Assembly: GCA_027078745.1 (NCBI GenBank)
Contig: JALWWO010000020.1
Coordinates: forward strand, 152,219-216,218
DNA: 64,000 nt
Direction: 5' to 3'
Source: Chromatiaceae bacterium
GTDB lineage: Bacteria > Pseudomonadota > Gammaproteobacteria > Chromatiales > Chromatiaceae
Under the pieces are notes generated by a model. That model was not told the origin of the DNA. It saw only the letters and a list, made by a program, of their open reading frames with translations, and made no database searches. Made by a program: the position numbers and the translations under genes. The first letter of the stretch is position 1; each line of letters opens with the position of its first letter. Positions 1 through 64,000 of this stretch are shown here, piece by piece.

Positions 1-369
1 GTAGCGGGCGAGATATTTTGCTAATCCGCTGAGAAAGCGGGATTCAATCTTGGCCGCCAGCGCCTTCCGAGCCGTTTCGCTCATGCGGGCATACACCGGA
101 CCCGCCACCCATTTTGCCATAGCCTCGAAGTCGAAATAGGGTGCGATCTCCCGATCCAAGAAGGCAGCGACCTGCAGCCGATTTTCCTTTTTCTTCAGGA
201 AAGACCGTAGTTTTTCTAACCCCGCACGAACGACTTTCGCCGCTTCCTCCGCAGGCGTTTGTTTGGGAACGGCGGTATAGGGGACTCCATAGCTGTAGGG
301 AATCGGCTGAGCTTGTGCCAGCCAGGGCAGAAATAACAGAAGAATGCCGGATGCTAGACTTGTCCTCAT
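1..369 (-). CDS. MlaC/Ttg2D-family phospholipid-binding protein, C-terminus cut by window edge
   Basis: Partial gene: the reading frame starts at the ATG complementary to 367-369 and runs off the left edge after 123 codons without a stop. The product begins with a cleavable signal peptide (MRTSLASGILLLFLPWLAQA). A region follows that resembles MlaC/Ttg2D, with an acidic-aromatic stretch around residues 76-90 (DFEAMAKWVAGPVYARM) that is typical of the family. MlaC proteins carry phospholipids across the periplasm between an outer-membrane complex and an inner-membrane ABC transporter. No other mla gene is visible, so this may be a stand-alone paralogue located beside the polysaccharide genes. 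The family assignment rests on the N-terminal third to half only. Confidence 0.72.
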   Translation of the reverse strand, partial: MRTSLASGILLLFLPWLAQAQPIPYSYGVPYTAVPKQTPAEEAAKVVRAGLEKLRSFLKKKENRLQVAAFLDREIAPYFDFEAMAKWVAGPVYARMSETARKALAAKIESRFLSGLAKYLARY

Positions 370-444
370 GTGCTTTCCTTTGGTGTAGATCCAAGTAGAA
401 ATCCAGGGTGCCAAGAGGGGCGTGCAAAATCAAGTTCATTCCGC

Positions 445-2724
445 CTATGCCCGCTCGGGCAGCCTGGCTTCTTCTTCAGAGACCCCATAGCTGTATTGGT
501 AGTCATAGCTGTACCCATAGCCATAGCCATAGCCATAACCGTAACCATGCGCACGTGGTTCGAATCGCTCGATGATCGCACCCACGATCGGTGCATTGGC
601 TGCCCGCAACCGTTTGACCGCGCCCTCGATAGCCCCATAGCGGGTGCTTTCGATGTCCACCACAAAGAGAGTTCCTTGGGCAAGGTTGGCCAAGACCAGG
701 GCATCGGCGAGGCCGATGACCGGTGGCCCATCCAGAATCACAAGGTCGAAGCGCTCGGCGGACAGCTGTAGGAGATTCAACATCTTGGCACTGGTGAGCA
801 ATTCAACAGGATTCGGGGGAAGCGGTCCGCTGGTAATACTGAAGAGACCCACTACCTGGGTGGACTGGGCGATCTCTGCAGGCTGGATATTCCCCGTGAG
901 GTAATTGGTCAGCCCCAGATGATTGGGCAGCCCGAACACGCGATGGAGGGAAGGGGAACGCAGGTCGCTATCGATGAGCAGTACCTTCTTACCGGCTTGG
1001 GCAAAAGTGATGGCAATATTGGTAGCTGCGGTGGTCTTTCCCTCTCCAGGTCCAGCGCTGGTCACATGCAGGATCTTGGGCGCGCCTTCCGCTGTGGAGA
1101 AGCTGAGCGCGGTTCGCAGAGATCGGACCGCTTCCGCAAAGGGACTTTTCGGCTTCTGTGCGGTTAGCAATTCTACTTCCAGCACCTCTTTTTCTTCCAC
1201 CAGGGGGAGGAGGCCGAGAACAGGGGCATGTACTCGATTTTCCACATCCTCATTGGATTTCACCCGGTCATCGATGTATTCAAAGAAGAAGGCCAGCAGG
1301 ATGCCGATAGCCAAGCCCACAGCCAGGCCCATGGTTAGGTTCTTCCGGAGATTGGGAGTATAGGGCGCACCGGGTACCTGAGCGCGATCTATGATAGAAA
1401 TGTTGTTGGTGCTGATACCTGCAACCACGCTGACATCTTTCAGTCGCTGCAAGAGACTTTCGTAGAGGGCACGGTTCGTGTCCACATCCCGCTTCAATGC
1501 TTGATAATCTGTCGTCTGGCTCTGAAGGTCGAGCACCTCCTGTTTGAGGGCGGCCACCTTAGCCCGCAGGGCCTCTTGCTCGCGGATTTTAGTCTCGTAC
1601 TCTACCCGAATCGCCTGCCGGATCGCGGCGATCTCTTCCTGAATCTGTTTCTCAACTTCCTGAATTTGCCGGTGCAATTGCTGCATTTTGGGATAACCGG
1701 GCTTGTAAATTCGAAGCTGTTCCTGATAACTCAGCTCCAACTCCGCCTTTTTTTCTTTCAACGCTTGGATGACCGGACTATCCAATTCTTTCAGGGTCGC
1801 TTCTCCGGTGCCCTGCAGGGCGCTGGCATAATTGGCTTCCGCTTGAATTCGTGCCCGTTCCGCTTCGGAAAGGGCTGCGCTCATGGCATTGAGCCGCCGC
1901 ATCACACTGCTGAGCTTGTCTTCCAGATCAACGATTTCCCGCTGCCGAGCATAAGCGATGAGGCGCTGTTCTGAATCCTCCAAATCTGCCCGTACCTTTT
2001 GGAGCCGTTCCTCTAGGAAGCGCTTGGCGTAGGTGCGTGCTTTGTAACGCCGTTCCAGCGTCATATTGATATAGGTTTCTGCCACTGCATTGACGATAGC
2101 CGCCGCTTCCCTGGGATTTGGGCTGTCATAGTGCAGCTTCACCAGCTGAGAATTTTTCATCGGCATTACTTGCAGCCGATTCATGAGCACGGCTTCTAGA
2201 TTCGGCATGTGAGGCTTTGCTCCGGGCGGTGTTGCCTCTGTCCCCCCGAACCAGCTGCGAACAGATCGCTTTAGCTCCTGGAAAAAGGAGTCTGCTTGCT
2301 GGGGTGTCGGTTTTACTGCTTCCAATCCCAACCGATCGATGACCCGTCTCGCTAAGCTTCGACTCTTGAGCAGGGCATATTGGGTTTGGTAATAGGTCCA
2401 ATCCCAAGTGGGTTCGAGAGAAATGCGCTCCTGTGCATCTACGATCTGTGTGGAAGGCGGTTCAATCTGCAATAACAGGGTGCTGCGATAGATGGGCGTC
2501 GTGTTATAGGTCTTGACCAGGGCGACCAACAGGCCGAGAACAGCACCGGCGAGGAGGATCCACTTTCTGCGCAACAAGATCAACCAGTACTTGCGCAGAT
2601 CCAGGCGTTCTTCTTCACCGGTTATCCCAAAGGGATCGGGAGACAACAGAGGCGTCTGCTGGGTAAGCCCGCGATGGAGGCGATCTAAGCTGCGCGTATC
2701 TTCCGGAGTCAGGGCCTGTGCCAT
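445..2724 (-). CDS. Wzc-type polysaccharide co-polymerase with tyrosine autokinase domain
   Basis: A 759-residue inner-membrane protein that controls chain length and export of a surface polysaccharide. The N-terminal part (about residues 40-480) is a Wzz-like chain-length domain. It has one transmembrane helix near residue 55, a long periplasmic coiled coil and a second helix near residue 465. The C-terminal part is a bacterial tyrosine kinase with Walker A (GPGEGKTT, about residue 558), Walker A' (LLIDSDLRSPSL) and Walker B (LVILDGPP). The tail carries about ten tyrosines in a Gly-Tyr-rich run, the usual autophosphorylation cluster. The Wza-like lipoprotein gene lies directly upstream on the same strand. 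A CpsB-type phosphatase, the expected antagonist, is encoded at 5087-5887. The family is clear; the polysaccharide is unknown. Confidence 0.93.
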   Translation of the reverse strand: MAQALTPEDTRSLDRLHRGLTQQTPLLSPDPFGITGEEERLDLRKYWLILLRRKWILLAGAVLGLLVALVKTYNTTPIYRSTLLLQIEPPSTQIVDAQERISLEPTWDWTYYQTQYALLKSRSLARRVIDRLGLEAVKPTPQQADSFFQELKRSVRSWFGGTEATPPGAKPHMPNLEAVLMNRLQVMPMKNSQLVKLHYDSPNPREAAAIVNAVAETYINMTLERRYKARTYAKRFLEERLQKVRADLEDSEQRLIAYARQREIVDLEDKLSSVMRRLNAMSAALSEAERARIQAEANYASALQGTGEATLKELDSPVIQALKEKKAELELSYQEQLRIYKPGYPKMQQLHRQIQEVEKQIQEEIAAIRQAIRVEYETKIREQEALRAKVAALKQEVLDLQSQTTDYQALKRDVDTNRALYESLLQRLKDVSVVAGISTNNISIIDRAQVPGAPYTPNLRKNLTMGLAVGLAIGILLAFFFEYIDDRVKSNEDVENRVHAPVLGLLPLVEEKEVLEVELLTAQKPKSPFAEAVRSLRTALSFSTAEGAPKILHVTSAGPGEGKTTAATNIAITFAQAGKKVLLIDSDLRSPSLHRVFGLPNHLGLTNYLTGNIQPAEIAQSTQVVGLFSITSGPLPPNPVELLTSAKMLNLLQLSAERFDLVILDGPPVIGLADALVLANLAQGTLFVVDIESTRYGAIEGAVKRLRAANAPIVGAIIERFEPRAHGYGYGYGYGYGYSYDYQYSYGVSEEEARLPERA
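512..547. repeat. Hexanucleotide repeat encoding the Gly-Tyr tail of the tyrosine kinase
   Basis: On the + strand a ccatag/ccataa hexamer repeats several times in a row. Read on the minus strand it encodes six consecutive Gly-Tyr pairs, followed by Ser-Tyr, Asp-Tyr, Gln-Tyr and Ser-Tyr. Such a short in-frame repeat can gain or lose units by slippage, which would change the number of phosphorylatable tyrosines. Confidence 0.8.
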
Positions 2725-2736
2725 AGCTCTTTCCCA

Positions 2737-3498
2737 CTACTGGAATGGATATCGGGTTGCCCAACCGCTCAAGATACCGCGCACCGTGTTGGTGAGCACC
2801 CGCGCGCCGGATTCGGGTACAAAAATCCGGTCATCGGAGACGATCAGAGGGTCTTTAGTCTCCCCTTCTTCGATTTTCGCCAGATCCACCACATAGGCAC
2901 GCATAGCACCGGTATCTGGATGCTTGCGAAAGACGAGCACCTCCGATTTCTTGCCCACTTTGTCCACGCCGCCGGCGAGGGCGATCGCCTGCATGAGAGT
3001 CATGCGGCCACTCAAGGGGAAGATCCCGGGTTTCTTCACATGACCGGTCACTGTCACCCGCTGGTTGGCGGATTCCTTGAGGCGTACATCCACTTGGGGA
3101 TTCTGAAGATAATCCGCACCCAGGCGCTCGGCGATTCGCGCTTCTGCTTCTTGGGTAGTCAATCCTGCCACCTTGATGTCTCCGATGAGGGCTATGTTGA
3201 TGGTTCCGGCTTCGCTGACCACCTCCTCTCCTGAAAGCTCCGGCACTTGGAAGACTTCCACTTGCAGCAGGTCATAGGGTCCGATGCGGTAAGTACTCAT
3301 GGGACCCGGATCGATGGGGATCTGCTTTTCCACCGGTACTAACATGCCCTGCACTTCGTTCCCCTGAGAATCGGCACCCTGTCCTTCTTCCTGGTCTGTT
3401 GGACTCACAATGCGATCCGACTCCCCGTCCGAGGTCGCGCATCCGCTGAGATGGATCAGCATCATGCCCATGAAAAACAACTGGATCGATCGATTCAT
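2737..3498 (-). CDS. Wza-type polysaccharide export outer-membrane lipoprotein
   Basis: A 253-residue lipoprotein: the N-terminus ends in a lipobox (IHLSGC, Cys at about residue 19). After a linker, the region around residues 70-155 (YRIGPYDLLQVEVFQVPELSG onward) is the polysaccharide export domain. The region around residues 150-230 is an SLBB-like domain (VTVTGHVKKPGIFPLSG). Members form the outer-membrane channel through which capsule or exopolysaccharide leaves the cell. The gene is 12 bp upstream of the tyrosine kinase gene and must be co-transcribed with it. It is divergent from the polymerase gene starting at 3576. Confidence 0.92.
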   Translation of the reverse strand: MNRSIQLFFMGMMLIHLSGCATSDGESDRIVSPTDQEEGQGADSQGNEVQGMLVPVEKQIPIDPGPMSTYRIGPYDLLQVEVFQVPELSGEEVVSEAGTINIALIGDIKVAGLTTQEAEARIAERLGADYLQNPQVDVRLKESANQRVTVTGHVKKPGIFPLSGRMTLMQAIALAGGVDKVGKKSEVLVFRKHPDTGAMRAYVVDLAKIEEGETKDPLIVSDDRIFVPESGARVLTNTVRGILSGWATRYPFQ

Positions 3499-3575
3499 CT
3501 GCGCGCTGGTCCCCTGTTTCTAGCTATATAATAAGCATTTTTCCAATTGCTAGCCGTGAACTCCCTACCGCTCGA
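3499..3575. promoter_or_regulatory. Short divergent promoter region between export and polymerase genes
   Basis: This 77-bp AT-rich spacer separates the two divergent arms of the polysaccharide locus. A TATAAT hexamer is present at 3527-3532, but no convincing -35 element at the right distance is visible on either strand. Both arms probably start here; the exact promoters cannot be assigned by eye. Confidence 0.35.
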
Positions 3576-5090
3576 ATGGTCCGTTCTCTGCAGTCTCTTT
3601 CCTCGTCGCAATCCCAAAGCTATCGGCTGTTGGGGTTTATCTTGATCTTTGCCCCTTTGTTCCGATCCGGCCAGCCCCCCCTGGCGATCCTCGTCTTGGA
3701 ACTCCTCGCCCTTGCATTGATCCTTTTAGCCCTCTGGCAACCGGGCACCGCGCTCACCCGCAGAGAAAGCCTGCGTTTAATTGCCTTGCTTTGCCTGCCT
3801 TTGTTCTATCTGGTTCCCCTGCCCGAATTCCTGGCCCAGCTCCTGCCCGGACGACAACCCTATTGGGAAGCCTTCGCTTTGCTGGGTATCCCGGAAGGCC
3901 AATGGTTCTCCCTTTCCCTGTATCCCCGGGAAACAGCATCCGCCTTTTTGCTCCTGTTGGTGCCCGTGGGGGTCTTTCTGGCTGTGCGCCGGCTAGAGTA
4001 TCGGCAAGTGCTGCGGCTCATCTATCTCCTGCTGGGCATCGCTTGCTTTCAAGCTTTGCTCGGTCTCTTGCAGTACATGGCAGCCCGAGGGGGCAGCAGC
4101 CCGCAGTTTCTCGGCCTGTCAATCCAAGGGTTGCCGAGTGCCTCCGGTACCTATACAAACCGCAACCATCTCGCCGGATTGCTGAACCTGGTCTTTCCCC
4201 TGGCCTTGGCTCTGGCGATCTTCAATATCGGGCATCGGGAACGAAATAGACAGAAGAATTGGCGGGATCAGGTCGTGTTCTTCGCTTCCCTGCGGGGTCA
4301 TCTGGCCTTCTTCTACGGCATGATCGCCCTTCTGCTTCTGCTGGGCATCATCTTCACTCGCTCTCGGGCGGGCATCGCCCTGAGCATGATGGGTATCCTG
4401 TTGAGCACTCTGCTGTTTGCCCGCCGCATCGGGGGCGACAATGTGTATGGCACCGTGGGCACGGTCATCGCCTTGACCATCGGCAGCGCCCTCACCATCG
4501 GGTTAATTCCCGTGCTCGATCGCTTTTCCGTGGGAGGCGCTGCGCAAGACGCGCGTTGGGCCGTCTTTTCCGCAACGTTGGATGGCATCGGCACCTTTAT
4601 GCCCTTGGGCAGCGGTCCGGGGAATTATCCCGATCTCTTTCCCCGATTTCAGCCGCTATCTCTGGGGCATTGGTTTATCAACCATGCCCATAATGACTAT
4701 CTGGAATGGCTGTTTGAAACAGGGATCTTGGGGGGCCTGCTCATCGCCCTGTTTCTCTGGGCCTATTTCCGGCGTTGGGGGCAGGTTTGGACGACCAAGG
4801 CATGGTCCCGATTCCGGTTTCTGCAGATCGCTTCAGGCATCGGCCTGTTGCTGATGCTCCTCCATTCCCTGGTGGATTTCAATCTGCACATTCCCGCCAA
4901 TATCGTCTTCTTTGCCTTTCTCGCAGGGGTGTTCTTCAGCCCGGTGCAGGATGTCTCAAAACCCCATCGCCGCAGGAAGCGCCGCACCCCTACCTTCACT
5001 GAGGAAGGCACGCCTCCGCCGGTGCCCGCCACACTGGGCGCACACACGCCGCCCCCGGAGCAGATTCCTAACCCCTTCTTAGATCCATGA
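3576..5090 (+). CDS. O-antigen polymerase/ligase-like polytopic membrane protein
   Basis: A 504-residue integral membrane protein with about ten to twelve hydrophobic segments. A large periplasmic loop in the middle includes the stretch SGTYTNRNHLAG and a later NHAHNDYLEWLFETG. The motif H-x-H-N-x-x-L-E-x-x-x-E-x-G is the signature of the Wzy/WaaL O-antigen ligase family. Such proteins polymerise or transfer lipid-linked glycan repeats at the periplasmic face. The C-terminal 50 residues are cytoplasmic, proline-rich and basic. The stop overlaps the start of the phosphatase gene (ATGA), so the two are translationally coupled. Whether it is a polymerase or a ligase cannot be told from the sequence. 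Confidence 0.85.
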   Translation: MVRSLQSLSSSQSQSYRLLGFILIFAPLFRSGQPPLAILVLELLALALILLALWQPGTALTRRESLRLIALLCLPLFYLVPLPEFLAQLLPGRQPYWEAFALLGIPEGQWFSLSLYPRETASAFLLLLVPVGVFLAVRRLEYRQVLRLIYLLLGIACFQALLGLLQYMAARGGSSPQFLGLSIQGLPSASGTYTNRNHLAGLLNLVFPLALALAIFNIGHRERNRQKNWRDQVVFFASLRGHLAFFYGMIALLLLLGIIFTRSRAGIALSMMGILLSTLLFARRIGGDNVYGTVGTVIALTIGSALTIGLIPVLDRFSVGGAAQDARWAVFSATLDGIGTFMPLGSGPGNYPDLFPRFQPLSLGHWFINHAHNDYLEWLFETGILGGLLIALFLWAYFRRWGQVWTTKAWSRFRFLQIASGIGLLLMLLHSLVDFNLHIPANIVFFAFLAGVFFSPVQDVSKPHRRRKRRTPTFTEEGTPPPVPATLGAHTPPPEQIPNPFLDP

Positions 5091-5887
5091 TCGATCTCCA
5101 CTGCCATCTACTGCCCGGTATTGATGACGGGGCTAGGGATTTGGAAACCGCGCTGGAGATGGCCCAGCTCGCTTGGCAGGACGGCATACAGCTCATCGCC
5201 TGCACCCCGCATATCTATCCCGGACTCTATGAGAACGATGCGCAGCGCATTCGGGCAGCGGTGGCGTCCTTGCGCCAACAGCTCGCGGCCGCTCAGATCC
5301 CCCTAACCCTGACCTATGGTGCAGATATTCAGGTGGATCCCGAGTTAGTGCCAGCTTTGCAGCAAGGCACTAGACCCACCCTGCATGGAAGCCGGTATTT
5401 CCTCTATGAACCCCCCCATCACCTCGCCCCCAGCTATTTCTTAGACTCCTTGTTCGATTGCCTCGCCGGGGGCTATGTGCCCATCATCACCCATCCGGAA
5501 CGGCTCAGTTGGCTGGATGAGTCCCATCACCCTTGGTTTCGGAAAGCGGTGGCACAGGGGGCTTGGATTCAGGTGACTGCCGGTGCCCTAACCGGTAGGT
5601 TTGGCAAAAGGCCCCGATACTGGGGGGAACGGCTGTTGGGGGAAGGTTTGGTGCATCTCCTCGCCACCGATGCCCACGATCCCCGCTACCGGCCTCCCTT
5701 GCTGGCAGAGGGACGAGAAGCCGCCGCGCGCCTGGTGGGGGAGGCAGAGGCGGCGCAGCTCGTGTGCATTCGACCGCAAGCCGTGCTCGACGATCTACCC
5801 CCCGCCCAAGTCCAACCCCCAGTTGGGGTTTCCCATCCCCCTGAGACACCGAAAAAACCCTGGTTCAAACGCTGGTTCAAAGGCTAA
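5087..5887 (+). CDS. CpsB/CapC-type PHP-fold protein-tyrosine phosphatase
   Basis: A 266-residue cytoplasmic metalloenzyme. The N-terminus MIDLHCHLLPGIDDGA is the metal-binding PHP signature (H-x-H and D-D-G). Further conserved parts are CTPHIYPGLY, ITHPERL and LATDAHDPRYRPP. Relatives such as CpsB and YwqE remove phosphate from the tyrosine-rich tails of bacterial tyrosine kinases. The likely substrate is the kinase encoded at 445-2724. The gene overlaps the polymerase gene by four bases and converges on the permease gene, overlapping its end by four bases. The C-terminal 35 residues are proline-rich and basic and look dispensable. Confidence 0.9.
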   Translation: MIDLHCHLLPGIDDGARDLETALEMAQLAWQDGIQLIACTPHIYPGLYENDAQRIRAAVASLRQQLAAAQIPLTLTYGADIQVDPELVPALQQGTRPTLHGSRYFLYEPPHHLAPSYFLDSLFDCLAGGYVPIITHPERLSWLDESHHPWFRKAVAQGAWIQVTAGALTGRFGKRPRYWGERLLGEGLVHLLATDAHDPRYRPPLLAEGREAAARLVGEAEAAQLVCIRPQAVLDDLPPAQVQPPVGVSHPPETPKKPWFKRWFKG

Positions 5888-6603
5888 CGGGTGATCAGGA
5901 GCAAACCCGTCATCAGGATCAGGAAAAAGGTGAGCTTCCGATAATCGTTCGGACCCATGCGCCGATACAGGAATACACCGGTTTGAGCACCCAGCATCAG
6001 CAGGGGCAGCATCCACAGAAACCAGCGCAGCACCTCCCCAGTGATCAATCCCAAGGAACCATGGGCGAAAAGGGTGATCCCGCCGGAAAGGGCGAAGAAA
6101 AGGGAAAGGGTTGCCTTCTGTCGATCCGCATCCCATTCGCTGTGAGCAGCTACATGCAGGATGATCGGCGGTCCATTGGTGCTAAAGCCTGCACCCAACA
6201 GACCGGAGGCGATGCCAAGCCCCAAGCGTTGTTCCCGCAACCAGGGAAAATCCGTCCGATAGCCTCCTAGGGAAAACAGGGCATAGCCGATGAGAAAGGC
6301 ACCGAGGGCGCTCATCCAAAGGGATTGGGGAAGTCCCTTGAGCAACAGAAGTCCCAAGGGCGTGCCCAGCAGATAGCCCCCCAGCAAGGGCCATACGGGT
6401 TTCATCTGCACCGCCGGATGCAGATGCCAAAGATTATAGACGGAGAGGAAAAAGCCCAGCAGCGCCAAGAGAGGCACCACGGTTTCCACCGGCAGCAACA
6501 GGGAGAGCAGGGGCACGGCGAGCAATCCGGAGCCAAAGCCGGAAAGCCCTTGAATCAATCCTGCGCTGAAGGCGATTGCGGAGAGGATCCAAAGATCAGC
6601 CAT
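5884..6603 (-). CDS. TauE/SafE-family sulfite/organosulfonate exporter-like permease
   Basis: A 239-residue membrane protein with about eight transmembrane helices. The start at 6603 (MADLWILSAIAFSAGLIQGL) was chosen because the longer frame would extend into the tRNA-Glu gene. The opening segment with GLSGFGSGLLAVPLL and the later GLLGAGFSTNGPPIILH are the two half-repeats of the TauE/SafE (DUF81) family. Members export or import sulfite, sulfonates or related anions; the substrate here is unknown. The gene lies downstream of two tRNA genes and shares no obvious pathway with its neighbours. Confidence 0.88.
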   Translation of the reverse strand: MADLWILSAIAFSAGLIQGLSGFGSGLLAVPLLSLLLPVETVVPLLALLGFFLSVYNLWHLHPAVQMKPVWPLLGGYLLGTPLGLLLLKGLPQSLWMSALGAFLIGYALFSLGGYRTDFPWLREQRLGLGIASGLLGAGFSTNGPPIILHVAAHSEWDADRQKATLSLFFALSGGITLFAHGSLGLITGEVLRWFLWMLPLLMLGAQTGVFLYRRMGPNDYRKLTFFLILMTGLLLITR

Positions 6604-6683
6604 CGGTTCCTGCTGAATCCGTGGATGCGATTGAGCTGAAACAGCGGGAAGGGAATGTGCGGCGGGTATCCAAACCCAGGAAA

Positions 6684-6760
6684 TTGGCGTCCCCAAGGGG
6701 AGTCGAACCCCTGTTGCCGCCGTGAAAGGGCGGTGTCCTAGGCCTCTAGACGATGGGGAC
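6684..6760 (-). tRNA. tRNA-Glu (anticodon TTC)
   Basis: The minus strand folds as a cloverleaf. The 7-bp acceptor stem is GTCCCCA/TGGGGAC, the anticodon loop is CTTTCAC with TTC in the middle, and the T arm is GGGG-TTCGACT-CCCC. The discriminator base is G and the 3' CCA is encoded (6684-6686). It lies 34 bp downstream of tRNA-Ala and is probably transcribed with it. Confidence 0.96.
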
Positions 6761-6794
6761 CTGAGCGGATCGCGAGATCTCGAATCGCTGCGTC

Positions 6795-6870
6795 TGGTGG
6801 AGCCAGGCGGGATCGAACCGCCGACCTCAACACTGCCAGTGTTGCGCTCTCCCAGCTGAGCTATGGCCCC
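6795..6870 (-). tRNA. tRNA-Ala (anticodon GGC)
   Basis: A 76-nt cloverleaf on the minus strand starting GGGGCCA and ending TGGCTCC-A-CCA, with the CCA encoded. The anticodon loop CTGGCAG gives anticodon GGC, which reads GCC/GCU. The T loop is GTTCGAT. It is the first gene of a two-tRNA unit. Confidence 0.96.
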
Positions 6871-6888
6871 GCGCGATCGGAGTTGGCA

Positions 6889-6917
6889 ACTATAGCGATT
6901 TCGGGCAACCCTGTCTA
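6889..6917 (-). promoter_or_regulatory. Sigma70-type promoter for the tRNA-Ala/tRNA-Glu unit
   Basis: On the minus strand a -35 hexamer TAGACA (6912-6917, 5/6 to consensus) is followed after exactly 17 bp by a -10 hexamer TATAGT (6889-6894, 5/6). Transcription would start near 6882, a dozen bases before tRNA-Ala. The -35 element overlaps the stop codon of the OsmC-like gene. Confidence 0.7.
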
Positions 6918-7388
6918 GTCTTTTTTCTCCTGGGAGCTGTGGAGTAAGTTCCCGGCTTCGTCCAATACAGATACTTCCATCGGAATGCCTGCCCGAATGC
7001 TGGCAGACACCACGCAGAACTCTTCGAACAGGGTTTTGCAGCGGTCGAAGCGGCGGGAATCCGCCAGTTCCTGCGCGAGGATGAGTTTCACTTCCATGCG
7101 GCCGATGCGAAGGCGTTTCTTCTCATTGCGCACCAAAACGCAGGTGGCTTCCGTCCGCAGGCTTTCGGGGGGCGGCTCATCCTTGGCAAGACAATAGAGC
7201 AGGCTAGCGCTGAGGCAGTTGGCCGCGGCGGCAGCCAGCAGGCGCGAAGCGTTGGGGCCCGCAGTTTCTCCCAGGGGAGGCGGCTCATCCATGAGGAGAT
7301 CCGCTGCCTTTTTCCAATCGAACTGGACCAGAATGCGATAGTCTGCCTGTTGTTGAAGATGGATGGTGAATCGACCAGCTTCCGACAT
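6915..7388 (-). CDS. OsmC-family protein
   Basis: A 157-residue protein. The start at 7388 (MSEAGRFTIHLQQ) has a good ribosome binding site (GGGAG) upstream; longer frames lack one. OsmC/Ohr relatives are thiol peroxidases or redox proteins whose activity depends on two cysteines. Here they appear as NCLSASLLYCLAK, at the start of a helix, and EEFCVVSASIRAGI near the C-terminus, in positions typical of the family. The substrate is unknown; many OsmC subgroups have no proven function. It is followed by the tRNA pair and preceded by ftsX. Confidence 0.8.
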   Translation of the reverse strand: MSEAGRFTIHLQQQADYRILVQFDWKKAADLLMDEPPPLGETAGPNASRLLAAAAANCLSASLLYCLAKDEPPPESLRTEATCVLVRNEKKRLRIGRMEVKLILAQELADSRRFDRCKTLFEEFCVVSASIRAGIPMEVSVLDEAGNLLHSSQEKKD

Positions 7389-7425
7389 CAAAATCTCCCA
7401 CCGATGAAGAAAAAAACCTGAGCAG

Positions 7426-8403
7426 CTATCGGGTGCTCGCAGTTTGCAAGTGGCGGCCGACAGAAAGCCAGCTGCCCAACAGCCCCAAGCCCGCACTCCC
7501 CCCTAGGAGTGTGCCCAGTTCCTTGGCTTCCAACCCCTTCAGATGAAAATCCATCTGATAGAGCTGAGCGAGATGAGCAACGGGTTCCTGCAACAGGAAC
7601 AGACTAAAGGCGATGAGCACCCAAGCGATCCCCCCGCCCAGCAGACCATACCAAATCCCGATGTATAGAAAAGGGCGGCGGATGAATCCAGGGGTGGCCC
7701 CTACCAAATCCATGATTTCGATCTCCTCCCGCCGATTCTCGATTTCCAACCGGATGGTATTGCCGATGATGAGCAGTACCCCGCCGGACAGGGCAAAGGC
7801 CAGGAGCAGGACTAACCGTTCCACCAGGGCCAGAATGCCCTGAAAACGCTGCATCCATCGGGTATCCAGGCGGGCAAACTCCACTTCCGGCAGGCTGCTG
7901 AGCCAATCTGCCAGCGCTTCCAAAGATTCCGGATCTGCCAGCCTGGGCGCTGGGGCAAGCGCGATCACGATGGGCAGGGGATTTTCCGGCAACTGCGCGA
8001 TGGCTTCTGCAAAGGCGGGATCGCTTTTCAGGCTTTCCAATGCCTGATCCGGCAGGATCAGCTGCACGGATTGAATGTCTGGTTTATCCAACAGACGCTG
8101 GGCGAGGCGTTCCGCCTGCGGCTGTTGCACATCCAGATGAAGGAAGAGGGAGAGGGCGGCGGTCGGTTGCCAAGTCCCGCTGAGCTGTTGCAGGTTGCGG
8201 GCGAACACATAGAGGCTGGCAGGCAGGGCGAGGGCGATGCCGATGACCGCAGCGGTCATCAGGGTGGCCAGGGGACTGCGCCGCAACTGGCCCAGGCTGC
8301 TCAGGGCGCTTTGCAGATGTTGGCTCAGCCAGATGAAGGGGCGCAGCAGCGTGCGCCTTTCCGGACTCCTCTTCCGCTGCCGGCGCTCAGGCACGAAAGG
8401 CAT
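7426..8403 (-). CDS. ftsX: Cell-division protein FtsX
   Basis: A 325-residue inner-membrane protein with the FtsX layout. There is a basic cytoplasmic N-terminus (residues 1-45), one transmembrane helix (about 47-70), a periplasmic domain (about 71-195) and three C-terminal helices. With FtsE it forms an ABC-transporter-like complex at the division septum that controls peptidoglycan hydrolases through EnvC-type proteins. The gene overlaps the end of ftsE by 17 bp and is the last of the ftsY-ftsE-ftsX operon. Confidence 0.95.
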   Translation of the reverse strand: MPFVPERRQRKRSPERRTLLRPFIWLSQHLQSALSSLGQLRRSPLATLMTAAVIGIALALPASLYVFARNLQQLSGTWQPTAALSLFLHLDVQQPQAERLAQRLLDKPDIQSVQLILPDQALESLKSDPAFAEAIAQLPENPLPIVIALAPAPRLADPESLEALADWLSSLPEVEFARLDTRWMQRFQGILALVERLVLLLAFALSGGVLLIIGNTIRLEIENRREEIEIMDLVGATPGFIRRPFLYIGIWYGLLGGGIAWVLIAFSLFLLQEPVAHLAQLYQMDFHLKGLEAKELGTLLGGSAGLGLLGSWLSVGRHLQTASTR

Positions 8404-9070
8404 GAGGCGTACCGGAGTCCGCCACGAGGCGGCCTTGGTCCAAGGTGAGCGTGCGATAGGCTAGGGAATTGATGAGGGCGAGATCGTGGCTGGCGATCAG
8501 CAGGGTAACGCCCACCTGATTGAAGCGCTCGAACAATCCCATGATTTCCCGAGAAAGATCCGGATCCAAGTTGCCCGTGGGCTCATCCGCCAGGAGCAGG
8601 GGCGGCCGGCTCACGATAGCCCGCGCGATGCCTACCCGCTGTTGCTCCCCGCCGGACAGGGCGATGGGCTGAGTACGCTCCTTGCCCAGCAAGCCCACTT
8701 GATCCAGGGCTGCCCGCACCCGCCGGCGGATCTCCTGATGTCGCACTCCCGCTGCCACCAGGGGCAGAGCCACATTGTCGAAGACCGTGCGATCTCGAAG
8801 TAATCGATGATCTTGAAAGATCATCCCCACCCGTCTGCGGTGGAAAGACATCTGCCGCGGGCTGAGCTGGTTCAGGTTGCGGCCGTCCACGAACAATTGC
8901 CCGCGGGTGGGGGATTCCAGCCCACCGATGAGCTTGAGCAAGGTGCTCTTTCCCGCCCCCGATCGACCGGTGAGAAAGACCATTTCTCCCGAGGCGATGT
9001 GAAAGCGCAGTTCGCTGAGGGCTTCCCCGCTCAGGGGATAGCGCTTGCTCACTCGTTCGCAACGGATCAT
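8387..9070 (-). CDS. ftsE: Cell-division ATP-binding protein FtsE
   Basis: A 227-residue ABC ATPase with Walker [10 protein letters not shown] (about residue 36), Q-loop MIFQDHRLL, signature LSGGEQQR and Walker [13 protein letters not shown]. The QDHRLL stretch after the Q-loop is characteristic of FtsE. It energises FtsX at the septum. The gene lies 15 bp downstream of ftsY and overlaps ftsX, the conserved gammaproteobacterial arrangement. Confidence 0.97.
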
Positions 9071-9085
9071 CCCCTGGCACCGTCC

Positions 9086-10069
9086 TCAGGCCTCATCGAA
9101 AAGGGCCCGGATGAATTCATCGGGATCGAAGGGCCGGAGGTCGTCGACGGCTTCCCCGATGCCGATGAACCGGATGGGAATGCGCAGGCGCTCGGCGATG
9201 GCGAAGAGTACGCCGCCCTTAGCGGTGCCGTCCATCTTGGTGATGACTACACCAGTGAGGGGAATAGCCGCATGAAATTGCAGCGCCTGGTTCACCGCAT
9301 TTTGTCCCGTGGTGGCGTCTACCACGAGCAACACCTCGTGGGGGGCTTCCGGATCGATCTTCTTGAGCACCCGAGCGATCTTGGACAGCTCCTCCATGAG
9401 ATTCGTTTTGGTATGCAGCCGGCCCGCTGTGTCCGCGATGAGCACATCCATGCCTCGGGCGGTGGCGGCCTGCAGGGCATCGAAGATCACGGAAGCGGAA
9501 TCCGCGCCCATCTGCTGGGCGATGACGGGCACTTGGTTCCGCGCGCCCCAAGCTTGCAACTGTTCGATAGCGGCAGCGCGGAAGGTATCCCCCGCCGCCA
9601 GCATGACCCGATTGCCTTCCTGTTGCAGCCGCTTGGCCAATTTGCCGATGGTGGTAGTCTTGCCCACCCCGTTGACCCCCACCACCAAAATGACCTGGGG
9701 CTTGCCGGGCGCTGCCTGCTTCACCAACGCTTGGGCCTGCATCAGGATGCTTCGCAACTGTTCTCGCAGGGCGCGGAACAGGGCTTCTGCATCCTTCAGC
9801 TCCCGCCGCTTTACCTGTCCAGAAATCCCATCGATAATGCGCCGGGTCGCCTCGATCCCCACATCTGCAGTCAACAGCCGCGTCTCTAGCGCTTCCAGTA
9901 AGTCTTCGTCGATGCGCTTGCGACCGCGGAGCAGATCGCTGACATCCGTGTTGAGAATAGCCCGGGTGGTTGCCAATCCCTCTCGCAGGCGGGAGAACAA
10001 CCCTCCGCGCTGTTCATTCTTCTCCGATCTATCGGCGGGCGCAGGCTTTCTTTTGCCGAAACCAAACAT
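9086..10069 (-). CDS. ftsY: Signal recognition particle receptor FtsY
   Basis: A 327-residue SRP receptor GTPase that docks ribosome-SRP complexes at the membrane. Visible GTPase motifs are GVNGVGKTTTIGKLA (G1), DTAGR (G3) and TKMDGTAKGG (G4), preceded by the helical N domain. The long acidic A domain of the E. coli protein is missing: only about 25 basic and polar residues precede the N domain. It is first of the ftsY-ftsE-ftsX operon and divergent from the M16 peptidase gene. Confidence 0.97.
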   Translation of the reverse strand: MFGFGKRKPAPADRSEKNEQRGGLFSRLREGLATTRAILNTDVSDLLRGRKRIDEDLLEALETRLLTADVGIEATRRIIDGISGQVKRRELKDAEALFRALREQLRSILMQAQALVKQAAPGKPQVILVVGVNGVGKTTTIGKLAKRLQQEGNRVMLAAGDTFRAAAIEQLQAWGARNQVPVIAQQMGADSASVIFDALQAATARGMDVLIADTAGRLHTKTNLMEELSKIARVLKKIDPEAPHEVLLVVDATTGQNAVNQALQFHAAIPLTGVVITKMDGTAKGGVLFAIAERLRIPIRFIGIGEAVDDLRPFDPDEFIRALFDEA

Positions 10070-10158
10070 CGCTTTGGGAATCTGAATAGAGCCTGATCAA
10101 AATGTGGATGGAAAAGCATGCTAACAAAATCTCTATCTTACGTCTCTCGGGGGGCTTG

Positions 10159-11526
10159 ATGAAAAGCTTTATCTATTTCTTCGGCCTGTTTCTAGGTCTA
10201 ACGACTACCTCAGTCGGCAGGGCTGCCCAGGTCCAGGAACGCATCCTGGAAAATGGTCTGAAGGTCTTAGTCAAAGAAGATCACCGGGCACCCATCGTTA
10301 CCTCTCAAATCTGGTATCGGGTGGGTTCCAGCTATGAACCCGCGGGCATCACCGGCATTTCCCATCTGCTGGAGCACATGATGTTCAAGGGCACAGACCA
10401 ACTGGCACCAGGGGAATTCTCCAAGATCATCGCGGAGAACGGCGGTCAGGAAAACGCCTTCACGGGCCGAGATTACACCGCCTATTATCAGATCCTGGCG
10501 GCGGATCGGCTGCCCATCGCCTTTCAGCTCGAAGCCCAGCGCATGCGCGCGCTGCGCCTGTCGGAGGCGGAGTTCCAAAAGGAACGGGCGGTGGTTCAAG
10601 AAGAACGGCGCTGGCGCACAGAGGACGATCCCGAATCCCTGACCTTCGAGCAGTTCAACGCGAACGCCTATGTAACTTCGCCCTATCGGAATCCGGTCAT
10701 CGGTTGGAACAGCGATCTGGAAGGATTGACCCTGGCAGATCTGCAAGACTGGTATCGCAAATGGTATGCCCCGAACAATGCGACCCTGGTGGTGGTGGGC
10801 GATGTGAAGCCGGAAGCCGTCTTCCAGCTCGCCGAACGCTATTTCGGTCCCTTGCCTCGGGAGGAGATCCAGCCGCCCCGCTGCTGTGCAGAGCCTGCGC
10901 AGCTCGGGGAAAAGCGCCTGATCGTTCGGGCACCGGCGAGAGAACCCTATATTCTTCTGGGCTACAAGGCCACCGCCCTGGGCCATGGGTCAGCGGATTG
11001 GGAACCCTACGCCCTGGAAATGCTCGCCTCTGTGCTGGATGGGGGTTCGAGCGCTCGCCTGAGTCGGGAATTGATCCGAGGCCGTCAGATCGCCGCTTCC
11101 GCCGGCGCCAGCTACAGCGCCTTCAGCCGGTTGCCCGGGCTGTTCCTCTTAGATGGCCTGCCCGCGAAGGGGCATAGCATCCAGGAGTTGGAACAGGCCC
11201 TGCGCCAGCAGATCCGGCAGTTGCGGGAAACCCTGGTGTCTCCAGCGGAGCTGGCCCGCATCCGCACCCAGTTGATCGCTGCAAAGCTCTATCAGAAGGA
11301 CTCTGTCTATGCCCAGGCGGTGGAACTGGGTCGGTTGGAGAGCCTGGGGTTGGGCTGGCAGCTGGCGGAAACCTATGTGGAACAGCTCAGCCGCATTACG
11401 CCGGAGCAGATTCGCGCGGTCGCCCGCAAGTATCTGATCTCGAAAAATTTGACCGTTGCTGTGCTGGAACCCCAGCCCTTGGGGGATTCCGAGCCAATAC
11501 CTGGAGGACCAGCCCATGTCCGCTAA
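10159..11526 (+). CDS. M16 (pitrilysin) family zinc peptidase, catalytic subunit
   Basis: A 455-residue exported peptidase. The start at 10159 was chosen because it begins the signal peptide MKSFIYFFGLFLGLTTTSVG; an upstream in-frame ATG would add a polar stretch before it. The inverted zinc motif is present as HLLEH, in ISHLLEHMMFKG, with the downstream glutamate in a region reading NAFTGRDYTAYY. The gene overlaps the next M16 gene by 11 bp. The pair resembles periplasmic two-subunit M16 peptidases in which one subunit is catalytic and the other binds substrate. Confidence 0.9.
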   Translation: MKSFIYFFGLFLGLTTTSVGRAAQVQERILENGLKVLVKEDHRAPIVTSQIWYRVGSSYEPAGITGISHLLEHMMFKGTDQLAPGEFSKIIAENGGQENAFTGRDYTAYYQILAADRLPIAFQLEAQRMRALRLSEAEFQKERAVVQEERRWRTEDDPESLTFEQFNANAYVTSPYRNPVIGWNSDLEGLTLADLQDWYRKWYAPNNATLVVVGDVKPEAVFQLAERYFGPLPREEIQPPRCCAEPAQLGEKRLIVRAPAREPYILLGYKATALGHGSADWEPYALEMLASVLDGGSSARLSRELIRGRQIAASAGASYSAFSRLPGLFLLDGLPAKGHSIQELEQALRQQIRQLRETLVSPAELARIRTQLIAAKLYQKDSVYAQAVELGRLESLGLGWQLAETYVEQLSRITPEQIRAVARKYLISKNLTVAVLEPQPLGDSEPIPGGPAHVR

Positions 11527-12841
11527 AATCCCTTTCCCCCGCTGGCTCCTGCCCTGGAGCTTCCTGCTCTTTCTCAGCACGGTGCAAGCGGGTGTACCCA
11601 TTCAGTCCTGGCAGACGAGCCGAGGCACCCCCGTGCTGTTCGTCGCAACGCATGACCTGCCCATTTTGGATGTTCGGGTAGTCTTCCGCGGGGGCAGCGC
11701 CCGAGAGGGGAGCAAGGCGGGGCTTGCGGTGCTCACGGCCAATCTCCTCACCCAGGGGGCGGGACCCTGGGATGCGGACGCTCTCGCAGAGCGCTTGGAA
11801 TCCCTGGGGGCGGAGCTGGACACCGGCGCCCTGCGGGATATGGCCTATGCATCCCTGCGCACCCTGAGCCAACCCCAGACTCGGGCGTCGGCGGTGGAAA
11901 TCCTGATGCAGGTGCTCGCCAATCCTCAGTTCCGGGAAGAGGATTTCCGGCGGGTGCAGCGCAACACCCTCATCCGCCTGCGGCGCGATGAGCAAGACCC
12001 GGGGGTTCTGGGTCGGAAAGCCCTGTATCGACTGATCTACGGCGATCATCCCTATGGTTCCCATCCGGAAGGCACGTTGGAAAGCGTGGCCGCCCTGACG
12101 CGAGAGGACGTGATCGCCTTTCATCGCCGCTTTTACTGCGCGGAAAATGCAGTGCTGGCCCTCGTGGGGGATCTGAACCGAGGGGAAGCGGAACAGCTTG
12201 CGGAACAGCTGACCGCTGCGCTGCCCCCGGGAGAAGCAGCTCCTCCGCTGCCACCGGTGCCCGATCTTCCCGAGGCAGTCCAGGAACGGATTCCCTTCCC
12301 CGCCACCCAAACCCATATCTATCTGGGACAGTCCGGCATGAAGCGAGGTGATCCCGACTATTTCCCCCTCTATGTGGGCAATCACATTCTGGGAGGCAGC
12401 GGGCTGGTCTCCCTGCTCATGGAAGAGATTCGGGAGAAGCGGGGGCTTTCCTACAGCGTGTCCAGCCGGTTTATTCCCATGGAGGCGCGCGGCCCCTTCA
12501 TCCTCGGCTTGTCCACCAAGAACGATCAGGCGGAACAGGCCCAAGCGCTCCTTCTGGAAACCCTGAAACGCTTCCGCAGCCAGGGACCCACGGAGAAGGA
12601 ATTGGAAGCGGCGGTGAAGAACCTCACCGGCGGCTTCCCCCTGCGCATCGCCAGCAATCGGAAGATCGTGCAGTATCTCGCCATGATGGCCTTCTATCAT
12701 CTGCCCTTGGATTACCTGGATACCTTCAGCGATCGAGTGGCAGCAGTAACGCCGGAAGCCATCCGAGAGGCCTTTCAGCGCCGCATCCATCCCCAGCGGC
12801 TGGCGACAGTCATCGTGGGACCAGCACCGAAGAACCCCTGA
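11516..12841 (+). CDS. M16 family peptidase-like protein, non-catalytic subunit
   Basis: A 441-residue M16-fold protein starting at 11516, preceded by GGAGG at 11503-11507. It has a signal peptide (MSAKIPFPRWLLPWSFLLFL). The position that holds HxxEH in the catalytic partner reads NLLTQ here, so zinc cannot be bound in the usual way. The Arg-Tyr substrate-binding pair (REKRGLSYSV) is kept. This matches the regulatory or substrate-binding subunit of heterodimeric M16 peptidases. It is translationally coupled to the catalytic gene and to rsmD (ATGA overlap). Confidence 0.88.
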   Translation: MSAKIPFPRWLLPWSFLLFLSTVQAGVPIQSWQTSRGTPVLFVATHDLPILDVRVVFRGGSAREGSKAGLAVLTANLLTQGAGPWDADALAERLESLGAELDTGALRDMAYASLRTLSQPQTRASAVEILMQVLANPQFREEDFRRVQRNTLIRLRRDEQDPGVLGRKALYRLIYGDHPYGSHPEGTLESVAALTREDVIAFHRRFYCAENAVLALVGDLNRGEAEQLAEQLTAALPPGEAAPPLPPVPDLPEAVQERIPFPATQTHIYLGQSGMKRGDPDYFPLYVGNHILGGSGLVSLLMEEIREKRGLSYSVSSRFIPMEARGPFILGLSTKNDQAEQAQALLLETLKRFRSQGPTEKELEAAVKNLTGGFPLRIASNRKIVQYLAMMAFYHLPLDYLDTFSDRVAAVTPEAIREAFQRRIHPQRLATVIVGPAPKNP

Positions 12842-13395
12842 TGAGGAAGGGGGTGCGCATCATTGGGGGCGCCCATCGGGGACGCCGTCTGAAGGTGCCC
12901 GCCGGCGTCGAGGTGCGGCCCACCGCGGATCGCGTGCGGGAAACCCTGTTCAACTGGCTCGCCCCGCAGCTGCCCGGGGCCCGCTGTCTGGATCTCTTCG
13001 CCGGCAGCGGGGCGCTGGGCTTGGAGGCCGCTTCTCGAGGGGCGGGAGAAGTGGTGCTGGTGGATCGATCACCCAAGGTGGTTCGGATGCTGGAGAGGCA
13101 CATTCAGTTGCTGGGCCTGACAGGCGTGCAAGCACATCGGGCGGATGCTCTGGCTTGGCTAGATCGAGAAGACAACCCCTTTGATCTCGTCTTCTTAGAT
13201 CCGCCCTTTCGCGCCATGCTCTTGCCCGCGCTGTTCTCCCGATTGTCCGCCAAGCACTGGTTATCTCCCGGGGCGCAGCTCTACTTTGAATTGCCCGCGC
13301 ATGGAGCGCTGCCCCCCTTGCCGCCGAACTGGTCTCTGTACCGAGATCGGCGCGCGGGTCAGGTCCGCTTCGGCCTGATCCAGTTAACTGCGTAG
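12841..13395 (+). CDS. rsmD: 16S rRNA (guanine(966)-N2)-methyltransferase RsmD
   Basis: A 184-residue SAM-dependent methyltransferase. The N-terminal RIIGGAHRGRRLKVP and the RPTADRVRETLFNWL motif are characteristic of RsmD. The SAM site is DLFAGSGALGLEA and the catalytic motif is VFLDPPF. It methylates G966 in helix 31 of 16S rRNA. The gene begins at the stop of the second M16 gene and precedes a small membrane protein gene by 9 bp. Confidence 0.95.
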   Translation: MRKGVRIIGGAHRGRRLKVPAGVEVRPTADRVRETLFNWLAPQLPGARCLDLFAGSGALGLEAASRGAGEVVLVDRSPKVVRMLERHIQLLGLTGVQAHRADALAWLDREDNPFDLVFLDPPFRAMLLPALFSRLSAKHWLSPGAQLYFELPAHGALPPLPPNWSLYRDRRAGQVRFGLIQLTA

Positions 13396-13404
13396 GACAG
13401 GGCG

Positions 13405-13764
13405 ATGTTCGGGAAAATACTTCTCACCCTGGCGGTGATCTTGGGAGCCTATTGGTTTCTCCGAAGGCGGAGATCCCCCCTTTCTCCGCCTCCATCCAAA
13501 CCGGCGCCTCCCTGGGTGCGCATCTTCGCCTATGGCCTCTCAGGGTTTTTCCTCGCTAGCAGCTTGCTCTGGCTCTACGAGGATTGGGAAAAGGATCGGG
13601 AAATTCTGCAAGTAGAAGTCATCAATGCCAACACTGGTGGCCTCACCCGGTATCTGGCGAGGCGGGGAGACATTCAGGGGCGACAATTCCGCACCCTGGA
13701 CGGTCAATGGGTGAATTTGGCGGAAATCGAACGGATGATCCTGCGGCCTGTGGATGCGCCCTAG
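13405..13764 (+). CDS. Small membrane protein of unknown function
   Basis: A 119-residue protein that I do not recognise. Residues 3-19 form a transmembrane helix, followed by an Arg-rich and Pro-rich linker (RRRRSPLSPPPSKPAPP). A second helix lies at about residues 42-60, and the C-terminal part is soluble (EVINANTGGLTRYLARRGD; RTLDGQWVNLAEIERMIL). It follows rsmD by 9 bp and is probably co-transcribed with it. It overlaps the end of the convergent oxygenase gene by four bases. Confidence 0.7.
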   Translation: MFGKILLTLAVILGAYWFLRRRRSPLSPPPSKPAPPWVRIFAYGLSGFFLASSLLWLYEDWEKDREILQVEVINANTGGLTRYLARRGDIQGRQFRTLDGQWVNLAEIERMILRPVDAP

Positions 13765-14291
13765 CCCGCAAGCCCTAGATTAAAAGCGAGGGAGAGCCGA
13801 GGATGGGCGCTGCGATTTTCTTCCACCCGATGGGGTAGAGAAGGGGGAAAGAAGAAGAAATGGCCTTCCCGGGACTGGGCGCGAATCTGCAAGGCACCGT
13901 CCCGCAGGATGAGCGCGCCGGAATCCTCAGGCACTCGCACGTAATAGACACCGGAGAGCAGTTCATCTCCTTCTTCGTGAACATGTTCTGTAGTGCTTTG
14001 CCCGGGCTCCTGGAGGTTCAGCCAACCCCCGATGCGCAGGGGTTGTTGGATGCCGAGGATCTGCCGAGCACAGGATTCCGCATATCGCAGTACCTGTTCC
14101 ACCTCGGGAATCTGCCCGGGCTTTAAGTAGAGATTTTCATAACGGCCGTGAAAAAAATGGGTGCGGGCCGCGAAATCCGTTGCTTCAAGCCGTCGAAATG
14201 CATTCCAGATCCGCGCATTGACAGCTTCCGCATCCGGCAAGGCGCTGCCGTAGAGGGGGGTGCTTTTCCAAAGATTGGGATCGTTCGCCAT
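13761..14291 (-). CDS. Putative 2-oxoglutarate/Fe(II) oxygenase (TIGR02466/PF13759 type)
   Basis: A 176-residue protein of the double-stranded beta-helix dioxygenase type. The segment TEHVHEEGDELLSGVYYVRV holds the likely first iron ligand(s). The segment FFFPPSLPHRVEENRS holds the C-terminal histidine. RLSLAFNLGL ends the fold with the arginine/asparagine region expected to contact 2-oxoglutarate. The substrate is unknown. The gene stands alone between a convergent small membrane protein gene and the divergent tRNA-Arg, whose promoter starts at its first codon. Confidence 0.78.
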   Translation of the reverse strand: MANDPNLWKSTPLYGSALPDAEAVNARIWNAFRRLEATDFAARTHFFHGRYENLYLKPGQIPEVEQVLRYAESCARQILGIQQPLRIGGWLNLQEPGQSTTEHVHEEGDELLSGVYYVRVPEDSGALILRDGALQIRAQSREGHFFFFPPSLPHRVEENRSAHPRLSLAFNLGLAG

Positions 14292-14318
14292 GACAGCCAG
14301 AATCTTGGGAAGTAAAAT
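14290..14318 (+). promoter_or_regulatory. Sigma70-type promoter for tRNA-Arg
   Basis: ATGACA at 14290-14295 (5/6 to TTGACA) and TAAAAT at 14313-14318 (5/6 to TATAAT) are separated by exactly 17 bp. The predicted start near 14325 lies only a few bases before the tRNA 5' end. It overlaps the first codon of the divergent oxygenase gene. Confidence 0.7.
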
Positions 14319-14328
14319 AAAGCGCTTC

Positions 14329-14405
<77 letters not shown>

Positions 14406-14406
14406 A

Positions 14407-15102
14407 TCAGCGGTGTTGAAAAAACCGATACCCCTCATAGGATAGCAATGCCCCATCCGGTAGGATCTGCAGCACCTGAATCCCAGTTCTCGTCCGCTGG
14501 CCTTCCCGCAGCTTTCTCCCGTTGATGAGCACAAATCGCTCGGCGGGATCTGTATCGTACCGATGCACCGTCATGAGAAAGGCGGGCAAGCGCGCCCGAA
14601 TCGTTTCGGGTAACTGGCGTGCTTCCGGCGGGGGAGGCGCTTCAGAAACTTCAGATTCCGGAGAAAAACGGCGTTTGAAGGCTTCGATCTCCGCCCGAAG
14701 GTCCTCCGGTACTTGCAGCTTGGATTCCACCGACGGTGGGAACGCTTCTTCCCAAGTCGTTCCTTCTGGAGCTTTTTCCGCCATGGGCGGGGGGGGTTCC
14801 CGCCTGGGAACCGGTTTCGGGGGAATCGGTTGGGCCGGTTCGGCGGGCAGTTTCTCCGGCGCGGCGGGATGTACCTGAAAGGGAGAGACCTGGAGCGCGG
14901 GTTTTCTGGGCAGTGGTTCCCGAAAGGCCGCATAGAGCGCGATGAGCACGGCAAGCCCGGCCAAGATCACCGCAGCCAATCCCCAATAGGGAATCCTCTG
15001 GGGCTCCGCAGACTCCAACATGGGCAACCGTTCCAGGGTGGGCACCTGGCCCAGATTGCGTTCCCGCTGGGATTTCTTCAAGGCTTCAAGGATGTAGGAC
15101 AT
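14407..15102 (-). CDS. GspB-like type II secretion assembly protein
   Basis: A 231-residue bitopic membrane protein. The start MSYILEALKKSQRERNLG is the hallmark of GspB/ExeB-type proteins. A transmembrane helix follows at about residues 40-60, then a long proline-rich periplasmic linker (about residues 70-130). The C-terminal domain (about 165-231) contains LINGRKLREGQR and ends near LLSYEGYRFFQ. GspA and GspB help insert the type II secretin through peptidoglycan. The GspA-like gene is three bases upstream. No core gsp genes are in the window. Confidence 0.86.
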   Translation of the reverse strand: MSYILEALKKSQRERNLGQVPTLERLPMLESAEPQRIPYWGLAAVILAGLAVLIALYAAFREPLPRKPALQVSPFQVHPAAPEKLPAEPAQPIPPKPVPRREPPPPMAEKAPEGTTWEEAFPPSVESKLQVPEDLRAEIEAFKRRFSPESEVSEAPPPPEARQLPETIRARLPAFLMTVHRYDTDPAERFVLINGRKLREGQRTRTGIQVLQILPDGALLSYEGYRFFQHR

Positions 15103-15105
15103 GCT

Positions 15106-16758
15106 TCAGCCTCCTGCGTTCAAATGGGGCGGTCCCGGCATGTTCACCGCATTGTGCAATCGGATCAGGGTGCGCGGCCCTGCGATGCCGTCCACTTTCA
15201 AACCCGATTGCTGCTGGAAAGCACGCACCGCCCGATCCAACTGGGCATCGAAGCGGCCAGACTCCTGATCCTCCAAACCTAAGCCAGGCACCTGAGCGAG
15301 CAGTTTCCGCAGCCAGCGCACTGCCTGGGGAGAAGCGCTCGGGCCGATGACTTGGGTACCGATGGGCGGCGGCTGCCAGATGAGCAGATAATCCCCCGTC
15401 CAGAGGGGATCCAGATCCCTGAGGGCGATGGTTTGGGGTCCGTCGGGGAAGTCCAGCACCGCATATTCCGCCTGCAGGGCGCTCAGGGCTGCATAACCCG
15501 AATTGCCCCGCTCATCTTGCAGCTTCAACAGGGCGGGGCGATCGAAGTCCCGCACTCGGCTCCAACCCCCCTGATCTGCTTCGCAGGCTAAGCCAAAGCG
15601 TTGGATGCGTTCACAGGGGGGTTCTGTTCCTAGCTCACCCAAAGCTACCCCCCAATGCTGCAACATCAGGCGCATGGCGGTCTCCCGATCCAAGAACAGC
15701 TCGGCGGAGATCAGGGGGCTTTGCTGGGGCGATTGGGCGATCTGGGGAGAAGGTTCCGATGGGTTCGGGGGCGCAGCCATTGGCACCAGATCCAACGGCG
15801 CGAGCACTTTTGTCAAAGGTGCTCGCCATTCGGGCATCTCCTGCCAGGCTAGGCGCAGCCAGAGCAGGACAGCACTGAATACCAGGATCACCGCTGCACC
15901 CTTTTTGAGCCCGGGCCAAAGCGCTTCCCATCGAGCTGCCAAGGAACTGGAATGGCCTCGGATCTCGGAAGCTGCTTTGTTCACGATGGCGCGGGTCACC
16001 AAGGGGCTGCGGGTGACGCTGGCGCCGAGCAAGGCCCGGTCGCAGAGGATATTGATGAGGCGGGGCACACCGCCGGAGAAGCGATGCACTGCTTTCAGGG
16101 CGCTTCGGGTGAACAATGGATGTTCCACCCCAGCCACCGCAAGCCGATGGCGCACATAGGCGGCGGTGTCTCGGGCGTTAAAGGGTCGGAGATGATAGCG
16201 GGCGGTGATCCGCTGGTTCACTTGCCGGAGATTGGGTTGCTGCAGCAGGGTGCGCAGCTCCGGTTGGCCAACTAGGAAGATTTGCAGCAGCTTATGCTTG
16301 GGGGTTTCCAGATTGGTGAGCAGTCGAATCTGTTCCAGGACCCGAGGTTGCAGGCTCTGGGCCTCGTCAATGACGAGCACCGGCCGCTTCCCTCGGGCGT
16401 GGGCGTCCAGGAGGAATTGATTAAGCCGATCCAGCAATTGCTTGATGGTCCGGTCGTCCTCGGACAGCTCGATGCGAAACTCATCGCAGATGCTCTGTAA
16501 GAGCTCCGTAGCGGTCATGGCCGGATTCAGAATGAGGGCGAGTTCCACTTGTTCCGGTAGCTGTTCCAGAAAAGCCCGGCAAATGGTGGTCTTGCCCGTG
16601 CCCACCTCGCCGGTGAGCAGCACGAAGCCCCCGTTCTCCCCGGCCCCATAGATCAGATGAGCCAAAGCCTCCTGGTGCTGCTCGCTGAGGAACAGATACT
16701 GGGGATCCGGGGTGATGGAGAAGCTCGGTTCCTTCAGACCGAAATACTTCGCATACAT
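15106..16758 (-). CDS. GspA/ExeA-like AAA ATPase with peptidoglycan-binding domain
   Basis: A 550-residue protein starting at MYAKYFGLKEPSFSITPDP, the canonical ExeA N-terminus; the longer frame adds a low-complexity Arg-rich stretch that is not real. The AAA domain (residues 1-270) shows Walker A GEVGTGKTT and Walker B VLVIDEAQ. A transmembrane helix lies at about residues 285-305. The periplasmic part ends in a PG_binding_1 domain (GRFDAQLDRAVRAFQQQSGL, GIAGPRTLIRLH). It pairs with the GspB-like protein encoded three bases downstream. The pair probably supports secretin assembly or another trans-envelope machine. Confidence 0.88.
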   Translation of the reverse strand: MYAKYFGLKEPSFSITPDPQYLFLSEQHQEALAHLIYGAGENGGFVLLTGEVGTGKTTICRAFLEQLPEQVELALILNPAMTATELLQSICDEFRIELSEDDRTIKQLLDRLNQFLLDAHARGKRPVLVIDEAQSLQPRVLEQIRLLTNLETPKHKLLQIFLVGQPELRTLLQQPNLRQVNQRITARYHLRPFNARDTAAYVRHRLAVAGVEHPLFTRSALKAVHRFSGGVPRLINILCDRALLGASVTRSPLVTRAIVNKAASEIRGHSSSLAARWEALWPGLKKGAAVILVFSAVLLWLRLAWQEMPEWRAPLTKVLAPLDLVPMAAPPNPSEPSPQIAQSPQQSPLISAELFLDRETAMRLMLQHWGVALGELGTEPPCERIQRFGLACEADQGGWSRVRDFDRPALLKLQDERGNSGYAALSALQAEYAVLDFPDGPQTIALRDLDPLWTGDYLLIWQPPPIGTQVIGPSASPQAVRWLRKLLAQVPGLGLEDQESGRFDAQLDRAVRAFQQQSGLKVDGIAGPRTLIRLHNAVNMPGPPHLNAGG

Positions 16759-16783
16759 GAGCCCAGAAATCCGGCAGGCTCGA

Positions 16784-17755
16784 TTAGGTGCGCTGCGCCG
16801 CCGCTTCGATCTGTTCCATCTTGCCGATGAGCATCTGCGCCTGGCGGATGGAGGCCGCATCGATCATGCGCCCGTCCAGGGAAACCGCGCCCTTCCCTTC
16901 GGCTTCTGCCTCCGCCAGCGCTTCGAGGATGCGCCTCGCTCGGTTCACTTCCTGTTCGCTGGGGGTGAAGACCTGATGGGCTAGGGGAATCTGAGCGGGA
17001 TGGATCGCCCATTTCCCTTCGCCCCCTAGGGCAGCGAAGGCCCGGGCCACGCTCAGATAGCCTTCCGAATCGGAGAAATTGCCGTAGGGTCCATCGATGG
17101 GCCGCAGGCCGTTGGCGCGGCAGGCCACGATCAGCCGCGACATGGCGAAGTGCCATTGATCTCCCCAATAGAAGGTGCGCTGGCCCGATGCATCGGGGTC
17201 GCTGAGGATGCCGTAATCCGGATTTGCGCCCCCCATCTGGGTGGTGCGCGCCTGCACGGAGGCCGCATAGTCCGCCACCCCGAAGACCAGGGCTTCCAGC
17301 CGCTCGGGACAGGTTTCCGCGATGCGCTCCACATTAGCCATGCCCTGGGCGGTTTCGATGAGGGCGTGAAGATTGATGGGTTCATAGCCCTTCGCCGCCT
17401 CGATCTGGGAAAGCAGGGTCGCCACGAACAAAATGTCCGAGGGTGCGCCCACCTTAGGAATCAACACCGTGTCCAGCTTGTCCCCGGCAGCTTCCACCAC
17501 TTCCACCAGATCCCTATAGCAATACGGGGTATCCAAGCCGTTGATGCGGATGGACACGGAACAGCGCGACCAATCATAGGTGTTGAGGGCGTGGATGATA
17601 TTCTTCCGAGCCTGGACCTTGTCCGCAGGGGCTACCGCATCTTCCAGATCCAGGAAGACCACATCCGCCCCGAGGGTCGGGGCTTTCTCCAACATCTTGG
17701 GATTGCTCCCGGGCACGGCGAGTTCACTGCGGTGCAGGCGATTCTTGATGGCCAT
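16784..17755 (-). CDS. Malyl-CoA/beta-methylmalyl-CoA lyase-like protein (HpcH/CitE family)
   Basis: A 323-residue TIM-barrel lyase. Family motifs are ELAVPGSNPKMLEKA, the metal-binding VVFLDLEDAVAP, SVRINGLDTP-like SIRINGLDTPYCYRD, and the C-terminal GGEGKWAIHPAQI. The combination DGPYGNFSDSEGY plus KWAIHP matches bacterial L-malyl-CoA/beta-methylmalyl-CoA lyases more closely than CitE. Such enzymes cleave malyl-CoA to acetyl-CoA and glyoxylate in the serine cycle, the ethylmalonyl-CoA pathway and the 3-hydroxypropionate cycle. Some paralogues are malyl-CoA thioesterases, and that alternative cannot be excluded. The gene lies 36 bp after purL and before gspA, without other pathway genes. Confidence 0.82.
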   Translation of the reverse strand: MAIKNRLHRSELAVPGSNPKMLEKAPTLGADVVFLDLEDAVAPADKVQARKNIIHALNTYDWSRCSVSIRINGLDTPYCYRDLVEVVEAAGDKLDTVLIPKVGAPSDILFVATLLSQIEAAKGYEPINLHALIETAQGMANVERIAETCPERLEALVFGVADYAASVQARTTQMGGANPDYGILSDPDASGQRTFYWGDQWHFAMSRLIVACRANGLRPIDGPYGNFSDSEGYLSVARAFAALGGEGKWAIHPAQIPLAHQVFTPSEQEVNRARRILEALAEAEAEGKGAVSLDGRMIDAASIRQAQMLIGKMEQIEAAAQRT

Positions 17756-17791
17756 AGGTGCTCCTAAAAAAACAGGGATGAAAAGAAAGAA

Positions 17792-20700
17792 CTACGCCAC
17801 CCAACGGCGGGCGTTCCGAAACAGGCGCATCCAAGGGCCGGTTTCCCCCCAGTCCGCCGGATGCCAACTTTGTTGCAGGGTGCGGAAGACCCGTTCGGGA
17901 TGGGGCATCATGATGGTGATGCGCCCGTCCTCGTTGGTCAGACCGGTGATGCCTTGGGGGGAGCCGTTGGGATTGGCAGGATAGCGCTCGGCGATGGTCC
18001 CATCGTTTTCCACAAATCGCAGGGCGACCCAGGGCGCGGCTCGGGCTAATTGGGCTTCATCCCGAAATTCCGCCTGGCCCTCTCCGTGGGCCACGGCGAT
18101 GGGCAGCCGAGAACCCGCCATGCCCTGCAACAAAATGGAGGGGCTGTCCAGGACTTCCACCAACAGGGTGCGGGCTTCGAACTGTTCCGAGCGGTTCCGC
18201 ACGAAATGGGGCCAATGATCGGTGCCCGGGATGAGTTCCCGCAGGTTGGACAGCATCTGACAGCCGTTGCAGACCCCCAGGGCGAAGCGGTCGGTGCGCT
18301 CGAAATAGGCTTGGAACTGATCGCGGGCGCGGGGATGGAACAGGATCGTCTTCGCCCAGCCTTCCCCCGCCCCGAGCACATCCCCATAGGAAAAGCCCCC
18401 GCAGGCCACAAGTCCTTGAAAACCTGCCAAGGAGACCGCACCGGCGAGCAGGTCCGAAAGGTGCACATCCACGGATTCGAAGCCGGCCAGATGGAAGGCG
18501 GCGGCCATCTCGATCTGCCCGTTGACCCCCTGTTCCCGCAGCACCGCCACGCGGGGGCGAACGCCCCGCTGCACATAGGGGGCGGCGGGATCTTCCTCGG
18601 GATCGAAGGTCAGGACGGGTTGCAAGCCGGGATCTCGGGCCCGGATGCGGGCCCGTTCCTCATCGGCGCATTGGGGATGGTCTCGCAGGCGCTGCATGAG
18701 CCAGCTGGTTTCCGACCAAGCTTCTTGAAATTCCACCCGAGAGCCATCCAGCACCAAGCGCCCCCCATGGTAAAAGCGCAGCTGTTCTGAATCCTGTGGG
18801 GTGCCGATGCGATGGGAACAGCGATCCAACCCCGATTCTCTCAGGATCCTTTCCACCGCGGCCCGATCCGAGCGGCGCACCTGGATCACCGCTCCGAGCT
18901 CTTCGCTGAACAGGGCGGGCAGGGCCTGGCTTGCCAGGGGGGTTAGATCGATGTCCAGCCCGCAGCGCCCCGCAAAGGCCATTTCGCAGAGACTGACGAA
19001 CAAGCCCCCGTCCGAACGATCGTGATAGGCGAGCAGCAAGGCTTCCTGGGCTAACCGCTGGATGGCACTGAAGAACTGCTTCAACCGTGGGGGATCGTCC
19101 AGATCCGGCACCGTCTCGCCGATCTGGTCGTAGACCTGAGCCAGGGCGGAGGCCCCCAAGCGATTGCGCCCTTGTCCCAGATCGATGAGGAACAACTCCG
19201 TCTCTCCCTGATCCCGGCGCAACTGGGGCGTGAGGGTGGCCCGCACGTCGGAGACCGGCGCGAAACCGGAGATGATGAGGGACAGGGGGGCAGTCATCAC
19301 CCGATCTTCCCAGACCGTCTTCATGCTCATGGAGTCCTTGCCCACGGGGATGGCGATGCCCAGGGCTGGGCAGAGTTCCATGCCGACCGCCCGCACCGCA
19401 TCGAACAGGGCCGCATCTTCCCCGGGATGCCCCGCCGCCGCCATCCAGTTGGCGGAAAGCCGGATTTGACTGAGCTGGGGAATCCGCGCCGCCGCTAGAT
19501 TGGTGATGACCTCGCCCACCGCCATTCGGGCTGCCGCCGGCGCATCCAGCACGGCTACCGGCGTCCGCTCCCCCAGGGCCATGGCTTCCCCCTGCACCCC
19601 GAAGAAATCCGCAGCAGTGACTGCCACATCCGAGACCGGCACTTGCCAGGGGCCCACCATCTGATCTCGGGCCACTAAACCTGTGACGCTGCGGTCGCCG
19701 ATGGTGATCAAAAAGGTTTTATCCGCCACAGCGGGCAGGCGCAGGACCCGCAGGGCCGCTTCCCGCAGATCCCAATCTGCAACGGGCAGCGCCTTGCCCT
19801 GCACGGGCCGCCGTTCCACCACCCGTTCCATGCGGGGGGGGTTGCCGAACAGTAGGGACAAGGGCAGATCGATAGGCCGGTTCCCGAAATGAGCGTCTTC
19901 CAAGATCAAGCGTTCTTCTTCGAGGGCCTCGCCTACGACGGCATAAGGACAGCGCTCCCGCTCGCAGATAGCTTGGAATTGTTGCAGGCGTTCTGCGGCA
20001 ATGGCGAGCACATAGCGTTCCTGGGCTTCATTGCACCAGATTTCCAGGGGGGACATGCCCGGGTCATCGTTGGGCACGGCCCGAAGCTGGAATCGGCCGC
20101 CCCGCCCCCCATCCTTCACCAGCTCGGGCAGGGCATTCGCCAGTCCCCCCGCCCCCACATCGTGAAGGAAAAGGATGGGATTTTCTGGGCCCAGGGCGCA
20201 GCAGGCATCGATGACTTCCTGGCAACGGCGCTGCATCTCCGGATTGGCCCGCTGCACGGAAGCGAAGTCCAGATCCTCCGCCGAAGCGCCGGAAGCCACG
20301 CTGGAAGCAGCACCGCCCCCCAATCCGATGAGCAGGGCAGGGCCGCCTAACACCACCAGCGGGGTGCCCGGGGGGAAGGGCTGTTTGGCGATGTGCTCGG
20401 GGCGAATGTTTCCCAGACCGCCGGCAAGCATGATGGGCTTGTGATAGCCCCGCAGTTGCTTGCCCTCGGTACCCGGCACCGCCTGTTCATAGGTGCGAAA
20501 ATACCCGCAGAGATTAGGGCGTCCGAATTCGTTGTTGAACGCCGCCGCGCCGATGGGTCCTTCCAGCATGATTTCCAGGGCGGAAGCCAGGCGGCTCGGC
20601 CGCCCGTGATCCCGTTCCCAGGGGCGGATATGCCCGGGAATGCGCAGGTTGGAAACGGAAAATCCCGTCAATCCCGCCTTGGGCTTGCCCCCTCGGCCGG

Positions 20701-21667
20701 TGGCGCCCTCATCTCGGATCTCCCCGCCGGAACCCGTGGCTGCACCTGGATCCGGCGCAATGGCGGTGGGATGATTGTGGGTCTCCACCTTCATGAGGAT
20801 GGCGATTTCTTCCCGATGTTCGGTGTAGCATCGGCTGCTGGGATCCGGCAGAAACCGGGTTCCCGTCCAACCGGTCATCACCGCCGCATTGTCTTGATAA
20901 GCGGACAAAATGCCCCGAGGAGAGGCCGCCGTCGTGTTGCGGATCATCTCGAAGAGGGAATGGGGCTGGGCCTGGCCGTCGATAACCCAGGCCGCGTTGA
21001 AAATCTTGTGGCGGCAGTGCTCTGAATTGGCCTGAGCGAACATCATCAATTCCACATCCGTGGGATTCCGCCCCAGCTCGGAAAAGCTTTCCATCAAATA
21101 GCGGATCTCCGCCTCAGAGAGGGCCAAGCCCAAGGTTTCGTTCGCTCGGATCAGGGCGGCTTGGCCCTCGCCCAACAGATCGATCTGTCGCAAGGGCTTG
21201 GGCGCAGCCTGTTCGAAGAGCTGGGCGGCGGCCTCTAAATCAAATAAAACCTGCTGCGTCATGCGGTCGTGGAGGATCTCCGCCGCCTGATGGACCAAGG
21301 CAGTTTCCGGAGGGTTTCCCGCCTCGCTGAGAAAATAGATGAGGCCCCGTTCCAAGCGTCGGATCACATGCAAACCGCAGTGCTGGGCGATCTCCGTCGC
21401 TTTAGAAGACCAAGGGGACTGGGTGCCCAACCGAGGTACTACTAGGATCCGAGCCCCCGCACCTTGCTGGGCGGCGCGCTTCGGCCCGTAGCGGAGCAAC
21501 CGATCCAGCTTTGCCCGCTCTGCCTCGCTGAGTGGGCCGGACAGATCCCCAAAATGCACATATTCCCCGTAAAGCTGTAAAGATCGCCCCGTATGTTGTT
21601 GCAACCGTTGTTCGAGCTTATGCCGCCGGAAATCGGAGAGCGCTGGCGCGCCGGGTAGGATGAGCAT
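17792..21667 (-). CDS. purL: Phosphoribosylformylglycinamidine synthase PurL (large single-chain form)
   Basis: A 1291-residue enzyme that converts FGAR, glutamine and ATP to FGAM in purine synthesis. The start at 21667 ([14 protein letters not shown]) fits the family. The N-terminal PurS-like domain is followed by the linker and the two AIR-synthase-like ATP-binding halves ([22 protein letters not shown] and PVGKDSMSM). The C-terminal glutaminase domain starts at about residue 1037. It holds the nucleophile cysteine in [12 protein letters not shown] and the catalytic histidine in MPHPERVFR. The single-chain form is typical of gamma- and betaproteobacteria. Confidence 0.98.
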
Positions 21668-21827
21668 TGGGAAACCGCCCCTGAATAGACTGGGTGGAGG
21701 ATGATTGCAGATCATACCGTTCCCCCGCAGTCGATCAAAGACTCCGGTTCTGCTGATTCAACGGATTGAGCGCCTTTCTCCAAACCCGGTACTTTAGATA
21801 GGTTCTCTGACCCAGATGAGGCGTACC

Positions 21828-22535
21828 ATGCGTCAGATTGTTTTAGATACGGAAACCACAGGATTAGACCCTGCGCAGGGGCACCGCGTCATCGAGATCG
21901 GTTGCGTGGAGCTTTTGGATCGGCGTTTTACTGGAAACAATTTCCACCGGTATTTGCACCCGGATCGGGAGATCGATGCGGGTGCCCTTCGGGTGCACGG
22001 CATCACCAATACCTTTCTGCGGTCACAACCCCGCTTCGGGGACATCGCGGAATCGTTCCTCCGCTATATCCAGGGGGCAGAGCTGATCATTCACAACGCC
22101 CCCTTCGATCTGGGCTTTCTCAATGCGGAACTCGACCGATGGCGCAGGGGAGCGCCGAAGATCGAGGCGATTTGCAAGGTCATCGATACCTTGATCCTAG
22201 CGAGGGAGAAGCATCCAGGACGGCGCAATACGCTGGATGCCCTCTGCAAGCGCTATGGGGTTGATAACCGGAATCGGAAACTACACGGCGCCCTCCTGGA
22301 TGCCCAGCTCTTAGCTCAGGTCTATTTGGAAATGACCGGTGGGCAAGTGAGCTTGGATCTGGCGCATAAAAAACAAGAGACCGCTGCGCCAGCGCGCTGG
22401 TTTACCGAGCGTGCGGCTCATCCGCTGCGAGTGATTCGGGCGACGGAAGCGGAACTGACCGCCCATCGGAAGCGTTTGCAAGCCATCGACGAGGCCAGCG
22501 GGGGACGCTGTCTCTGGTTGCAGGAGGATACATGA
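21828..22535 (+). CDS. dnaQ: DNA polymerase III epsilon subunit (proofreading exonuclease)
   Basis: A 235-residue DEDDh exonuclease. The start at 21828 (MRQIVLDTETTGLDP) has GAGG in front of it at suitable distance; an ATG 12 bp upstream is less well placed. Exo I is VLDTETTGLD, Exo II lies around IIHNAPFDLGFLN and Exo III around HGALLDAQLLAQVY. The C-terminal tail should bind the polymerase alpha subunit. The last bases overlap the start of the HAD phosphatase gene (ATGA). Confidence 0.95.
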   Translation: MRQIVLDTETTGLDPAQGHRVIEIGCVELLDRRFTGNNFHRYLHPDREIDAGALRVHGITNTFLRSQPRFGDIAESFLRYIQGAELIIHNAPFDLGFLNAELDRWRRGAPKIEAICKVIDTLILAREKHPGRRNTLDALCKRYGVDNRNRKLHGALLDAQLLAQVYLEMTGGQVSLDLAHKKQETAAPARWFTERAAHPLRVIRATEAELTAHRKRLQAIDEASGGRCLWLQEDT

Positions 22536-23182
22536 CACTCGCCATCTTCGATCTGGATCAGACCCTGATTCCAGGAGATTCGGATTACCTTTGGGGGGTA
22601 TTCCTGGGGGAACAAGGCATTGTGGATGCCGAGGAATACGAGCGGGAGAACGAACGGTTCTATGCGGAGTATCGGCAGGGGCAGCTCGACATTCAGGCAT
22701 TCCTACGCTTTTCCTTTCGGGTGCTGAAAGAGCATCCCATGGAGGACCTGTTGCGCTGGCGTGCCCAGTTCCTGCGGGAGAAGATCGAGCCGATTCTTAC
22801 GGAATCCGCTCGGGCGCTGGTGGAGCAGCACCGCGCTCAGGGGCATCAGCTTCTCATCATCACCGCCACCAATGCTTTTATCACTGAACCCATCGCCCAA
22901 TCCTTCGGTATCGATCATCTGATCGCCACCTTGCCCGAGATGAAAGAAGGGCGCTTCACCGGCGAAGTGGCGGGCATCCCGGCCTTTCGGGAAGGCAAGG
23001 TCCAGCGCTTGAAAGCTTGGCTAGCGGAAACAGGGACGGACCTGAGAGGAAGCTATTTCTACAGCGATTCCCACAATGATCTTCCCCTGTTGGAGCAGGT
23101 GGATCATCCCGTGGCCGTGAATCCAGACGACCGCTTGCGCCGAGAGGCCCAATTGCGGGGTTGGCCGATTCTCCACCTTTGA
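22532..23182 (+). CDS. HAD-superfamily IB phosphatase (SerB-like)
   Basis: A 216-residue hydrolase. The catalytic motif I is IFDLDQTLIPGDSDYLWG, with the nucleophile Asp and the general acid Asp two residues later. Motif II is LLIITATNAFIT, and motif IV is in GSYFYSDSHNDLPLLEQV. This is the HAD-IB layout shared by phosphoserine phosphatase-like and CicA-like proteins. The substrate is unknown. It is translationally coupled to dnaQ and ends upstream of the convergent cytochrome bc1 operon, with a terminator between them. Confidence 0.85.
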   Translation: MTLAIFDLDQTLIPGDSDYLWGVFLGEQGIVDAEEYERENERFYAEYRQGQLDIQAFLRFSFRVLKEHPMEDLLRWRAQFLREKIEPILTESARALVEQHRAQGHQLLIITATNAFITEPIAQSFGIDHLIATLPEMKEGRFTGEVAGIPAFREGKVQRLKAWLAETGTDLRGSYFYSDSHNDLPLLEQVDHPVAVNPDDRLRREAQLRGWPILHL

Positions 23183-23214
23183 ACCGGTTTGGCCAGGCTG
23201 AATGTGATCTGGCA

Positions 23215-23241
23215 TAAAAAAGCCCCGCACAAGGCGGGGCT
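23215..23241 (-). terminator. Intrinsic terminator of the cytochrome bc1 operon
   Basis: A perfect 8-bp stem AGCCCCGC/GCGGGGCT (23221-23228 and 23234-23241) with loop ACAAG is followed on the minus strand by six Ts. It sits 27 bp after the petC stop. On the plus strand there is no T tract, so it serves mainly the bc1 operon. Confidence 0.85.
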
Positions 23242-23267
23242 GCTGCAGGTCTGGTGGAAGAGGGCGC

Positions 23268-24005
23268 TTAATGCACGTCCTTCCAATACTCCTTTTTCAG
23301 GGCATAGGCGACGATGAAGAAGAGCCCTAGGAACAGCAGTACATAAACCCCAAGTCGCTGGCGTTCCAGCCGGATCGGTTCGCCGATATAGGTCAGAAAG
23401 GCGGTGAGATCCCGCACCATGCCGTCATAGGCTTCCGGCGTGAGGGAACCGCCGGTGGGATGACTGACGCCCACGACCTTTTCCACCTTCTCCCCGCTCT
23501 CCGTCTCATGGGTTGCGAAGACTGGTTCTTGAACGCCCTGCAAGCCGGCGAGCACATGGGGCATGCCCACATTGGGGAAGATCAGGTTGTTGACGCCATA
23601 GGGACGGCTTGGATCTGCGTAGAAGCTCTTGAGATAGGTGTAGAGCCAATCCGGGCTGCGCCAGCGCGTGATCAAGGTGAGATCGGGCACGGCTGTGCCG
23701 AACCAAGCTTCCCCATCTTCTGGTCGCATGGCGTTGTCCATCAGACTGCCGGGTTTGGAACCGTCAAAGATCAGGTTCTGACGCAGTTCCGCTTCGCCGA
23801 TACCCAGATCCGCCGCCACTCGGTTATAGCGCATGTATTTCAAGGAATGACAGCCCATGCAGTAGTTGACGAAGTATTTTGCACCCCGCTGCAGGGAAGC
23901 TTGATCAGTCAGATCGATATTCGCCTTTTCCAAGGTATATTCCTCAGAGGCCATCGCTAGCAGGGGGGCGAACAGCAGAGTTGCTACAAAAATCAGCTTT
24001 TTCAT
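23268..24005 (-). CDS. petC: Cytochrome c1 of the cytochrome bc1 complex
   Basis: A 245-residue membrane-anchored c-type cytochrome with a signal peptide (residues 1-19). The haem site is CMGCH at 49-53, the axial methionine region lies around NVGMPHVL, and a single C-terminal transmembrane helix (about 217-236) is followed by a short basic tail. It accepts electrons from the Rieske protein and passes them to soluble c cytochromes. It overlaps petB by four bases and is last of petA-petB-petC. It could supply electrons to the NosZ partners encoded elsewhere in the window. Confidence 0.97.
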   Translation of the reverse strand: MKKLIFVATLLFAPLLAMASEEYTLEKANIDLTDQASLQRGAKYFVNYCMGCHSLKYMRYNRVAADLGIGEAELRQNLIFDGSKPGSLMDNAMRPEDGEAWFGTAVPDLTLITRWRSPDWLYTYLKSFYADPSRPYGVNNLIFPNVGMPHVLAGLQGVQEPVFATHETESGEKVEKVVGVSHPTGGSLTPEAYDGMVRDLTAFLTYIGEPIRLERQRLGVYVLLFLGLFFIVAYALKKEYWKDVH

Positions 24006-25240
24006 TGGGTTACCCTCTCCGGCACGGGCTTGGTCTTTTCCATTTTGGTATAGAAGGGCATCAGGAGGAAAAAGGCGAAGTACAGCCCTGTAAAGATCCG
24101 CGCCATAAGGGTTGCGATGGGTGTGGCAGGCTGCAAGCCCAGGTAAGCCAGTGCTACGAAACTGATGGCGAAGATGGTCAGGGCGATCTTAGAAAGAATC
24201 CCCTTGTACCGGATGGACTTCACCGGACTGCGATCCAGCCAGGGCAGGAAGAACATGATGAGGATAGCTGCAAACATGACCACCACGCCGGGGAACTGGG
24301 AACCGAACATGGGAGGCACCGCTCGCAACATGGCGTAGAAAGGGGTGAAGTACCAAACGGGGGCGATATGTTCCGGCGTCTTGAGGGGATTCGCCGGTTG
24401 GAAGTTCGGGGCTTCTAAGAAGAGTCCGCCGAAATCCGGTGCAAAAAAGATCACGGTCGCGAAGACCGCGAGGAAGACCACCACACCCACGATGTCTTTG
24501 ACCGTGTAATAGGGATGGAAGGGAATCCCATCCTTCGGGATGCCGTGCTCGTCCTTGTTTTCCTTAATCTCAATGCCGTCCGGGTTGTTGGAGCCGACCC
24601 GGTGCAAGGCAACGATGTGGATGAAGACCAGAGCGACTAGGATGAACGGTAGCAGGAAATGGAAGGCGAAGAAGCGGTTGAGGGTCGCATCGGAGATGAC
24701 ATAATCCCCTCGCACCCAGACAGACAGATCTTCCCCGATGACTGGCACGGCGGAGAACAAGTTCACGATGACTTGCGCGCCCCAGTAGGACATCTGGCCC
24801 CAGGGAAGGAGGTAACCGAAGAAGGCTGTGGCCATCATGGCTAAATAGAGGATCACCCCGATGATCCAGAGCAGTTCCCGCGGTTTCCGATAGGAACCGT
24901 ACAGCAGGGCCCGGAACATGTGGAGATAGACGGCGATGAAGAAGAAGGAAGCGCCGGTGGAATGCATGTAGCGGAGCAGCCAGCCCCAGTTCACATCCCG
25001 CATGATGTATTCCACAGAAGCGAAGGCATCCGCCGCCGATGGCTTGTAGTTCATAGCCAACCAAACGCCGGTGAGAATCTGAATCACCAACACCAAGATG
25101 GCCAGGGAACCGAAGTAATACCAGAAGTTGAAGTTCTTGGGGGCGTAGTACTCCGACAGGTGCTCTCTCCACACCTTCGTGAGCGGGAAGCGCTTATCGA
25201 TCCAGCCCAGGAAGCCAGTTGTTGCAGTCTCAGTGGTCAT
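24002..25240 (-). CDS. petB: Cytochrome b of the cytochrome bc1 complex
   Basis: A 412-residue polytopic membrane protein with eight helices. Haem-ligating histidines are visible in the second helix (WLLRYMHSTGASFFF, HMFRALLYGSYRKPREL) and the fourth (RFFAFHFLLPFILV, HIVALHRVGSNNP). The quinol-oxidation-site motif reads PVWY in HIAPVWYFTPFYAML; PEWY is the usual form, so one residue differs. The gene overlaps petA and petC by four bases each. The complex oxidises quinol and pumps protons. Confidence 0.97.
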   Translation of the reverse strand: MTTETATTGFLGWIDKRFPLTKVWREHLSEYYAPKNFNFWYYFGSLAILVLVIQILTGVWLAMNYKPSAADAFASVEYIMRDVNWGWLLRYMHSTGASFFFIAVYLHMFRALLYGSYRKPRELLWIIGVILYLAMMATAFFGYLLPWGQMSYWGAQVIVNLFSAVPVIGEDLSVWVRGDYVISDATLNRFFAFHFLLPFILVALVFIHIVALHRVGSNNPDGIEIKENKDEHGIPKDGIPFHPYYTVKDIVGVVVFLAVFATVIFFAPDFGGLFLEAPNFQPANPLKTPEHIAPVWYFTPFYAMLRAVPPMFGSQFPGVVVMFAAILIMFFLPWLDRSPVKSIRYKGILSKIALTIFAISFVALAYLGLQPATPIATLMARIFTGLYFAFFLLMPFYTKMEKTKPVPERVTQ

Positions 25241-25833
25241 CAGGCCTTTCCTCCGTCCTCACCGATCAAAATGACGGAATCCGATACATAGGTATGCTTG
25301 GGAATCACCAGGTTCACCGGAGCGGGCACGCCCTTGAACACGCGCCCGGCCAGATCGAAGCGGGAACCGTGGCAAGGACAGAAGAAACCGCCCTTCCATT
25401 CCGGCCCCAGGTCTTCCGGCGCCACATCGGGTCGATAGGTGGGGGAACAACCCAGATGGGTACAGATGCCGATGGCGACCAAATATTGTGCCTTGATAGA
25501 ACGGGTCTTATTCTTGCAGTATTCCGGCTGATCCGAAGCCTCGGAATCTGGATCCACCAACAGGGGTTCCAGCTCGGACAGAGTGGCGAGCATTTCTTCC
25601 GTTCGGTTTACTACCCACACGGGTTTACCCCGCCATTTGACGCGTAACATCGCCCCGGGCTCCAGTTTCCCGATATCCGCCTCCACCGGTGCGCCGGCTG
25701 CTCGGGCCCTGGCGCTCGGATTCATGGAAGAGATGAAGGGCACGGCTACATAACCAGCGCCCACGGCGCCCATTACGCTCGTGGCAGCGATCAGGACTCG
25801 CCGCCGATTCTTATTCACGCCTTCTGCGCTCAT
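25240..25833 (-). CDS. petA: Rieske iron-sulfur protein of the cytochrome bc1 complex
   Basis: A 197-residue protein starting at 25833 (MSAEGVNKNRRRVLIAATS). It has a twin-arginine-like N-terminus followed by a membrane anchor (about residues 13-35). The [2Fe-2S] ligands are in CTHLGC and CPCHGSRFD. It moves electrons from quinol to cytochrome c1. It is the first gene of the operon and overlaps petB (ATGA). Confidence 0.96.
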   Translation of the reverse strand: MSAEGVNKNRRRVLIAATSVMGAVGAGYVAVPFISSMNPSARARAAGAPVEADIGKLEPGAMLRVKWRGKPVWVVNRTEEMLATLSELEPLLVDPDSEASDQPEYCKNKTRSIKAQYLVAIGICTHLGCSPTYRPDVAPEDLGPEWKGGFFCPCHGSRFDLAGRVFKGVPAPVNLVIPKHTYVSDSVILIGEDGGKA

Positions 25834-26250
25834 CGTTGTTTTAACCCCCAGGCACGCGCATGGTAGGAGAGACTTCACTGCCCTACCTGAATTGGGATTG
25901 AGGTTTCTTCGCTTCAGATCCGCTTTGAATTCCTGCCGGGTGCGGAAAATTGAGTACCCAAGGAAAAATTAGAATATGCGGATTCTCTACATAGCGCGGG
26001 CATTTTCACCGATTCCCGCTTCTGAGGTCAAGGATTCTGTTTGGATAGCTAAAGTGTTCTATTTTGCAACGAACTGTTCGGACAGATCTTGGGAGCGGGC
26101 TGCTGAACGCACAGTGGGATAGAGGGATAAGGCTTTGAAACGAATGGAAATTGAGCGGGGATGATGAGGGCGGCACACGGCATGTAAAGATAAGGGGCGA
26201 GCGTCGAGTACTCTCTCGGCGAATAGAAAGCAACGCTCAGGAGACGTACG
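25834..26250. other. Divergent intergenic region between petA and the repeat-protein gene
   Basis: These 417 bp hold no credible gene. On the minus strand TTGACC (26026-26031) and GAAAAT (26002-26007), spaced by 18 bp, form a weak candidate petA promoter with a leader of about 160 nt. On the plus strand the ribosome binding site of the repeat-protein gene is AGGAG at 26239-26243. I see no convincing plus-strand promoter or FNR-type box here. Confidence 0.4.
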
Positions 26251-26541
26251 ATGAAACCTATGTTGATCGGCCTAGCAGCGGCCCTGTTTGCCGCCGGCAT
26301 CAGTGCCAGCGATAACTTTGATTTCCACCAGGGATTGAGCAGCCCAGACCTTTCCCCTCCGCCGGAACCTGCAGGGGCAGTCTCTGGGGCCACTGCAGGA
26401 GGCTTTGATTTTCATCAGGGTTTGGATAGCCCCGATCTTTCTCCCCCTCCGGTTAAAGCAGTCCCGATGCGGAAGAGCAATGCCTTTGACTTCCATCAGG
26501 GCCTGCACACGCCGGATCTCTCTCCCCCACCTGAAGAGTAA
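26251..26541 (+). CDS. Small exported protein with three FDFHQGL-PDLSPPP repeats
   Basis: A 96-residue protein I cannot assign to a family. Residues 1-19 form a signal peptide (MKPMLIGLAAALFAAGISA). The mature part is three copies of a 16-residue unit FDFHQGL-x-[ST]-PDLSPPP-like form (residues 23-38, 52-67 and 79-94), joined by variable linkers of 13 and 11 residues. Codons differ between copies at many third positions while the amino acids stay the same, so the unit is under selection. There is no cysteine. The conserved His, Asp and aromatic residues suggest binding of a ligand or metal, but that is a guess. A good ribosome binding site (AGGAG) precedes the start. A 30-bp palindrome follows the stop. 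Confidence 0.8.
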   Translation: MKPMLIGLAAALFAAGISASDNFDFHQGLSSPDLSPPPEPAGAVSGATAGGFDFHQGLDSPDLSPPPVKAVPMRKSNAFDFHQGLHTPDLSPPPEE

Positions 26542-26549
26542 GCCTCCTA

Positions 26550-26579
26550 CTGATACCAGCCCCTAGGGGCTGGTATCAG
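26550..26579. repeat. Perfect 30-bp palindrome between convergent genes
   Basis: Fifteen bases (CTGATACCAGCCCCT) are followed at once by their exact complement, with no spacer. It lies 8 bp after the repeat-protein stop and 20 bp before the end of the convergent 78-residue protein gene. As RNA it would be a strong hairpin, but neither strand has a T tract after it, so it is not a standard intrinsic terminator. Confidence 0.85.
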
Positions 26580-26599
26580 GGCTTCAAACGCTGCCTGCG

Positions 26600-26836
26600 T
26601 CATCGATCCCCAAAAGCCCGGATTTGATCTTCCAGTAGCACCACGAGCAGCGGAATCTGCTTGCGCAGAGCTCCTTCTTCCATCCTCTCTGCCTCATCTG
26701 CAAGCGTGTCGGACAAATCTTTCAACACAGACAGCAACCCCAGATAATACTCTTTGACAGACAGTTCCCCGCTCTTTCTCTGCTCCTTTAGCGCCTGAAT
26801 GTGCGCCACCATCTCTTCAGCTGTTTGTATCATCAC
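26600..26836 (-). CDS. Small helical protein of the Roadblock/GTPase operon
   Basis: A 78-residue protein that I do not recognise. It is strongly helical and charged (MMIQTAEEMVAHIQALKEQR; DTLADEAERMEEGALRKQI) and has a short hydrophobic segment LLVVLLEDQ near the C-terminus. It could form a coiled coil. It is the last gene of the five-gene minus-strand operon, 43 bp after the Roadblock gene, so a role as partner or adaptor of that system is plausible. The start may be the first or second methionine. Confidence 0.6.
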   Translation of the reverse strand: MMIQTAEEMVAHIQALKEQRKSGELSVKEYYLGLLSVLKDLSDTLADEAERMEEGALRKQIPLLVVLLEDQIRAFGDR

Positions 26837-26879
26837 GAAAAATTCTCCATTAATTCTGATTCTAACCGCACCTAGCAGT

Positions 26880-27251
26880 CTAGGCGCCGCTTAGCAGATT
26901 GCTCAGTGCCTTCGCCGCTCTAGAAATATCTAGAAAGATCAGGCCCAATTTTGCATCCTTCTTGGCCAGCACGGTGAGCACTGCTTCCGAACCCGCCTCC
27001 GTCATGATGGTATAACCCTCACTACCCTGAATGAGGACCTGGTTCAGGGTACCCCGAGCCAGTTCCTTGGCAGTACGTTCGCCCAAGGATAGCAGAGCGG
27101 CGCTCATGGCGGCGACTCGGTCTTCCTCCACATCAGCAGGTAAGAGCGAAGCCATCATGAGGCCGTCTAGAGAGACTACAGCAGAGGCTTCTATGTCACC
27201 GGAAGAGCCATTCAGGTCCGACAAGATTGTTTTCATTGCATCTTCTTTCAT
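26880..27251 (-). CDS. Roadblock/LC7-domain protein
   Basis: A 123-residue single-domain protein with the Roadblock/LC7 pattern. A helix comes first, then VVSLDGLMMASLLP, a second helix from about residue 48 with AAMSAALLSLGERTAKEL, QVLIQGSEGYTIMTEAG, AVLTVLAKKDAKLGLIFLDI and a C-terminal helix. Roadblock proteins dimerise and regulate small GTPases, as MglB does for MglA and as in the actinobacterial conservons. The start at 27251 follows AGGAG. The small GTPase encoded at 28020-28625 in the same operon is its likely partner. Confidence 0.85.
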   Translation of the reverse strand: MKEDAMKTILSDLNGSSGDIEASAVVSLDGLMMASLLPADVEEDRVAAMSAALLSLGERTAKELARGTLNQVLIQGSEGYTIMTEAGSEAVLTVLAKKDAKLGLIFLDISRAAKALSNLLSGA

Positions 27252-27269
27252 TGCGTTGATCTCCTGACT

Positions 27270-27899
27270 TTAATTAGCGTTCTCCGCAGACGTACCGAAG
27301 CGAATCCAAAGCACCCAGATGAAGTCTCGGAAAACCGCGCTTGAAAAAGCGACTTGCCCTTCAGCAACCAAGACCAACTGGTTGGGGCCGAGATTTAGGG
27401 GAATAAAGGTAAAGAGATTCTTTTTCATCACATCATACAAGCAGGTAACCCCGTATTCAATCTCTAACAGGTGAAATACATCATCTCCTGCATGATGAAA
27501 AGCACTCGTCAGTTTAGAAGCCAGTGCAGCTAGGGCAGTGATGCGTTCCGTATCGATACCCGTGCTAGCGATGCAGAGCCCCTTGGCATCCACTAACAGG
27601 GCTCGACCTGCATCGGAGAGCTGAGACAGCAGGGAGGGCAACGCTTCCTGCATAGGGGCTTTCGGACAGACGACCGGCTTCTCCGATCGCAGGAGCGCAC
27701 CCCTATCGATCAGCTCCTGTAGCGTAGCCTCAGGATCTTTTACCCCTGTCTCTTCCTGTATTTTCTGAAAAGTTTCCGATCGAAATGCAGGGGATTCCGG
27801 TTGAGAAAACAACCAGCGCAACAGATTCTTCGCCGCAGGAGATAGACCGTCAGAGACAAAGAGATAAGCGCCCGTTGTCGTGAGCGTGATATAGGCCAT
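27270..27899 (-). CDS. Second Roadblock-like protein with an extra N-terminal domain
   Basis: A 209-residue protein starting at MAYITLTTTGAYLFVSDGLS. The N-terminal part (about 1-75) is helical and may be a winged-helix-like domain (SETFQKIQEETGVKDPEATLQ region). The C-terminal part (about 88-200) has the Roadblock pattern LLVDAKGLCIASTGIDTE, AALASKLTSAF, HLLEIEYGVTCLYDV and LFTFIPLNLGPNQLVLVAEG. A longer frame to 27992 would cross a 20-bp tandem duplication whose length is not a multiple of three, so the shorter start is preferred. It lies 18 bp upstream of the single-domain Roadblock gene. Confidence 0.68.
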   Translation of the reverse strand: MAYITLTTTGAYLFVSDGLSPAAKNLLRWLFSQPESPAFRSETFQKIQEETGVKDPEATLQELIDRGALLRSEKPVVCPKAPMQEALPSLLSQLSDAGRALLVDAKGLCIASTGIDTERITALAALASKLTSAFHHAGDDVFHLLEIEYGVTCLYDVMKKNLFTFIPLNLGPNQLVLVAEGQVAFSSAVFRDFIWVLWIRFGTSAENAN

Positions 27900-27930
27900 G
27901 AGCTTCTTCTTGATCAGTCGGAGATTCTCT

Positions 27931-27970
27931 CCTAAGGATTTTACCTGTCGCCTAAGGATTTTACCTGTCG
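27931..27970. repeat. Perfect tandem duplication of 20 bp
   Basis: The unit cctaaggattttacctgtcg occurs twice without a gap (27931-27950 and 27951-27970). It lies in the 120-bp spacer between the GTPase gene and the second Roadblock-like gene. Exact identity suggests a recent duplication. It may alter spacing in the leader of the downstream gene. Confidence 0.9.
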
Positions 27971-28019
27971 GCCGATACGGGGTGGAAAACATTTTCCCGT
28001 GCAGGGGCCGCTGTAGTCC

Positions 28020-28625
28020 TCAGTGCCGTTGCCGTTTTGTGTATCGAAGGTGGTGGGGATGGGCATTGAGGGTTAGCCCCTTGAAATTTTCAAGGGCGAT
28101 CTCCGGAGCGATCATGCTGAGCATTGCCAGAACCAATAGATTCATATCTTCTTTGGATCGGGCATCAACGGAGAAGAGGGGCACGACATGCTTTTTTGCT
28201 GCCAACAGCTGGCTGTACTGCTGTATCGTTGGCCGTGGGCACTCATCCATGTGCGTGATCCCCACGCTGAAAGGGATTTGTTCAATCGAACGGGCAAATG
28301 CTTCCAGAAAGAGTTCCAATTCCCGCAGTGGATGGGGATGGTTGTTATTGATGAGCAGGATCAAACCGATGGAACCTTGAACCAGGATCTCCCACATGAA
28401 CTTAAATCGTTCCTGCCCGGGTGTTCCATAAAGGTGCACCTTATTACCGTCGCCCAGATCGATGGTGCCATAGTCCATAGCGACCGTGGTAGAATCCTTG
28501 AGTGCGGCTACCCCATCCGTGGGTTTGGCATCGGTCTTTACGACGGGAATATCACTGAGGGTGGAAACTGCAGTGGTTTTACCCGAACCTACGGGACCGC
28601 TTATTAGGATCTTATAGGAAGCCAT
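28020..28625 (-). CDS. Small GTPase of the COG2229/MglA-like group
   Basis: A 201-residue Ras-like GTPase. G1 is GPVGSGKTT (residues 10-18), the switch and G3 region is YGTPGQERFKFMW, where the usual D of DxxGQ is replaced by Y-G-T-P-G-Q, and the G4 equivalent is GITHMDE in place of NKxD. This pattern is typical of stand-alone bacterial GTPases found next to Roadblock proteins, for example CvnD of the Streptomyces conservons. It is the second gene of the operon, 33 bp after the receiver-like protein gene. It is expected to switch between GDP and GTP states under control of the Roadblock proteins; the output is unknown. Confidence 0.85.
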   Translation of the reverse strand: MASYKILISGPVGSGKTTAVSTLSDIPVVKTDAKPTDGVAALKDSTTVAMDYGTIDLGDGNKVHLYGTPGQERFKFMWEILVQGSIGLILLINNNHPHPLRELELFLEAFARSIEQIPFSVGITHMDECPRPTIQQYSQLLAAKKHVVPLFSVDARSKEDMNLLVLAMLSMIAPEIALENFKGLTLNAHPHHLRYTKRQRH

Positions 28626-28658
28626 TGCAATACCCTGCTCTCCTAGAATAACCGGTGA

Positions 28659-29708
28659 CTAGGTGAAACAACTAGCCAATTTGCTTACTAAGCTCCGCAT
28701 CATGCCCAAAGCGCGGGGCGACTTCGAGTGCCTCGGTAGAGAGGATTGGGAAGAAACTGTTTCCTCTACTTTTTCTAGATAGCCTAGGGAATAGGCAGCC
28801 CCCACAAAGCAACGCACCTCTGCTTCCGGCAGATGGGAAACGGCTGCTGTGATAGCTTCGATGGAACGGGGCTGATGGTAGAGAAGCGCGCTGAGCAGCA
28901 GATGGGCTGTAGGATAACGAAGCACAGTGCAGTTGGGCCAGTGGCGCAACTGCACGGGATCCGACGGAGTTAGCCCTTCCGGCAAATCAGGGTGCGCGTG
29001 GGCACACCCATAAGCGATTTCCCAGAGCAAATTCGCCGGGTCCCAGCACGCCATGTCCTGGATGAGCGCTTTTGCTTCGCGGTCCTGCAGGATCCTTGAG
29101 GGAAAAGGCGCTTTAATCCGCAAGGTACAGAAGGATCGGAGGATTGCAGGCGAGCTGCTTGTGTACACGCTTCCGTCGCGAGAGAAGAGCAGAGGATGCA
29201 CATTGCCGTTGGGCAAAAATAGGATATTTTTATGTTCCGCCCGCGCCTTTTGGGCAACCCGCCGCAGGTCCCGGACTAACTGGCCCCTGGTACTGGTAGC
29301 GCCTTCCCCCTTGGAAATGGGAACTCGATTGGGCTGTTCCGCCCGTGCGCTTCGTGGCTCTCGTGCCTCTGATGGTGCTGTAGATTCTGATGGTGCTGCA
29401 GATAGTAAGCGCTCTATAGTTTCTATCAACTTTTCTGATCTGATCGGCCGCTGAAAGATGGGAAGATCTTGGTATCCGGTTCCCTCCGTGGAAAGCCCTA
29501 TGCCAGGCACTTTGGGGTAGCGCTGGTGCGATGCCTCATAACGCGCTATTCCGGTGGGATGGTCGAGGTTAACAATGATGAGCTCCGGATCCTCCTTCGG
29601 ATTATTCCAGTGAATTTCTCGTTTGAGCTTTCGGGGCAGTATGATCGCCAGACTGTTTTCCTCCGATCGACTAAGACCTAGTGTGCGGATGTGGATTGCT
29701 TTCTTCAT
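28659..29708 (-). CDS. Degenerate receiver-like protein with unknown C-terminal domain
   Basis: A 349-residue protein that heads the operon, with a strong ribosome binding site (GGGAGG). Residues 1-105 look like a worn-down response-regulator receiver. ELIIVNLDHPTG fits the strand with the phospho-Asp position, YPKVPGIGLST fits the Thr/Ser strand, and LPIFQRPIRSEKLIETIERLL ends it with Arg where Lys is usual. A low-complexity Ser/Ala/Arg linker (about 106-140) leads to a C-terminal domain of about 200 residues that I do not recognise (FLPNGNVHPLLFSRDGSVY; VQLRHWPNCTVLRYPTAHL). It may be an input or scaffold subunit of the GTPase system. Confidence 0.62.
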   Translation of the reverse strand: MKKAIHIRTLGLSRSEENSLAIILPRKLKREIHWNNPKEDPELIIVNLDHPTGIARYEASHQRYPKVPGIGLSTEGTGYQDLPIFQRPIRSEKLIETIERLLSAAPSESTAPSEAREPRSARAEQPNRVPISKGEGATSTRGQLVRDLRRVAQKARAEHKNILFLPNGNVHPLLFSRDGSVYTSSSPAILRSFCTLRIKAPFPSRILQDREAKALIQDMACWDPANLLWEIAYGCAHAHPDLPEGLTPSDPVQLRHWPNCTVLRYPTAHLLLSALLYHQPRSIEAITAAVSHLPEAEVRCFVGAAYSLGYLEKVEETVSSQSSLPRHSKSPRALGMMRSLVSKLASCFT

Positions 29709-30107
29709 CTATTACCTCCCTCTTAAACCCAAGACTTGTTAGGATCCTTAGGAATGGGGATCTGTGAGTATATACCGTATAGTTACAGCGTATATCAGAA
29801 TCTGCTAAATGTAAACACTTTTTTTGTAGTGAGAGATCTCTACCCTTAGAACCTTTCTCCTTGTTGGGGGTAGAGCATGGGCAATTGCCACCCTCCGATC
29901 AATGAGGGCCGGACTGTAGCTCGCCCAATGATTTTGAAGGGTACGATCTTTACGACTGCATCTTTTCGCCTTGTTGGAAGAGGACGGAGAACAGAAAAGC
30001 ACCCTTTCCCCGCTACTCTGCATTAGAAAAGCAGAATAGCAGTTTTTGAAACAATATGGTAAAATTTTAAATTTCTGCCTTCAACCCGATGGGTTCCTAC
30101 GGAAACG
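29709..30107. other. AT-rich divergent region between the GTPase operon and gyrA
   Basis: These 399 bp are clearly more AT-rich than the neighbours and contain no credible gene; a 72-codon minus-strand frame inside has no family features. Around 29764-29797 there are several TATAC/GTATA elements (gtatatacc and gcgtatatc), which form an imperfect inverted repeat that could be an operator or promoter of the operon. A candidate gyrA promoter is TTGAAA (30046-30051), 16 bp, TAAATT (30068-30073). Confidence 0.4.
30046..30073 (+). promoter_or_regulatory. Candidate gyrA promoter
   Basis: TTGAAA (5/6 to the -35 consensus minus one position) and TAAATT (4/6 to the -10 consensus) are spaced by 16 bp, with transcription expected about 30 bp before the gyrA start. 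The region is AT-rich throughout, so chance matches are likely. Confidence 0.3.
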
Positions 30108-32648
30108 ATGCCTATGCTGGACTTTGCAAAAGAAGTGCTTCCGATCAATTTGGAAGACGAGATGCGGCAGTCCTATCTGGACTACGCTATGAGCGTGATC
30201 GTGGGACGCGCCCTGCCGGACGTGCGGGATGGGCTCAAGCCGGTGCATCGCCGTATCCTCTATGCCATGCAAGAATTGGGTAATGATTGGAACAAGCCCT
30301 ATAAAAAATCCGCTCGGGTGGTAGGGGATGTGATTGGTAAATATCATCCCCACGGAGATACCGCAGTCTATGACACCCTGGTGCGCATGGCTCAGCCCTT
30401 CTCCCTGCGCTATCCCCTCATCGATGGGCAGGGGAACTTCGGCTCCATAGATGGGGATGCCCCCGCCGCCATGCGTTACACTGAGGTGCGCATGGCTCAG
30501 ATCGCCCACAGTTTATTGGAAGATCTGGACAAACAAACCGTCGATTTTGTGTCCAATTACGATGGTTCTGAGCAGGAACCCAGCGTATTGCCCGCCCGCT
30601 TTCCCAATCTCTTGGTCAACGGCGCCGCAGGCATCGCCGTGGGCATGGCCACCAACATTCCCCCCCATCATCTGGGCGAGGTGATTCAAGCCTGTCTCGC
30701 CCTCATCGAGCGTCCGGAGATCGAGATCGAGGAGTTGATCCGGCATCTGCCCGGGCCGGATTTCCCCACGGCAGCCCTCATCAACGGGGTGCAGGGGATT
30801 CACGAAGCCTATCGCACGGGACGGGGCCGCATCGTCCTCCGAGCCCGCACCCATTTGGAAGAGAACCCGCGCACCGGTCGCCAAGCGATCATCGTGGATG
30901 AGCTGCCTTATCAGGTGAACAAGGCGCGCTTGCTGGAGCGCATCGCGACCCTAGTCAAGGAGAAAAAGCTCGAAGGGGTCGGCGAATTGCGGGACGAATC
31001 GGACAAGGATGGGATGCGGGTAGTCATCGAGCTGAAGCGGGATCAGCATCCGGAAGTGGTGCTCAACAATCTATACCAACACACCCAGATGCAGACCGTG
31101 TTCGGCATCAATATGGTCGCCCTGGTGGATGGCCAGCCCCGCTTGCTCAATCTGAAGCAATTGCTGGAACACTTCCTCCACCACCGCCGCGAGGTGGTTA
31201 CCCGCCGCACTCTCTTCAATCTGAACAAAGCCCGCCGCCGCGCCCATGTGCTGGAAGGCTTGACCGTGGCCTTGGGCAACATCGATGCCCTCATTGCCCT
31301 CATCCAAAACACACCTAGCTCCGCAGAAGCCAAGGCTGCTCTGATGGAAAAGACTTGGCAGCCCGGGGCGGTCGCTGAACTGCTGAAAGGTATTGATCCC
31401 CGCGAAAGCCGCCCGGAAGGCCTGGCGCCGGAATTGGGACTCGGGGAAGCGGGCTATCGGTTTAGCGAACCCCAGGCCCAAGCGATTCTGGATCTGCGGC
31501 TCCACCGGTTGACAGGATTGGAACAGGAACGCATCTTTCAGGAGTTCCGATCGATCCTCAAGACCATTGCTGAATTGCTGCGCATTCTCTCCAGTCCGGA
31601 ACAGCTCATGGGCGTGATCCGAGAAGAGTTGACAGCGATCCGAGACCAATATCGGGATGAACGCCGCACGGAAATCCAACGGGATCAGCAGGATCTGACC
31701 TTGGCGGACTTGATCGCACCAGAAGACATGGTGGTCACTCTTTCCCATGGGGGCTATGCGAAGGCGCAGCTGCTGAATGAGTACCAAGCCCAGCACCGAG
31801 GCGGCAAGGGCAAGTCCGCTGCCAGCACCAAAGAAGAGGATTTCATCCACAAGCTTTTCGTGGCTCATTCTCACGATACGGTACTCTGCTTCTCCAATCA
31901 CGGAAAAGTTTATTGGCTTAAGGTTTACGAGCTGCCCCAGGCGGGCCGAACAGCTCGGGGCCGGCCCATGGTCAATCTGCTGCCCCTGGCACCGGAGGAA
32001 CGAATCAACGCCTTGCTGCCGGTTCGGGCCTATGAGGAAGGGCAATTCGTCTTCATGGCCACGAGCAAGGGCACGGTGAAGAAAACCCCTCTCACAGCTT
32101 TTTCCCGCCCCCGTTCTCGGGGACTCATCGCCATCCATCTCCAAGGGGAAGAGCTGGTCTCTGTGGCGCTCACGGATGGCGAACGGGAAATCATGCTCTT
32201 CAGCTCTGCCGGCAAGGCGGTGCGCTTCCAGGAATCCGATGTGCGACCTATGGGGCGCAAGGCCCACGGGGTGCGGGGCATCCAACTGGAGGCAGGGCAG
32301 CGGGTGATCGCCATGCTCGTGGTAGAACCCGGGGATGTGCTCTGCGTCACAGAGAAGGGCTATGGCAAGCGCACCCCTATCACGGAATTTCCCCGAAGAA
32401 AACGGGGGGGGAAGGGAGTTATCTCCATCCGCACCTCGGCGCGAAATGGGGAACAGGTAGGGGCGGCGCTGGTCTCCTCGGAAGATGAAATCATGCTCAT
32501 CACCCTGGGCGGCAGCCTGATCCGCACCAGCGTCCAGGAAATTCCCGTGGTGGGCCGGGCTGCTCAGGGCGTTAAGCTTATCCACATGGAAGAAGGGGAA
32601 CGCTTAGCAGGCGTGGCCCGCATCCTAGAAGAACGCCTGGACCCTTGA
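30108..32648 (+). CDS. gyrA: DNA gyrase subunit A
   Basis: An 846-residue type II topoisomerase subunit that breaks and rejoins DNA with GyrB. The catalytic tyrosine is Tyr124 in [11 protein letters not shown]. The quinolone-resistance region reads [13 protein letters not shown], with Thr at the position of E. coli Ser83 and Asp at that of Asp87. The GyrA box follows in the C-terminal beta-pinwheel domain as AQHRGGKGK. The pinwheel contains repeated blades with GxVxxxP-type and [10 protein letters not shown] motifs. The next gene, rseP, starts 15 bp later. Confidence 0.98.
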
Positions 32649-32663
32649 GGGGAAGTCGATCTC

Positions 32664-34028
32664 ATGGAAACCCTGCCCTTCACACTTTTTAGCTTCCTCG
32701 TCGCCCTGGCGATTTTGATCGCTGTCCATGAATTCGGCCATTTCTGGGTTGCCCGTCGGCTGGGCGTGCGGATCCTGCGCTTCTCCATCGGCTTCGGCTG
32801 GCCCCTGTTGCAGTGGAAGGGCCGGCAGGGGACAGAATATGTGGTGGCAGCGATCCCCCTGGGGGGCTATGTGAAGATGCTGGACGAGCGGGAAGGACCG
32901 GTGAAGCTGGAAGAGGCACCTTTCGCCTTCAACCGCCAACCCCTCTGGAAGCGTTCGGCCATCGTCGCTGCCGGTCCCTTCTTCAATTTCTTGTTGGCCA
33001 TCGGTCTCTACTGGGGCATCGGCATTGCCGGAGAACCGGGCATTCGGCCCATCGTAGGCACGGTGGCGCCGGGTTCCGTAGCGGATCGGGCGGGTTTTCT
33101 CCCGGGTGATGAGCTGCTGGCGGTGGGAGATCGCCCCACGCCCACTTGGGAATCGGCGAATTTCGCCCTACTGCTGGGTTCCCTGGATGGGGAAGATCTG
33201 CCGGTACGAGTGCGCGATCCCGAAGGACGGGAACGGGTGCGCGTGTTGGACGGAGCAACCTTGACCACCCTGCCTGAACATCAAGATGTGCTCGCTCATC
33301 TGGGCATTTCGGAAGCGCAGCCGGTGTTGGCGCCCGTCCTGGGGAAGATTCTCCCCGGCGAACCGGCAGAACAGGCGGGTTTGCAACCGGGGGATCGGAT
33401 CCTGAGCGCAGACGGCGTGCCGGTGGAAAGCTGGCGGGAGTGGGTAGAACAGGTGCAGGCCCATCCCGAACAGCTCATGCAGATTCGCATCGAGCGGCAA
33501 GGCGAGATGATGCAGCTCTCTCTGACTCCAAGGGCTTGGGCGCAGGAAGGCAAAAAGATCGGCCGCATCGGTGCCACCGTGGCCATCCCTGAAGACTTTC
33601 TAAAAGATTATCGGGTGGAAGTGCGTTATGGTCCCCTGGAAGCCCTGGGCGTTGCCCTGAAAAAGACCTGGGATCTCAGCGCCCTGACTCTGCGCATGAT
33701 GGGGCGCATGTTGATCGGTCAAGCTTCTGTGGAAAAGAATTTGGGAGGACCCATCACCATCGCCGTGGTGGCGGGAAAGACAGCGGATCTCGGGTTGTTG
33801 CCTTTCTTAAAATTTCTCGCCCTGGTGAGTATCGGACTGGGGGTGCTGAACCTGTTGCCGGTCCCCGTCCTAGATGGGGGTCATCTCCTGTACTTCGCCC
33901 TCGAGGGACTTCGAGGTAAACCCCTTTCGGAACCCGTCCAGACTTGGGCCCAATATATAGGTATCTTCCTCCTCAGCGCCCTCATGCTCCTAGTGTTGCG
34001 GGTGGATATTGCCCGCTTCTTCGGTTGA
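32664..34028 (+). CDS. rseP: RseP-type site-2 zinc metalloprotease
   Basis: A 454-residue intramembrane protease that cleaves anti-sigma factors such as RseA and remnant signal peptides. The zinc motif is HEFGH in IAVHEFGHFWVARRLGVRIL, and the third ligand region is NLLPVPVLDGGHLLYF. Two PDZ domains lie in between (about residues 115-195 and 210-290). Four transmembrane segments are expected. The gene precedes bamA, as in the E. coli rseP-bamA-skp-lpxD-fabZ-lpxA order. The uppS, cdsA and dxr genes that normally come first are replaced here by gyrA. Confidence 0.95.
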   Translation: METLPFTLFSFLVALAILIAVHEFGHFWVARRLGVRILRFSIGFGWPLLQWKGRQGTEYVVAAIPLGGYVKMLDEREGPVKLEEAPFAFNRQPLWKRSAIVAAGPFFNFLLAIGLYWGIGIAGEPGIRPIVGTVAPGSVADRAGFLPGDELLAVGDRPTPTWESANFALLLGSLDGEDLPVRVRDPEGRERVRVLDGATLTTLPEHQDVLAHLGISEAQPVLAPVLGKILPGEPAEQAGLQPGDRILSADGVPVESWREWVEQVQAHPEQLMQIRIERQGEMMQLSLTPRAWAQEGKKIGRIGATVAIPEDFLKDYRVEVRYGPLEALGVALKKTWDLSALTLRMMGRMLIGQASVEKNLGGPITIAVVAGKTADLGLLPFLKFLALVSIGLGVLNLLPVPVLDGGHLLYFALEGLRGKPLSEPVQTWAQYIGIFLLSALMLLVLRVDIARFFG

Positions 34029-34079
34029 TCCCCTAGTTTTGTTCCCCAGCCCCATCCCCTATACTAGGCGCCCAACGCG

Positions 34080-36440
34080 ATGATTCTTGCCAAAAGGGGT
34101 GGGGTTTTGGGTGCGGATGCAAATTGCCCGAGCTTCGGGTTGCGCCGTTTTGCAGCGGTTTTGGTCCTCTATCTAGCAGCTTGTGCCGCAGCTGCGGGCA
34201 CCTTCCAGATTTCGGATATTCGGGTGGAAGGTCTGCAGCGGATCGCTGCAGGCACCGTCTTCAACCTGCTGCCAGTGAAGATCGGCGATACCACCACCGA
34301 CGAAATGACCGCAACCATCATCCGCACCCTCTATGGTTCCGGATTCTTCGAGGACGTGCAAGTAAAACGAGATGGTTCCGTGTTAGTCATCTCTGTCCGC
34401 GAGCGACCCGCGATCGCGGAGATTATCATCACGGGGAACAAGGATATCGAAGAAGATTCCCTGCGGGCGGCCCTCAAGGATATCGGCTTGGCCGAAGGTC
34501 GCGTGTTCAACAAATCCCTGTTGGCCCGCATCGAACAGGAACTGCGGAATCAGTATTTCGCCCGCGGCAAGTACGGGGCCCGGATCCAATCTACGGTTTC
34601 CCCCTTGGAGAGAAATCGCGTTCGGGTAACGATTCATATCCAGGAAGGCCTGACCGCTCGAATCAAGCAGATCAATATCATCGGCAATCGGGCTTTTTCC
34701 GAAGAAACGCTGCTCGCCCAGTTCAAGCTCAGCAAGACCAACTGGCATTCCTTCTATTCTAAGAACGACCGGTATTCCAAACAGCAGCTCGCCGGCGACT
34801 TGGAAGCGCTGCGCTCGTTCTATTTAGATCGGGGCTACATCCAGTTCGCTATTCAATCTACGCAGGTTTCCATCAGTGCGGATAAAAAAGATATCTATAT
34901 CACCATCGGGATCAAAGAAGGTAAGGTCTTCACCGTCAGCGATATTCAGCTTGCGGGCGATCCCTCTGTGCCTGTGGAAAAGCTCTTTCCTCTCATCCAC
35001 ATGCGCCGCGGGGAACCCTTTTCCCGCAAGGCTGCCACTCAGAGTGCCGAGCGAATTTCCAAGCTGCTCTCTGAGCAAGGCTATGCCTTCGCCAACGTCA
35101 ATGTGATTCCCGAGCTGGATGAGGAAAACCAAACGGTCAAGATCGTCTTCTTCGTGGATCCGGGGAAACGGGTTTACGTGCGCCGCATCGAGATGAAGGG
35201 CAATACCAGAACCCGAGATGAGGTGTTGCGGCGGGAGATGCGGCAGCTAGAAGCCGCTTGGTTTTCTTCCGAGCTCGTGAAGAAATCTCGGGAACGCTTG
35301 CAGCGCCTGGGTTATTTTGAGGAGGTTTCCATCGAAACTCCCGCCGTCCCCGGCTCTGCGGATCAAGTAGATGTGAAGGTCCGTGTAAAGGAAAAGCAAT
35401 CGGGCAGCCTGGCGGCAGGCATCGGTTATTCTCAAAGCCAAGGCATGATCTTCAATACTAGCATCACCCAGAAGAACTTCTTGGGCACAGGTAAACGAGT
35501 TTCTTTCGGTTTCGATAACAGCAGCGCCAGCCGCCTCTATCGACTCGCTTACACGAATCCCTATTACACTATCGACGGCATCAGCCGCGGTTTCGAATTC
35601 TCCTACCGATCTACAGATTACGATCAGATCGATAGTGCCGATTATACTACCGATGTGGGTATCGCTGGCTTCACCTTCGGTTTACCCATTACGGACACGA
35701 GCCGCGCGGGGTTAGGGTTCCGTTATCAGTACACGAAATTCACGCCAGGCGCATCCCTGTTGGCCCAGGATTTTGCCCTGCAGAACGGCGATGCATTTGA
35801 CGATTTCATCCTGTCCGCTTCCTATACTCGGGATTCCCGAGATTCTGCCATCTTTCCCACTGAGGGTTCCTTGCAACGTTTGCTCGCCGAGATCGCTATT
35901 CCAGGAAGCGATCTGCAATACTATCGCATCACCTACCGACACCGGCAGTATATCCCCTTGACCCGGCGCTTCACCTTTCTGTTTCGAGCGGATTTGGGCT
36001 ATGGAGGTGGCTTTGGGGACACCGAAGTCATGCCTTTCTTCGAGCATTTCTTCGCGGGCGGCCCAAGGACAGTTCGGGGATGGAAGGAAAATACCTTGGG
36101 ACCTCGAGAGACTACCATCGACCGGCGAGCGGTGGGAGGGAATGTGAAGCTAGCAGGTAGTTTGGAACTGTTCATGCCCCCTCCCATCGGGGGAGATTTT
36201 GAGAAATCCCTGCGTCTCGGACTGTTCTTCGATTTCGGTAACATATGGCTCACTTCGGATTACCGAGGCTTGGTAGAACCTGAGGGATTCTCCTTGGGAG
36301 ATCTGCGTTATTCCACCGGTGTTTCTGTAGTCTGGCTCTCTCCGGTAGGCGCGCTTTCCATGAGCCTGGCCTATCCCATCAACCAAAAGGATCAGGACGA
36401 AACTCAAGTCTTTCAGTTCGGATTCGGCTCTACTTTTTAA
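34080..36440 (+). CDS. bamA: Outer-membrane protein assembly factor BamA
   Basis: A 786-residue Omp85 protein. After a signal sequence (hydrophobic segment around residues 22-39) come five POTRA domains, starting FQISDIRVEGLQRIAAGTVF. The C-terminal barrel starts near residue 440 and contains the lid-loop type motif RGWKENTLGPRE. It ends in a phenylalanine (QFGFGSTF), as outer-membrane proteins do. BamA folds and inserts beta-barrel proteins. A TATACT hexamer at 34060-34065 may be part of a promoter. The gene is followed 12 bp later by skp. Confidence 0.97.
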   Translation: MILAKRGGVLGADANCPSFGLRRFAAVLVLYLAACAAAAGTFQISDIRVEGLQRIAAGTVFNLLPVKIGDTTTDEMTATIIRTLYGSGFFEDVQVKRDGSVLVISVRERPAIAEIIITGNKDIEEDSLRAALKDIGLAEGRVFNKSLLARIEQELRNQYFARGKYGARIQSTVSPLERNRVRVTIHIQEGLTARIKQINIIGNRAFSEETLLAQFKLSKTNWHSFYSKNDRYSKQQLAGDLEALRSFYLDRGYIQFAIQSTQVSISADKKDIYITIGIKEGKVFTVSDIQLAGDPSVPVEKLFPLIHMRRGEPFSRKAATQSAERISKLLSEQGYAFANVNVIPELDEENQTVKIVFFVDPGKRVYVRRIEMKGNTRTRDEVLRREMRQLEAAWFSSELVKKSRERLQRLGYFEEVSIETPAVPGSADQVDVKVRVKEKQSGSLAAGIGYSQSQGMIFNTSITQKNFLGTGKRVSFGFDNSSASRLYRLAYTNPYYTIDGISRGFEFSYRSTDYDQIDSADYTTDVGIAGFTFGLPITDTSRAGLGFRYQYTKFTPGASLLAQDFALQNGDAFDDFILSASYTRDSRDSAIFPTEGSLQRLLAEIAIPGSDLQYYRITYRHRQYIPLTRRFTFLFRADLGYGGGFGDTEVMPFFEHFFAGGPRTVRGWKENTLGPRETTIDRRAVGGNVKLAGSLELFMPPPIGGDFEKSLRLGLFFDFGNIWLTSDYRGLVEPEGFSLGDLRYSTGVSVVWLSPVGALSMSLAYPINQKDQDETQVFQFGFGSTF

Positions 36441-36452
36441 GGGAGAAACTTT

Positions 36453-36965
36453 ATGTTGCGCAATCGCTTGCTCTTATCCGTACTGCTGCTCGTCGCCTGG
36501 GAAGCGAAGGCAGAAAGTATTTCGATCGCAGTCATCGATCCCACTCGGGTAGTGGAACAATCCCCCCAATACGAGGCGGCTCGGAGAGAATTGCAACGGG
36601 AGGTAGCCAAGCGGGAAGAGCAGTTGCGCGAGCAGCAGCGACAGTTAGCCAAGCTCCAAGAGCGGCTGGAAAGGGATGCTGCCCTCATGAGTACGGAGGA
36701 ATTGCAGCGCCTCCGCAACGACATTCGCAACCGTGATCGCAAGCTGAAGTATGCCCAGGCAGAAGCTCGGGAAGATCTCACCCTGCGACAAAATGAAATG
36801 CGCACCAAACTGGGCAGGCAGGTAGAGGAAGTAGTTACCGAACTGGCCAGGGAGAAGAAGATCGACCTCATCGTGAGTGGTGAGGATGTCTTCTACTTCA
36901 GCAGGCGCATCGATATTTCCGATGAGGTCGTCCAGCGGATGCGCGAGAAATATCGGGCGAAATAG
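36453..36965 (+). CDS. skp: Periplasmic chaperone Skp/OmpH
   Basis: A 170-residue periplasmic chaperone that carries unfolded outer-membrane proteins to BamA. It has a signal peptide (residues 1-20), a first strand reading SIAVIDPTRVVEQSPQYE, a long charged helical hairpin (about 40-125) and a C-terminal strand near IDLIVSGEDVFYF. Skp trimers form a jellyfish shape. The length and pattern are usual for the family, and the position between bamA and lpxD is conserved. Confidence 0.94.
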   Translation: MLRNRLLLSVLLLVAWEAKAESISIAVIDPTRVVEQSPQYEAARRELQREVAKREEQLREQQRQLAKLQERLERDAALMSTEELQRLRNDIRNRDRKLKYAQAEAREDLTLRQNEMRTKLGRQVEEVVTELAREKKIDLIVSGEDVFYFSRRIDISDEVVQRMREKYRAK

Positions 36966-36979
36966 CAGTTGCGACCCGC

Positions 36980-38038
36980 ATGAGGAAGCTATCTTACAGC
37001 CTGGGCGAATTAGCGCAGCACCTGGGCGGGCGACTGCACGGACCGGCAGACGCGGTAGTCTGCCGGATCGATACCTTGGAACGGGCGGATGAAGAGTGCC
37101 TCTGCTTCTTTCGGAATGCTCGATATGCGCAAGCGCTCGCCCGAACAAAGGCAGGGGTCGTATTGCTCGCCCCTCGGGACCTGAAACGATGCCCAGTGCC
37201 TGCCATCGTTACCGAAAATCCCGATCTCGCCTATGCGAAAGCCGCTCGGCTCCTCTATCCAGAACCGGCCTGGAAGCCAGGCCGCCATCCTTCCGCCGTC
37301 ATCCATCCCTCCGCCGTCATCCATCCTTCCGCTTGGATCGGGCCCAATACAGTGGTGGAAGAAGAGGTGCGCATCGAGGCGGGCGTTTTTATCGGCCCCG
37401 CCTGTACCATCGGTGCTGGCTGTCAGATCGGCGAGGATAGCCGTTTGGTGGCACGGGTCACGCTCTGTTGGGGCACTCAGGTCGGGAAACGAGTGCTGTT
37501 ACAGCCGGGCGCGGTCATCGGTCGGGATGGATTCGGGTTTGCTAAGGAAGGAGAACGCTGGGTGCGCATTCCCCAGCTGGGGCGGGTGCGCTTGGGAAAC
37601 GATGTGGAGATCGGGGCGAATAGCTGTGTGGATCGAGGTACTTTGGAAGATACTCGAATCGGCGATGGTGTGAAGATCGACAACCTGATTCAGATCGGCC
37701 ACAACTGTTCGATCGGAGCGCACACCGCCATGGCAGCTTGCTCTGGAATTTCAGGTTCCACGCGGATCGGCCGGCATTGCACGATCGCGGGGGCGGTGGG
37801 CATGGCGGGCCACCTGGACATTGGCGACCATGTGCACTTCACGGGCATGGCCATGGTTACCCGCTCTTTTCCCAAAGCAGGTGTCTATAGCAGTGGAATT
37901 CCTGCCATGCCCAATGCGGATTGGCGGCGCAATGCTGCTCGATTCCGCCATCTGGATGAACTGGCTAAGCGCATCCGACACTTGGAAGCAGAACTCGCCC
38001 GACTCTCGCAAAAACGGGAAGGAGAAGAGCCCCGCTGA
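36980..38038 (+). CDS. lpxD: UDP-3-O-acylglucosamine N-acyltransferase LpxD
   Basis: A 352-residue acyltransferase of lipid A synthesis, third step. The N-terminal uridine-binding domain spans about residues 1-100, followed by a left-handed beta-helix of hexapeptide repeats. The catalytic histidine is expected in IQIGHNCSIGAHTAMAAC. A C-terminal helix (FRHLDELAKRIRHLEAEL) completes the trimer. A near-perfect 18-bp tandem duplication in the early hexapeptide region gives HPSAVI twice. The gene sits between skp and fabZ in the conserved order. Confidence 0.96.
   Translation: MRKLSYSLGELAQHLGGRLHGPADAVVCRIDTLERADEECLCFFRNARYAQALARTKAGVVLLAPRDLKRCPVPAIVTENPDLAYAKAARLLYPEPAWKPGRHPSAVIHPSAVIHPSAWIGPNTVVEEEVRIEAGVFIGPACTIGAGCQIGEDSRLVARVTLCWGTQVGKRVLLQPGAVIGRDGFGFAKEGERWVRIPQLGRVRLGNDVEIGANSCVDRGTLEDTRIGDGVKIDNLIQIGHNCSIGAHTAMAACSGISGSTRIGRHCTIAGAVGMAGHLDIGDHVHFTGMAMVTRSFPKAGVYSSGIPAMPNADWRRNAARFRHLDELAKRIRHLEAELARLSQKREGEEPR
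37292..37327. repeat. 18-bp tandem repeat inside lpxD adding one hexapeptide
   Basis: The unit tccgccgtcatccatccc is followed directly by a copy that differs only in its last base. It encodes one additional six-residue rung edge of the beta-helix (HPSAVI twice, followed by HPSAWI). Near identity at DNA level points to a recent in-frame duplication. Confidence 0.8.
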
Positions 38039-38080
38039 TCTGCGGTTGATTCCGCTTTCTCTACTCCTTCCCTGGAGACC

Positions 38081-38545
38081 ATGGAGAATCCTCCGTTGAA
38101 GACTATGGATATTCACAGGGTGCTTCATCACCTGCCGCACCGCTATCCCTTTCTATTGATCGATCGGGTCGTCGATTTTCAGAAGGATGATTTTCTCGTC
38201 GCACTGAAGAACGTGACCTATAACGAGCCCTTTTTTAACGGACATTTTCCCGTGCGACCTGTCATGCCCGGCGTGCTGATCGTGGAGGCTATGGCGCAGG
38301 CAACGGGTCTGTTAGCCATGGCTTCCCGACCGGAAGAGGTAGGAGAACGAGCGCTCTATTACTTTGTGGGCATCGATAAGGCCCGCTTTAAGCGACCGGT
38401 GGAACCTGGGGATCAATTGATGCTCACTGTCCGGTTGCGCACGGTGCGCCGAGGCATCTGGGCCTTTCAAGGGGAAGCTCGGGTAGAGGATCAGCTCGTA
38501 GCCAGTGCTGAAATCATGTGCACCGCTCGGGACTATTCCGCTTGA
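38081..38545 (+). CDS. fabZ: 3-hydroxyacyl-[acyl-carrier-protein] dehydratase FabZ
   Basis: A 154-residue hot-dog fold dehydratase of fatty-acid synthesis. Typical motifs are [14 protein letters not shown] and the active-site helix [21 protein letters not shown], with catalytic His and Glu. The start at 38081 has GGAG at good distance; a second ATG at 38105 ([10 protein letters not shown]) is closer to the usual family N-terminus and cannot be excluded. The stop overlaps the TTG start of lpxA. Confidence 0.96.
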
Positions 38546-39306
38546 TCCATCCCACTGCAGTGATCGATCCGAGCGCTGAGCTGGATACGGGCGTACAGGT
38601 CGGTCCCTACGCTGTCATCGATGCGAACGTCAAGATCGGTCGAGATAGCTGGATTGGTCCCCATGCAGTGCTGCGAGGACCTACAGAGATCGGCCGAGAA
38701 AACCGGATCTTTCAGTTCGCTTCTATTGGAGAAGATCCCCAGGACAAAAAGTACAGGGGGGAGAGAACCCAGCTCTGCATCGGAGATCGGAATCAAATCC
38801 GAGAATTCGTCACCATCCATCGGGGCACGGTGCAAGATCAGGGGGTTACCAGAATCGGAGATGACAACCTCATTATGGCCTATTGTCATGTAGCCCACGA
38901 TTGCCGGATCGGCAATCAGGTCATCATGGCAAACGCGGCTTCGCTGGCGGGGCACGTGCAGATCGAAGATTGGGCGATTCTCGGGGGGTTCACTATCGTC
39001 CATCAATTCTGCCGAGTGGGCGCCCACAGCTTTTCTGCTATGGGGTCTGTCGTAGCCCAAGACATCCCCCCATTCGTCCTCATCAGCGGCCATCCTGCAG
39101 AAGCCCATGGCATCAATACCGAAGGGTTGCGCCGTCGAGGCTTTCCACAAGAGACCATCACTCAGCTAAAGCAAGCCTATCGTCTGCTCTATAAATCCGG
39201 CCTCCGGCTGGATCAGGCCATCGCAGCGATCCGACAGTTGGGCAATCCCAAAGCCCATCTGCTGGCGGACTTTCTATCTCAGAGTACCCGGGGATTTGTG
39301 CGCTAA
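38542..39306 (+). CDS. lpxA: UDP-N-acetylglucosamine O-acyltransferase LpxA
   Basis: A 254-residue trimeric beta-helix enzyme for the first step of lipid A synthesis. The TTG start at 38542 overlaps the fabZ stop (TTGA) and gives the common N-terminus [14 protein letters not shown]. An ATG at 38518 inside fabZ would add eight residues. Diagnostic motifs are [28 protein letters not shown] and [13 protein letters not shown], which contains the catalytic histidine. The C-terminal helical part begins near [18 protein letters not shown]. lpxB does not follow here. Confidence 0.94.
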
Positions 39307-39440
39307 AATCTCGTGCATCGGATCATTCCCTAGACTGAGCCTCTGCCGTACCGGGTTAAAAATCGCCCGCTCGGATTCTGGGATCTCTCTCATTCCAATG
39401 CTATGCTTAGGGCACTGATCTCTTGGCCAGGAACCCAAAG

Positions 39441-40202
39441 ATGAGAACACTTTGGATCGCACTGCTCAGCGTTTTCATCATTTCCCAGATCCGAGCAGAA
39501 GGGCTTCGCTACGAGGGCTCTTCTACCATCGGGCGGTTCATCGAGGAGGCCCGCAGAGCCTACCCTGGTTCTATCTCCAGCATTAAGACTAAGTCGGAGA
39601 GCAGCGGGGGAGAGCGCTGCACGGTGATGGGACGCTGTGATATCGGTGGTGTTGCCAGGAGGGTAAAACCTGGATATCTCAAGATGGGCGTAGTCGCTAC
39701 CCTCATCGGTTACGATGCCATCGCCGTGCTCGTGCATCGGGAAAATCCAGTGTCTTCCCTTTCCTCTCGACAGCTTCGGGACATCTTCCGAGGGACCATC
39801 CGGAATTGGAAAGAAGTGGGCGGAATCGATGCGCCGATCACGGTCTATATCACGAACAAGCGATCCGCCACCCATTCCGTCTTCGCTAAAAAAATCATGC
39901 AAGGTTATCGTTATAGCGCTGTGGTAGTGGAACCAGATGCTGATATCCTCAAAAAGGTCGCTGCGGATCTGGGTGGTATCGGTCAGTTGAGCATGAGCTT
40001 TTTACAGGGAGACCGCCGCATTAAACGCCTCTCCATCGACGGAGAACCGCCCACGGTCGATAACATCCACTATCCCATCACCCGCCCCCTCTATCTGGTC
40101 ACTCGAGGGGAAGCCACGGAAAGGGCGAGGCCTTTCATCGAATGGACCCTATCACCCGCAGGCCAACGCATTCTGAAACATTATTTCGTCGGGGTGCGTT
40201 AG
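39441..40202 (+). CDS. PstS-like periplasmic phosphate-binding protein, stand-alone
   Basis: A 253-residue exported binding protein. The start at 39441 is preceded by AGGAA and begins the signal peptide MRTLWIALLSVFIISQIRA. The segment EGSSTIGRFI and a later region with SRQLRDIFRGTIRNWKEVGG resemble PstS-type phosphate-binding domains (PBP-like). The gene has no pst transporter genes nearby. Such solitary members may sense or scavenge phosphate or have another ligand. It precedes the nos-associated module, but a candidate FNR-type box lies between them. Confidence 0.75.
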   Translation: MRTLWIALLSVFIISQIRAEGLRYEGSSTIGRFIEEARRAYPGSISSIKTKSESSGGERCTVMGRCDIGGVARRVKPGYLKMGVVATLIGYDAIAVLVHRENPVSSLSSRQLRDIFRGTIRNWKEVGGIDAPITVYITNKRSATHSVFAKKIMQGYRYSAVVVEPDADILKKVAADLGGIGQLSMSFLQGDRRIKRLSIDGEPPTVDNIHYPITRPLYLVTRGEATERARPFIEWTLSPAGQRILKHYFVGVR

Positions 40203-40209
40203 GCGGCTC

Positions 40210-40223
40210 CTGATCCAAGTCAA
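40210..40223 (+). promoter_or_regulatory. Imperfect FNR/Dnr-type box before the hemerythrin gene
   Basis: CTGAT-CCAA-GTCAA matches the palindromic TTGAT-N4-ATCAA consensus of the CRP/FNR family at eight of ten positions. It is centred about 62 bp before the hemerythrin start. If it acts at -41.5, the start would be near 40258, and ATTAAA at 40245-40250 lies at the expected -10 distance. It may control the module that leads into nosZ. Confidence 0.5.
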
Positions 40224-40278
40224 GGTCGAAGGAGACCTCTTTGGATTAAACCGAAAAAATCATCAGGGGGAGGAATGC

Positions 40279-40719
40279 GTGAGGATGGATGCTATCGCCC
40301 AGTTTTTCACCGCGGATCATCGCCGCTGCGATCAGCGCCTAGCTGACTGTGAAGCAGCCCTTGCGAAAAAGGATTGGCAGGAGACAGAAGCGGCCGCCGC
40401 CGCATTTCAGGAAGCTTTGCTGCGCCATTTCCTCTGGGAAGAAGAACAGCTCTTTCCAGAGATCGAGGAAGCCGCGCCCACCGCATCGGGGCCTACGGGC
40501 GTCATGCGCAGGGAGCATGAGCAGATGCGGCAGCTCCTTCGGAATCTGATGGATGCAGTCCGAGCTAAAGATCGAGAAACCTGCCTTGGGGAGCTGGAAA
40601 CCCTGCACTTACTCAATCAGCAACACAATGTCAAAGAGGAAGGCATCCTCTACCCCTTGGCCGATCAAGCCTTGGGTCCGCAAGCTAGGGATCTGATCGA
40701 GAAATTGAAGGGGGGCTGA
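40279..40719 (+). CDS. Hemerythrin-like domain protein
   Basis: A 146-residue four-helix-bundle protein with di-iron ligands in the hemerythrin order: FTADHRRCD, HFLWEEEQLFPEIE, RREHEQMR and NQQHNVKEEGILYPLAD. Hemerythrin-like domains bind O2 or nitric oxide or react with reactive nitrogen species. The GTG start at 40279 is at a good distance from GGGGGAGG (40266-40273); an ATG at 40285 is the alternative. The gene overlaps the DUF2249 gene by one base. With that and the membrane protein it forms a module preceding nosZ, probably linked to N-oxide or NO metabolism. Confidence 0.88.
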   Translation: MRMDAIAQFFTADHRRCDQRLADCEAALAKKDWQETEAAAAAFQEALLRHFLWEEEQLFPEIEEAAPTASGPTGVMRREHEQMRQLLRNLMDAVRAKDRETCLGELETLHLLNQQHNVKEEGILYPLADQALGPQARDLIEKLKGG

Positions 40720-40952
40720 TGGCAGAAGTACTGTTGGATGTCAGCCCCTTGCCACCGCCAGAGCCCCTGGAACAGATCCTGAACACCCTTGCTACCTTGT
40801 CACCAGGGGATCAACTGCGGGTGATCCACAGACGACAGCCCTTTCCCCTCTACGACCTGTTATCCCAGATGGGCTACATCTGGGAGACTGAGGAACGAGC
40901 AGACGGGCGCTTTGAAATCCTCATCCGGCCTGCTAAGGCAGATCCGTGCTGA
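40719..40952 (+). CDS. DUF2249-domain protein
   Basis: A 77-residue protein with the DUF2249 pattern. The N-terminus reads LDVSPLPPPEPLEQIL, then LSPGDQLRVIHRRQPFPLYDLL and a C-terminal strand (YIWETEERADGRFEILI). The fold is SirA/TusA-like. Its function is unknown. It often neighbours hemerythrin and denitrification genes, which fits the position here. It is translationally coupled to the hemerythrin gene and overlaps the membrane-protein gene by 7 bp. Confidence 0.85.
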   Translation: MAEVLLDVSPLPPPEPLEQILNTLATLSPGDQLRVIHRRQPFPLYDLLSQMGYIWETEERADGRFEILIRPAKADPC

Positions 40953-42235
40953 ATACCACAGGATTACGCCTGGATCAGGGCCCTCCCATTCATGTTCCTT
41001 TCCGGTTTTTTCTGACTGCACCCTTCTTCACCGTGCTCTCCGCCCTGGCCTTGCTCCACCAGGGGGAAGCGCTGTTGGCTTCCCGCTGGGTGCCGGGCAC
41101 CTTGGCCATCACCCATTGGATGGCCATCGGCTTTCTAGGACAGATCATGGCCGGGACGTTGCTTCAGATGTTGCCCGTCATCGCCGGCGCGCCCGTGCCT
41201 CGGGTACAGCATTTCGGCTGGGTTTTGCATCTTTCTCTGAGCATGGGGGCGGCGCTGCTCGGTGCCGGATTGTGGTACAGCCATCCCCCCCTGCTGCTCA
41301 CCGGTGCCCTGCTCGCGGCCCTGGGTTTTTCCGCTTTGCTCCTGGCTATCTGGCTCGCACTGTATCGGCGGCGGGGCAGTGGGCAGCAGATTCGAGGCAT
41401 TGGGTTCGCGGCTTTTTCGCTAGGGGTTACCGTCCTGTTCGGTTTTCTCCTCGCCGCTACTCTGGGGGGTTGGCTGCAACTGTCTGACCTCCTGGTCTGG
41501 GTGAATCTTCATCTGGCCTGGGCCTTTCTGGGCTGGGTGGGCTTGCTCATCGCGAGCATCAGCATTCAATTAGTGCCTCTGTTCTATGTCACCCCCAATT
41601 ACCCTGTCTGGCTCATCCGTTCTTTAGGTCCCTTGATCTTGCTCGCCCTCTGCTTGGGAACCCTGTTCGCACTGTTCCAACAACCCGCAGCGGCTCGAGT
41701 CGCCTTCGGAACTGCCGTAGCAGCCTGGATGGTTTTCGGAAGCATTACCCTGTATCTACAGCACGAGCGCAGGCGTCAGCGCATGGACCCAACGTTGCTC
41801 CACTGGTGGGTTGCCCTGCTCTGCGCATTGGTCGCGGGGATACTCTGGAGCCTGGAAGGACCACCAGTAGTGCTAGGCATCCTGCTGTTCTTCGGTTTGG
41901 CCACCGGCCTTTCCGCAGGCATGTTGTTTAAGATCATCCCCTTCCTCACCTGGTTTCATTTACAATCTCAACAATTAGGCGCTGGCCATCTGAGGGTGCG
42001 AGTGCCGAACATGCGAACTTTGCTGCCGGAGAACTGGGCCTATCTACAGGTCGCCCTCCATCTGATCGCCCTTCTCTGTCTTCTAGCCGCCTGGGCTGAG
42101 CCCAGCTGGACTTCCTTAGCCGCCTGCTTCCTCGGATCGGAGGCGGTGATCTTGTTGGTTCTCATCCTCAGAAACCTTTGGTATTTCCGCCGAGTTGCCG
42201 GCCGTATCTCCGCTGCGTCGTCCGCACAGGCGTAA
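40946..42235 (+). CDS. Polytopic membrane protein, possibly NnrS- or haem-copper-oxidase-like
   Basis: A 429-residue protein with about twelve transmembrane helices and a GTG start that overlaps the DUF2249 gene. Several histidines lie in or next to the helices: ITHWMAIGFLGQIMAGTL, VLHLSLSMGAALLGAGL, WVNLHLAWAFLGWVGLL, LLHWWVALL and FLTWFHLQSQQLG. This pattern resembles haem-binding NnrS or haem-copper oxidase subunit I-like proteins, but I cannot place it firmly. It is coupled to hemerythrin and DUF2249 and is 83 bp upstream of nosZ. That supports a role in nitric oxide or nitrous oxide metabolism or redox sensing. Confidence 0.68.
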   Translation: MLNTTGLRLDQGPPIHVPFRFFLTAPFFTVLSALALLHQGEALLASRWVPGTLAITHWMAIGFLGQIMAGTLLQMLPVIAGAPVPRVQHFGWVLHLSLSMGAALLGAGLWYSHPPLLLTGALLAALGFSALLLAIWLALYRRRGSGQQIRGIGFAAFSLGVTVLFGFLLAATLGGWLQLSDLLVWVNLHLAWAFLGWVGLLIASISIQLVPLFYVTPNYPVWLIRSLGPLILLALCLGTLFALFQQPAAARVAFGTAVAAWMVFGSITLYLQHERRRQRMDPTLLHWWVALLCALVAGILWSLEGPPVVLGILLFFGLATGLSAGMLFKIIPFLTWFHLQSQQLGAGHLRVRVPNMRTLLPENWAYLQVALHLIALLCLLAAWAEPSWTSLAACFLGSEAVILLVLILRNLWYFRRVAGRISAASSAQA

Positions 42236-42318
42236 CTGCCAGACCGCCCAGCGAAATTCTGCTAGACTTCCGAAGACCCTAAATCATCTAGGGCACTACA
42301 ACTACAGAGGAGATCAGG

Positions 42319-44631
42319 ATGCATGCGTTTGTAAAACGAAGTTTATCCTGCCTGCTGGGCACGACGCTCGCCCTGGGGGCTGGAACCAGTGCTTGGTCAA
42401 CAGAGAGTCTGCAGGAAGTGATGAAACGGCGCGGGCTCACGGAGAAGGATCTCTTGGCCGCTGCCAAGACCTACACGCCCACCGGCGGACGGGATGAGTA
42501 CCTAGCCTTCAGCTCCGGGGGACAGTCGGGACAGGTCATCGTCTACGGCATTCCCTCCATGCGGATTCTGAAATACATCGGCGTCTTCACGCCGGAACCC
42601 TGGCAGGGCTATGGATTCGACGATGAATCCAAGGCAGTGCTGCGCCAAGGCAACATCCAAGGGAAAGAAATCAACTATGGAGATACCCACCATCCGGCGA
42701 TCTCTGAGACGAACGGCGATTACGATGGCCAATATCTCTTCATCAACGACAAGGCCAATCCTCGGGTAGCGGTCATCGATCTGCATGATTTCGAGACCAA
42801 GCAAATCGTCGTCAATCCGGTGTTCAAGTCGCAGCACGGCGGCGTGTTCGTGTCTCCGAATACGGAATACGCCATGACTGCTGCCCAATATGCGGCACCT
42901 TACGAAAATGAGTATGTGCCCCTAGAACAGTTCAACGAACGCTACCGGGGTGGCATGACGTACTGGAAGTTCGATCGCAAGAAAGGGCGCATCGATCCTT
43001 CCCAGTCCTTCACAGTGATGGCACCGCCCTACAGTCAGGACCTGTCCGACTTCGGCAAGGGTCCCTCCGACGGCTGGTCTTTCACCAACTCCTTCTGCAG
43101 CGAACGCTACGTGGGCGGGATCGAACGCGGCCGTCCCCCCTTTGAAGCCGGTTGTTCCTCCAAGGATACGGACTTCTTGCACGTGGTGAATTGGCGAAAG
43201 GCGGCGGAAGTCGCCAAGGATCCGACCAAGACCCAGATCATCAACGGTCATACAGTCATCCCCATCGAGACGTCCATCAAGGAAGGTTTGCTCTATCTGA
43301 TCCCAGAACCCAAAAGCCCCCATGGGGTAGATGTGGCGCCGAATGGTCAGTACATCATCGTGTCCGGCAAGCTGGACAGCCATACCACAGTGTACAGCTT
43401 TGCCAAGATCATGAAGGCCATCGAGGAGCAGAATTTCGAGGGCAAAGACCCCTATGGAATTCCGATCCTCCCCATGAAGGCGGTCATTCACACCCAGGTG
43501 GAACTGGGCTTAGGTCCCCTGCACACCCAGTTTGATTCCAAGCCCTGCATCGCCTACACCTCCCTCTATGTGGATTCCATGGTAGGCAAATGGGACTATT
43601 GCAAAGGCAGAGTGCTGGATAAGATCTCTATCCACTACAACATCGGTCATCTGTTGACTATGGAGGGGGATACGGTCTCACCCGATGGGAAATACTTGGT
43701 CGCCCTCAACAAGCTGGCCATCGACCGCTTCAATCCGGTGGGTCCTCTGCATCCCCAGAACCATCAGCTCATCGACATCAGCGGCGACAAGATGCAGTTG
43801 TTGTACGACATGCCCATTCCTCTGGGCGAACCCCATTATGTCGTCGCCATCAAGGCGGACAAGCTGCATCCTGCTATCCGTTACAGATCTGGCTGGGATA
43901 GCCGTACCAACCGCCGCTCTCCCTACAAGACCCGGGCAGGACGGGAAAAGACGGTGCGCACCTGTGATGCGGAAGGCAAGTGCACCACCGAGGTTTGGGG
44001 CACCGTGATCCGTTCCCACATCACGCCAGAAATCATCGAGGCGGTAGAAGGGGATACAGTGCGCATCCATCTTACCAACCTGGAACGGGCGGAAGACGAG
44101 GTCCACGGCTTTGCCATGTACGGCCAGAATGTGCAGCTCTCCATCGAACCCGGGAAGACGGCTTCGACTACCTTCGTCGCGGACCGTCCGGGCGTCTACC
44201 CCTATTACTGCACCGAGTTCTGCTCCGCGCTTCATCTGGAGATGCAGGGCTATCTGCTCGTGAAGCCTAAGGACTATCAGGCCGAAGCAACTGAGATGGT
44301 CGAGGGGACCATCTACACCAAGGCGGATTATGAAGCCCAGGTGAAGACTAACTTGGAAACGCAAGCGGTAATCGATCAGGTGGTCGCCTACATCACCAGC
44401 CATAACTTCAAAGACTTCCCGACCGTGGTGGCTTTGGTGGAGGATGCTGCCGATCAGCTCGGCTTTGCCCAGGAAGCCAAGGCGAAATCCGAAGCGGCGG
44501 CGGCCAAGAAGGATTGGCAAAATGCCATGCTCTGGGCTAACCAGTGGTGGCAATACCAGGTGAAGGCGGCGGATCTGGGACTCCGCGCCAAGACCTATCT
44601 GGAACAGAACGGCGCTAAGAAGGTCAAGTAA
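42319..44631 (+). CDS. nosZ: Nitrous oxide reductase NosZ, clade II (Sec-exported) type
   Basis: A 770-residue periplasmic copper enzyme that reduces N2O to N2. The signal peptide (MHAFVKRSLSCLLGTTLALG) has no twin-arginine motif, which marks clade II. The CuZ beta-propeller contains DTHHPA (residues 122-127; His124 and His125), QHGGVFVSPN, SPHGVDVAPNGQY and other conserved histidines. The CuA site is CTEFCSALHLEM with Cys631, Cys635, His639 and Met642. The protein continues for about 120 residues with a helical, lysine-rich tail lacking CxxCH, unlike the Wolinella enzyme with its C-terminal haem. GAGGAG precedes the start. Confidence 0.95.
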   Translation: MHAFVKRSLSCLLGTTLALGAGTSAWSTESLQEVMKRRGLTEKDLLAAAKTYTPTGGRDEYLAFSSGGQSGQVIVYGIPSMRILKYIGVFTPEPWQGYGFDDESKAVLRQGNIQGKEINYGDTHHPAISETNGDYDGQYLFINDKANPRVAVIDLHDFETKQIVVNPVFKSQHGGVFVSPNTEYAMTAAQYAAPYENEYVPLEQFNERYRGGMTYWKFDRKKGRIDPSQSFTVMAPPYSQDLSDFGKGPSDGWSFTNSFCSERYVGGIERGRPPFEAGCSSKDTDFLHVVNWRKAAEVAKDPTKTQIINGHTVIPIETSIKEGLLYLIPEPKSPHGVDVAPNGQYIIVSGKLDSHTTVYSFAKIMKAIEEQNFEGKDPYGIPILPMKAVIHTQVELGLGPLHTQFDSKPCIAYTSLYVDSMVGKWDYCKGRVLDKISIHYNIGHLLTMEGDTVSPDGKYLVALNKLAIDRFNPVGPLHPQNHQLIDISGDKMQLLYDMPIPLGEPHYVVAIKADKLHPAIRYRSGWDSRTNRRSPYKTRAGREKTVRTCDAEGKCTTEVWGTVIRSHITPEIIEAVEGDTVRIHLTNLERAEDEVHGFAMYGQNVQLSIEPGKTASTTFVADRPGVYPYYCTEFCSALHLEMQGYLLVKPKDYQAEATEMVEGTIYTKADYEAQVKTNLETQAVIDQVVAYITSHNFKDFPTVVALVEDAADQLGFAQEAKAKSEAAAAKKDWQNAMLWANQWWQYQVKAADLGLRAKTYLEQNGAKKVK

Positions 44632-44654
44632 CGCGTCCCATTTTCCAGAGGACA

Positions 44655-44675
44655 GAGGGGGCCATCGGCCCCCTC
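44655..44675 (+). terminator. Strong hairpin after nosZ
   Basis: A perfect 9-bp stem GAGGGGGCC/GGCCCCCTC with loop ATC lies 24 bp after the nosZ stop. Only a weak T-rich stretch follows (ttcattcttt), so it may act as a partial terminator or an mRNA-stabilising hairpin that sets nosZ expression apart from the downstream genes. Confidence 0.65.
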
Positions 44676-44700
44676 ATCCGTTCATTCTTTGGAGAAAACT

Positions 44701-45015
44701 ATGAAAGCATTCAATTCCATTGCAACCACAGTGCTCATTCTCGGTTTTTCGAGTCCAACCTGGGCATCGGAAGGTGAAAAACTCTATGTGCAGAAAACCT
44801 GCGTAGCCTGCCATGGTAAGGATGCCAAATCACCGATTCTTCCCAGCTATCCCAAGCTCGCGGGGCAGAACCCGGACTATCTGTTTCAGCAGATGAAGGA
44901 CATTCAATCCGGTGCCCGGGATAACGGGCAAACCGCCGCCATGAAGGGGGTGATGCACCTCGTCAATGAAAAAGAGATGCGAGCCATCGCCGATTGGCTG
45001 AGCACGTTGAAGTAG
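44701..45015 (+). CDS. Monohaem class I cytochrome c, NosC-like
   Basis: A 104-residue periplasmic cytochrome. The start at 44701 has GGAG at 44691-44694; a TTG twelve bases upstream is less likely. After the signal peptide comes the haem site CVACH and a C-terminal region with MKGVMHLVNEKEMRAIADWL, where a methionine can be the second ligand. It is located directly after nosZ, where clade II clusters encode NosC cytochromes that shuttle electrons to NosZ. It is a good candidate donor for electrons from cytochrome bc1 or NosGH. Confidence 0.85.
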   Translation: MKAFNSIATTVLILGFSSPTWASEGEKLYVQKTCVACHGKDAKSPILPSYPKLAGQNPDYLFQQMKDIQSGARDNGQTAAMKGVMHLVNEKEMRAIADWLSTLK

Positions 45016-45023
45016 CGGGGTGT

Positions 45024-45089
45024 CTCGGAGGGATAGTCCGTTGATGCATATCAAAGAGCGGAAACATCCCTCTGAGCTAGGTTTTTTTT
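45024..45089 (+). terminator. Terminator-like hairpin with long loop between the two cytochrome genes
   Basis: CTCGGAGGGAT (45024-45034) pairs with ATCCCTCTGAG (45066-45076) over 11 bp including one G-U pair. The loop is 31 nt. A run of eight Ts follows at 45082-45089. This should end transcription from nosZ and the first cytochrome gene. The loop contains a perfect FNR-type box. Confidence 0.7.
45041..45054 (+). promoter_or_regulatory. Perfect FNR/Dnr-type box upstream of the second cytochrome gene
   Basis: TTGAT-GCAT-ATCAA is an exact match to the CRP/FNR-family consensus TTGAT-N4-ATCAA. It is centred about 115 bp before the start codon at 45163. Binding at -41.5 would place the transcription start near 45089, within the leader. 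It may drive the second cytochrome and nosBDGHFLY in response to low oxygen or NO. Confidence 0.75.
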
Positions 45090-45162
45090 GGATCAGACGA
45101 TTCACCATAGAGGCGCCTGGAGGGGTTGTAACCGCGCGCCTTCTGCGAACGGGAGAGTTTCT

Positions 45163-45876
45163 ATGAAATCCTTTGTCATCAAAGCAGCGGTGGTTGCGGT
45201 GAGCACCCTGCTAGCGACGAACGCTGCCTATGCTTGGAATGAGGGTGGCGGCGAACAGGATGCGGCCCTGCATCTGGAACCTGATTTGGAAAATGGCATG
45301 GAAGTCTATGAAGTGTGCTCCGCCTGCCATTTGCCCGAAGGTTGGGGACAGACCGAAGGCACCTTCCCCCAATTGGCCGGGCAGCATCGGAGCGTGCTCA
45401 TCAAACAGCTTGCAGACATCCGCGCCCGAAACCGAGACAATCCCACCATGTATCCCTTCGCCCTGCCGGAAGCTATCGGTGATGCCCAGGCGCTCGCAGA
45501 TGTGGTGGCTTATATCGAAAAGCTGCCCATGAATCCCAACTGGGGTAAGGGACCCTGGGGACCGGGCACACCGGAATATGCGGAAGGGGAAAAGCTCTTC
45601 AAGGAAAACTGTGTCAAGTGCCACGGCCCGACCGGCATGGGCGATCCTGAGAAGTTCTATCCTCGCATCAACGGACAGCACTATAAATACATGCTCCGCC
45701 AGTTCGAATGGATCCGGGATGGCAAGCGGCGCAACGCCAATCCGGAAATGGTCAAGCAGATCCAGGGATTCACGGATAAGGAGATGCAGATGGTCATCAA
45801 CTATGTTTCCCATCAACCTGTGCCTGAGGAAGACCTCGCGCCCTCTGCGGATTGGACAAATCCGGATTTCGAATAG
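45163..45876 (+). CDS. Dihaem cytochrome c (c4-like), NosC-like
   Basis: A 237-residue periplasmic dihaem cytochrome. The start at 45163 has GGGAG upstream and begins the signal peptide MKSFVIKAAVVAVSTLLATN. Haem sites are CSACH (first half) and CVKCH (second half), and the two halves share the pattern of FPQLAGQHRSVLIKQL and YPRINGQHYKYMLRQ. This is the cytochrome c4 architecture. Its place in the nos cluster suggests that it delivers electrons to NosZ. It has its own leader with a FNR-type box, so it can be expressed separately from nosZ. Confidence 0.88.
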   Translation: MKSFVIKAAVVAVSTLLATNAAYAWNEGGGEQDAALHLEPDLENGMEVYEVCSACHLPEGWGQTEGTFPQLAGQHRSVLIKQLADIRARNRDNPTMYPFALPEAIGDAQALADVVAYIEKLPMNPNWGKGPWGPGTPEYAEGEKLFKENCVKCHGPTGMGDPEKFYPRINGQHYKYMLRQFEWIRDGKRRNANPEMVKQIQGFTDKEMQMVINYVSHQPVPEEDLAPSADWTNPDFE

Positions 45877-45957
45877 GGGGCGTTGATCGCCTCGTGCATC
45901 GGCGGTTTCCTTCGGGAAATCGCCCCTTTTCTCAGGTTTTCCCGCGCAGCCGTGCCC

Positions 45958-47124
45958 ATGACAGCCAATTCTTCCCGCAACACGCCGCTCATCCTCTTCC
46001 TCAGTCTGGTAGCCTTGGGGTTTTTGGTCTGGATTTACTACAGCCCGATCTGGTGGGTTTCCCTCACGGCGCCCAACTACCCGCCGGAATCCTTCCCCGA
46101 TGGGGTGCGCATCCACTTCCACATGAACGGGGTCTTCAACGGCTGCAAGAAGGTGGAGAAAGCGGAGATCACCGAGGAAGAAGCCCTGGATTGCGTCCAC
46201 GAGATGGACACCATCAATCATTATGTGGGCATGTATCCCATCGCTGCCGGTGGGGTCATCGAACGGGCGTTCTCCCCCTTCCTGGTCTCCATGCTCGGGG
46301 TCATGATCCTGGGCTTCGCCATTCCCTGGCGAGGGATTCGCTTGATAGTAATGGGATTGGGATTCTCGGGCATCGTGGTTTGGATGTGGCTGACCTTCTA
46401 CGGGGAAAACGGCCTTCGTTTCCAGAACACGGGTTATCTATCTGCCTTGGTAACCGCCCTCAATCAGGGAGAGGAGGAACCGGAGGAATTGACGCCGGCC
46501 CAAGCGCTCATCGCACGGCTCAAGGCGGAGATGGCGGCGGTACAGGAAGCAGAGCAAGGCGAGGAACAGGCAGAAAGCCGCGAATCCGAGAAACAAAAGC
46601 TCATCCAGAGCTTGCGCACGAGCTTCGAGCAATTTCAGGCGCGCAAACCGGCCCAGGAACGGGAGGATTGGACGGGGAGCGGTGCCCAGGTGTTGCGCTG
46701 GCATTATGAAGCCAGCTTGGGCCGCTATTTCAATGATCCCGCCAAGATCGGCCCCATGAGCCGGACCATGGCCAGGACGGCGGATGCAGTGTTCTGGCTG
46801 CTGCCGGCCGCCATGCTGTTGCTCCTTTGGGGTGCCCGCAAGGATCGAGGTGTTTTGTACTGGCTCCTGATCCTGGTGCCCATGGCCCTACCTCTGTTCT
46901 TCATCGTCGACTATGCAGCTTGGCTCTGGTGGTACGGGCACACCCTCAACGATATGGGGGCCTTCACCGTGAAGCCCTTCATGCCCACGGTCTTCGGGGA
47001 TGGCAAAGTGGCCCAATTCACCACGCATTCCTACCCTTACGTGGGCTTCGGACTCATGGTGGCTCTCTCCGCCATTCTCGCCCTGATCGCCCTGCTGCGT
47101 CGCAAGCAGATCCGGCAGGCCTGA
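45958..47124 (+). CDS. nosB: NosB-like membrane protein of the clade II nos cluster
   Basis: A 388-residue polytopic protein starting at 45958 (MTANSSRNTPLILFLSL). A TTG at 45883 would add 25 residues and is the alternative. Helices lie near the N-terminus (about 13-33), around residues 100-155 and in the C-terminal third (about 280-385). A periplasmic domain contains RIHFHMNGVFNGC. A Glu- and Gln-rich coiled-coil-like segment (EEEPEELTPAQALIARLKAE onward) separates the helix groups. NosB is the membrane protein found in clade II nos clusters; its role is unknown. The name is given by position and topology, so it is less certain than the other nos genes. Confidence 0.72.
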   Translation: MTANSSRNTPLILFLSLVALGFLVWIYYSPIWWVSLTAPNYPPESFPDGVRIHFHMNGVFNGCKKVEKAEITEEEALDCVHEMDTINHYVGMYPIAAGGVIERAFSPFLVSMLGVMILGFAIPWRGIRLIVMGLGFSGIVVWMWLTFYGENGLRFQNTGYLSALVTALNQGEEEPEELTPAQALIARLKAEMAAVQEAEQGEEQAESRESEKQKLIQSLRTSFEQFQARKPAQEREDWTGSGAQVLRWHYEASLGRYFNDPAKIGPMSRTMARTADAVFWLLPAAMLLLLWGARKDRGVLYWLLILVPMALPLFFIVDYAAWLWWYGHTLNDMGAFTVKPFMPTVFGDGKVAQFTTHSYPYVGFGLMVALSAILALIALLRRKQIRQA

Positions 47125-47132
47125 AGGGAGCC

Positions 47133-48482
47133 ATGGGGAACCACGGAATTCAGGTTCTCGGTCGCTGCTGCCTGTTGGTGCTGAGCTTGGGACTGAGGTT
47201 CTCCCAAGCGGCTGAGGTCTATCCACCCTTTCAACCTCTGGTGGAGGCTGCAGAAGCAGGGAGCGTGCTGCAACCGCCTCCAGGCATCTATGCGGGTCCC
47301 GTGGTGGTGGATAAGCCCCTGACCATCGATGGGCGGGGACAGGTGACCATCGATGGGGGGGGAAAGGGCACCATCATCCGCTTGAACACGGACGGTGCCA
47401 CCCTGAAGGGCTTGCATCTGACCCATTCCGGTGACTCCCACAACGACATCGATGCGGGGGTGCAGGTGCGGGGCAATTTCAATGTCATCAAGGACAATGT
47501 CATCGATGACTGCCTGTTCGGCATCGATCTACAACAATCCAACGATAACATCGTTCGGCGCAATCGCATTACCTCCAAACCTGTAGAGCTGGGTATTCGA
47601 GGCGATGCCATCCGCCTTTGGTACAGCTTCCGGAATCAGATCACAGACAACATCATTCGCGATTCTCGGGATACGGTGGTCTGGTATTCCAAGGACAATC
47701 TCATCGCTCGCAACGATGCCCGAGGGGGGCGCTACTCCCTGCACTTCATGTATTCCCAAGGCAATCGGGTGGAGCAAAACCATTATGAAAACAACACCGT
47801 GGGCATCTTCCTCATGTACAGCGATGGGATCCTGGTTCGCGATAACTTCATCGCCAATGCGAGCGGACCCACGGGCATCGGCATCGGTTTCAAGGAAACT
47901 TCTGCAGTAACCATCGAGAACAACCGCATCTTCTCCTGTGCGGTAGGGCTCTATCTGGACGTGTCTCCCTATCAGCCAGACACCATCAATCGCTTTGTGG
48001 GCAATCTCATTGCCTACAATGGCATCGGTGTTCGCTGGCTCAACGACTGGCACGGGAATATCTTCACGGGCAACCGCTTCCAAGGGAATATCGTGCAAGT
48101 GGCTGTGGAGGGGGGAAAGACGGCCAACCGCAACCGTTGGGAGGGAAATTATTGGGACGACTACGAGGGATTCGACCGAGATGGGGACGGCATCGGCGAT
48201 ACCCCCTATGAACTCTATGCCTATGCGGATCGGCTCTGGATGGATGTTCCCTTCGCGCAATTTTTCAAAGGTACGCCCTTGTTGGAAGTGATCGATTTCT
48301 TGGAGCGCCTCGCCCCTTTCAGTCAACCGAATCTACTGGTGCGGGACCCTAAACCCCTGCGCACGCCGGATCAGCCACCGCCGCCCGTAGCAGGCCTGGA
48401 GGAAAAAGAAGCGCCTGCTCGCCCTGAGAAAACCGGCGGTTTCAACGCCTATGAAGCTCTGCGGCGCTCCCTCGGACGATAG
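47133..48482 (+). CDS. nosD: Copper-processing periplasmic protein NosD
   Basis: A 449-residue beta-helix protein required for copper-sulfur cluster assembly in NosZ. The start at 47133 follows AGGGAG and begins the signal peptide (GRCCLLVLSLGLRFSQA). Repeats of the parallel beta-helix are visible as NFNVIKDNVIDDCLFGIDLQ, NDNIVRRNRI and ENNRIFSCAVGLYLDV. The C-terminal part includes NRWEGNYWDDYEGFDRDGDG. It works with NosF and NosY. A longer upstream frame overlaps the nosB gene and is not expected to be used. Confidence 0.93.
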   Translation: MGNHGIQVLGRCCLLVLSLGLRFSQAAEVYPPFQPLVEAAEAGSVLQPPPGIYAGPVVVDKPLTIDGRGQVTIDGGGKGTIIRLNTDGATLKGLHLTHSGDSHNDIDAGVQVRGNFNVIKDNVIDDCLFGIDLQQSNDNIVRRNRITSKPVELGIRGDAIRLWYSFRNQITDNIIRDSRDTVVWYSKDNLIARNDARGGRYSLHFMYSQGNRVEQNHYENNTVGIFLMYSDGILVRDNFIANASGPTGIGIGFKETSAVTIENNRIFSCAVGLYLDVSPYQPDTINRFVGNLIAYNGIGVRWLNDWHGNIFTGNRFQGNIVQVAVEGGKTANRNRWEGNYWDDYEGFDRDGDGIGDTPYELYAYADRLWMDVPFAQFFKGTPLLEVIDFLERLAPFSQPNLLVRDPKPLRTPDQPPPPVAGLEEKEAPARPEKTGGFNAYEALRRSLGR

Positions 48483-48490
48483 CAATCCCC

Positions 48491-49348
48491 ATGTCTGAAC
48501 CGAAAACACCTTCTGGAAAGAAACGGCCCGCCCTGAGCCCCAAGCGTCGGGCGCAGAATCGTCGGGAATTTCTGCGCACTTCCCTATTGGCAACCGGTTT
48601 GGTGGCCGGTTCGCTCACCGGCCTTTTGCCTGCCCTGGGAGGCGCCAACGCCCGATTGCGCCCGCCGGGGGCCATCAAAGATCCCCAGTCCGAGCGGGAA
48701 TTTCTCGCCGCCTGCATCAAGTGCGGCCAGTGCGTGCAGGTTTGCCCAGTGGAAGCCATCAAGCTCGCTGATCTGCTCGACGGAGTAGGCGTGGGTACCC
48801 CCTATATCGAAGCCCGCGTCCAAGCCTGTGATTTCTCTTGCGACGGGCTGCAATGCGTGTTGGCCTGTCCCACAGGTGCCCTCACCCATGAAATCGACTA
48901 TCCCGCTCAAGCGCGCATGGGCTTCGCCCGTTTATCTCGGCCAGATGCCTGCTTAGCAGTGAAGAATCAGGGATTTCAGGGCCTTGCTCGGGGCGCTGCC
49001 TTTCAAGGGAAGCTGCGCTATGAGGAAATCGACCGCTGGAATCCCATTCCGGTGGCCGATCATCCCTATGATCTGCCTCTCTGCGATCTGTGTGTTCGGC
49101 AATGTCCCATCGAGATCCGCATCGCTCAATGCGCGGCAGGCAAGCCCCCCTCCGGCGATCCCAACCAATGTCCCCCTCGTCATGCAATCCGCTTAGTGCC
49201 CAAGTTGGACGGGGAAGGCGCGATGCCTGTGATCGAATCGGGCTGTGTGGGTTGCGGCGTGTGTGAAATGATCTGTCCGGTGGAACCCAGCGCCATTGTG
49301 GTGGATATCGACCGGATCGCTGAACCCGACAGCGGGATCAACGGATAG
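48491..49348 (+). CDS. nosG: Ferredoxin-type protein NosG (NapG-like)
   Basis: A 285-residue iron-sulfur protein with a twin-arginine signal (NRREFLRTSLLATGL). Four [4Fe-4S] motifs follow: CIKCGQCVQVCP, CDFSCDGLQCVLACP, CDLCVRQCP and CVGCGVCEMICP. NosG with NosH is thought to form a quinol-to-periplasm electron pathway in clade II systems, in place of NosR. It is separated from nosH by 9 bp. The positions of the clusters match NapG/MauM-type proteins, and the nos context makes NosG the best name. Confidence 0.88.
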   Translation: MSEPKTPSGKKRPALSPKRRAQNRREFLRTSLLATGLVAGSLTGLLPALGGANARLRPPGAIKDPQSEREFLAACIKCGQCVQVCPVEAIKLADLLDGVGVGTPYIEARVQACDFSCDGLQCVLACPTGALTHEIDYPAQARMGFARLSRPDACLAVKNQGFQGLARGAAFQGKLRYEEIDRWNPIPVADHPYDLPLCDLCVRQCPIEIRIAQCAAGKPPSGDPNQCPPRHAIRLVPKLDGEGAMPVIESGCVGCGVCEMICPVEPSAIVVDIDRIAEPDSGING

Positions 49349-49357
49349 GGGGCTCCC

Positions 49358-50335
49358 ATGAGTTATTTCACCGATTCCATCCGTCAATTGTTGGGATTGA
49401 AACCCCGGAAACCCCGTCCAGAAGAGCGCCTGCCGGCGGTGGTGGAAGCCTATGCGGAGAAGCGCAGGGAAAGGCTCACCAAGGAAAAGCTCCGTCAGGT
49501 GGAAGCGGGCCGTGCTCGGGCGAAGGACCGCCATAAATGGCGCAATCGCCGCTGGGCAACCCTGGTGCTCGTCAACCTGCTCTTCGTCCTGTCCTATCAT
49601 TTCGATGTGCAACTGGTGGAAGGTGCCCTCACCGCCTCCCGCGTCATCGGCTTCCACATGGCGGATCTCAACGCCGCCCTGCAAGTCATGCTTGCCTATA
49701 AACACGTGGTGCTGAATCTGGTCATCGGCACCAGCACAGTGTTTGTGCTCTGGTGGCTGCTGGGAGGGCGCACGTTTTGTTCCTGGGTCTGCCCCTATCA
49801 CCTCCTGGCCGAAGGTGCGGAAGCCATCCATCTCCGCCTGGCCCGGAAGAAATGGGTGAAGGACGTGCGTTTTCATCGGGGAGTGCGGATCGTGCTCTAT
49901 CTCCTGTTCGCCCTACTGGCGCTGCTCACCGGCTACACAGTCTTCGAGACGATCTCCCCTACGGGCATCCTCAGCCGCGCCCTGATCTATGGGCCAGGTC
50001 TCGCCTTGCTCTGGATCCTGGCCTTGTTGGCTTTTGAAATCTTCGTATCCCGCCGGGCCTGGTGTCGCTATGCCTGTCCCATCGGGGTAACCTATGGCTT
50101 CGTGGGTACGATTTCCCCCCTGCGGGTGCAGTACAACATGCAGAGCTGCCACCACGAGGGGGATTGCCGCAAGGTCTGCTTGGTGCCCCATGTGCTGGAT
50201 GTTACCATCCGAGGCCGGGCCAAGACCCTCCACACGGATATCGGCGCGGACTGCACCCGCTGCGGGCTGTGCGTGGACATCTGCCCCACCAGCTCCCTGA
50301 GCTTCAAGGTCAAGGGACTGGATAAGGTCCTGTGA
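49358..50335 (+). CDS. nosH: Membrane quinol-dehydrogenase-like protein NosH (NapH-like)
   Basis: A 325-residue protein with a basic cytoplasmic N-terminus (about 1-65) and four transmembrane helices (about 66-90, 110-132, 172-190 and 205-230). Cysteine motifs CSWVCPYHLL and CRYACPIG are near the helices, and two ferredoxin-like clusters occur at the C-terminus (CHHEGDCRKVCLVP, CTRCGLCVDICP). This is the NapH layout. It pairs with NosG to carry electrons from quinol to NosZ. It starts 9 bp after nosG and is followed 12 bp later by nosF. Confidence 0.87.
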   Translation: MSYFTDSIRQLLGLKPRKPRPEERLPAVVEAYAEKRRERLTKEKLRQVEAGRARAKDRHKWRNRRWATLVLVNLLFVLSYHFDVQLVEGALTASRVIGFHMADLNAALQVMLAYKHVVLNLVIGTSTVFVLWWLLGGRTFCSWVCPYHLLAEGAEAIHLRLARKKWVKDVRFHRGVRIVLYLLFALLALLTGYTVFETISPTGILSRALIYGPGLALLWILALLAFEIFVSRRAWCRYACPIGVTYGFVGTISPLRVQYNMQSCHHEGDCRKVCLVPHVLDVTIRGRAKTLHTDIGADCTRCGLCVDICPTSSLSFKVKGLDKVL

Positions 50336-50347
50336 GAAGAAACCGCT

Positions 50348-51229
50348 GTGATTCAATTCGAACAGATCGTCAAGCAATTCCGCCGTCAACCTGTGCTGCG
50401 GGGGCTGAGTCTCAGTGTGCAGCGAGGTGACCGAATTGCCCTAGTGGGTTCCAACGGTGCGGGAAAAACGACCCTCATCCGCTGCTTGCTGGGGGAATAC
50501 CATTATCAAGGTCGGATCCGCATCGATGGGCTGGATCCCCGAACCCAGCGCCGAGCGGTGCTCGCCAAGATCGGCTTCGTGCCCCAGCTGCCCCCGCCCC
50601 TCAAGATGCCCGTGGGCCAGCTCCTCGCCTTTGTCGCCGGCGTGTGCGATGCCCAACGGGCCCCCCTAGAAGCCGTGGCCCACCGCTTGGGATTGGACCT
50701 CGACCGCATCCGCCATCAACCCTTTGTAAAGCTTTCCGGTGGTCAAAAGCAAAAGCTCCTCATCAGCATCGCCCTGGGCAGGAATACGGAAATCCTAGTG
50801 TTGGATGAACCCGCCGCCAATCTGGACCCGGCGGCCCGTCGCATTTTTTTCGAACTGCTGGCAGAGCGGCAGGCCCTGGGGGCCCTGTTCATCTCCAGCC
50901 ATCGGTTGGATGAAGTGGCTTCCCTGGTGAACCGGGTGATCGAACTGGATCAAGGGCAGGTGGTGCTGGATGATCGGGTGGAAGATCTTGTGGATCTCTC
51001 CAGCCGATTGCACTGCCGCATTCAGCTGACCCGAGCGGATGAAGCCTTTGCCCGTGCCATCCGCGCTTGGGGCTTTGCCCAGGGGGAAGAGACGCACGCT
51101 TGGAGCGGCTGGGTGGCGGGTCCAGATCGGCTGCGCTTTTTGGGCATGTTGTCCCGCTACGCTGCCATTCTAGCGGAAATCCACCTTCAGGAAGCCCCTG
51201 CATCTGAACCCGAGACCGCCCATGCTTAA
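50348..51229 (+). CDS. nosF: ABC ATPase NosF
   Basis: A 293-residue ATP-binding protein with Walker A GSNGAGKTTLIR, Q-loop FVPQLPPPLKM, signature LSGGQKQK and Walker B ILVLDEPAANLDP. The start is GTG. With NosY it forms an ABC transporter that works with NosD to supply sulfur species or copper for the CuZ centre. It overlaps nosL by eight bases. The family assignment as an ABC ATPase is certain; the nos role comes from context. Confidence 0.92.
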   Translation: MIQFEQIVKQFRRQPVLRGLSLSVQRGDRIALVGSNGAGKTTLIRCLLGEYHYQGRIRIDGLDPRTQRRAVLAKIGFVPQLPPPLKMPVGQLLAFVAGVCDAQRAPLEAVAHRLGLDLDRIRHQPFVKLSGGQKQKLLISIALGRNTEILVLDEPAANLDPAARRIFFELLAERQALGALFISSHRLDEVASLVNRVIELDQGQVVLDDRVEDLVDLSSRLHCRIQLTRADEAFARAIRAWGFAQGEETHAWSGWVAGPDRLRFLGMLSRYAAILAEIHLQEAPASEPETAHA

Positions 51230-51719
51230 GTATTTTCTCATCGGTGGCTGGCTTGTTAGCGCGCTGCTCCTGGGGGGCTGCGGGCGGGATTCCGGCACAG
51301 GACCCGTGGCAGTACACTGGGATCGGGCCACCTGTGCCCGCTGCCGCATGGTCCTTTCCGACCGCCACCATGCCGCCCAAGTGCGGGTGAAACCTCAGGA
51401 AGGCCGATCCCGAGTTTATCTCTTCGACGATCTGGGCTGCGCGGTGATCTGGTTAGAAGACCATCCCAATTGGCGGGATGATCCTGTCACGGAAATTTGG
51501 GTCAATGACTGGCGCACCGGGGATTGGATCGATGCCCGCACTGCCTATTATTTGAAAGGCCAGGAAACCCCCATGCAGTATGGCTTGGGCGCCCAATCTG
51601 ATCCCGCGCCCGATGCCTTGGATTACTCGAGTGCGGTGAAAGCGATCTTTGCCATAGAACAGCGCTACAATGTGCACGGTGGCAATCTGGATCATCCCGC
51701 CCCCCAGCCCCAGCATTGA
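51222..51719 (+). CDS. nosL: Copper-chaperone lipoprotein NosL
   Basis: A 165-residue outer- or inner-membrane lipoprotein. The lipobox is LLLGGC with Cys at about residue 20. The metal-binding motif is CARCRMVLS (Cys-x-x-Cys-x-Met), found in NosL, followed by YLFDDLGCAVIWLED. NosL binds Cu(I) and delivers it to apo-NosZ or NosD. The C-terminal part includes TAYYLKGQETPMQYGLGAQ, with the methionine typical of the family. The gene overlaps the end of nosF and is followed directly by nosY. Confidence 0.94.
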   Translation: MLKYFLIGGWLVSALLLGGCGRDSGTGPVAVHWDRATCARCRMVLSDRHHAAQVRVKPQEGRSRVYLFDDLGCAVIWLEDHPNWRDDPVTEIWVNDWRTGDWIDARTAYYLKGQETPMQYGLGAQSDPAPDALDYSSAVKAIFAIEQRYNVHGGNLDHPAPQPQH

Positions 51720-51721
51720 AC

Positions 51722-52549
51722 ATGAAGCATCTCTGGCTCACCGCTTACACCGACATTCTGGAATCCCTGCGGGCTAAATGGTTCCTCGCCTACGGTCTGA
51801 TCTTCGGCGGGCTGGTGGCCCTGCTCTTCGTCTTCGGGCTGACGGAATCTCGGGTCATGGGCTTCACCGGCCTGTCCCGACTCATGGTCACCTATATCCA
51901 ACTGGCCATGGCGATCCTGCCTATCTTCGTATTGATCACCACCGTGCGTTCTGTGGCCGGGGATCGGGAAGCAGGGGTCTATGAGTACTTACTCGCCCTG
52001 CCCATCGGCCTGGGGGCTTGGTTCTGGGGGAAGCTCCTGGGCCGCTTTCTGGTGGTGTTCCTGCCGGTCTTCCTCGCCATGCTGGGGGCGGTGATCTGGG
52101 GCGTTGCGAAGGGTGCCCAGGTGCCCTGGGTGCTCTTCACCTATTACACGGGCTTGCTCATGGTCTTGGCTTGGTGCTTTCTGGGCATCGGCATCCTGCT
52201 CTCCACCCTGACCCGCTCCGCTGATGTGGCCCAGGCTTCCGCCTTTGTGGTCTGGCTCAGCTTGCTGCTGTTCCTGGATCTGATCCTGTTGGGCCTGATG
52301 ATTCGGGGCAATCTGCCGCCGGAAACTGTGGTGGCCATCGCCCTGGCCAATCCCCTGCAAGTCTTCCGCACAGCGGCCATGCTCCTGCTCGATCCCCAGC
52401 TCGTCTTGTTGGGACCTTCTGCCTATCTCATCCTCGACCAGTTCGGCAAGCAGGGCTATCTGGTCTATGCCCTAGCCTATCCGACCCTCTTCGGGTCCCT
52501 CTGCGCCTGGCTCGGCTATGAACTGTTCAAGCGGGGAGATCTGCCCTGA
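51722..52549 (+). CDS. nosY: ABC transporter permease NosY
   Basis: A 275-residue membrane protein with six helices. The start at 51722 (MKHLWLTAYTDILESLRAKW) lies two bases after the nosL stop, so it relies on coupling; a TTG six bases upstream is an alternative. The N-terminal amphipathic segment and the SVAGDREAGVYEYLLALPIG stretch after helix two are typical of NosY-like permeases. It completes the NosDFY complex. It is the last gene of the nos cluster and faces the convergent kinase gene 35 bp away. Confidence 0.93.
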   Translation: MKHLWLTAYTDILESLRAKWFLAYGLIFGGLVALLFVFGLTESRVMGFTGLSRLMVTYIQLAMAILPIFVLITTVRSVAGDREAGVYEYLLALPIGLGAWFWGKLLGRFLVVFLPVFLAMLGAVIWGVAKGAQVPWVLFTYYTGLLMVLAWCFLGIGILLSTLTRSADVAQASAFVVWLSLLLFLDLILLGLMIRGNLPPETVVAIALANPLQVFRTAAMLLLDPQLVLLGPSAYLILDQFGKQGYLVYALAYPTLFGSLCAWLGYELFKRGDLP

Positions 52550-52583
52550 GCGGTCGATGGAGCATGGCTGAACCCGCGCCCGA

Positions 52584-53888
52584 TCAAAAGCGCACCTGCA
52601 CCCAAAAGCCCCCCAGCGACGAACGTCCATAGGCGACCTGGCCCCCGTAGAGTTCTGCGATGTCCTTGACGATGGCGAGCCCCAGCCCGTGCCCGTCCTT
52701 CTCCTCATCCAAGCGCACCCCCCGTTGCCCGATGGCATTGAGGGCAGCATCGGAACAGCCCGGCCCGTCGTCTTCCACGGTGAGCTTCGTTGTTCCCCCG
52801 CGGTGCACCAGACTGCAATGCACCCGATGATCTGCCCATTTGCAAGCGTTGTCCAAGAGATTGCCCAAGAGTTCCAGCATATCTTCCCGATCTGCGGTCA
52901 AGGGTCGGTCTAGCTCGATCTGCCATCGAATATCCAGGGATTTTTGGGCATACATCCCCCGCAACACCTGAATGAGCGCAGGCAATTCCTCGTAGGGATC
53001 GAATCGCTGGCCCGGGCTACCCGCACCGGCGAGGCGGCTCCGCTTCAATTCCCGCTCCATGAGCCCATGAATCCTTTCCAACTCCTTTTTAAGCAGGGCG
53101 GCGCAAGCTCCAGCCTCCGCATTTTCCAAGCACTGGAACATGCGATTGATAGGGCCCTTCAGGGCATGGGCGAGGTTGCCGGCCGCATTGCGGGAATGGG
53201 CTAATCGTTGAGCGAACAGCTGGAGCAGCCGATTGAACTTGCGCACCAAGGGCAGGATTTCCTGCGGCACGGATTCCCCGAGCTGCTGGATCTCTCCCCG
53301 TTCCAAGCGTTCCATGTCCTCATAGAGGGGCTGCAATTGGCGGAAGCTATGGCGAACCACTGCCCGTTGCAGCAGGATCATCAGCAGCCAGGCGAGGACT
53401 GCGATGCCGCCGAACCAACGTTGAAAGCGCTGTTGTTCCGCCGCCAAAAACCGGATGTCCTCGGCCACCGCCAGCACGAAATCCTGATCGCCCTTCCGAA
53501 AATTGCCCCCCCAGACAAGCAGTTGTTGCCCATCCGGCCCAGGCATCTGCCATGTGGTCGTTTCTCCCCAGGCGAGAGGATGGGTTTCTAGTTCCCAATC
53601 CCAGAGGGAGCGGGATCGGAGGCGATGGCCCGAGGCGGTTTCCAAGACGAAATAATGGCCGGAATAGGGCTGTCGATAGACGGGGGTGAGCCAGCTTTCC
53701 CGAAGCTGAGGCTTGCCCGAAGCATCCAGGGCAGCCATGAGGGCTTCCGCATCATGCTGCAATCGGGAGTGCACCAGGGTGATGCCCGCTCGCTGCAAGG
53801 CGCTGTGCCCGAGCCACCAGATGCCCAGCATCAGACAACCCAAGCTAAGGGATAGACCCAGGTGCAGGCGTGCTTTCAGGGAATCCAT
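52584..53888 (-). CDS. Sensor histidine kinase (PhoQ-like topology)
   Basis: A 434-residue membrane kinase. Helices lie at about residues 10-30 and 155-175, enclosing a periplasmic sensor domain of about 120 residues. The H-box is NLAHALKGPINRM with His241, in which ALKGP replaces the more common ELRTP. The ATP-binding part has LLGNLLDNACKWAD (N-box), VEDDGPGC (G1) and GHGLGLAIVKDIAEL (G2). It overlaps the response regulator gene by one base and is its partner. The PepSY protein and nine-haem cytochrome genes lie upstream on the same strand and may be targets or inputs. Confidence 0.9.
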   Translation of the reverse strand: MDSLKARLHLGLSLSLGCLMLGIWWLGHSALQRAGITLVHSRLQHDAEALMAALDASGKPQLRESWLTPVYRQPYSGHYFVLETASGHRLRSRSLWDWELETHPLAWGETTTWQMPGPDGQQLLVWGGNFRKGDQDFVLAVAEDIRFLAAEQQRFQRWFGGIAVLAWLLMILLQRAVVRHSFRQLQPLYEDMERLERGEIQQLGESVPQEILPLVRKFNRLLQLFAQRLAHSRNAAGNLAHALKGPINRMFQCLENAEAGACAALLKKELERIHGLMERELKRSRLAGAGSPGQRFDPYEELPALIQVLRGMYAQKSLDIRWQIELDRPLTADREDMLELLGNLLDNACKWADHRVHCSLVHRGGTTKLTVEDDGPGCSDAALNAIGQRGVRLDEEKDGHGLGLAIVKDIAELYGGQVAYGRSSLGGFWVQVRF

Positions 53889-54544
53889 CAGCGGAAGATA
53901 TAACCCTGCCCCCGCTGGGTGCGGATGCGTTCCCTGCCGATGCGCGCCCGCAGCCGCCGCACATAGACCTCGATCAGATTGCTATCTCGGTCGAAGTCCT
54001 GATCGTACACATGTTCCGTGAGGCGAGTCTTGGAAAGGATCTTTCCGGGATGCAGCATGAAGTAGCGCAGCAATCGGAACTCGGTGGCGGTGAGGGGCAC
54101 GGTTCGCCCATCGTCAAAAACGACTTGCTGGCGGTCTTCGTCCAGGCGCAAGCCCGGTGCGGTGAGAAACTGATGCAGTTGGCCTGTGTTCCGGCGGATC
54201 AGGGCCTGAATGCGGGCGAGCAATTCTTCCATGTGAAAAGGCTTGCCCAGATAATCATCGGCACCCGCCTTGAGGCCATCCACCCGTTCGTGCCAGGCAT
54301 CCCGGGCGGTGAGCACCAACACCGGCGTGCGATTCCCCTGGGCCCGCCAGCTCTTCAACACCGCTAAGCCCGGTTTCCCCGGCAATCCCAGATCCAAAAT
54401 GATCCCGTCATAGGGAATTTCATTGCCTAGGAATTCAGCTTCGAGGCCGTCGGCCACATGATCTAACGCGAAACCCGCTGCCTTGCATTTCAGTTTGAGC
54501 AGGGCGGCTAGGGAAAGATCATCTTCCACCAAGAGCAAGCGCAT
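53888..54544 (-). CDS. OmpR/PhoP-family response regulator
   Basis: A 218-residue regulator starting at [17 protein letters not shown] (54544); the longer frame adds an Arg-rich stretch that overlaps the PepSY gene. The phosphorylation site is Asp51 in IILDLGLPG, with Asp8, Asp9 and Lys of GKPF completing the receiver. The C-terminal winged helix has [20 protein letters not shown] and [17 protein letters not shown]. It likely controls its own operon and perhaps the adjacent cytochrome gene. The target is unknown. Confidence 0.93.
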
Positions 54545-54546
54545 CC

Positions 54547-54882
54547 CTAATCTCCGCCGGGTTCTCGCTCGATGAGCACACCGCTGCGGGCATCGTATTC
54601 CAGCTCCCAGAGGATCCCCCAAGGGTCGAGCAGGAGGATTTCGTACACATAGCGCCTGTGGCTGGCCTCGTATTTCAATGCCACATCGATCAGATGCCCC
54701 GGATATCGGGCCCGAGCATCGCGGAGGAAATGTTCCAAGGGCAGAATGAGGCCGGCGGATCGCAGCCTTTGGACGATCTCCACATCCTCTTCAGCTCGGA
54801 TCCCATCGCCGAACAGGGATAGGGCGATGCACAGGGGAATGAATCGATGCAATGCCGGAAATACAGGGAGTTTCGCTAGCAA
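54547..54882 (-). CDS. PepSY-domain periplasmic protein
   Basis: A 111-residue exported protein with a signal peptide (about residues 1-30, [16 protein letters not shown]). A PepSY-like domain follows: [36 protein letters not shown] and [16 protein letters not shown]. Small PepSY proteins often precede PhoPQ-like two-component genes and may regulate peptidases or sense the periplasm. The gene lies two bases upstream of the response regulator gene and 44 bp after the nine-haem cytochrome. Confidence 0.82.
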
Positions 54883-54926
54883 TACAGCATAGCAAAGGAC
54901 AGCGTCCCTGCTGTCCGGGGGAAGAG

Positions 54927-57404
54927 CTATAGCTCGTTCTCATGGCAGTCGGTGCAGCTCACCGGATGTCCCTTGGGCACCGGACCGCCGTGCTCGAAGC
55001 CGCTGAAATCTCGGGCCACAGCGGTGCGAGATAGCACGCTGCCCTCGCCGTTGCGACCGTGGCAGGCGCGGCAGGCATCCGGATTCCGCTCGGCAAGGTC
55101 CTCATGGCCCCCATCGATAAACCGCAGGCCCGCATTGCCCACTGGATGCATCCCATGAGGGCCTTCTAAGGTGATTCCCAGATCGCCCGTATGACAGGTA
55201 TCGCACTCGATGATGGTGCCGCTGTGCCCCTGCAACTGCTGGGCGGTCACATTGTCATTGGCGGCCGGGTTCTTGTTGGGCCAGATGCCATGGGTAGCCC
55301 CGTGACAAGCCTCGCAGAACACGCCCTGATGTCCCTTGCTGAGGCGATAGAGCATGGGATTCCCGTTGGGAGCAGTGTTTTCCGCAAAGCGCTTGTTGGT
55401 GGGCACGATGGGGGTCGCCTTGGGATCGCCGATCCGATAGGCCTGAATCAGGCGCACCTGATCGTTGGGAGCGTTCAGCGTACCGCCCTCGCTCCGGAGG
55501 TTATCCAGCACATCCCCGGTATGGCAAGAACCGCAACCCGGCTCGTTCGCCCAGGGCACCCGCAAGGTATTGGGATTGGTGTAGAAATCGCCGGCCAACC
55601 GGAAATCCCCCGGATTGTCTGGGCTGACGAACTTGGAAAAGTCATCGCCCACCTGTGCCATCTGACCGTGGCAGTCTTGGCACACCATGCCCCCGTTCGC
55701 CATGGCCCCCCGCAAGCAATCGGTGCGGCGGCCCGGATGACACTGATAGCAAGTTTCCTGGAGCAGATTGCGGGCCATCGTCGGATCTCTGGGATTGCCC
55801 TGGCTGTCCACCGCCGGTGGCATGGTGGGGAACAGGGGGTTGCCCTGAAGATCTTTCACCTGCGCATGATGGCTGTGCATCACATGGGACATGCTGGGCG
55901 CCTGGGTCTGCTGGCGGCCATTCGCATTCCCATCGCCGGGACCCTTGGGACCGACCTGCGCCAGATCCAGCGCCGGGCTGTAGTGGCAGCTCTGGCAGAC
56001 CACCGGTGTGTTGGCTTCCAGATCGGTGCGGTGCTTCAGATCGTGCAGGCGGAGAATATTGAAATCTGCCGCATATTCCTTGCTCACCGCTAGGGGCACG
56101 CTGACGTCGAATTGGGGATCATCCAGCACCGTGGCCACCTGGATGCCCGCATCCACCAAGGCTTGGGTGGCGGTCCCGTTGCCCCCGTCGATGGGCGCAT
56201 TGTGGCAAGCCCCGCAGTTGGCTTCCCCCGAGATAGGCACCACCACATCGGTGGAGGCCAGAATCTGGCCCTGGGCATCTCGGGCTTGTAAGCGATACAG
56301 AGGCCATGGGTTCTCCCGCCCGCTGTCATCAAAGGCGGTCAGGGGCACCCCCGCCGCCTCAAACCAATTGACCTCTTGGGAAACATAGCCGAAGGGGAAG
56401 TTGACGAAGAAGGGCTGATGCCCCGTGAACAGTTTGAAAAGCTGGGGCAGGTTGTCCCCGTAGGGATCGGTGCGGCCGGGCATGTCCTGCTGCTCCGCGC
56501 TGAGGGTGCCATCTCCGAGCCACAGGCGTTCCACATTGGGTACGGGCAAGCCCTGATCCGGCGTCAGGGCCTCCAAGATGCCCGGCGGATAAAAGGCCCG
56601 ATAGCCCGCCAATGCGGTGTCCCAAAAATTCGTCTTGAAGAGGGTGCCGTCTTTCGCCAGGCTGGAAAGCACCGGTCCATCCCCGGCGGAATTGACCCCG
56701 CTGAGCACGGGATCCTTGGGATTGGAAGCGGCGGAGTAGGTCAGGGCGATGCCATCGCTGGGGGTCAAGATCTTCGGCTCCGGACCCCGCTGGATCACCT
56801 GCGCGTGCAGCACATTGAAGGGGGGCAGAATGCTGGAAATGCGGGTGTCGAAGTCGCCGCAGTGCATCCCCAGATCATTGCTGCCGAAGACCCGATAGCC
56901 CGCTCTATTGACAAAGGGTTGTTCTGCCACGCCGAACCCGGGCAAGCCGTTCTGACTGGTGGAATTGATGGAGGACTCGGCGGGGATCGGCGGCGGGTCC
57001 GTGGGCGGCGGTGTCGTATTGCCCGAATCGCATTCATCGGGGGCATGTTTCACCAGCCGTTCATCCGATGCCCCTTCAGATTCCGCACGCACTCGGCAGG
57101 GGACGGTTTCCAATCCTCGGAGCTTCGCCTTGAATTCGCCCTCCTCATCGGCGAAGAGCACGGCGAGCACGGCACCGCTCATCGCATTTTTGATCTGTAC
57201 CTGCGCGTTGCGCTTCGCTTCTTCTCCTTGGATGACCAATTCTCGATCCTCGGCATCCCACTTCGCCTTTTTCAGTTCTAGATGATGGGGATGACCGTCT
57301 TGGCTGGAATCCTCGTGTTCCTCTGCCTGGGCAAAGGGCATGCTGAGCAATAAGGGCAAGCAGAGCCAGTGCCTGTCGAAGTGAAAGAGAGGTGGTTTTC
57401 GCAT
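54927..57404 (-). CDS. Nine-haem c-type cytochrome of unknown function
   Basis: An 825-residue exported protein with a signal peptide (about residues 1-27). Residues 30-130 resemble a small beta domain (HHLELKKAKWDAEDRELVIQ), followed by a Pro-rich linker. A region with NDLGMHCGDFDTRISSILPP comes before the haem part. Nine CxxCH motifs lie between about residues 397 and 820: CGACH, CQSCH, CYQCH, CQDCH, CGSCH, CEACH, CDTCH, CRACH and CTDCH. It is probably a periplasmic or outer-surface electron carrier or reductase. Large multihaem proteins with this DLGMHC segment exist in several proteobacteria. I do not know its reaction. Confidence 0.85.
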   Translation of the reverse strand: MRKPPLFHFDRHWLCLPLLLSMPFAQAEEHEDSSQDGHPHHLELKKAKWDAEDRELVIQGEEAKRNAQVQIKNAMSGAVLAVLFADEEGEFKAKLRGLETVPCRVRAESEGASDERLVKHAPDECDSGNTTPPPTDPPPIPAESSINSTSQNGLPGFGVAEQPFVNRAGYRVFGSNDLGMHCGDFDTRISSILPPFNVLHAQVIQRGPEPKILTPSDGIALTYSAASNPKDPVLSGVNSAGDGPVLSSLAKDGTLFKTNFWDTALAGYRAFYPPGILEALTPDQGLPVPNVERLWLGDGTLSAEQQDMPGRTDPYGDNLPQLFKLFTGHQPFFVNFPFGYVSQEVNWFEAAGVPLTAFDDSGRENPWPLYRLQARDAQGQILASTDVVVPISGEANCGACHNAPIDGGNGTATQALVDAGIQVATVLDDPQFDVSVPLAVSKEYAADFNILRLHDLKHRTDLEANTPVVCQSCHYSPALDLAQVGPKGPGDGNANGRQQTQAPSMSHVMHSHHAQVKDLQGNPLFPTMPPAVDSQGNPRDPTMARNLLQETCYQCHPGRRTDCLRGAMANGGMVCQDCHGQMAQVGDDFSKFVSPDNPGDFRLAGDFYTNPNTLRVPWANEPGCGSCHTGDVLDNLRSEGGTLNAPNDQVRLIQAYRIGDPKATPIVPTNKRFAENTAPNGNPMLYRLSKGHQGVFCEACHGATHGIWPNKNPAANDNVTAQQLQGHSGTIIECDTCHTGDLGITLEGPHGMHPVGNAGLRFIDGGHEDLAERNPDACRACHGRNGEGSVLSRTAVARDFSGFEHGGPVPKGHPVSCTDCHENEL

Positions 57405-57503
57405 CAGTATGTTCCAATGCTGATGATGGGTAGCTAGAACCCTAGCGGAGCAAGCTGAAATGAAACTGAAAAGCGAGGAAACCCGCCTAACTGATTGATC
57501 GGG

Positions 57504-58106
57504 TTAGGGTTGGCTCAGCGCGAGATAGCGGGCGTGCAGGGCATCCACCTGGGAAATCAGTGCTGCGAGGGAACCGCGGTTATCGATGCGATCCTGCGCA
57601 CCGGCGAGGCGGACGCTTCGGGGCACCTGGGCAGCCAGGATGCGCCGGATCTCCGCCGGGCTCAGCCCACTGCGCCGCTGTACGCGTTCAATCTGCACGG
57701 ACTCGGGCACATCCACCACCAGAATCCGATCTGCCAGATCGGTTTGTCGGGTTTCAAACAGCAGGGGAATTACTAGCACTGCATAGGGGTATTGCACGCG
57801 GTCGAGCTGCTGCAACATCGCCGCACGAATCTGAGGGTGCAGGAGATCTTCTAGGGCTTGTCGCGCTTTCGGATCCTGAAAAACCCGCTGCCGGAGCCGT
57901 TTTCGATCCAAGGTGCCATCCGCAAGGAAGTATTTTGGGCCGAAGCATTCCCGAATGGACTGTAGGGCGGGCTGCCCGGGGGCGGTCAGGGCGTGGGCGA
58001 TCTCATCTGCGTCGAGGACAGGCACCCCCAGCGCCGCGAAGCGATTGGAAACCTGGGTTTTCCCGCTGCCGATGCCGCCGGTGAGGGCTACGCGTAGAGT
58101 TGGCAT
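57504..58106 (-). CDS. coaE: Dephospho-CoA kinase
   Basis: A 200-residue P-loop kinase for the last step of CoA synthesis. The start at 58106 gives MPTLRVALTGGIGSGKTQVS with Walker A GGIGSGKT. Other motifs are DADEIAHALTAPGQPAL, FLADGTLDRKRLRQRVF, HPQIRAAM and VLVIPLLFETR. It follows rnr by 26 bp and is transcribed with it. Confidence 0.96.
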   Translation of the reverse strand: MPTLRVALTGGIGSGKTQVSNRFAALGVPVLDADEIAHALTAPGQPALQSIRECFGPKYFLADGTLDRKRLRQRVFQDPKARQALEDLLHPQIRAAMLQQLDRVQYPYAVLVIPLLFETRQTDLADRILVVDVPESVQIERVQRRSGLSPAEIRRILAAQVPRSVRLAGAQDRIDNRGSLAALISQVDALHARYLALSQP

Positions 58107-58132
58107 AGCTGCACGCTCGTTGCCTAGAACGC

Positions 58133-60409
58133 TCAAGCGCGGGAACGCCCGCGCGCCCGCTTTTTCTGCGATTGCACTGGGAAAAAATCGATCTTCCGCT
58201 CGTCCAAGTTTACCGCAGCCACCCGCACCCGCAGGCGGTCTCCCAAACGATAGCGCTGACCCGTGTGCTCGCCGATCAAGGCATGGCCGATGGGATCGAA
58301 ATGATAGTAATCGTTATCCAGATTGGTGATGTGCACTAAGCCCTCGACGAGGATCGTATCTAACGCCACGAAGAGCCCGAAGGAGGTTACGCCGGTAATG
58401 GTGCCTTCGAAGACTTCCCCCAATTTGTCCTGCATGTATTCGCACTTGAGCCAGGACTCCACATCTCGGGTGGCTTCGTCCGCGCGGCGTTCGGTGCCGG
58501 AACAGTGTTCCCCGATCCCCTGGAGCGCCGTGGGGCTGTATTCGAAATCGGCGGCGGTGCCCCCCTGCAAAGCGTGCTTGATGGCTCGATGCACGATGAG
58601 ATCGGGATAGCGACGGATGGGGGAAGTGAAATGGGTGTAGGCAGGATAGGCGAGACCAAAATGCCCCGCATTTTTCGAGCTGTACAAGGCTTGCTGCATG
58701 GAGCGGAGCAGCAGGGTTTGAATCAACCCCTGGTCGGGCCGATCCCGCACCTGTTCTAAAAGATCCCCGTAATCCTTGGGGGTAGGTTTTTCTCCCCCGC
58801 CCAGGGAGAGCCCTAGCTTACCTAGAAACTCCCGCAGATCGTTGACCTTTTCTTGGGTGGGGGGTTCATGGATGCGATACAGGGCGGGGATCCTGCGGCG
58901 CTCCAGAAAGCGAGCGGCGGCCACATTGGCCGCCAGCATGGCTTCTTCGATCAACCGGTGGGCATCGTTGCGGGCATAGGGCAGGATCTCAGCGATGCGC
59001 CCCCGCTCATTGAACCGGAAACGGGTTTCCAGGGTGTCGAACTCCATGGCCCCCCGTGCCTTCCTAGCCTTGTAGAGCACCTGATAGAGATGATGGAGTT
59101 CCTCTAGAGCGGGCAGCAGCGCGGCGAATCGCTTCCGCAGCGCCCCCCCTTTTCCCTGAAGCAGGTCGGCCACCTGATCATAGGTCAGGCGCGCCTGGGA
59201 GCGCATGACAGCTTCATAGAATCGGGACCGGCTGAGCTTTCCTTCCCGATTGATATAAAGATCCGCGCACAGGCAGAGCCGATCTTCCTGGGGTTTGAGG
59301 GAGCACAGACCGTTGGACAGGACTTCCGGCAGCATGGGAATGACTCGGTCCGGAAAGTAGACCGAGTTACCCCGATTTCGGGCCTCTTCATCCAGGGGAG
59401 TGCCCGGTTTCACATAGGCGGACACATCTGCAATGCAGACCAAAAGCCGCCAGCCCTTGGGCTTGCGCTCGCAGTAGACCGCATCATCGAAATCCTTGGC
59501 ATCCTCTCCATCGATGGTGACCAGGGGCAGATGCCGCAGATCCGTCCGGCCCGCCTTGGCCGCTTCGGGTACCTGTTCCCCCAAGGGTTCGATCTCTTTC
59601 AACACGGCCTCAGGGAAGACAGTGGGCAGCTCATAGGTGCGGATAGCGACATCCGTTTCCATCCCAGGGGCCATGTGATCCCCGAGGACTTCCTGAATAC
59701 GGCCGATGGGCTGGGTCCGATGGGTGGGCTGATCCGTGATGACGGCTACGACCATTTGACCCTGTTTGGCCGCTCCGATGCGGTCGCTGGGAATGATGAT
59801 GTCCTGGGTCAGCCGCTTGTTGTCCGGCACCACGAAGCCCACGCCGCTTTCCTGATAAAAGCGCCCCACCACCTTATGGGTGTTGCGCTCTAAGACCTCC
59901 ACGACAGAACCTTCCAGGCGGCCCCGACGATCTCGGCCCGTGATGCGCACCACCACCCGATCATTGTGGAACAGGGCGCGCATCTGGCGGGGGTAGAGAT
60001 AGATGTCATCCCCCCCTTCATCCGGCCGTACAAAGCCGTAGCCGTCGGGATGACCGATGACCCGACCGGCGATGAGATCTCGCTTGTTGACCAAGCAAAA
60101 GGCCCCCTTGCGATTGCGGATGAGCTGGCCATCTCGGATCATGGCGTTCAACCGACGCTCCAGGGCGATGCGATCAGGTTCTTTGTGCAGATTGAGCTGC
60201 TGGGCCAGTTCTTCAAAGACTAGGGGCACCCCGATTGCTCGCAGGGTTTCTAGGATGAATTCTCGGCTGGGGATGGGGCGGGCGTATTTCTTCGCCTCCC
60301 GTTTCCAGTGGGGATCTTTGCGTTTGGCGAGCGGATTTTTAGACACGATAGCCTTCTGAATCGACTGGGAATTGTTTAGTGTACCGTTGACAAGCTGGTT
60401 TTGTCTCAT
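58133..60409 (-). CDS. rnr: Ribonuclease R
   Basis: A 758-residue processive 3'-5' exoribonuclease of the RNB family. The N-terminal helix-turn-helix and cold-shock-like domains (about 40-230) include GHPDGYGFVRPDEGGDDIYL. The RNB active site is TIDGEDAKDFDDAVYCE, with aspartates binding two metal ions. The C-terminal S1 domain starts near FEGTITGVTSFGLFVALDT and is followed by a basic tail. It degrades structured RNA and takes part in RNA quality control. The tRNA-Leu promoter overlaps its start codon on the other strand. Confidence 0.96.
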   Translation of the reverse strand: MRQNQLVNGTLNNSQSIQKAIVSKNPLAKRKDPHWKREAKKYARPIPSREFILETLRAIGVPLVFEELAQQLNLHKEPDRIALERRLNAMIRDGQLIRNRKGAFCLVNKRDLIAGRVIGHPDGYGFVRPDEGGDDIYLYPRQMRALFHNDRVVVRITGRDRRGRLEGSVVEVLERNTHKVVGRFYQESGVGFVVPDNKRLTQDIIIPSDRIGAAKQGQMVVAVITDQPTHRTQPIGRIQEVLGDHMAPGMETDVAIRTYELPTVFPEAVLKEIEPLGEQVPEAAKAGRTDLRHLPLVTIDGEDAKDFDDAVYCERKPKGWRLLVCIADVSAYVKPGTPLDEEARNRGNSVYFPDRVIPMLPEVLSNGLCSLKPQEDRLCLCADLYINREGKLSRSRFYEAVMRSQARLTYDQVADLLQGKGGALRKRFAALLPALEELHHLYQVLYKARKARGAMEFDTLETRFRFNERGRIAEILPYARNDAHRLIEEAMLAANVAAARFLERRRIPALYRIHEPPTQEKVNDLREFLGKLGLSLGGGEKPTPKDYGDLLEQVRDRPDQGLIQTLLLRSMQQALYSSKNAGHFGLAYPAYTHFTSPIRRYPDLIVHRAIKHALQGGTAADFEYSPTALQGIGEHCSGTERRADEATRDVESWLKCEYMQDKLGEVFEGTITGVTSFGLFVALDTILVEGLVHITNLDNDYYHFDPIGHALIGEHTGQRYRLGDRLRVRVAAVNLDERKIDFFPVQSQKKRARGRSRA

Positions 60410-60415
60410 TAGGAT
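60387..60415 (+). promoter_or_regulatory. Sigma70-type promoter for tRNA-Leu
   Basis: A perfect -35 hexamer TTGACA (60387-60392) is followed after exactly 17 bp by TAGGAT (60410-60415, 4/6 to the -10 consensus). The start near 60422 gives a leader of about 20 nt before tRNA-Leu. It overlaps the first codon of the divergent rnr gene. Confidence 0.7.
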
Positions 60416-60442
60416 TACGAATCTCCATCGAGAGATTCCTTC

Positions 60443-60529
60443 GCCGAGGTGGCGGAATTGGTAGACGCGCTAGTTTCAGGTACTAGTGGGCGAAAGCTCG
60501 TGGAGGTTCAAGTCCTCTCCTCGGCACCA
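60443..60529 (+). tRNA. tRNA-Leu (anticodon CAG)
   Basis: An 87-nt tRNA with a long variable arm. The acceptor stem is GCCGAGG/CCTCGGC, the anticodon stem-loop is CTAGT-TTCAGGT-ACTAG with anticodon CAG, and the T arm is GAGG-TTCAAGT-CCTC. The CCA end is encoded. The orphan PAAR gene begins 19 bp downstream. Confidence 0.96.
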
Positions 60530-60548
60530 ATGAGTTCAGAGGCTGTCC

Positions 60549-61046
60549 ATGGGTAGACCCGCCGCCCGGCTGTTGGATAGCGTCGCCCATCCCCTCCCTC
60601 CTGCCCTGAGCCCGGGGCCCGGCAGCTACAATGTGTTGATCGGGTTCCGCCCCGCCTGGCGCGGAGTTCCCGCCGCCGCGGCTGCCGCGCTGCAAGCAGC
60701 GAAACAGATCTCAGACGCGACCATTCGGGCAGCGGAAGCCGCCACCCTCGCCGCCGCAGGCACCCCTGGACTGCCCGCCGCCAAGGCGGCGGAGGAGAGC
60801 ACGAAAGCAGCTGCAGCCGCCCAGATGGGAGCCATGATCGCTGCGATGGCGGGCGGAGCAGACATTCACAGCTGCGCTACCCCCCTGCCCCTGCCACCCC
60901 ACGGTCCCGGCGTGGTCATCGACGGCAGTCAAACCGTCCTCATCAATTCTCTGCCCGCCTGTCGGGTAGGGGATACGATTCTGGAAGCCGTCGGCCCCCC
61001 GAACAAGATCGTCTTGGGGGAATTGACGGTGCTCATCGGCGGCTAG
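60549..61046 (+). CDS. PAAR-motif protein, orphan
   Basis: A 165-residue protein. The N-terminus MGRPAARLLDSVAHPLPP holds the PAAR sequence itself. After YNVLIGFRPAWRG comes an Ala-rich helical insert (about residues 40-105), then CATPLPLPPHGPGVVIDGSQ, LINSLPACRVGD and a final VLGELTVLIGG. PAAR proteins cap the VgrG spike of type VI secretion systems. No vgrG, hcp or other type VI gene is in the window, and no toxin domain is fused. It lies directly downstream of tRNA-Leu and converges on ybeY, overlapping by four bases. Confidence 0.85.
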   Translation: MGRPAARLLDSVAHPLPPALSPGPGSYNVLIGFRPAWRGVPAAAAAALQAAKQISDATIRAAEAATLAAAGTPGLPAAKAAEESTKAAAAAQMGAMIAAMAGGADIHSCATPLPLPPHGPGVVIDGSQTVLINSLPACRVGDTILEAVGPPNKIVLGELTVLIGG

Positions 61047-61498
61047 CTCTCATAGGGGTTCGGAAACCCCAGAGACTGGAGCAAGCGGATTTCCAGGGCC
61101 TCCATTTCCCGCGCTTGGGCTTCGGTCTGATGGTCATAGCCCAAAAGATGCAGGGTGCCGTGAATCACCAGATGGGCCCAATGGGCCAGCGGTGGCTTGC
61201 TCAGAGCCTGTGCCTCCCGATCGACTAACGGCGCACAGATCACCAGATCCCCCAGAAAATCCAGGATCGGCACCCCGGGCAGCGGTTCGAAGGGAAAGGA
61301 CAACACGTTAGTCGGCCCCGCTTTTCCCCGGAACCGCGCGTTGAGCCGGGCGGATTCTTCTTCTCCCACCAACCGAATCGTAACCTCTGCGCGGTCGCGC
61401 TCGCCTGCCAGGGCGGTGGAAAGCCAAGTGAGGAACTGCGCCTCGCTCGGGATTGGCTGCCATTGAGAGGCGTTTTGCAGATCAAGGCGAACCGCCAT
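61043..61498 (-). CDS. ybeY: Endoribonuclease YbeY
   Basis: A 151-residue zinc endoribonuclease acting in 16S rRNA 3' processing and ribosome quality control. The start at 61498 (MAVRLDLQNASQW) fits the family; the longer frame lies within phoH. The zinc motif is HLVIHGTLHLLGYDH, preceded by PTNVLSFPFE and ILDFLGDLVIC. It overlaps the phoH gene by 17 bp in the usual miaB-phoH-ybeY order. Confidence 0.95.
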   Translation of the reverse strand: MAVRLDLQNASQWQPIPSEAQFLTWLSTALAGERDRAEVTIRLVGEEESARLNARFRGKAGPTNVLSFPFEPLPGVPILDFLGDLVICAPLVDREAQALSKPPLAHWAHLVIHGTLHLLGYDHQTEAQAREMEALEIRLLQSLGFPNPYES

Positions 61499-62465
61499 CT
61501 TCCCGCTCAAAGGCATCGTAGGCATGCACGATGCGTTGCACCAGGGCATGGCGCACCACATCCCGCGCGTTGAAAAAGGTGAAGCTGATGCCTTCCACTT
61601 GGCGAAGTACTTCGATGGCCTGGCGCAAGCCGGAGGGCTGGCCTCGGGGCAGATCCACCTGGGTGACATCGCCGGTGATCACGGCGGTGGACCCAAAGCC
61701 GATGCGGGTGAGGAACATTTTCATCTGTTCCCGGGTGGTGTTCTGGGCTTCGTCCAGCAGGATGAAGGCTTCGTTTAAGGTGCGCCCCCGCATATAGGCG
61801 AGCGGGGCGATCTCGATTACATTGCGTTCTAGAAGTCGATGGACTTTTTCGAACCCGAACATCTCGTAGAGGGCATCGTAGAGGGGCCGCAGATAGGGAT
61901 CGATCTTCTGGGCCAGATCGCCGGGTAAAAAGCCGAGCCGCTCCCCGGCTTCCACCGCAGGGCGCACGAGCACCAAGCGGCGCACGCGCTCCGATTCCAG
62001 GGCCTCCACCGCACAGGCCACGGCGAGATAGGTTTTTCCCGTGCCCGCCGGCCCGATCCCGAAGTTGATATCGTGCTGAGCGATGGCGTCCAGATAAGCC
62101 TGTTGATTCGGGCCTCTCGCCCGAATGAGGGCCCGCCTGAGACGGATCACCCGTTCTTGCTGCCGATCCCCAGCCGGGACTTCCAAAGAGTCCATGCCGG
62201 ATTCTTGAAGATAGAGATGGATGATTTCTGGGTTCAAGTCTTGCTCTTCCGTGGCGGCATAGAGCTGCAAGAGGAGCTGTTCCCCCCTGCGCACCGCCCG
62301 CTTTTCTCCGATGAGCCGGAACCGATGGCCCCGATTGGCAATCTCGATGCCTAATCGGCGTTCGATCTGGCGCAGATGGGCATCGGTTTGTCCGCTGAGA
62401 TTGGCCAGGCGTTCGTTATCCTCTGGAATCAGTTGAAAATCTCGGGTTTCTGGATGCAGTCCCAT
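61482..62465 (-). CDS. ybeZ: PhoH-like ATPase (YbeZ)
   Basis: A 327-residue P-loop ATPase. After an N-terminal KH-like region (RQIERRLGIEIANRGHRFRL), the Walker A motif is GPAGTGKTYLAVA and the Walker B region is FILLDEAQNTTREQMKMFLTR. The GDVTQVDLPRGQPSGL motif is typical of PhoH proteins. It works with YbeY in RNA processing. It lies 8 bp after miaB and overlaps ybeY. Confidence 0.94.
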   Translation of the reverse strand: MGLHPETRDFQLIPEDNERLANLSGQTDAHLRQIERRLGIEIANRGHRFRLIGEKRAVRRGEQLLLQLYAATEEQDLNPEIIHLYLQESGMDSLEVPAGDRQQERVIRLRRALIRARGPNQQAYLDAIAQHDINFGIGPAGTGKTYLAVACAVEALESERVRRLVLVRPAVEAGERLGFLPGDLAQKIDPYLRPLYDALYEMFGFEKVHRLLERNVIEIAPLAYMRGRTLNEAFILLDEAQNTTREQMKMFLTRIGFGSTAVITGDVTQVDLPRGQPSGLRQAIEVLRQVEGISFTFFNARDVVRHALVQRIVHAYDAFEREDGGSP

Positions 62466-62473
62466 ATTCTTCG

Positions 62474-63808
62474 CTAGCTCAGGCGTTCTCCTCGGAGGGA
62501 ATGGGGCAGGGCTTCCGTGATGCGCACCTGAACGAACTGTCCGATGAGTTCCGGTGGCCCGGGGAAGTTGACCACCCGATTGTTTTCCGTGCGACCGGCC
62601 AGTTCTCTGGGATTTTTGCGGGAAGGGCCTTCCACCAGGATGCGGGCCCGGGTGCCCACCATGCGGCGGCTGATGGCCTGGGCTTGCCGCGCGAGCCGCG
62701 CTTGCAGCCGCAGCAGCCGTTCCTGCTTCACCGATTGGGGCACCGGATCGGGCAGCTCTGCCGCCGGCGTGCCCGGGCGTCGGCTGTAGATAAAACTGTA
62801 GCTTCCATCGAAACCGACGGTTTCCACCAGATCCAAAGTGGCCTGAAAATCCGCTTCCGTTTCGCCGGGGAAGCCCACGATGAAATCCGAAGAAATGCTG
62901 ATGTCCGGGCGGGCACGGCGAAGTTGGCGGATCTTGTCCAAGTATTCTTGTCGAGTGTGGCCGCGCTTCATGGCGGCGAGGATGCGATCCGATCCGCTCT
63001 GCACCGGCAGATGCAGATGACCGGCGAGGCTAGGCACTTCTTTGTGCGCATCGATGAGGGAATCCGAGAATTCCACCGGATGGGAAGTGGTGTAGCGGAT
63101 GCGGCCGATGCCCTCGATGGCGGCCAAGTAGCGGATCAACAGGGCGAGATCTGCGACGGTGCCATCGTGCATCAGGCCCCGATAGGCGTTCACGTTCTGA
63201 CCTAGCAGGGTGATTTCCCGCACGCCCTGTTCCGCCAGGTTAGCCACCTCTGCGATTACATCATCGAAAGGGCGGCTGATTTCCTCCCCTCGGGTGTAGG
63301 GTACCACGCAATAGGTGCAGTATTTGGAACAGCCCTCCATCACGGACACAAAGGCGGTGGGTCCCTCCGCCCGCGGCGCCGGCAGGCAGTCAAACTTTTC
63401 GATCTCCGGAAAGGAAACATCGATCTGCGCTTCCCCCGCCTGAGCCAGGGATTGCAGCATCTGGGGCAATCGGTGCAGGGTCTGGGGTCCGAAAACCAGA
63501 TCCACATAGGGGGCGCGGTCGCGGAGCTGCTCCCCTTCTTGACTGGCCACACAGCCCCCCACGCCGATCACCACCTCCGGCCGGCGCTGTTTGAACACCT
63601 TCCAGCGGCCCAGGGTGGAAAAAACTTTTTCCTGGGCTTTCTCTCGGATGGAGCAGGTGTTGAGCAGCAGCACATCCGCCGCTTCCGGACGGGAGACCAG
63701 GGCCAGACCATGGGAGGCTCGGAGCACATCCGCCATGCGCTGGGCGTCGTACTCGTTCATCTGGCAACCGTTGGTCTGAATATAGAGGGTCTTCCACATA
63801 GATTTCAT
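62474..63808 (-). CDS. miaB: tRNA-2-methylthio-N6-dimethylallyladenosine synthase MiaB
   Basis: A 444-residue radical-SAM methylthiotransferase that modifies A37 of tRNAs reading UNN codons. The N-terminal UPF0004 domain has cysteines in [26 protein letters not shown] and [11 protein letters not shown] for the auxiliary cluster. The radical-SAM cluster is [20 protein letters not shown] domain ends the protein (about 375-440). It heads the miaB-phoH-ybeY operon. The start may also be the nearby methionine three residues later. Confidence 0.97.
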
Positions 63809-63895
63809 GGAAATGCTCTAAGATTGACGGGTTCTCCACGCATTATGTTACGCTGCTTTGCGCAAATTCTGTGCCCAGCAGCTCTTCGAACGCCT

Positions 63896-64000
63896 ATGTT
63901 ATTGCAGCCTGTCATTCTCTCCGGCGGTTCTGGAACCCGCCTGTGGCCCCTTTCTCGGGAAGCCTATCCCAAGCAATTCCTTCCCCTCACCGGTGAGCAT
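63896..64000 (+). CDS. Mannose-1-phosphate guanylyltransferase (AlgA/ManC/CpsB type), start only
   Basis: Partial gene of 35 codons cut by the right edge. The N-terminus contains [20 protein letters not shown] and [10 protein letters not shown], the nucleotide-binding signature of mannose-1-phosphate guanylyltransferases, often fused to a phosphomannose isomerase domain. It makes GDP-mannose for polysaccharides. The gene diverges from miaB. Whether the C-terminal isomerase domain is present cannot be seen here. Confidence 0.88.

Follow-up and report, generated by a model that had tools for sequence, protein, structure and literature searches.

A family-wide FNR/Dnr-type box and a probable class II promoter, set within an inverted repeat, at the nosC1-nosC2 junction of a clade II nos cluster

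In the nos cluster of a Chromatiaceae bacterium, the unit of electron-delivery and maturation genes that begins with the cytochrome gene nosC2 and continues as nosB-D-G-H-F-L-Y is, judging from its sequence, probably driven by a class II FNR-type promoter of its own. The predicted promoter lies in the 147-base gap between nosC1 (44701-45015) and nosC2 (45163-45876), which contains an inverted repeat, an FNR/Dnr box and a run of eight Ts (T8). An FNR/Dnr-type promoter for this half of the cluster had already been claimed in the first-pass annotation, and the claim is now supported by the presence of the box across the family, by class II spacing and by an Fnr protein encoded in the same genome.

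Gene context and layout of the spacer

The window, i.e., the whole stretch of 64 kb that was analysed, holds the following features around the junction.

42319-44631, + strand: nosZ, Sec-dependent (clade II) nitrous oxide reductase (TIGR04246, 869.8 bits, cut-off 625)
44701-45015, + strand: nosC1, closing gene of the upstream unit, a cytochrome c with a single haem (Pfam Cytochrom_C; named from its position)
45024-45034, + strand: 5' arm of the stem, CTCGGAGGGAT, computed from the letters
45041-45054, + strand: FNR/Dnr-type box TTGATGCATATCAA, a palindrome with 0 mismatches, centre at 45047.5
45066-45076, + strand: 3' arm of the stem, ATCCCTCTGAG, with one G-U pair
45078-45083, + strand: candidate -10 TAGGTT, a weak match, hexamer centre 33 nt from the box centre
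45082-45089, + strand: T8, interpreted as promoter melting region and not as terminator tail
45090-45162, + strand: predicted 5' leader of nosC2, 73 nt, derived from class II spacing if the start is 45090
45163-45876, + strand: nosC2, first gene of the downstream unit (two Pfam Cytochrom_C stretches; named from its position)
45883-52549, + strand: remainder of the downstream unit, NosB, NosD, NosG-like, NosH-like, NosF-like ATPase, NosL and NosY-like permease

With NosZ accompanied by accessory nos genes, this is, by its family matches, a clade II (Sec-dependent) nos cluster. NosD was assigned with TIGR04247 (399.3 bits, cut-off 300), one protein of the downstream unit matched the NapH/MauN family TIGR02163 (236.8, cut-off 213.05) and NosL and ABC2 membrane families were identified with Pfam, while a NapG-like match remained under its cut-off and NosB, lacking a family match, was named by position only. 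In NosZ, which comprises 770 aa, the TIGR04246 match reaches residue 650, and the roughly 120 aa beyond it form a C-terminal extension.

The coordinates were recomputed and confirmed the first description of the element, namely an 11-bp stem with one G-U pair, a 31-nt loop, eight Ts and an exact box. The stem consists of 6 G-C pairs, 4 A-T pairs and the single G-U pair, and the box conforms without mismatch to the FNR/DNR-type palindrome TTGATnnnnATCAA. T8, which occurs a single time on either strand within the 64 kb, begins 5 nt past the stem with CTAGG in between, a feature missing from the earlier description. Directly ahead of nosZ, no box with up to two mismatches was found. A box with two mismatches (CTGATCCAAGTCAA, 40210-40223) precedes a hemerythrin gene and perhaps marks the start of the nosZ unit. 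The gap between nosZ and nosC1 features a strong G/C hairpin without a clear T-run (44655-44675, GAGGGGGCC-ATC-GGCCCCCTC), which may set the nosC1:nosZ ratio or protect the nosZ transcript. An Rfam search of positions 40000-54000 at E<=1 gave 0 matches.

Besides the box at 45041-45054, the window contains no perfect one, and its sites with up to two mismatches number 29 (21.6 expected). In the whole genome (2.18 Mb, 97% complete), perfect boxes amount to 8, compared with about 0.6 expected from the base composition of the window. Two of the other seven are intragenic, and their neighbours include the fnr gene, a multihaem cytochrome and an NnrS-like membrane protein, as judged by eye from the translations. 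Another perfect box of the genome (L003) is followed by TGG-TAGGAT 23-28 nt downstream. Three Crp/Fnr proteins are encoded in this genome, one of which clears the NCBIfam Fnr cut-off (272.3 bits, cut-off 228); the regulator acting on the box would most likely be FNR, or else one of the two other Crp/Fnr proteins. The gene of one of the three adjoins an apparent norC, identified by eye, and TTGATGCATGTCAA (L011:957-970), one base off the window box, is found in this genome with an apparent norC on one side and a Crp/Fnr regulator gene on the other. The genome further encodes cytochrome d1 proteins (best 527 bits), which are consistent with a cd1 nitrite reductase, and no copper nitrite reductase was found above cut-off.

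Conservation of the box and geometry of the promoter

A nosC2 match at E<=1e-90 was found in 95 of 210 family genomes, and the order-level search for relatives of the window again covered 210 genomes; the genomes searched included no further member of the window's own genus. Altogether, 98 loci were examined, comprising 26 of the 30 loci of the first set and 72 regions; the four unused loci (L038-L041) show 51-53% identity. A nosC1 homologue lies directly upstream of nosC2 in 79 of the 98 loci, and the remaining 19 were excluded from the spacer counts, although 15 of them feature a box with up to two mismatches within 350 nt upstream. The comparison of the spacer in relatives, proposed as a check in the first-pass annotation, turned out clearly in favour of the box: with up to two mismatches it is kept in 69 of the 79 nosC1-nosC2 spacers (68 of 78 without the window), with 44, 19 and 6 loci showing zero, one and two mismatches, respectively. 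In shuffles, on average 0.73 of the 79 spacers reached a box with at most one mismatch and 8.6 one with at most two, so that the box looks functional. The culturable relative Sedimenticola selenatireducens is among those with a perfect box in this spacer. As one genus, g8, alone contributes 20 of the 69 loci, the box was also counted by group, and it is present in 25 of 28 genus or lineage groups, being absent from g2, g10 and g24.

In a second set of 80 loci, 9 loci without nosC1, 21 repeats of earlier sequences and 7 zero-length spacers, perhaps fused or overlapping genes, were dropped. The box was present in 37 of the resulting 43 new resolved spacers, a count without shuffle control, and 10 of these 37 spacers exceed 900 nt, a length at which a box with up to two mismatches is less telling. 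Across both sets, none of the nine spacers shorter than 70 nt, which offer little room, has a box, as opposed to 106 of the 113 longer ones. The ten boxless spacers among the 79 include that of the second-nearest genus by NosC2 identity (L013, 77%; spacer of 39 nt). They also include six loci of one genus (L014, L047, L048, L050, L051, L052), whose spacers measure 163-238 nt and contain no box (at least three mismatches), an apparent loss or replacement of box control. In the spacer of L046, two perfect boxes flank a hairpin, the first of them overlapping the nosC1 stop codon.

In E. coli-type class II FNR promoters, the centre of the box lies approximately 41.5-42.5 bp before the start, a geometry with which a -10 element at a centre-to-centre distance of about 32 nt from the box agrees. 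The alignment of 35 dereplicated spacers on the box, including that of the window, revealed an extended -10 common to the relatives at just this distance (centre ~32 nt from the box centre). A hexamer, often CAnACT, occupies positions 23-28 past the box (A at 24 in 23/35, T at 28 in 25/35) and is preceded by T20 and G21 in 20 and 21 of the 35 spacers, respectively; in addition, a G stands two bases past the box in 33 of 35. A TG ahead of the -10 was present in 25 of 33 training sequences, a generous figure as it derives from the best of six registers. Many relatives (L027, L030, L031, L032, L034 and others) also carry a CTAATAT block about 7-13 nt past the box, which is missing from the window.

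The window itself features TAGGTT at 24-29 nt past the box, one base farther than in most relatives, with three of six matches to TATAAT, without TG and at the 90th percentile of window positions. Accordingly, it is a plausible but weak -10 candidate by sequence, and since the match is weak, a start near 45090 is only a prediction. A generic promoter scan of positions 38000-56000 returned three sites, none of them at the spacer, and 7.2 in shuffles. The three loci of the closest genus (L042-L044) read TGTTATTTTT, TGTTACTTTT and TGTTATGTTT at the place of the -10, so that the box is accompanied by TGT-TATTTT, TACTTT or TATGTT at the counterpart of TAGGTT. Since the closest genus, which lacks the stem, retains both the box and a T-rich -10, the T-rich run is most simply regarded as promoter DNA, and the T-run of the window is probably of the same nature.

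The stem around the box

A stem as good as that of the window appeared around the box in about 0.2% of 5000 shuffles of the flanks with the box kept (p 0.002); a bulge-tolerant test gave p 0.03. RNAfold placed the stem within the minimum-energy structure, with weaker inner pairs inside the 31-nt loop and an energy that is not exceptional: 14 of 200 shuffles were equally good for 79 nt (z -1.65) and 31 of 200 for 176 nt (z -1.19). A TransTermHP-style tail score amounted to -1.14 directly past the stem, a value matched or bettered at 14.8% of window positions, and to -5.21 if started at T8. Intrinsic terminators consist of a G/C-rich hairpin with a U-tract immediately behind it, their median loop is reported as 4 nt, and TransTermHP limits loops to 3-13 nt (PMC12207403). 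The window shares with them the G/C-rich stem and a T-run downstream, but differs by the 5-nt gap that separates stem and T-run, where an adjacent U-tract would be expected, and by its 31-nt loop. A terminator scan of positions 38000-56000 listed 16 candidates (14.3 in shuffles) and cannot list the spacer stem, as its loop limit is 8. Thus, the claim of the first-pass annotation that the nosZ-cytochrome transcript ends here at a terminator is weak, given the detached T-run, the poor tail score and the overlong loop, and is further weakened by the closest genus, in whose three loci the box and the T-rich -10 are kept and a stem like that of the window was not found. By these features the stem is at most a poor intrinsic terminator, while a weak or factor-assisted 3' end would be possible. 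An influence of box-bound protein on termination, also suggested in the first-pass annotation, would be a further conjecture.

Stems enclosing the box occur in further lineages, and their sequences are unrelated between loci. The clearest terminator-like case, as read from its sequence, is the distant relative L015, in which 20 bp and the five pairs of the box itself form a perfect hairpin of 25 bp, closed by a loop of 4 nt (z -7.89) and with the box as its tip; the tail reads UUUGUCAUU, with the -10 TGT-CATTAT directly behind. L034 features a 12-bp stem around the box, L164 and L179 have AU-rich stems of 12 and 11 bp, and none of these three represents a usual terminator, since no T-run follows the stem. 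Stems around the box also occur in L049 and L053, both GC-rich, L049 having its own upstream hairpin and L053 partly likewise. In L032, L049, L107 and L046, a significant hairpin has its end no more than two bases from the box. In L164, L179 and L143, AU-rich inverted repeats adjoin the box on both sides, again with no T-run, and their arms differ among the three loci with changes that appear, by eye, to compensate each other.

Counted over 106 loci in 54 clusters, a stem score of at least 24 was reached by six clusters according to the best member and by five according to the median member, where cross-pairing of arms from different clusters predicts 0.12-0.22; both the score and this threshold were picked after the first results had been seen, and without the window, which had been chosen for its stem, the counts are five and four. 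Exact-stem tests were positive at p<=0.05 in 12 of 69 loci of the first set and in 5 of 37 of the second, and the bulge-tolerant test in 8 of 69 loci versus 3 of 68 in a shifted control. For the 20 sequences of genus g8, RNAalifold revealed no shared structure beyond the palindrome of the box itself. Within g8, the two arms of one species paired at -8.3 kcal/mol and arms swapped between species at -6.3 kcal/mol (permutation p 0.0006), a statistic that ignores kinship and is not counted as proof.

Competing explanations and comparison with known systems

For the preferred reading, a class II FNR-type promoter between nosC1 and nosC2, we infer binding, start site and signal as follows. A dimer of the Crp/Fnr family, most likely FNR, would bind TTGATGCATATCAA and contact RNA polymerase at the -10 TAGGTT, which overlaps the T-run; transcription would start near 45090, some 42 bp downstream of the box. 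The genes for electron delivery and maturation would thereby become a transcription unit of their own that can be induced independently of nosZ-nosC1. Counting against this reading are the weak -10 of the window, its extra base of spacing, the ten spacers in which the box is missing and the extreme length of ten box-bearing spacers in the second set. As a guess, the stem might slow or partly end the upstream transcript or protect its 3' end, and the resulting effect could be less read-through over the promoter.

The explanations differ mainly in the role ascribed to this stem. A possible, though tentatively held, one is that the FNR promoter is all there is, with a functionless inverted repeat and a T-run owned by the promoter, which is compatible with the promoter part of the preferred reading. 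It agrees with the stemless loci of the closest genus, the modest excess in the bulge-tolerant test over its shifted control and the ordinary fold energy of the whole region, but leaves unexplained the p of 0.002 for the window stem and the five to six clusters with high stem scores, where far fewer than one is expected. That the nosZ-nosC1 transcript is brought to its end by a functional intrinsic terminator, with the next unit starting from an FNR promoter nested in this terminator, appears unlikely: the shuffling result for the stem, its place in the minimum-energy fold, the unique T8, the clean terminator-like version in L015 and, in L032, L049, L107 and L046, the strong hairpins that end at the box or close to it argue for it, whereas the offset of the T-run, the tail score, the loop length and the three stemless loci of the closest genus argue against it. 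A broader version, that composite switches have evolved time and again between nosC1 and nosC2, is likewise doubtful on the present sequences. Here the box would sit in a hairpin tip or loop with the -10 right behind the 3' arm; as RNA the element would end the upstream unit, with FNR it would start the downstream unit and it may block oncoming polymerase. The window, L015, L034 and L164/L179, being lineages with unrelated stems, are the cases cited for it.

Two further explanations fare worse. FNR might act in part as a repressor or roadblock and so switch between the class II start and a promoter at the CTAATAT block; many relatives do carry the block besides a class II -10, but the window is without it, which renders such overlapping promoters very improbable here. 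Least credible of all is an ordinary intrinsic terminator with a chance palindrome in its loop, which would account for the existence of stem and T8, but not for a box conserved far above shuffles within a stem that is not conserved, nor for the detached T-run and the long loop. A class II FNR-type promoter is the reading preferred for the junction. It leads to the prediction that low oxygen or NO controls the reductase separately from the genes for electron delivery and maturation in many clade II N2O reducers among the gammaproteobacteria, which bears on when these organisms consume or leak the greenhouse gas N2O. Should the hairpin be functional, a stop signal, an activator site and a promoter would be packed into the same few bases.

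Compared with class II FNR promoters of the E. coli type, the window shares the predicted spacing from box to start and differs by its weak -10 and the inverted-repeat arms flanking the box. In E. coli frd-ampC, a terminator overlaps the next promoter, so that the end of one unit and the beginning of its neighbour are encoded in common DNA, as may be the case in the window; we know of no activator box in the hairpin loop of that system. Among the literature matches listed (titles and beginnings of abstracts), an FNR box in a terminator loop was not found, which does not by itself establish novelty. The DNR/NnrR regulons of denitrifiers feature the same TTGATnnnnATCAA box ahead of denitrification genes including nosZ, whereas the box of the window splits the nos cluster (PMC1274295). 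In Nitrosophilus labii, nosZ and nosB each open a unit of their own, and an exact Crp/Fnr box begins 48 bases ahead of the start predicted for nosB (PMC11539149). The separation of nosZ from the accessory genes and the distance of the box from the predicted start (48 versus 49 bases) are similar to the window, but N. labii belongs to a different bacterial class, its box lies ahead of nosB instead of between nosC1 and nosC2, and the available parts of that source mention no hairpin, which the box of the window has. The promoter is therefore of a known type in a little-described position, and the packing of the box into a hairpin is the variant.
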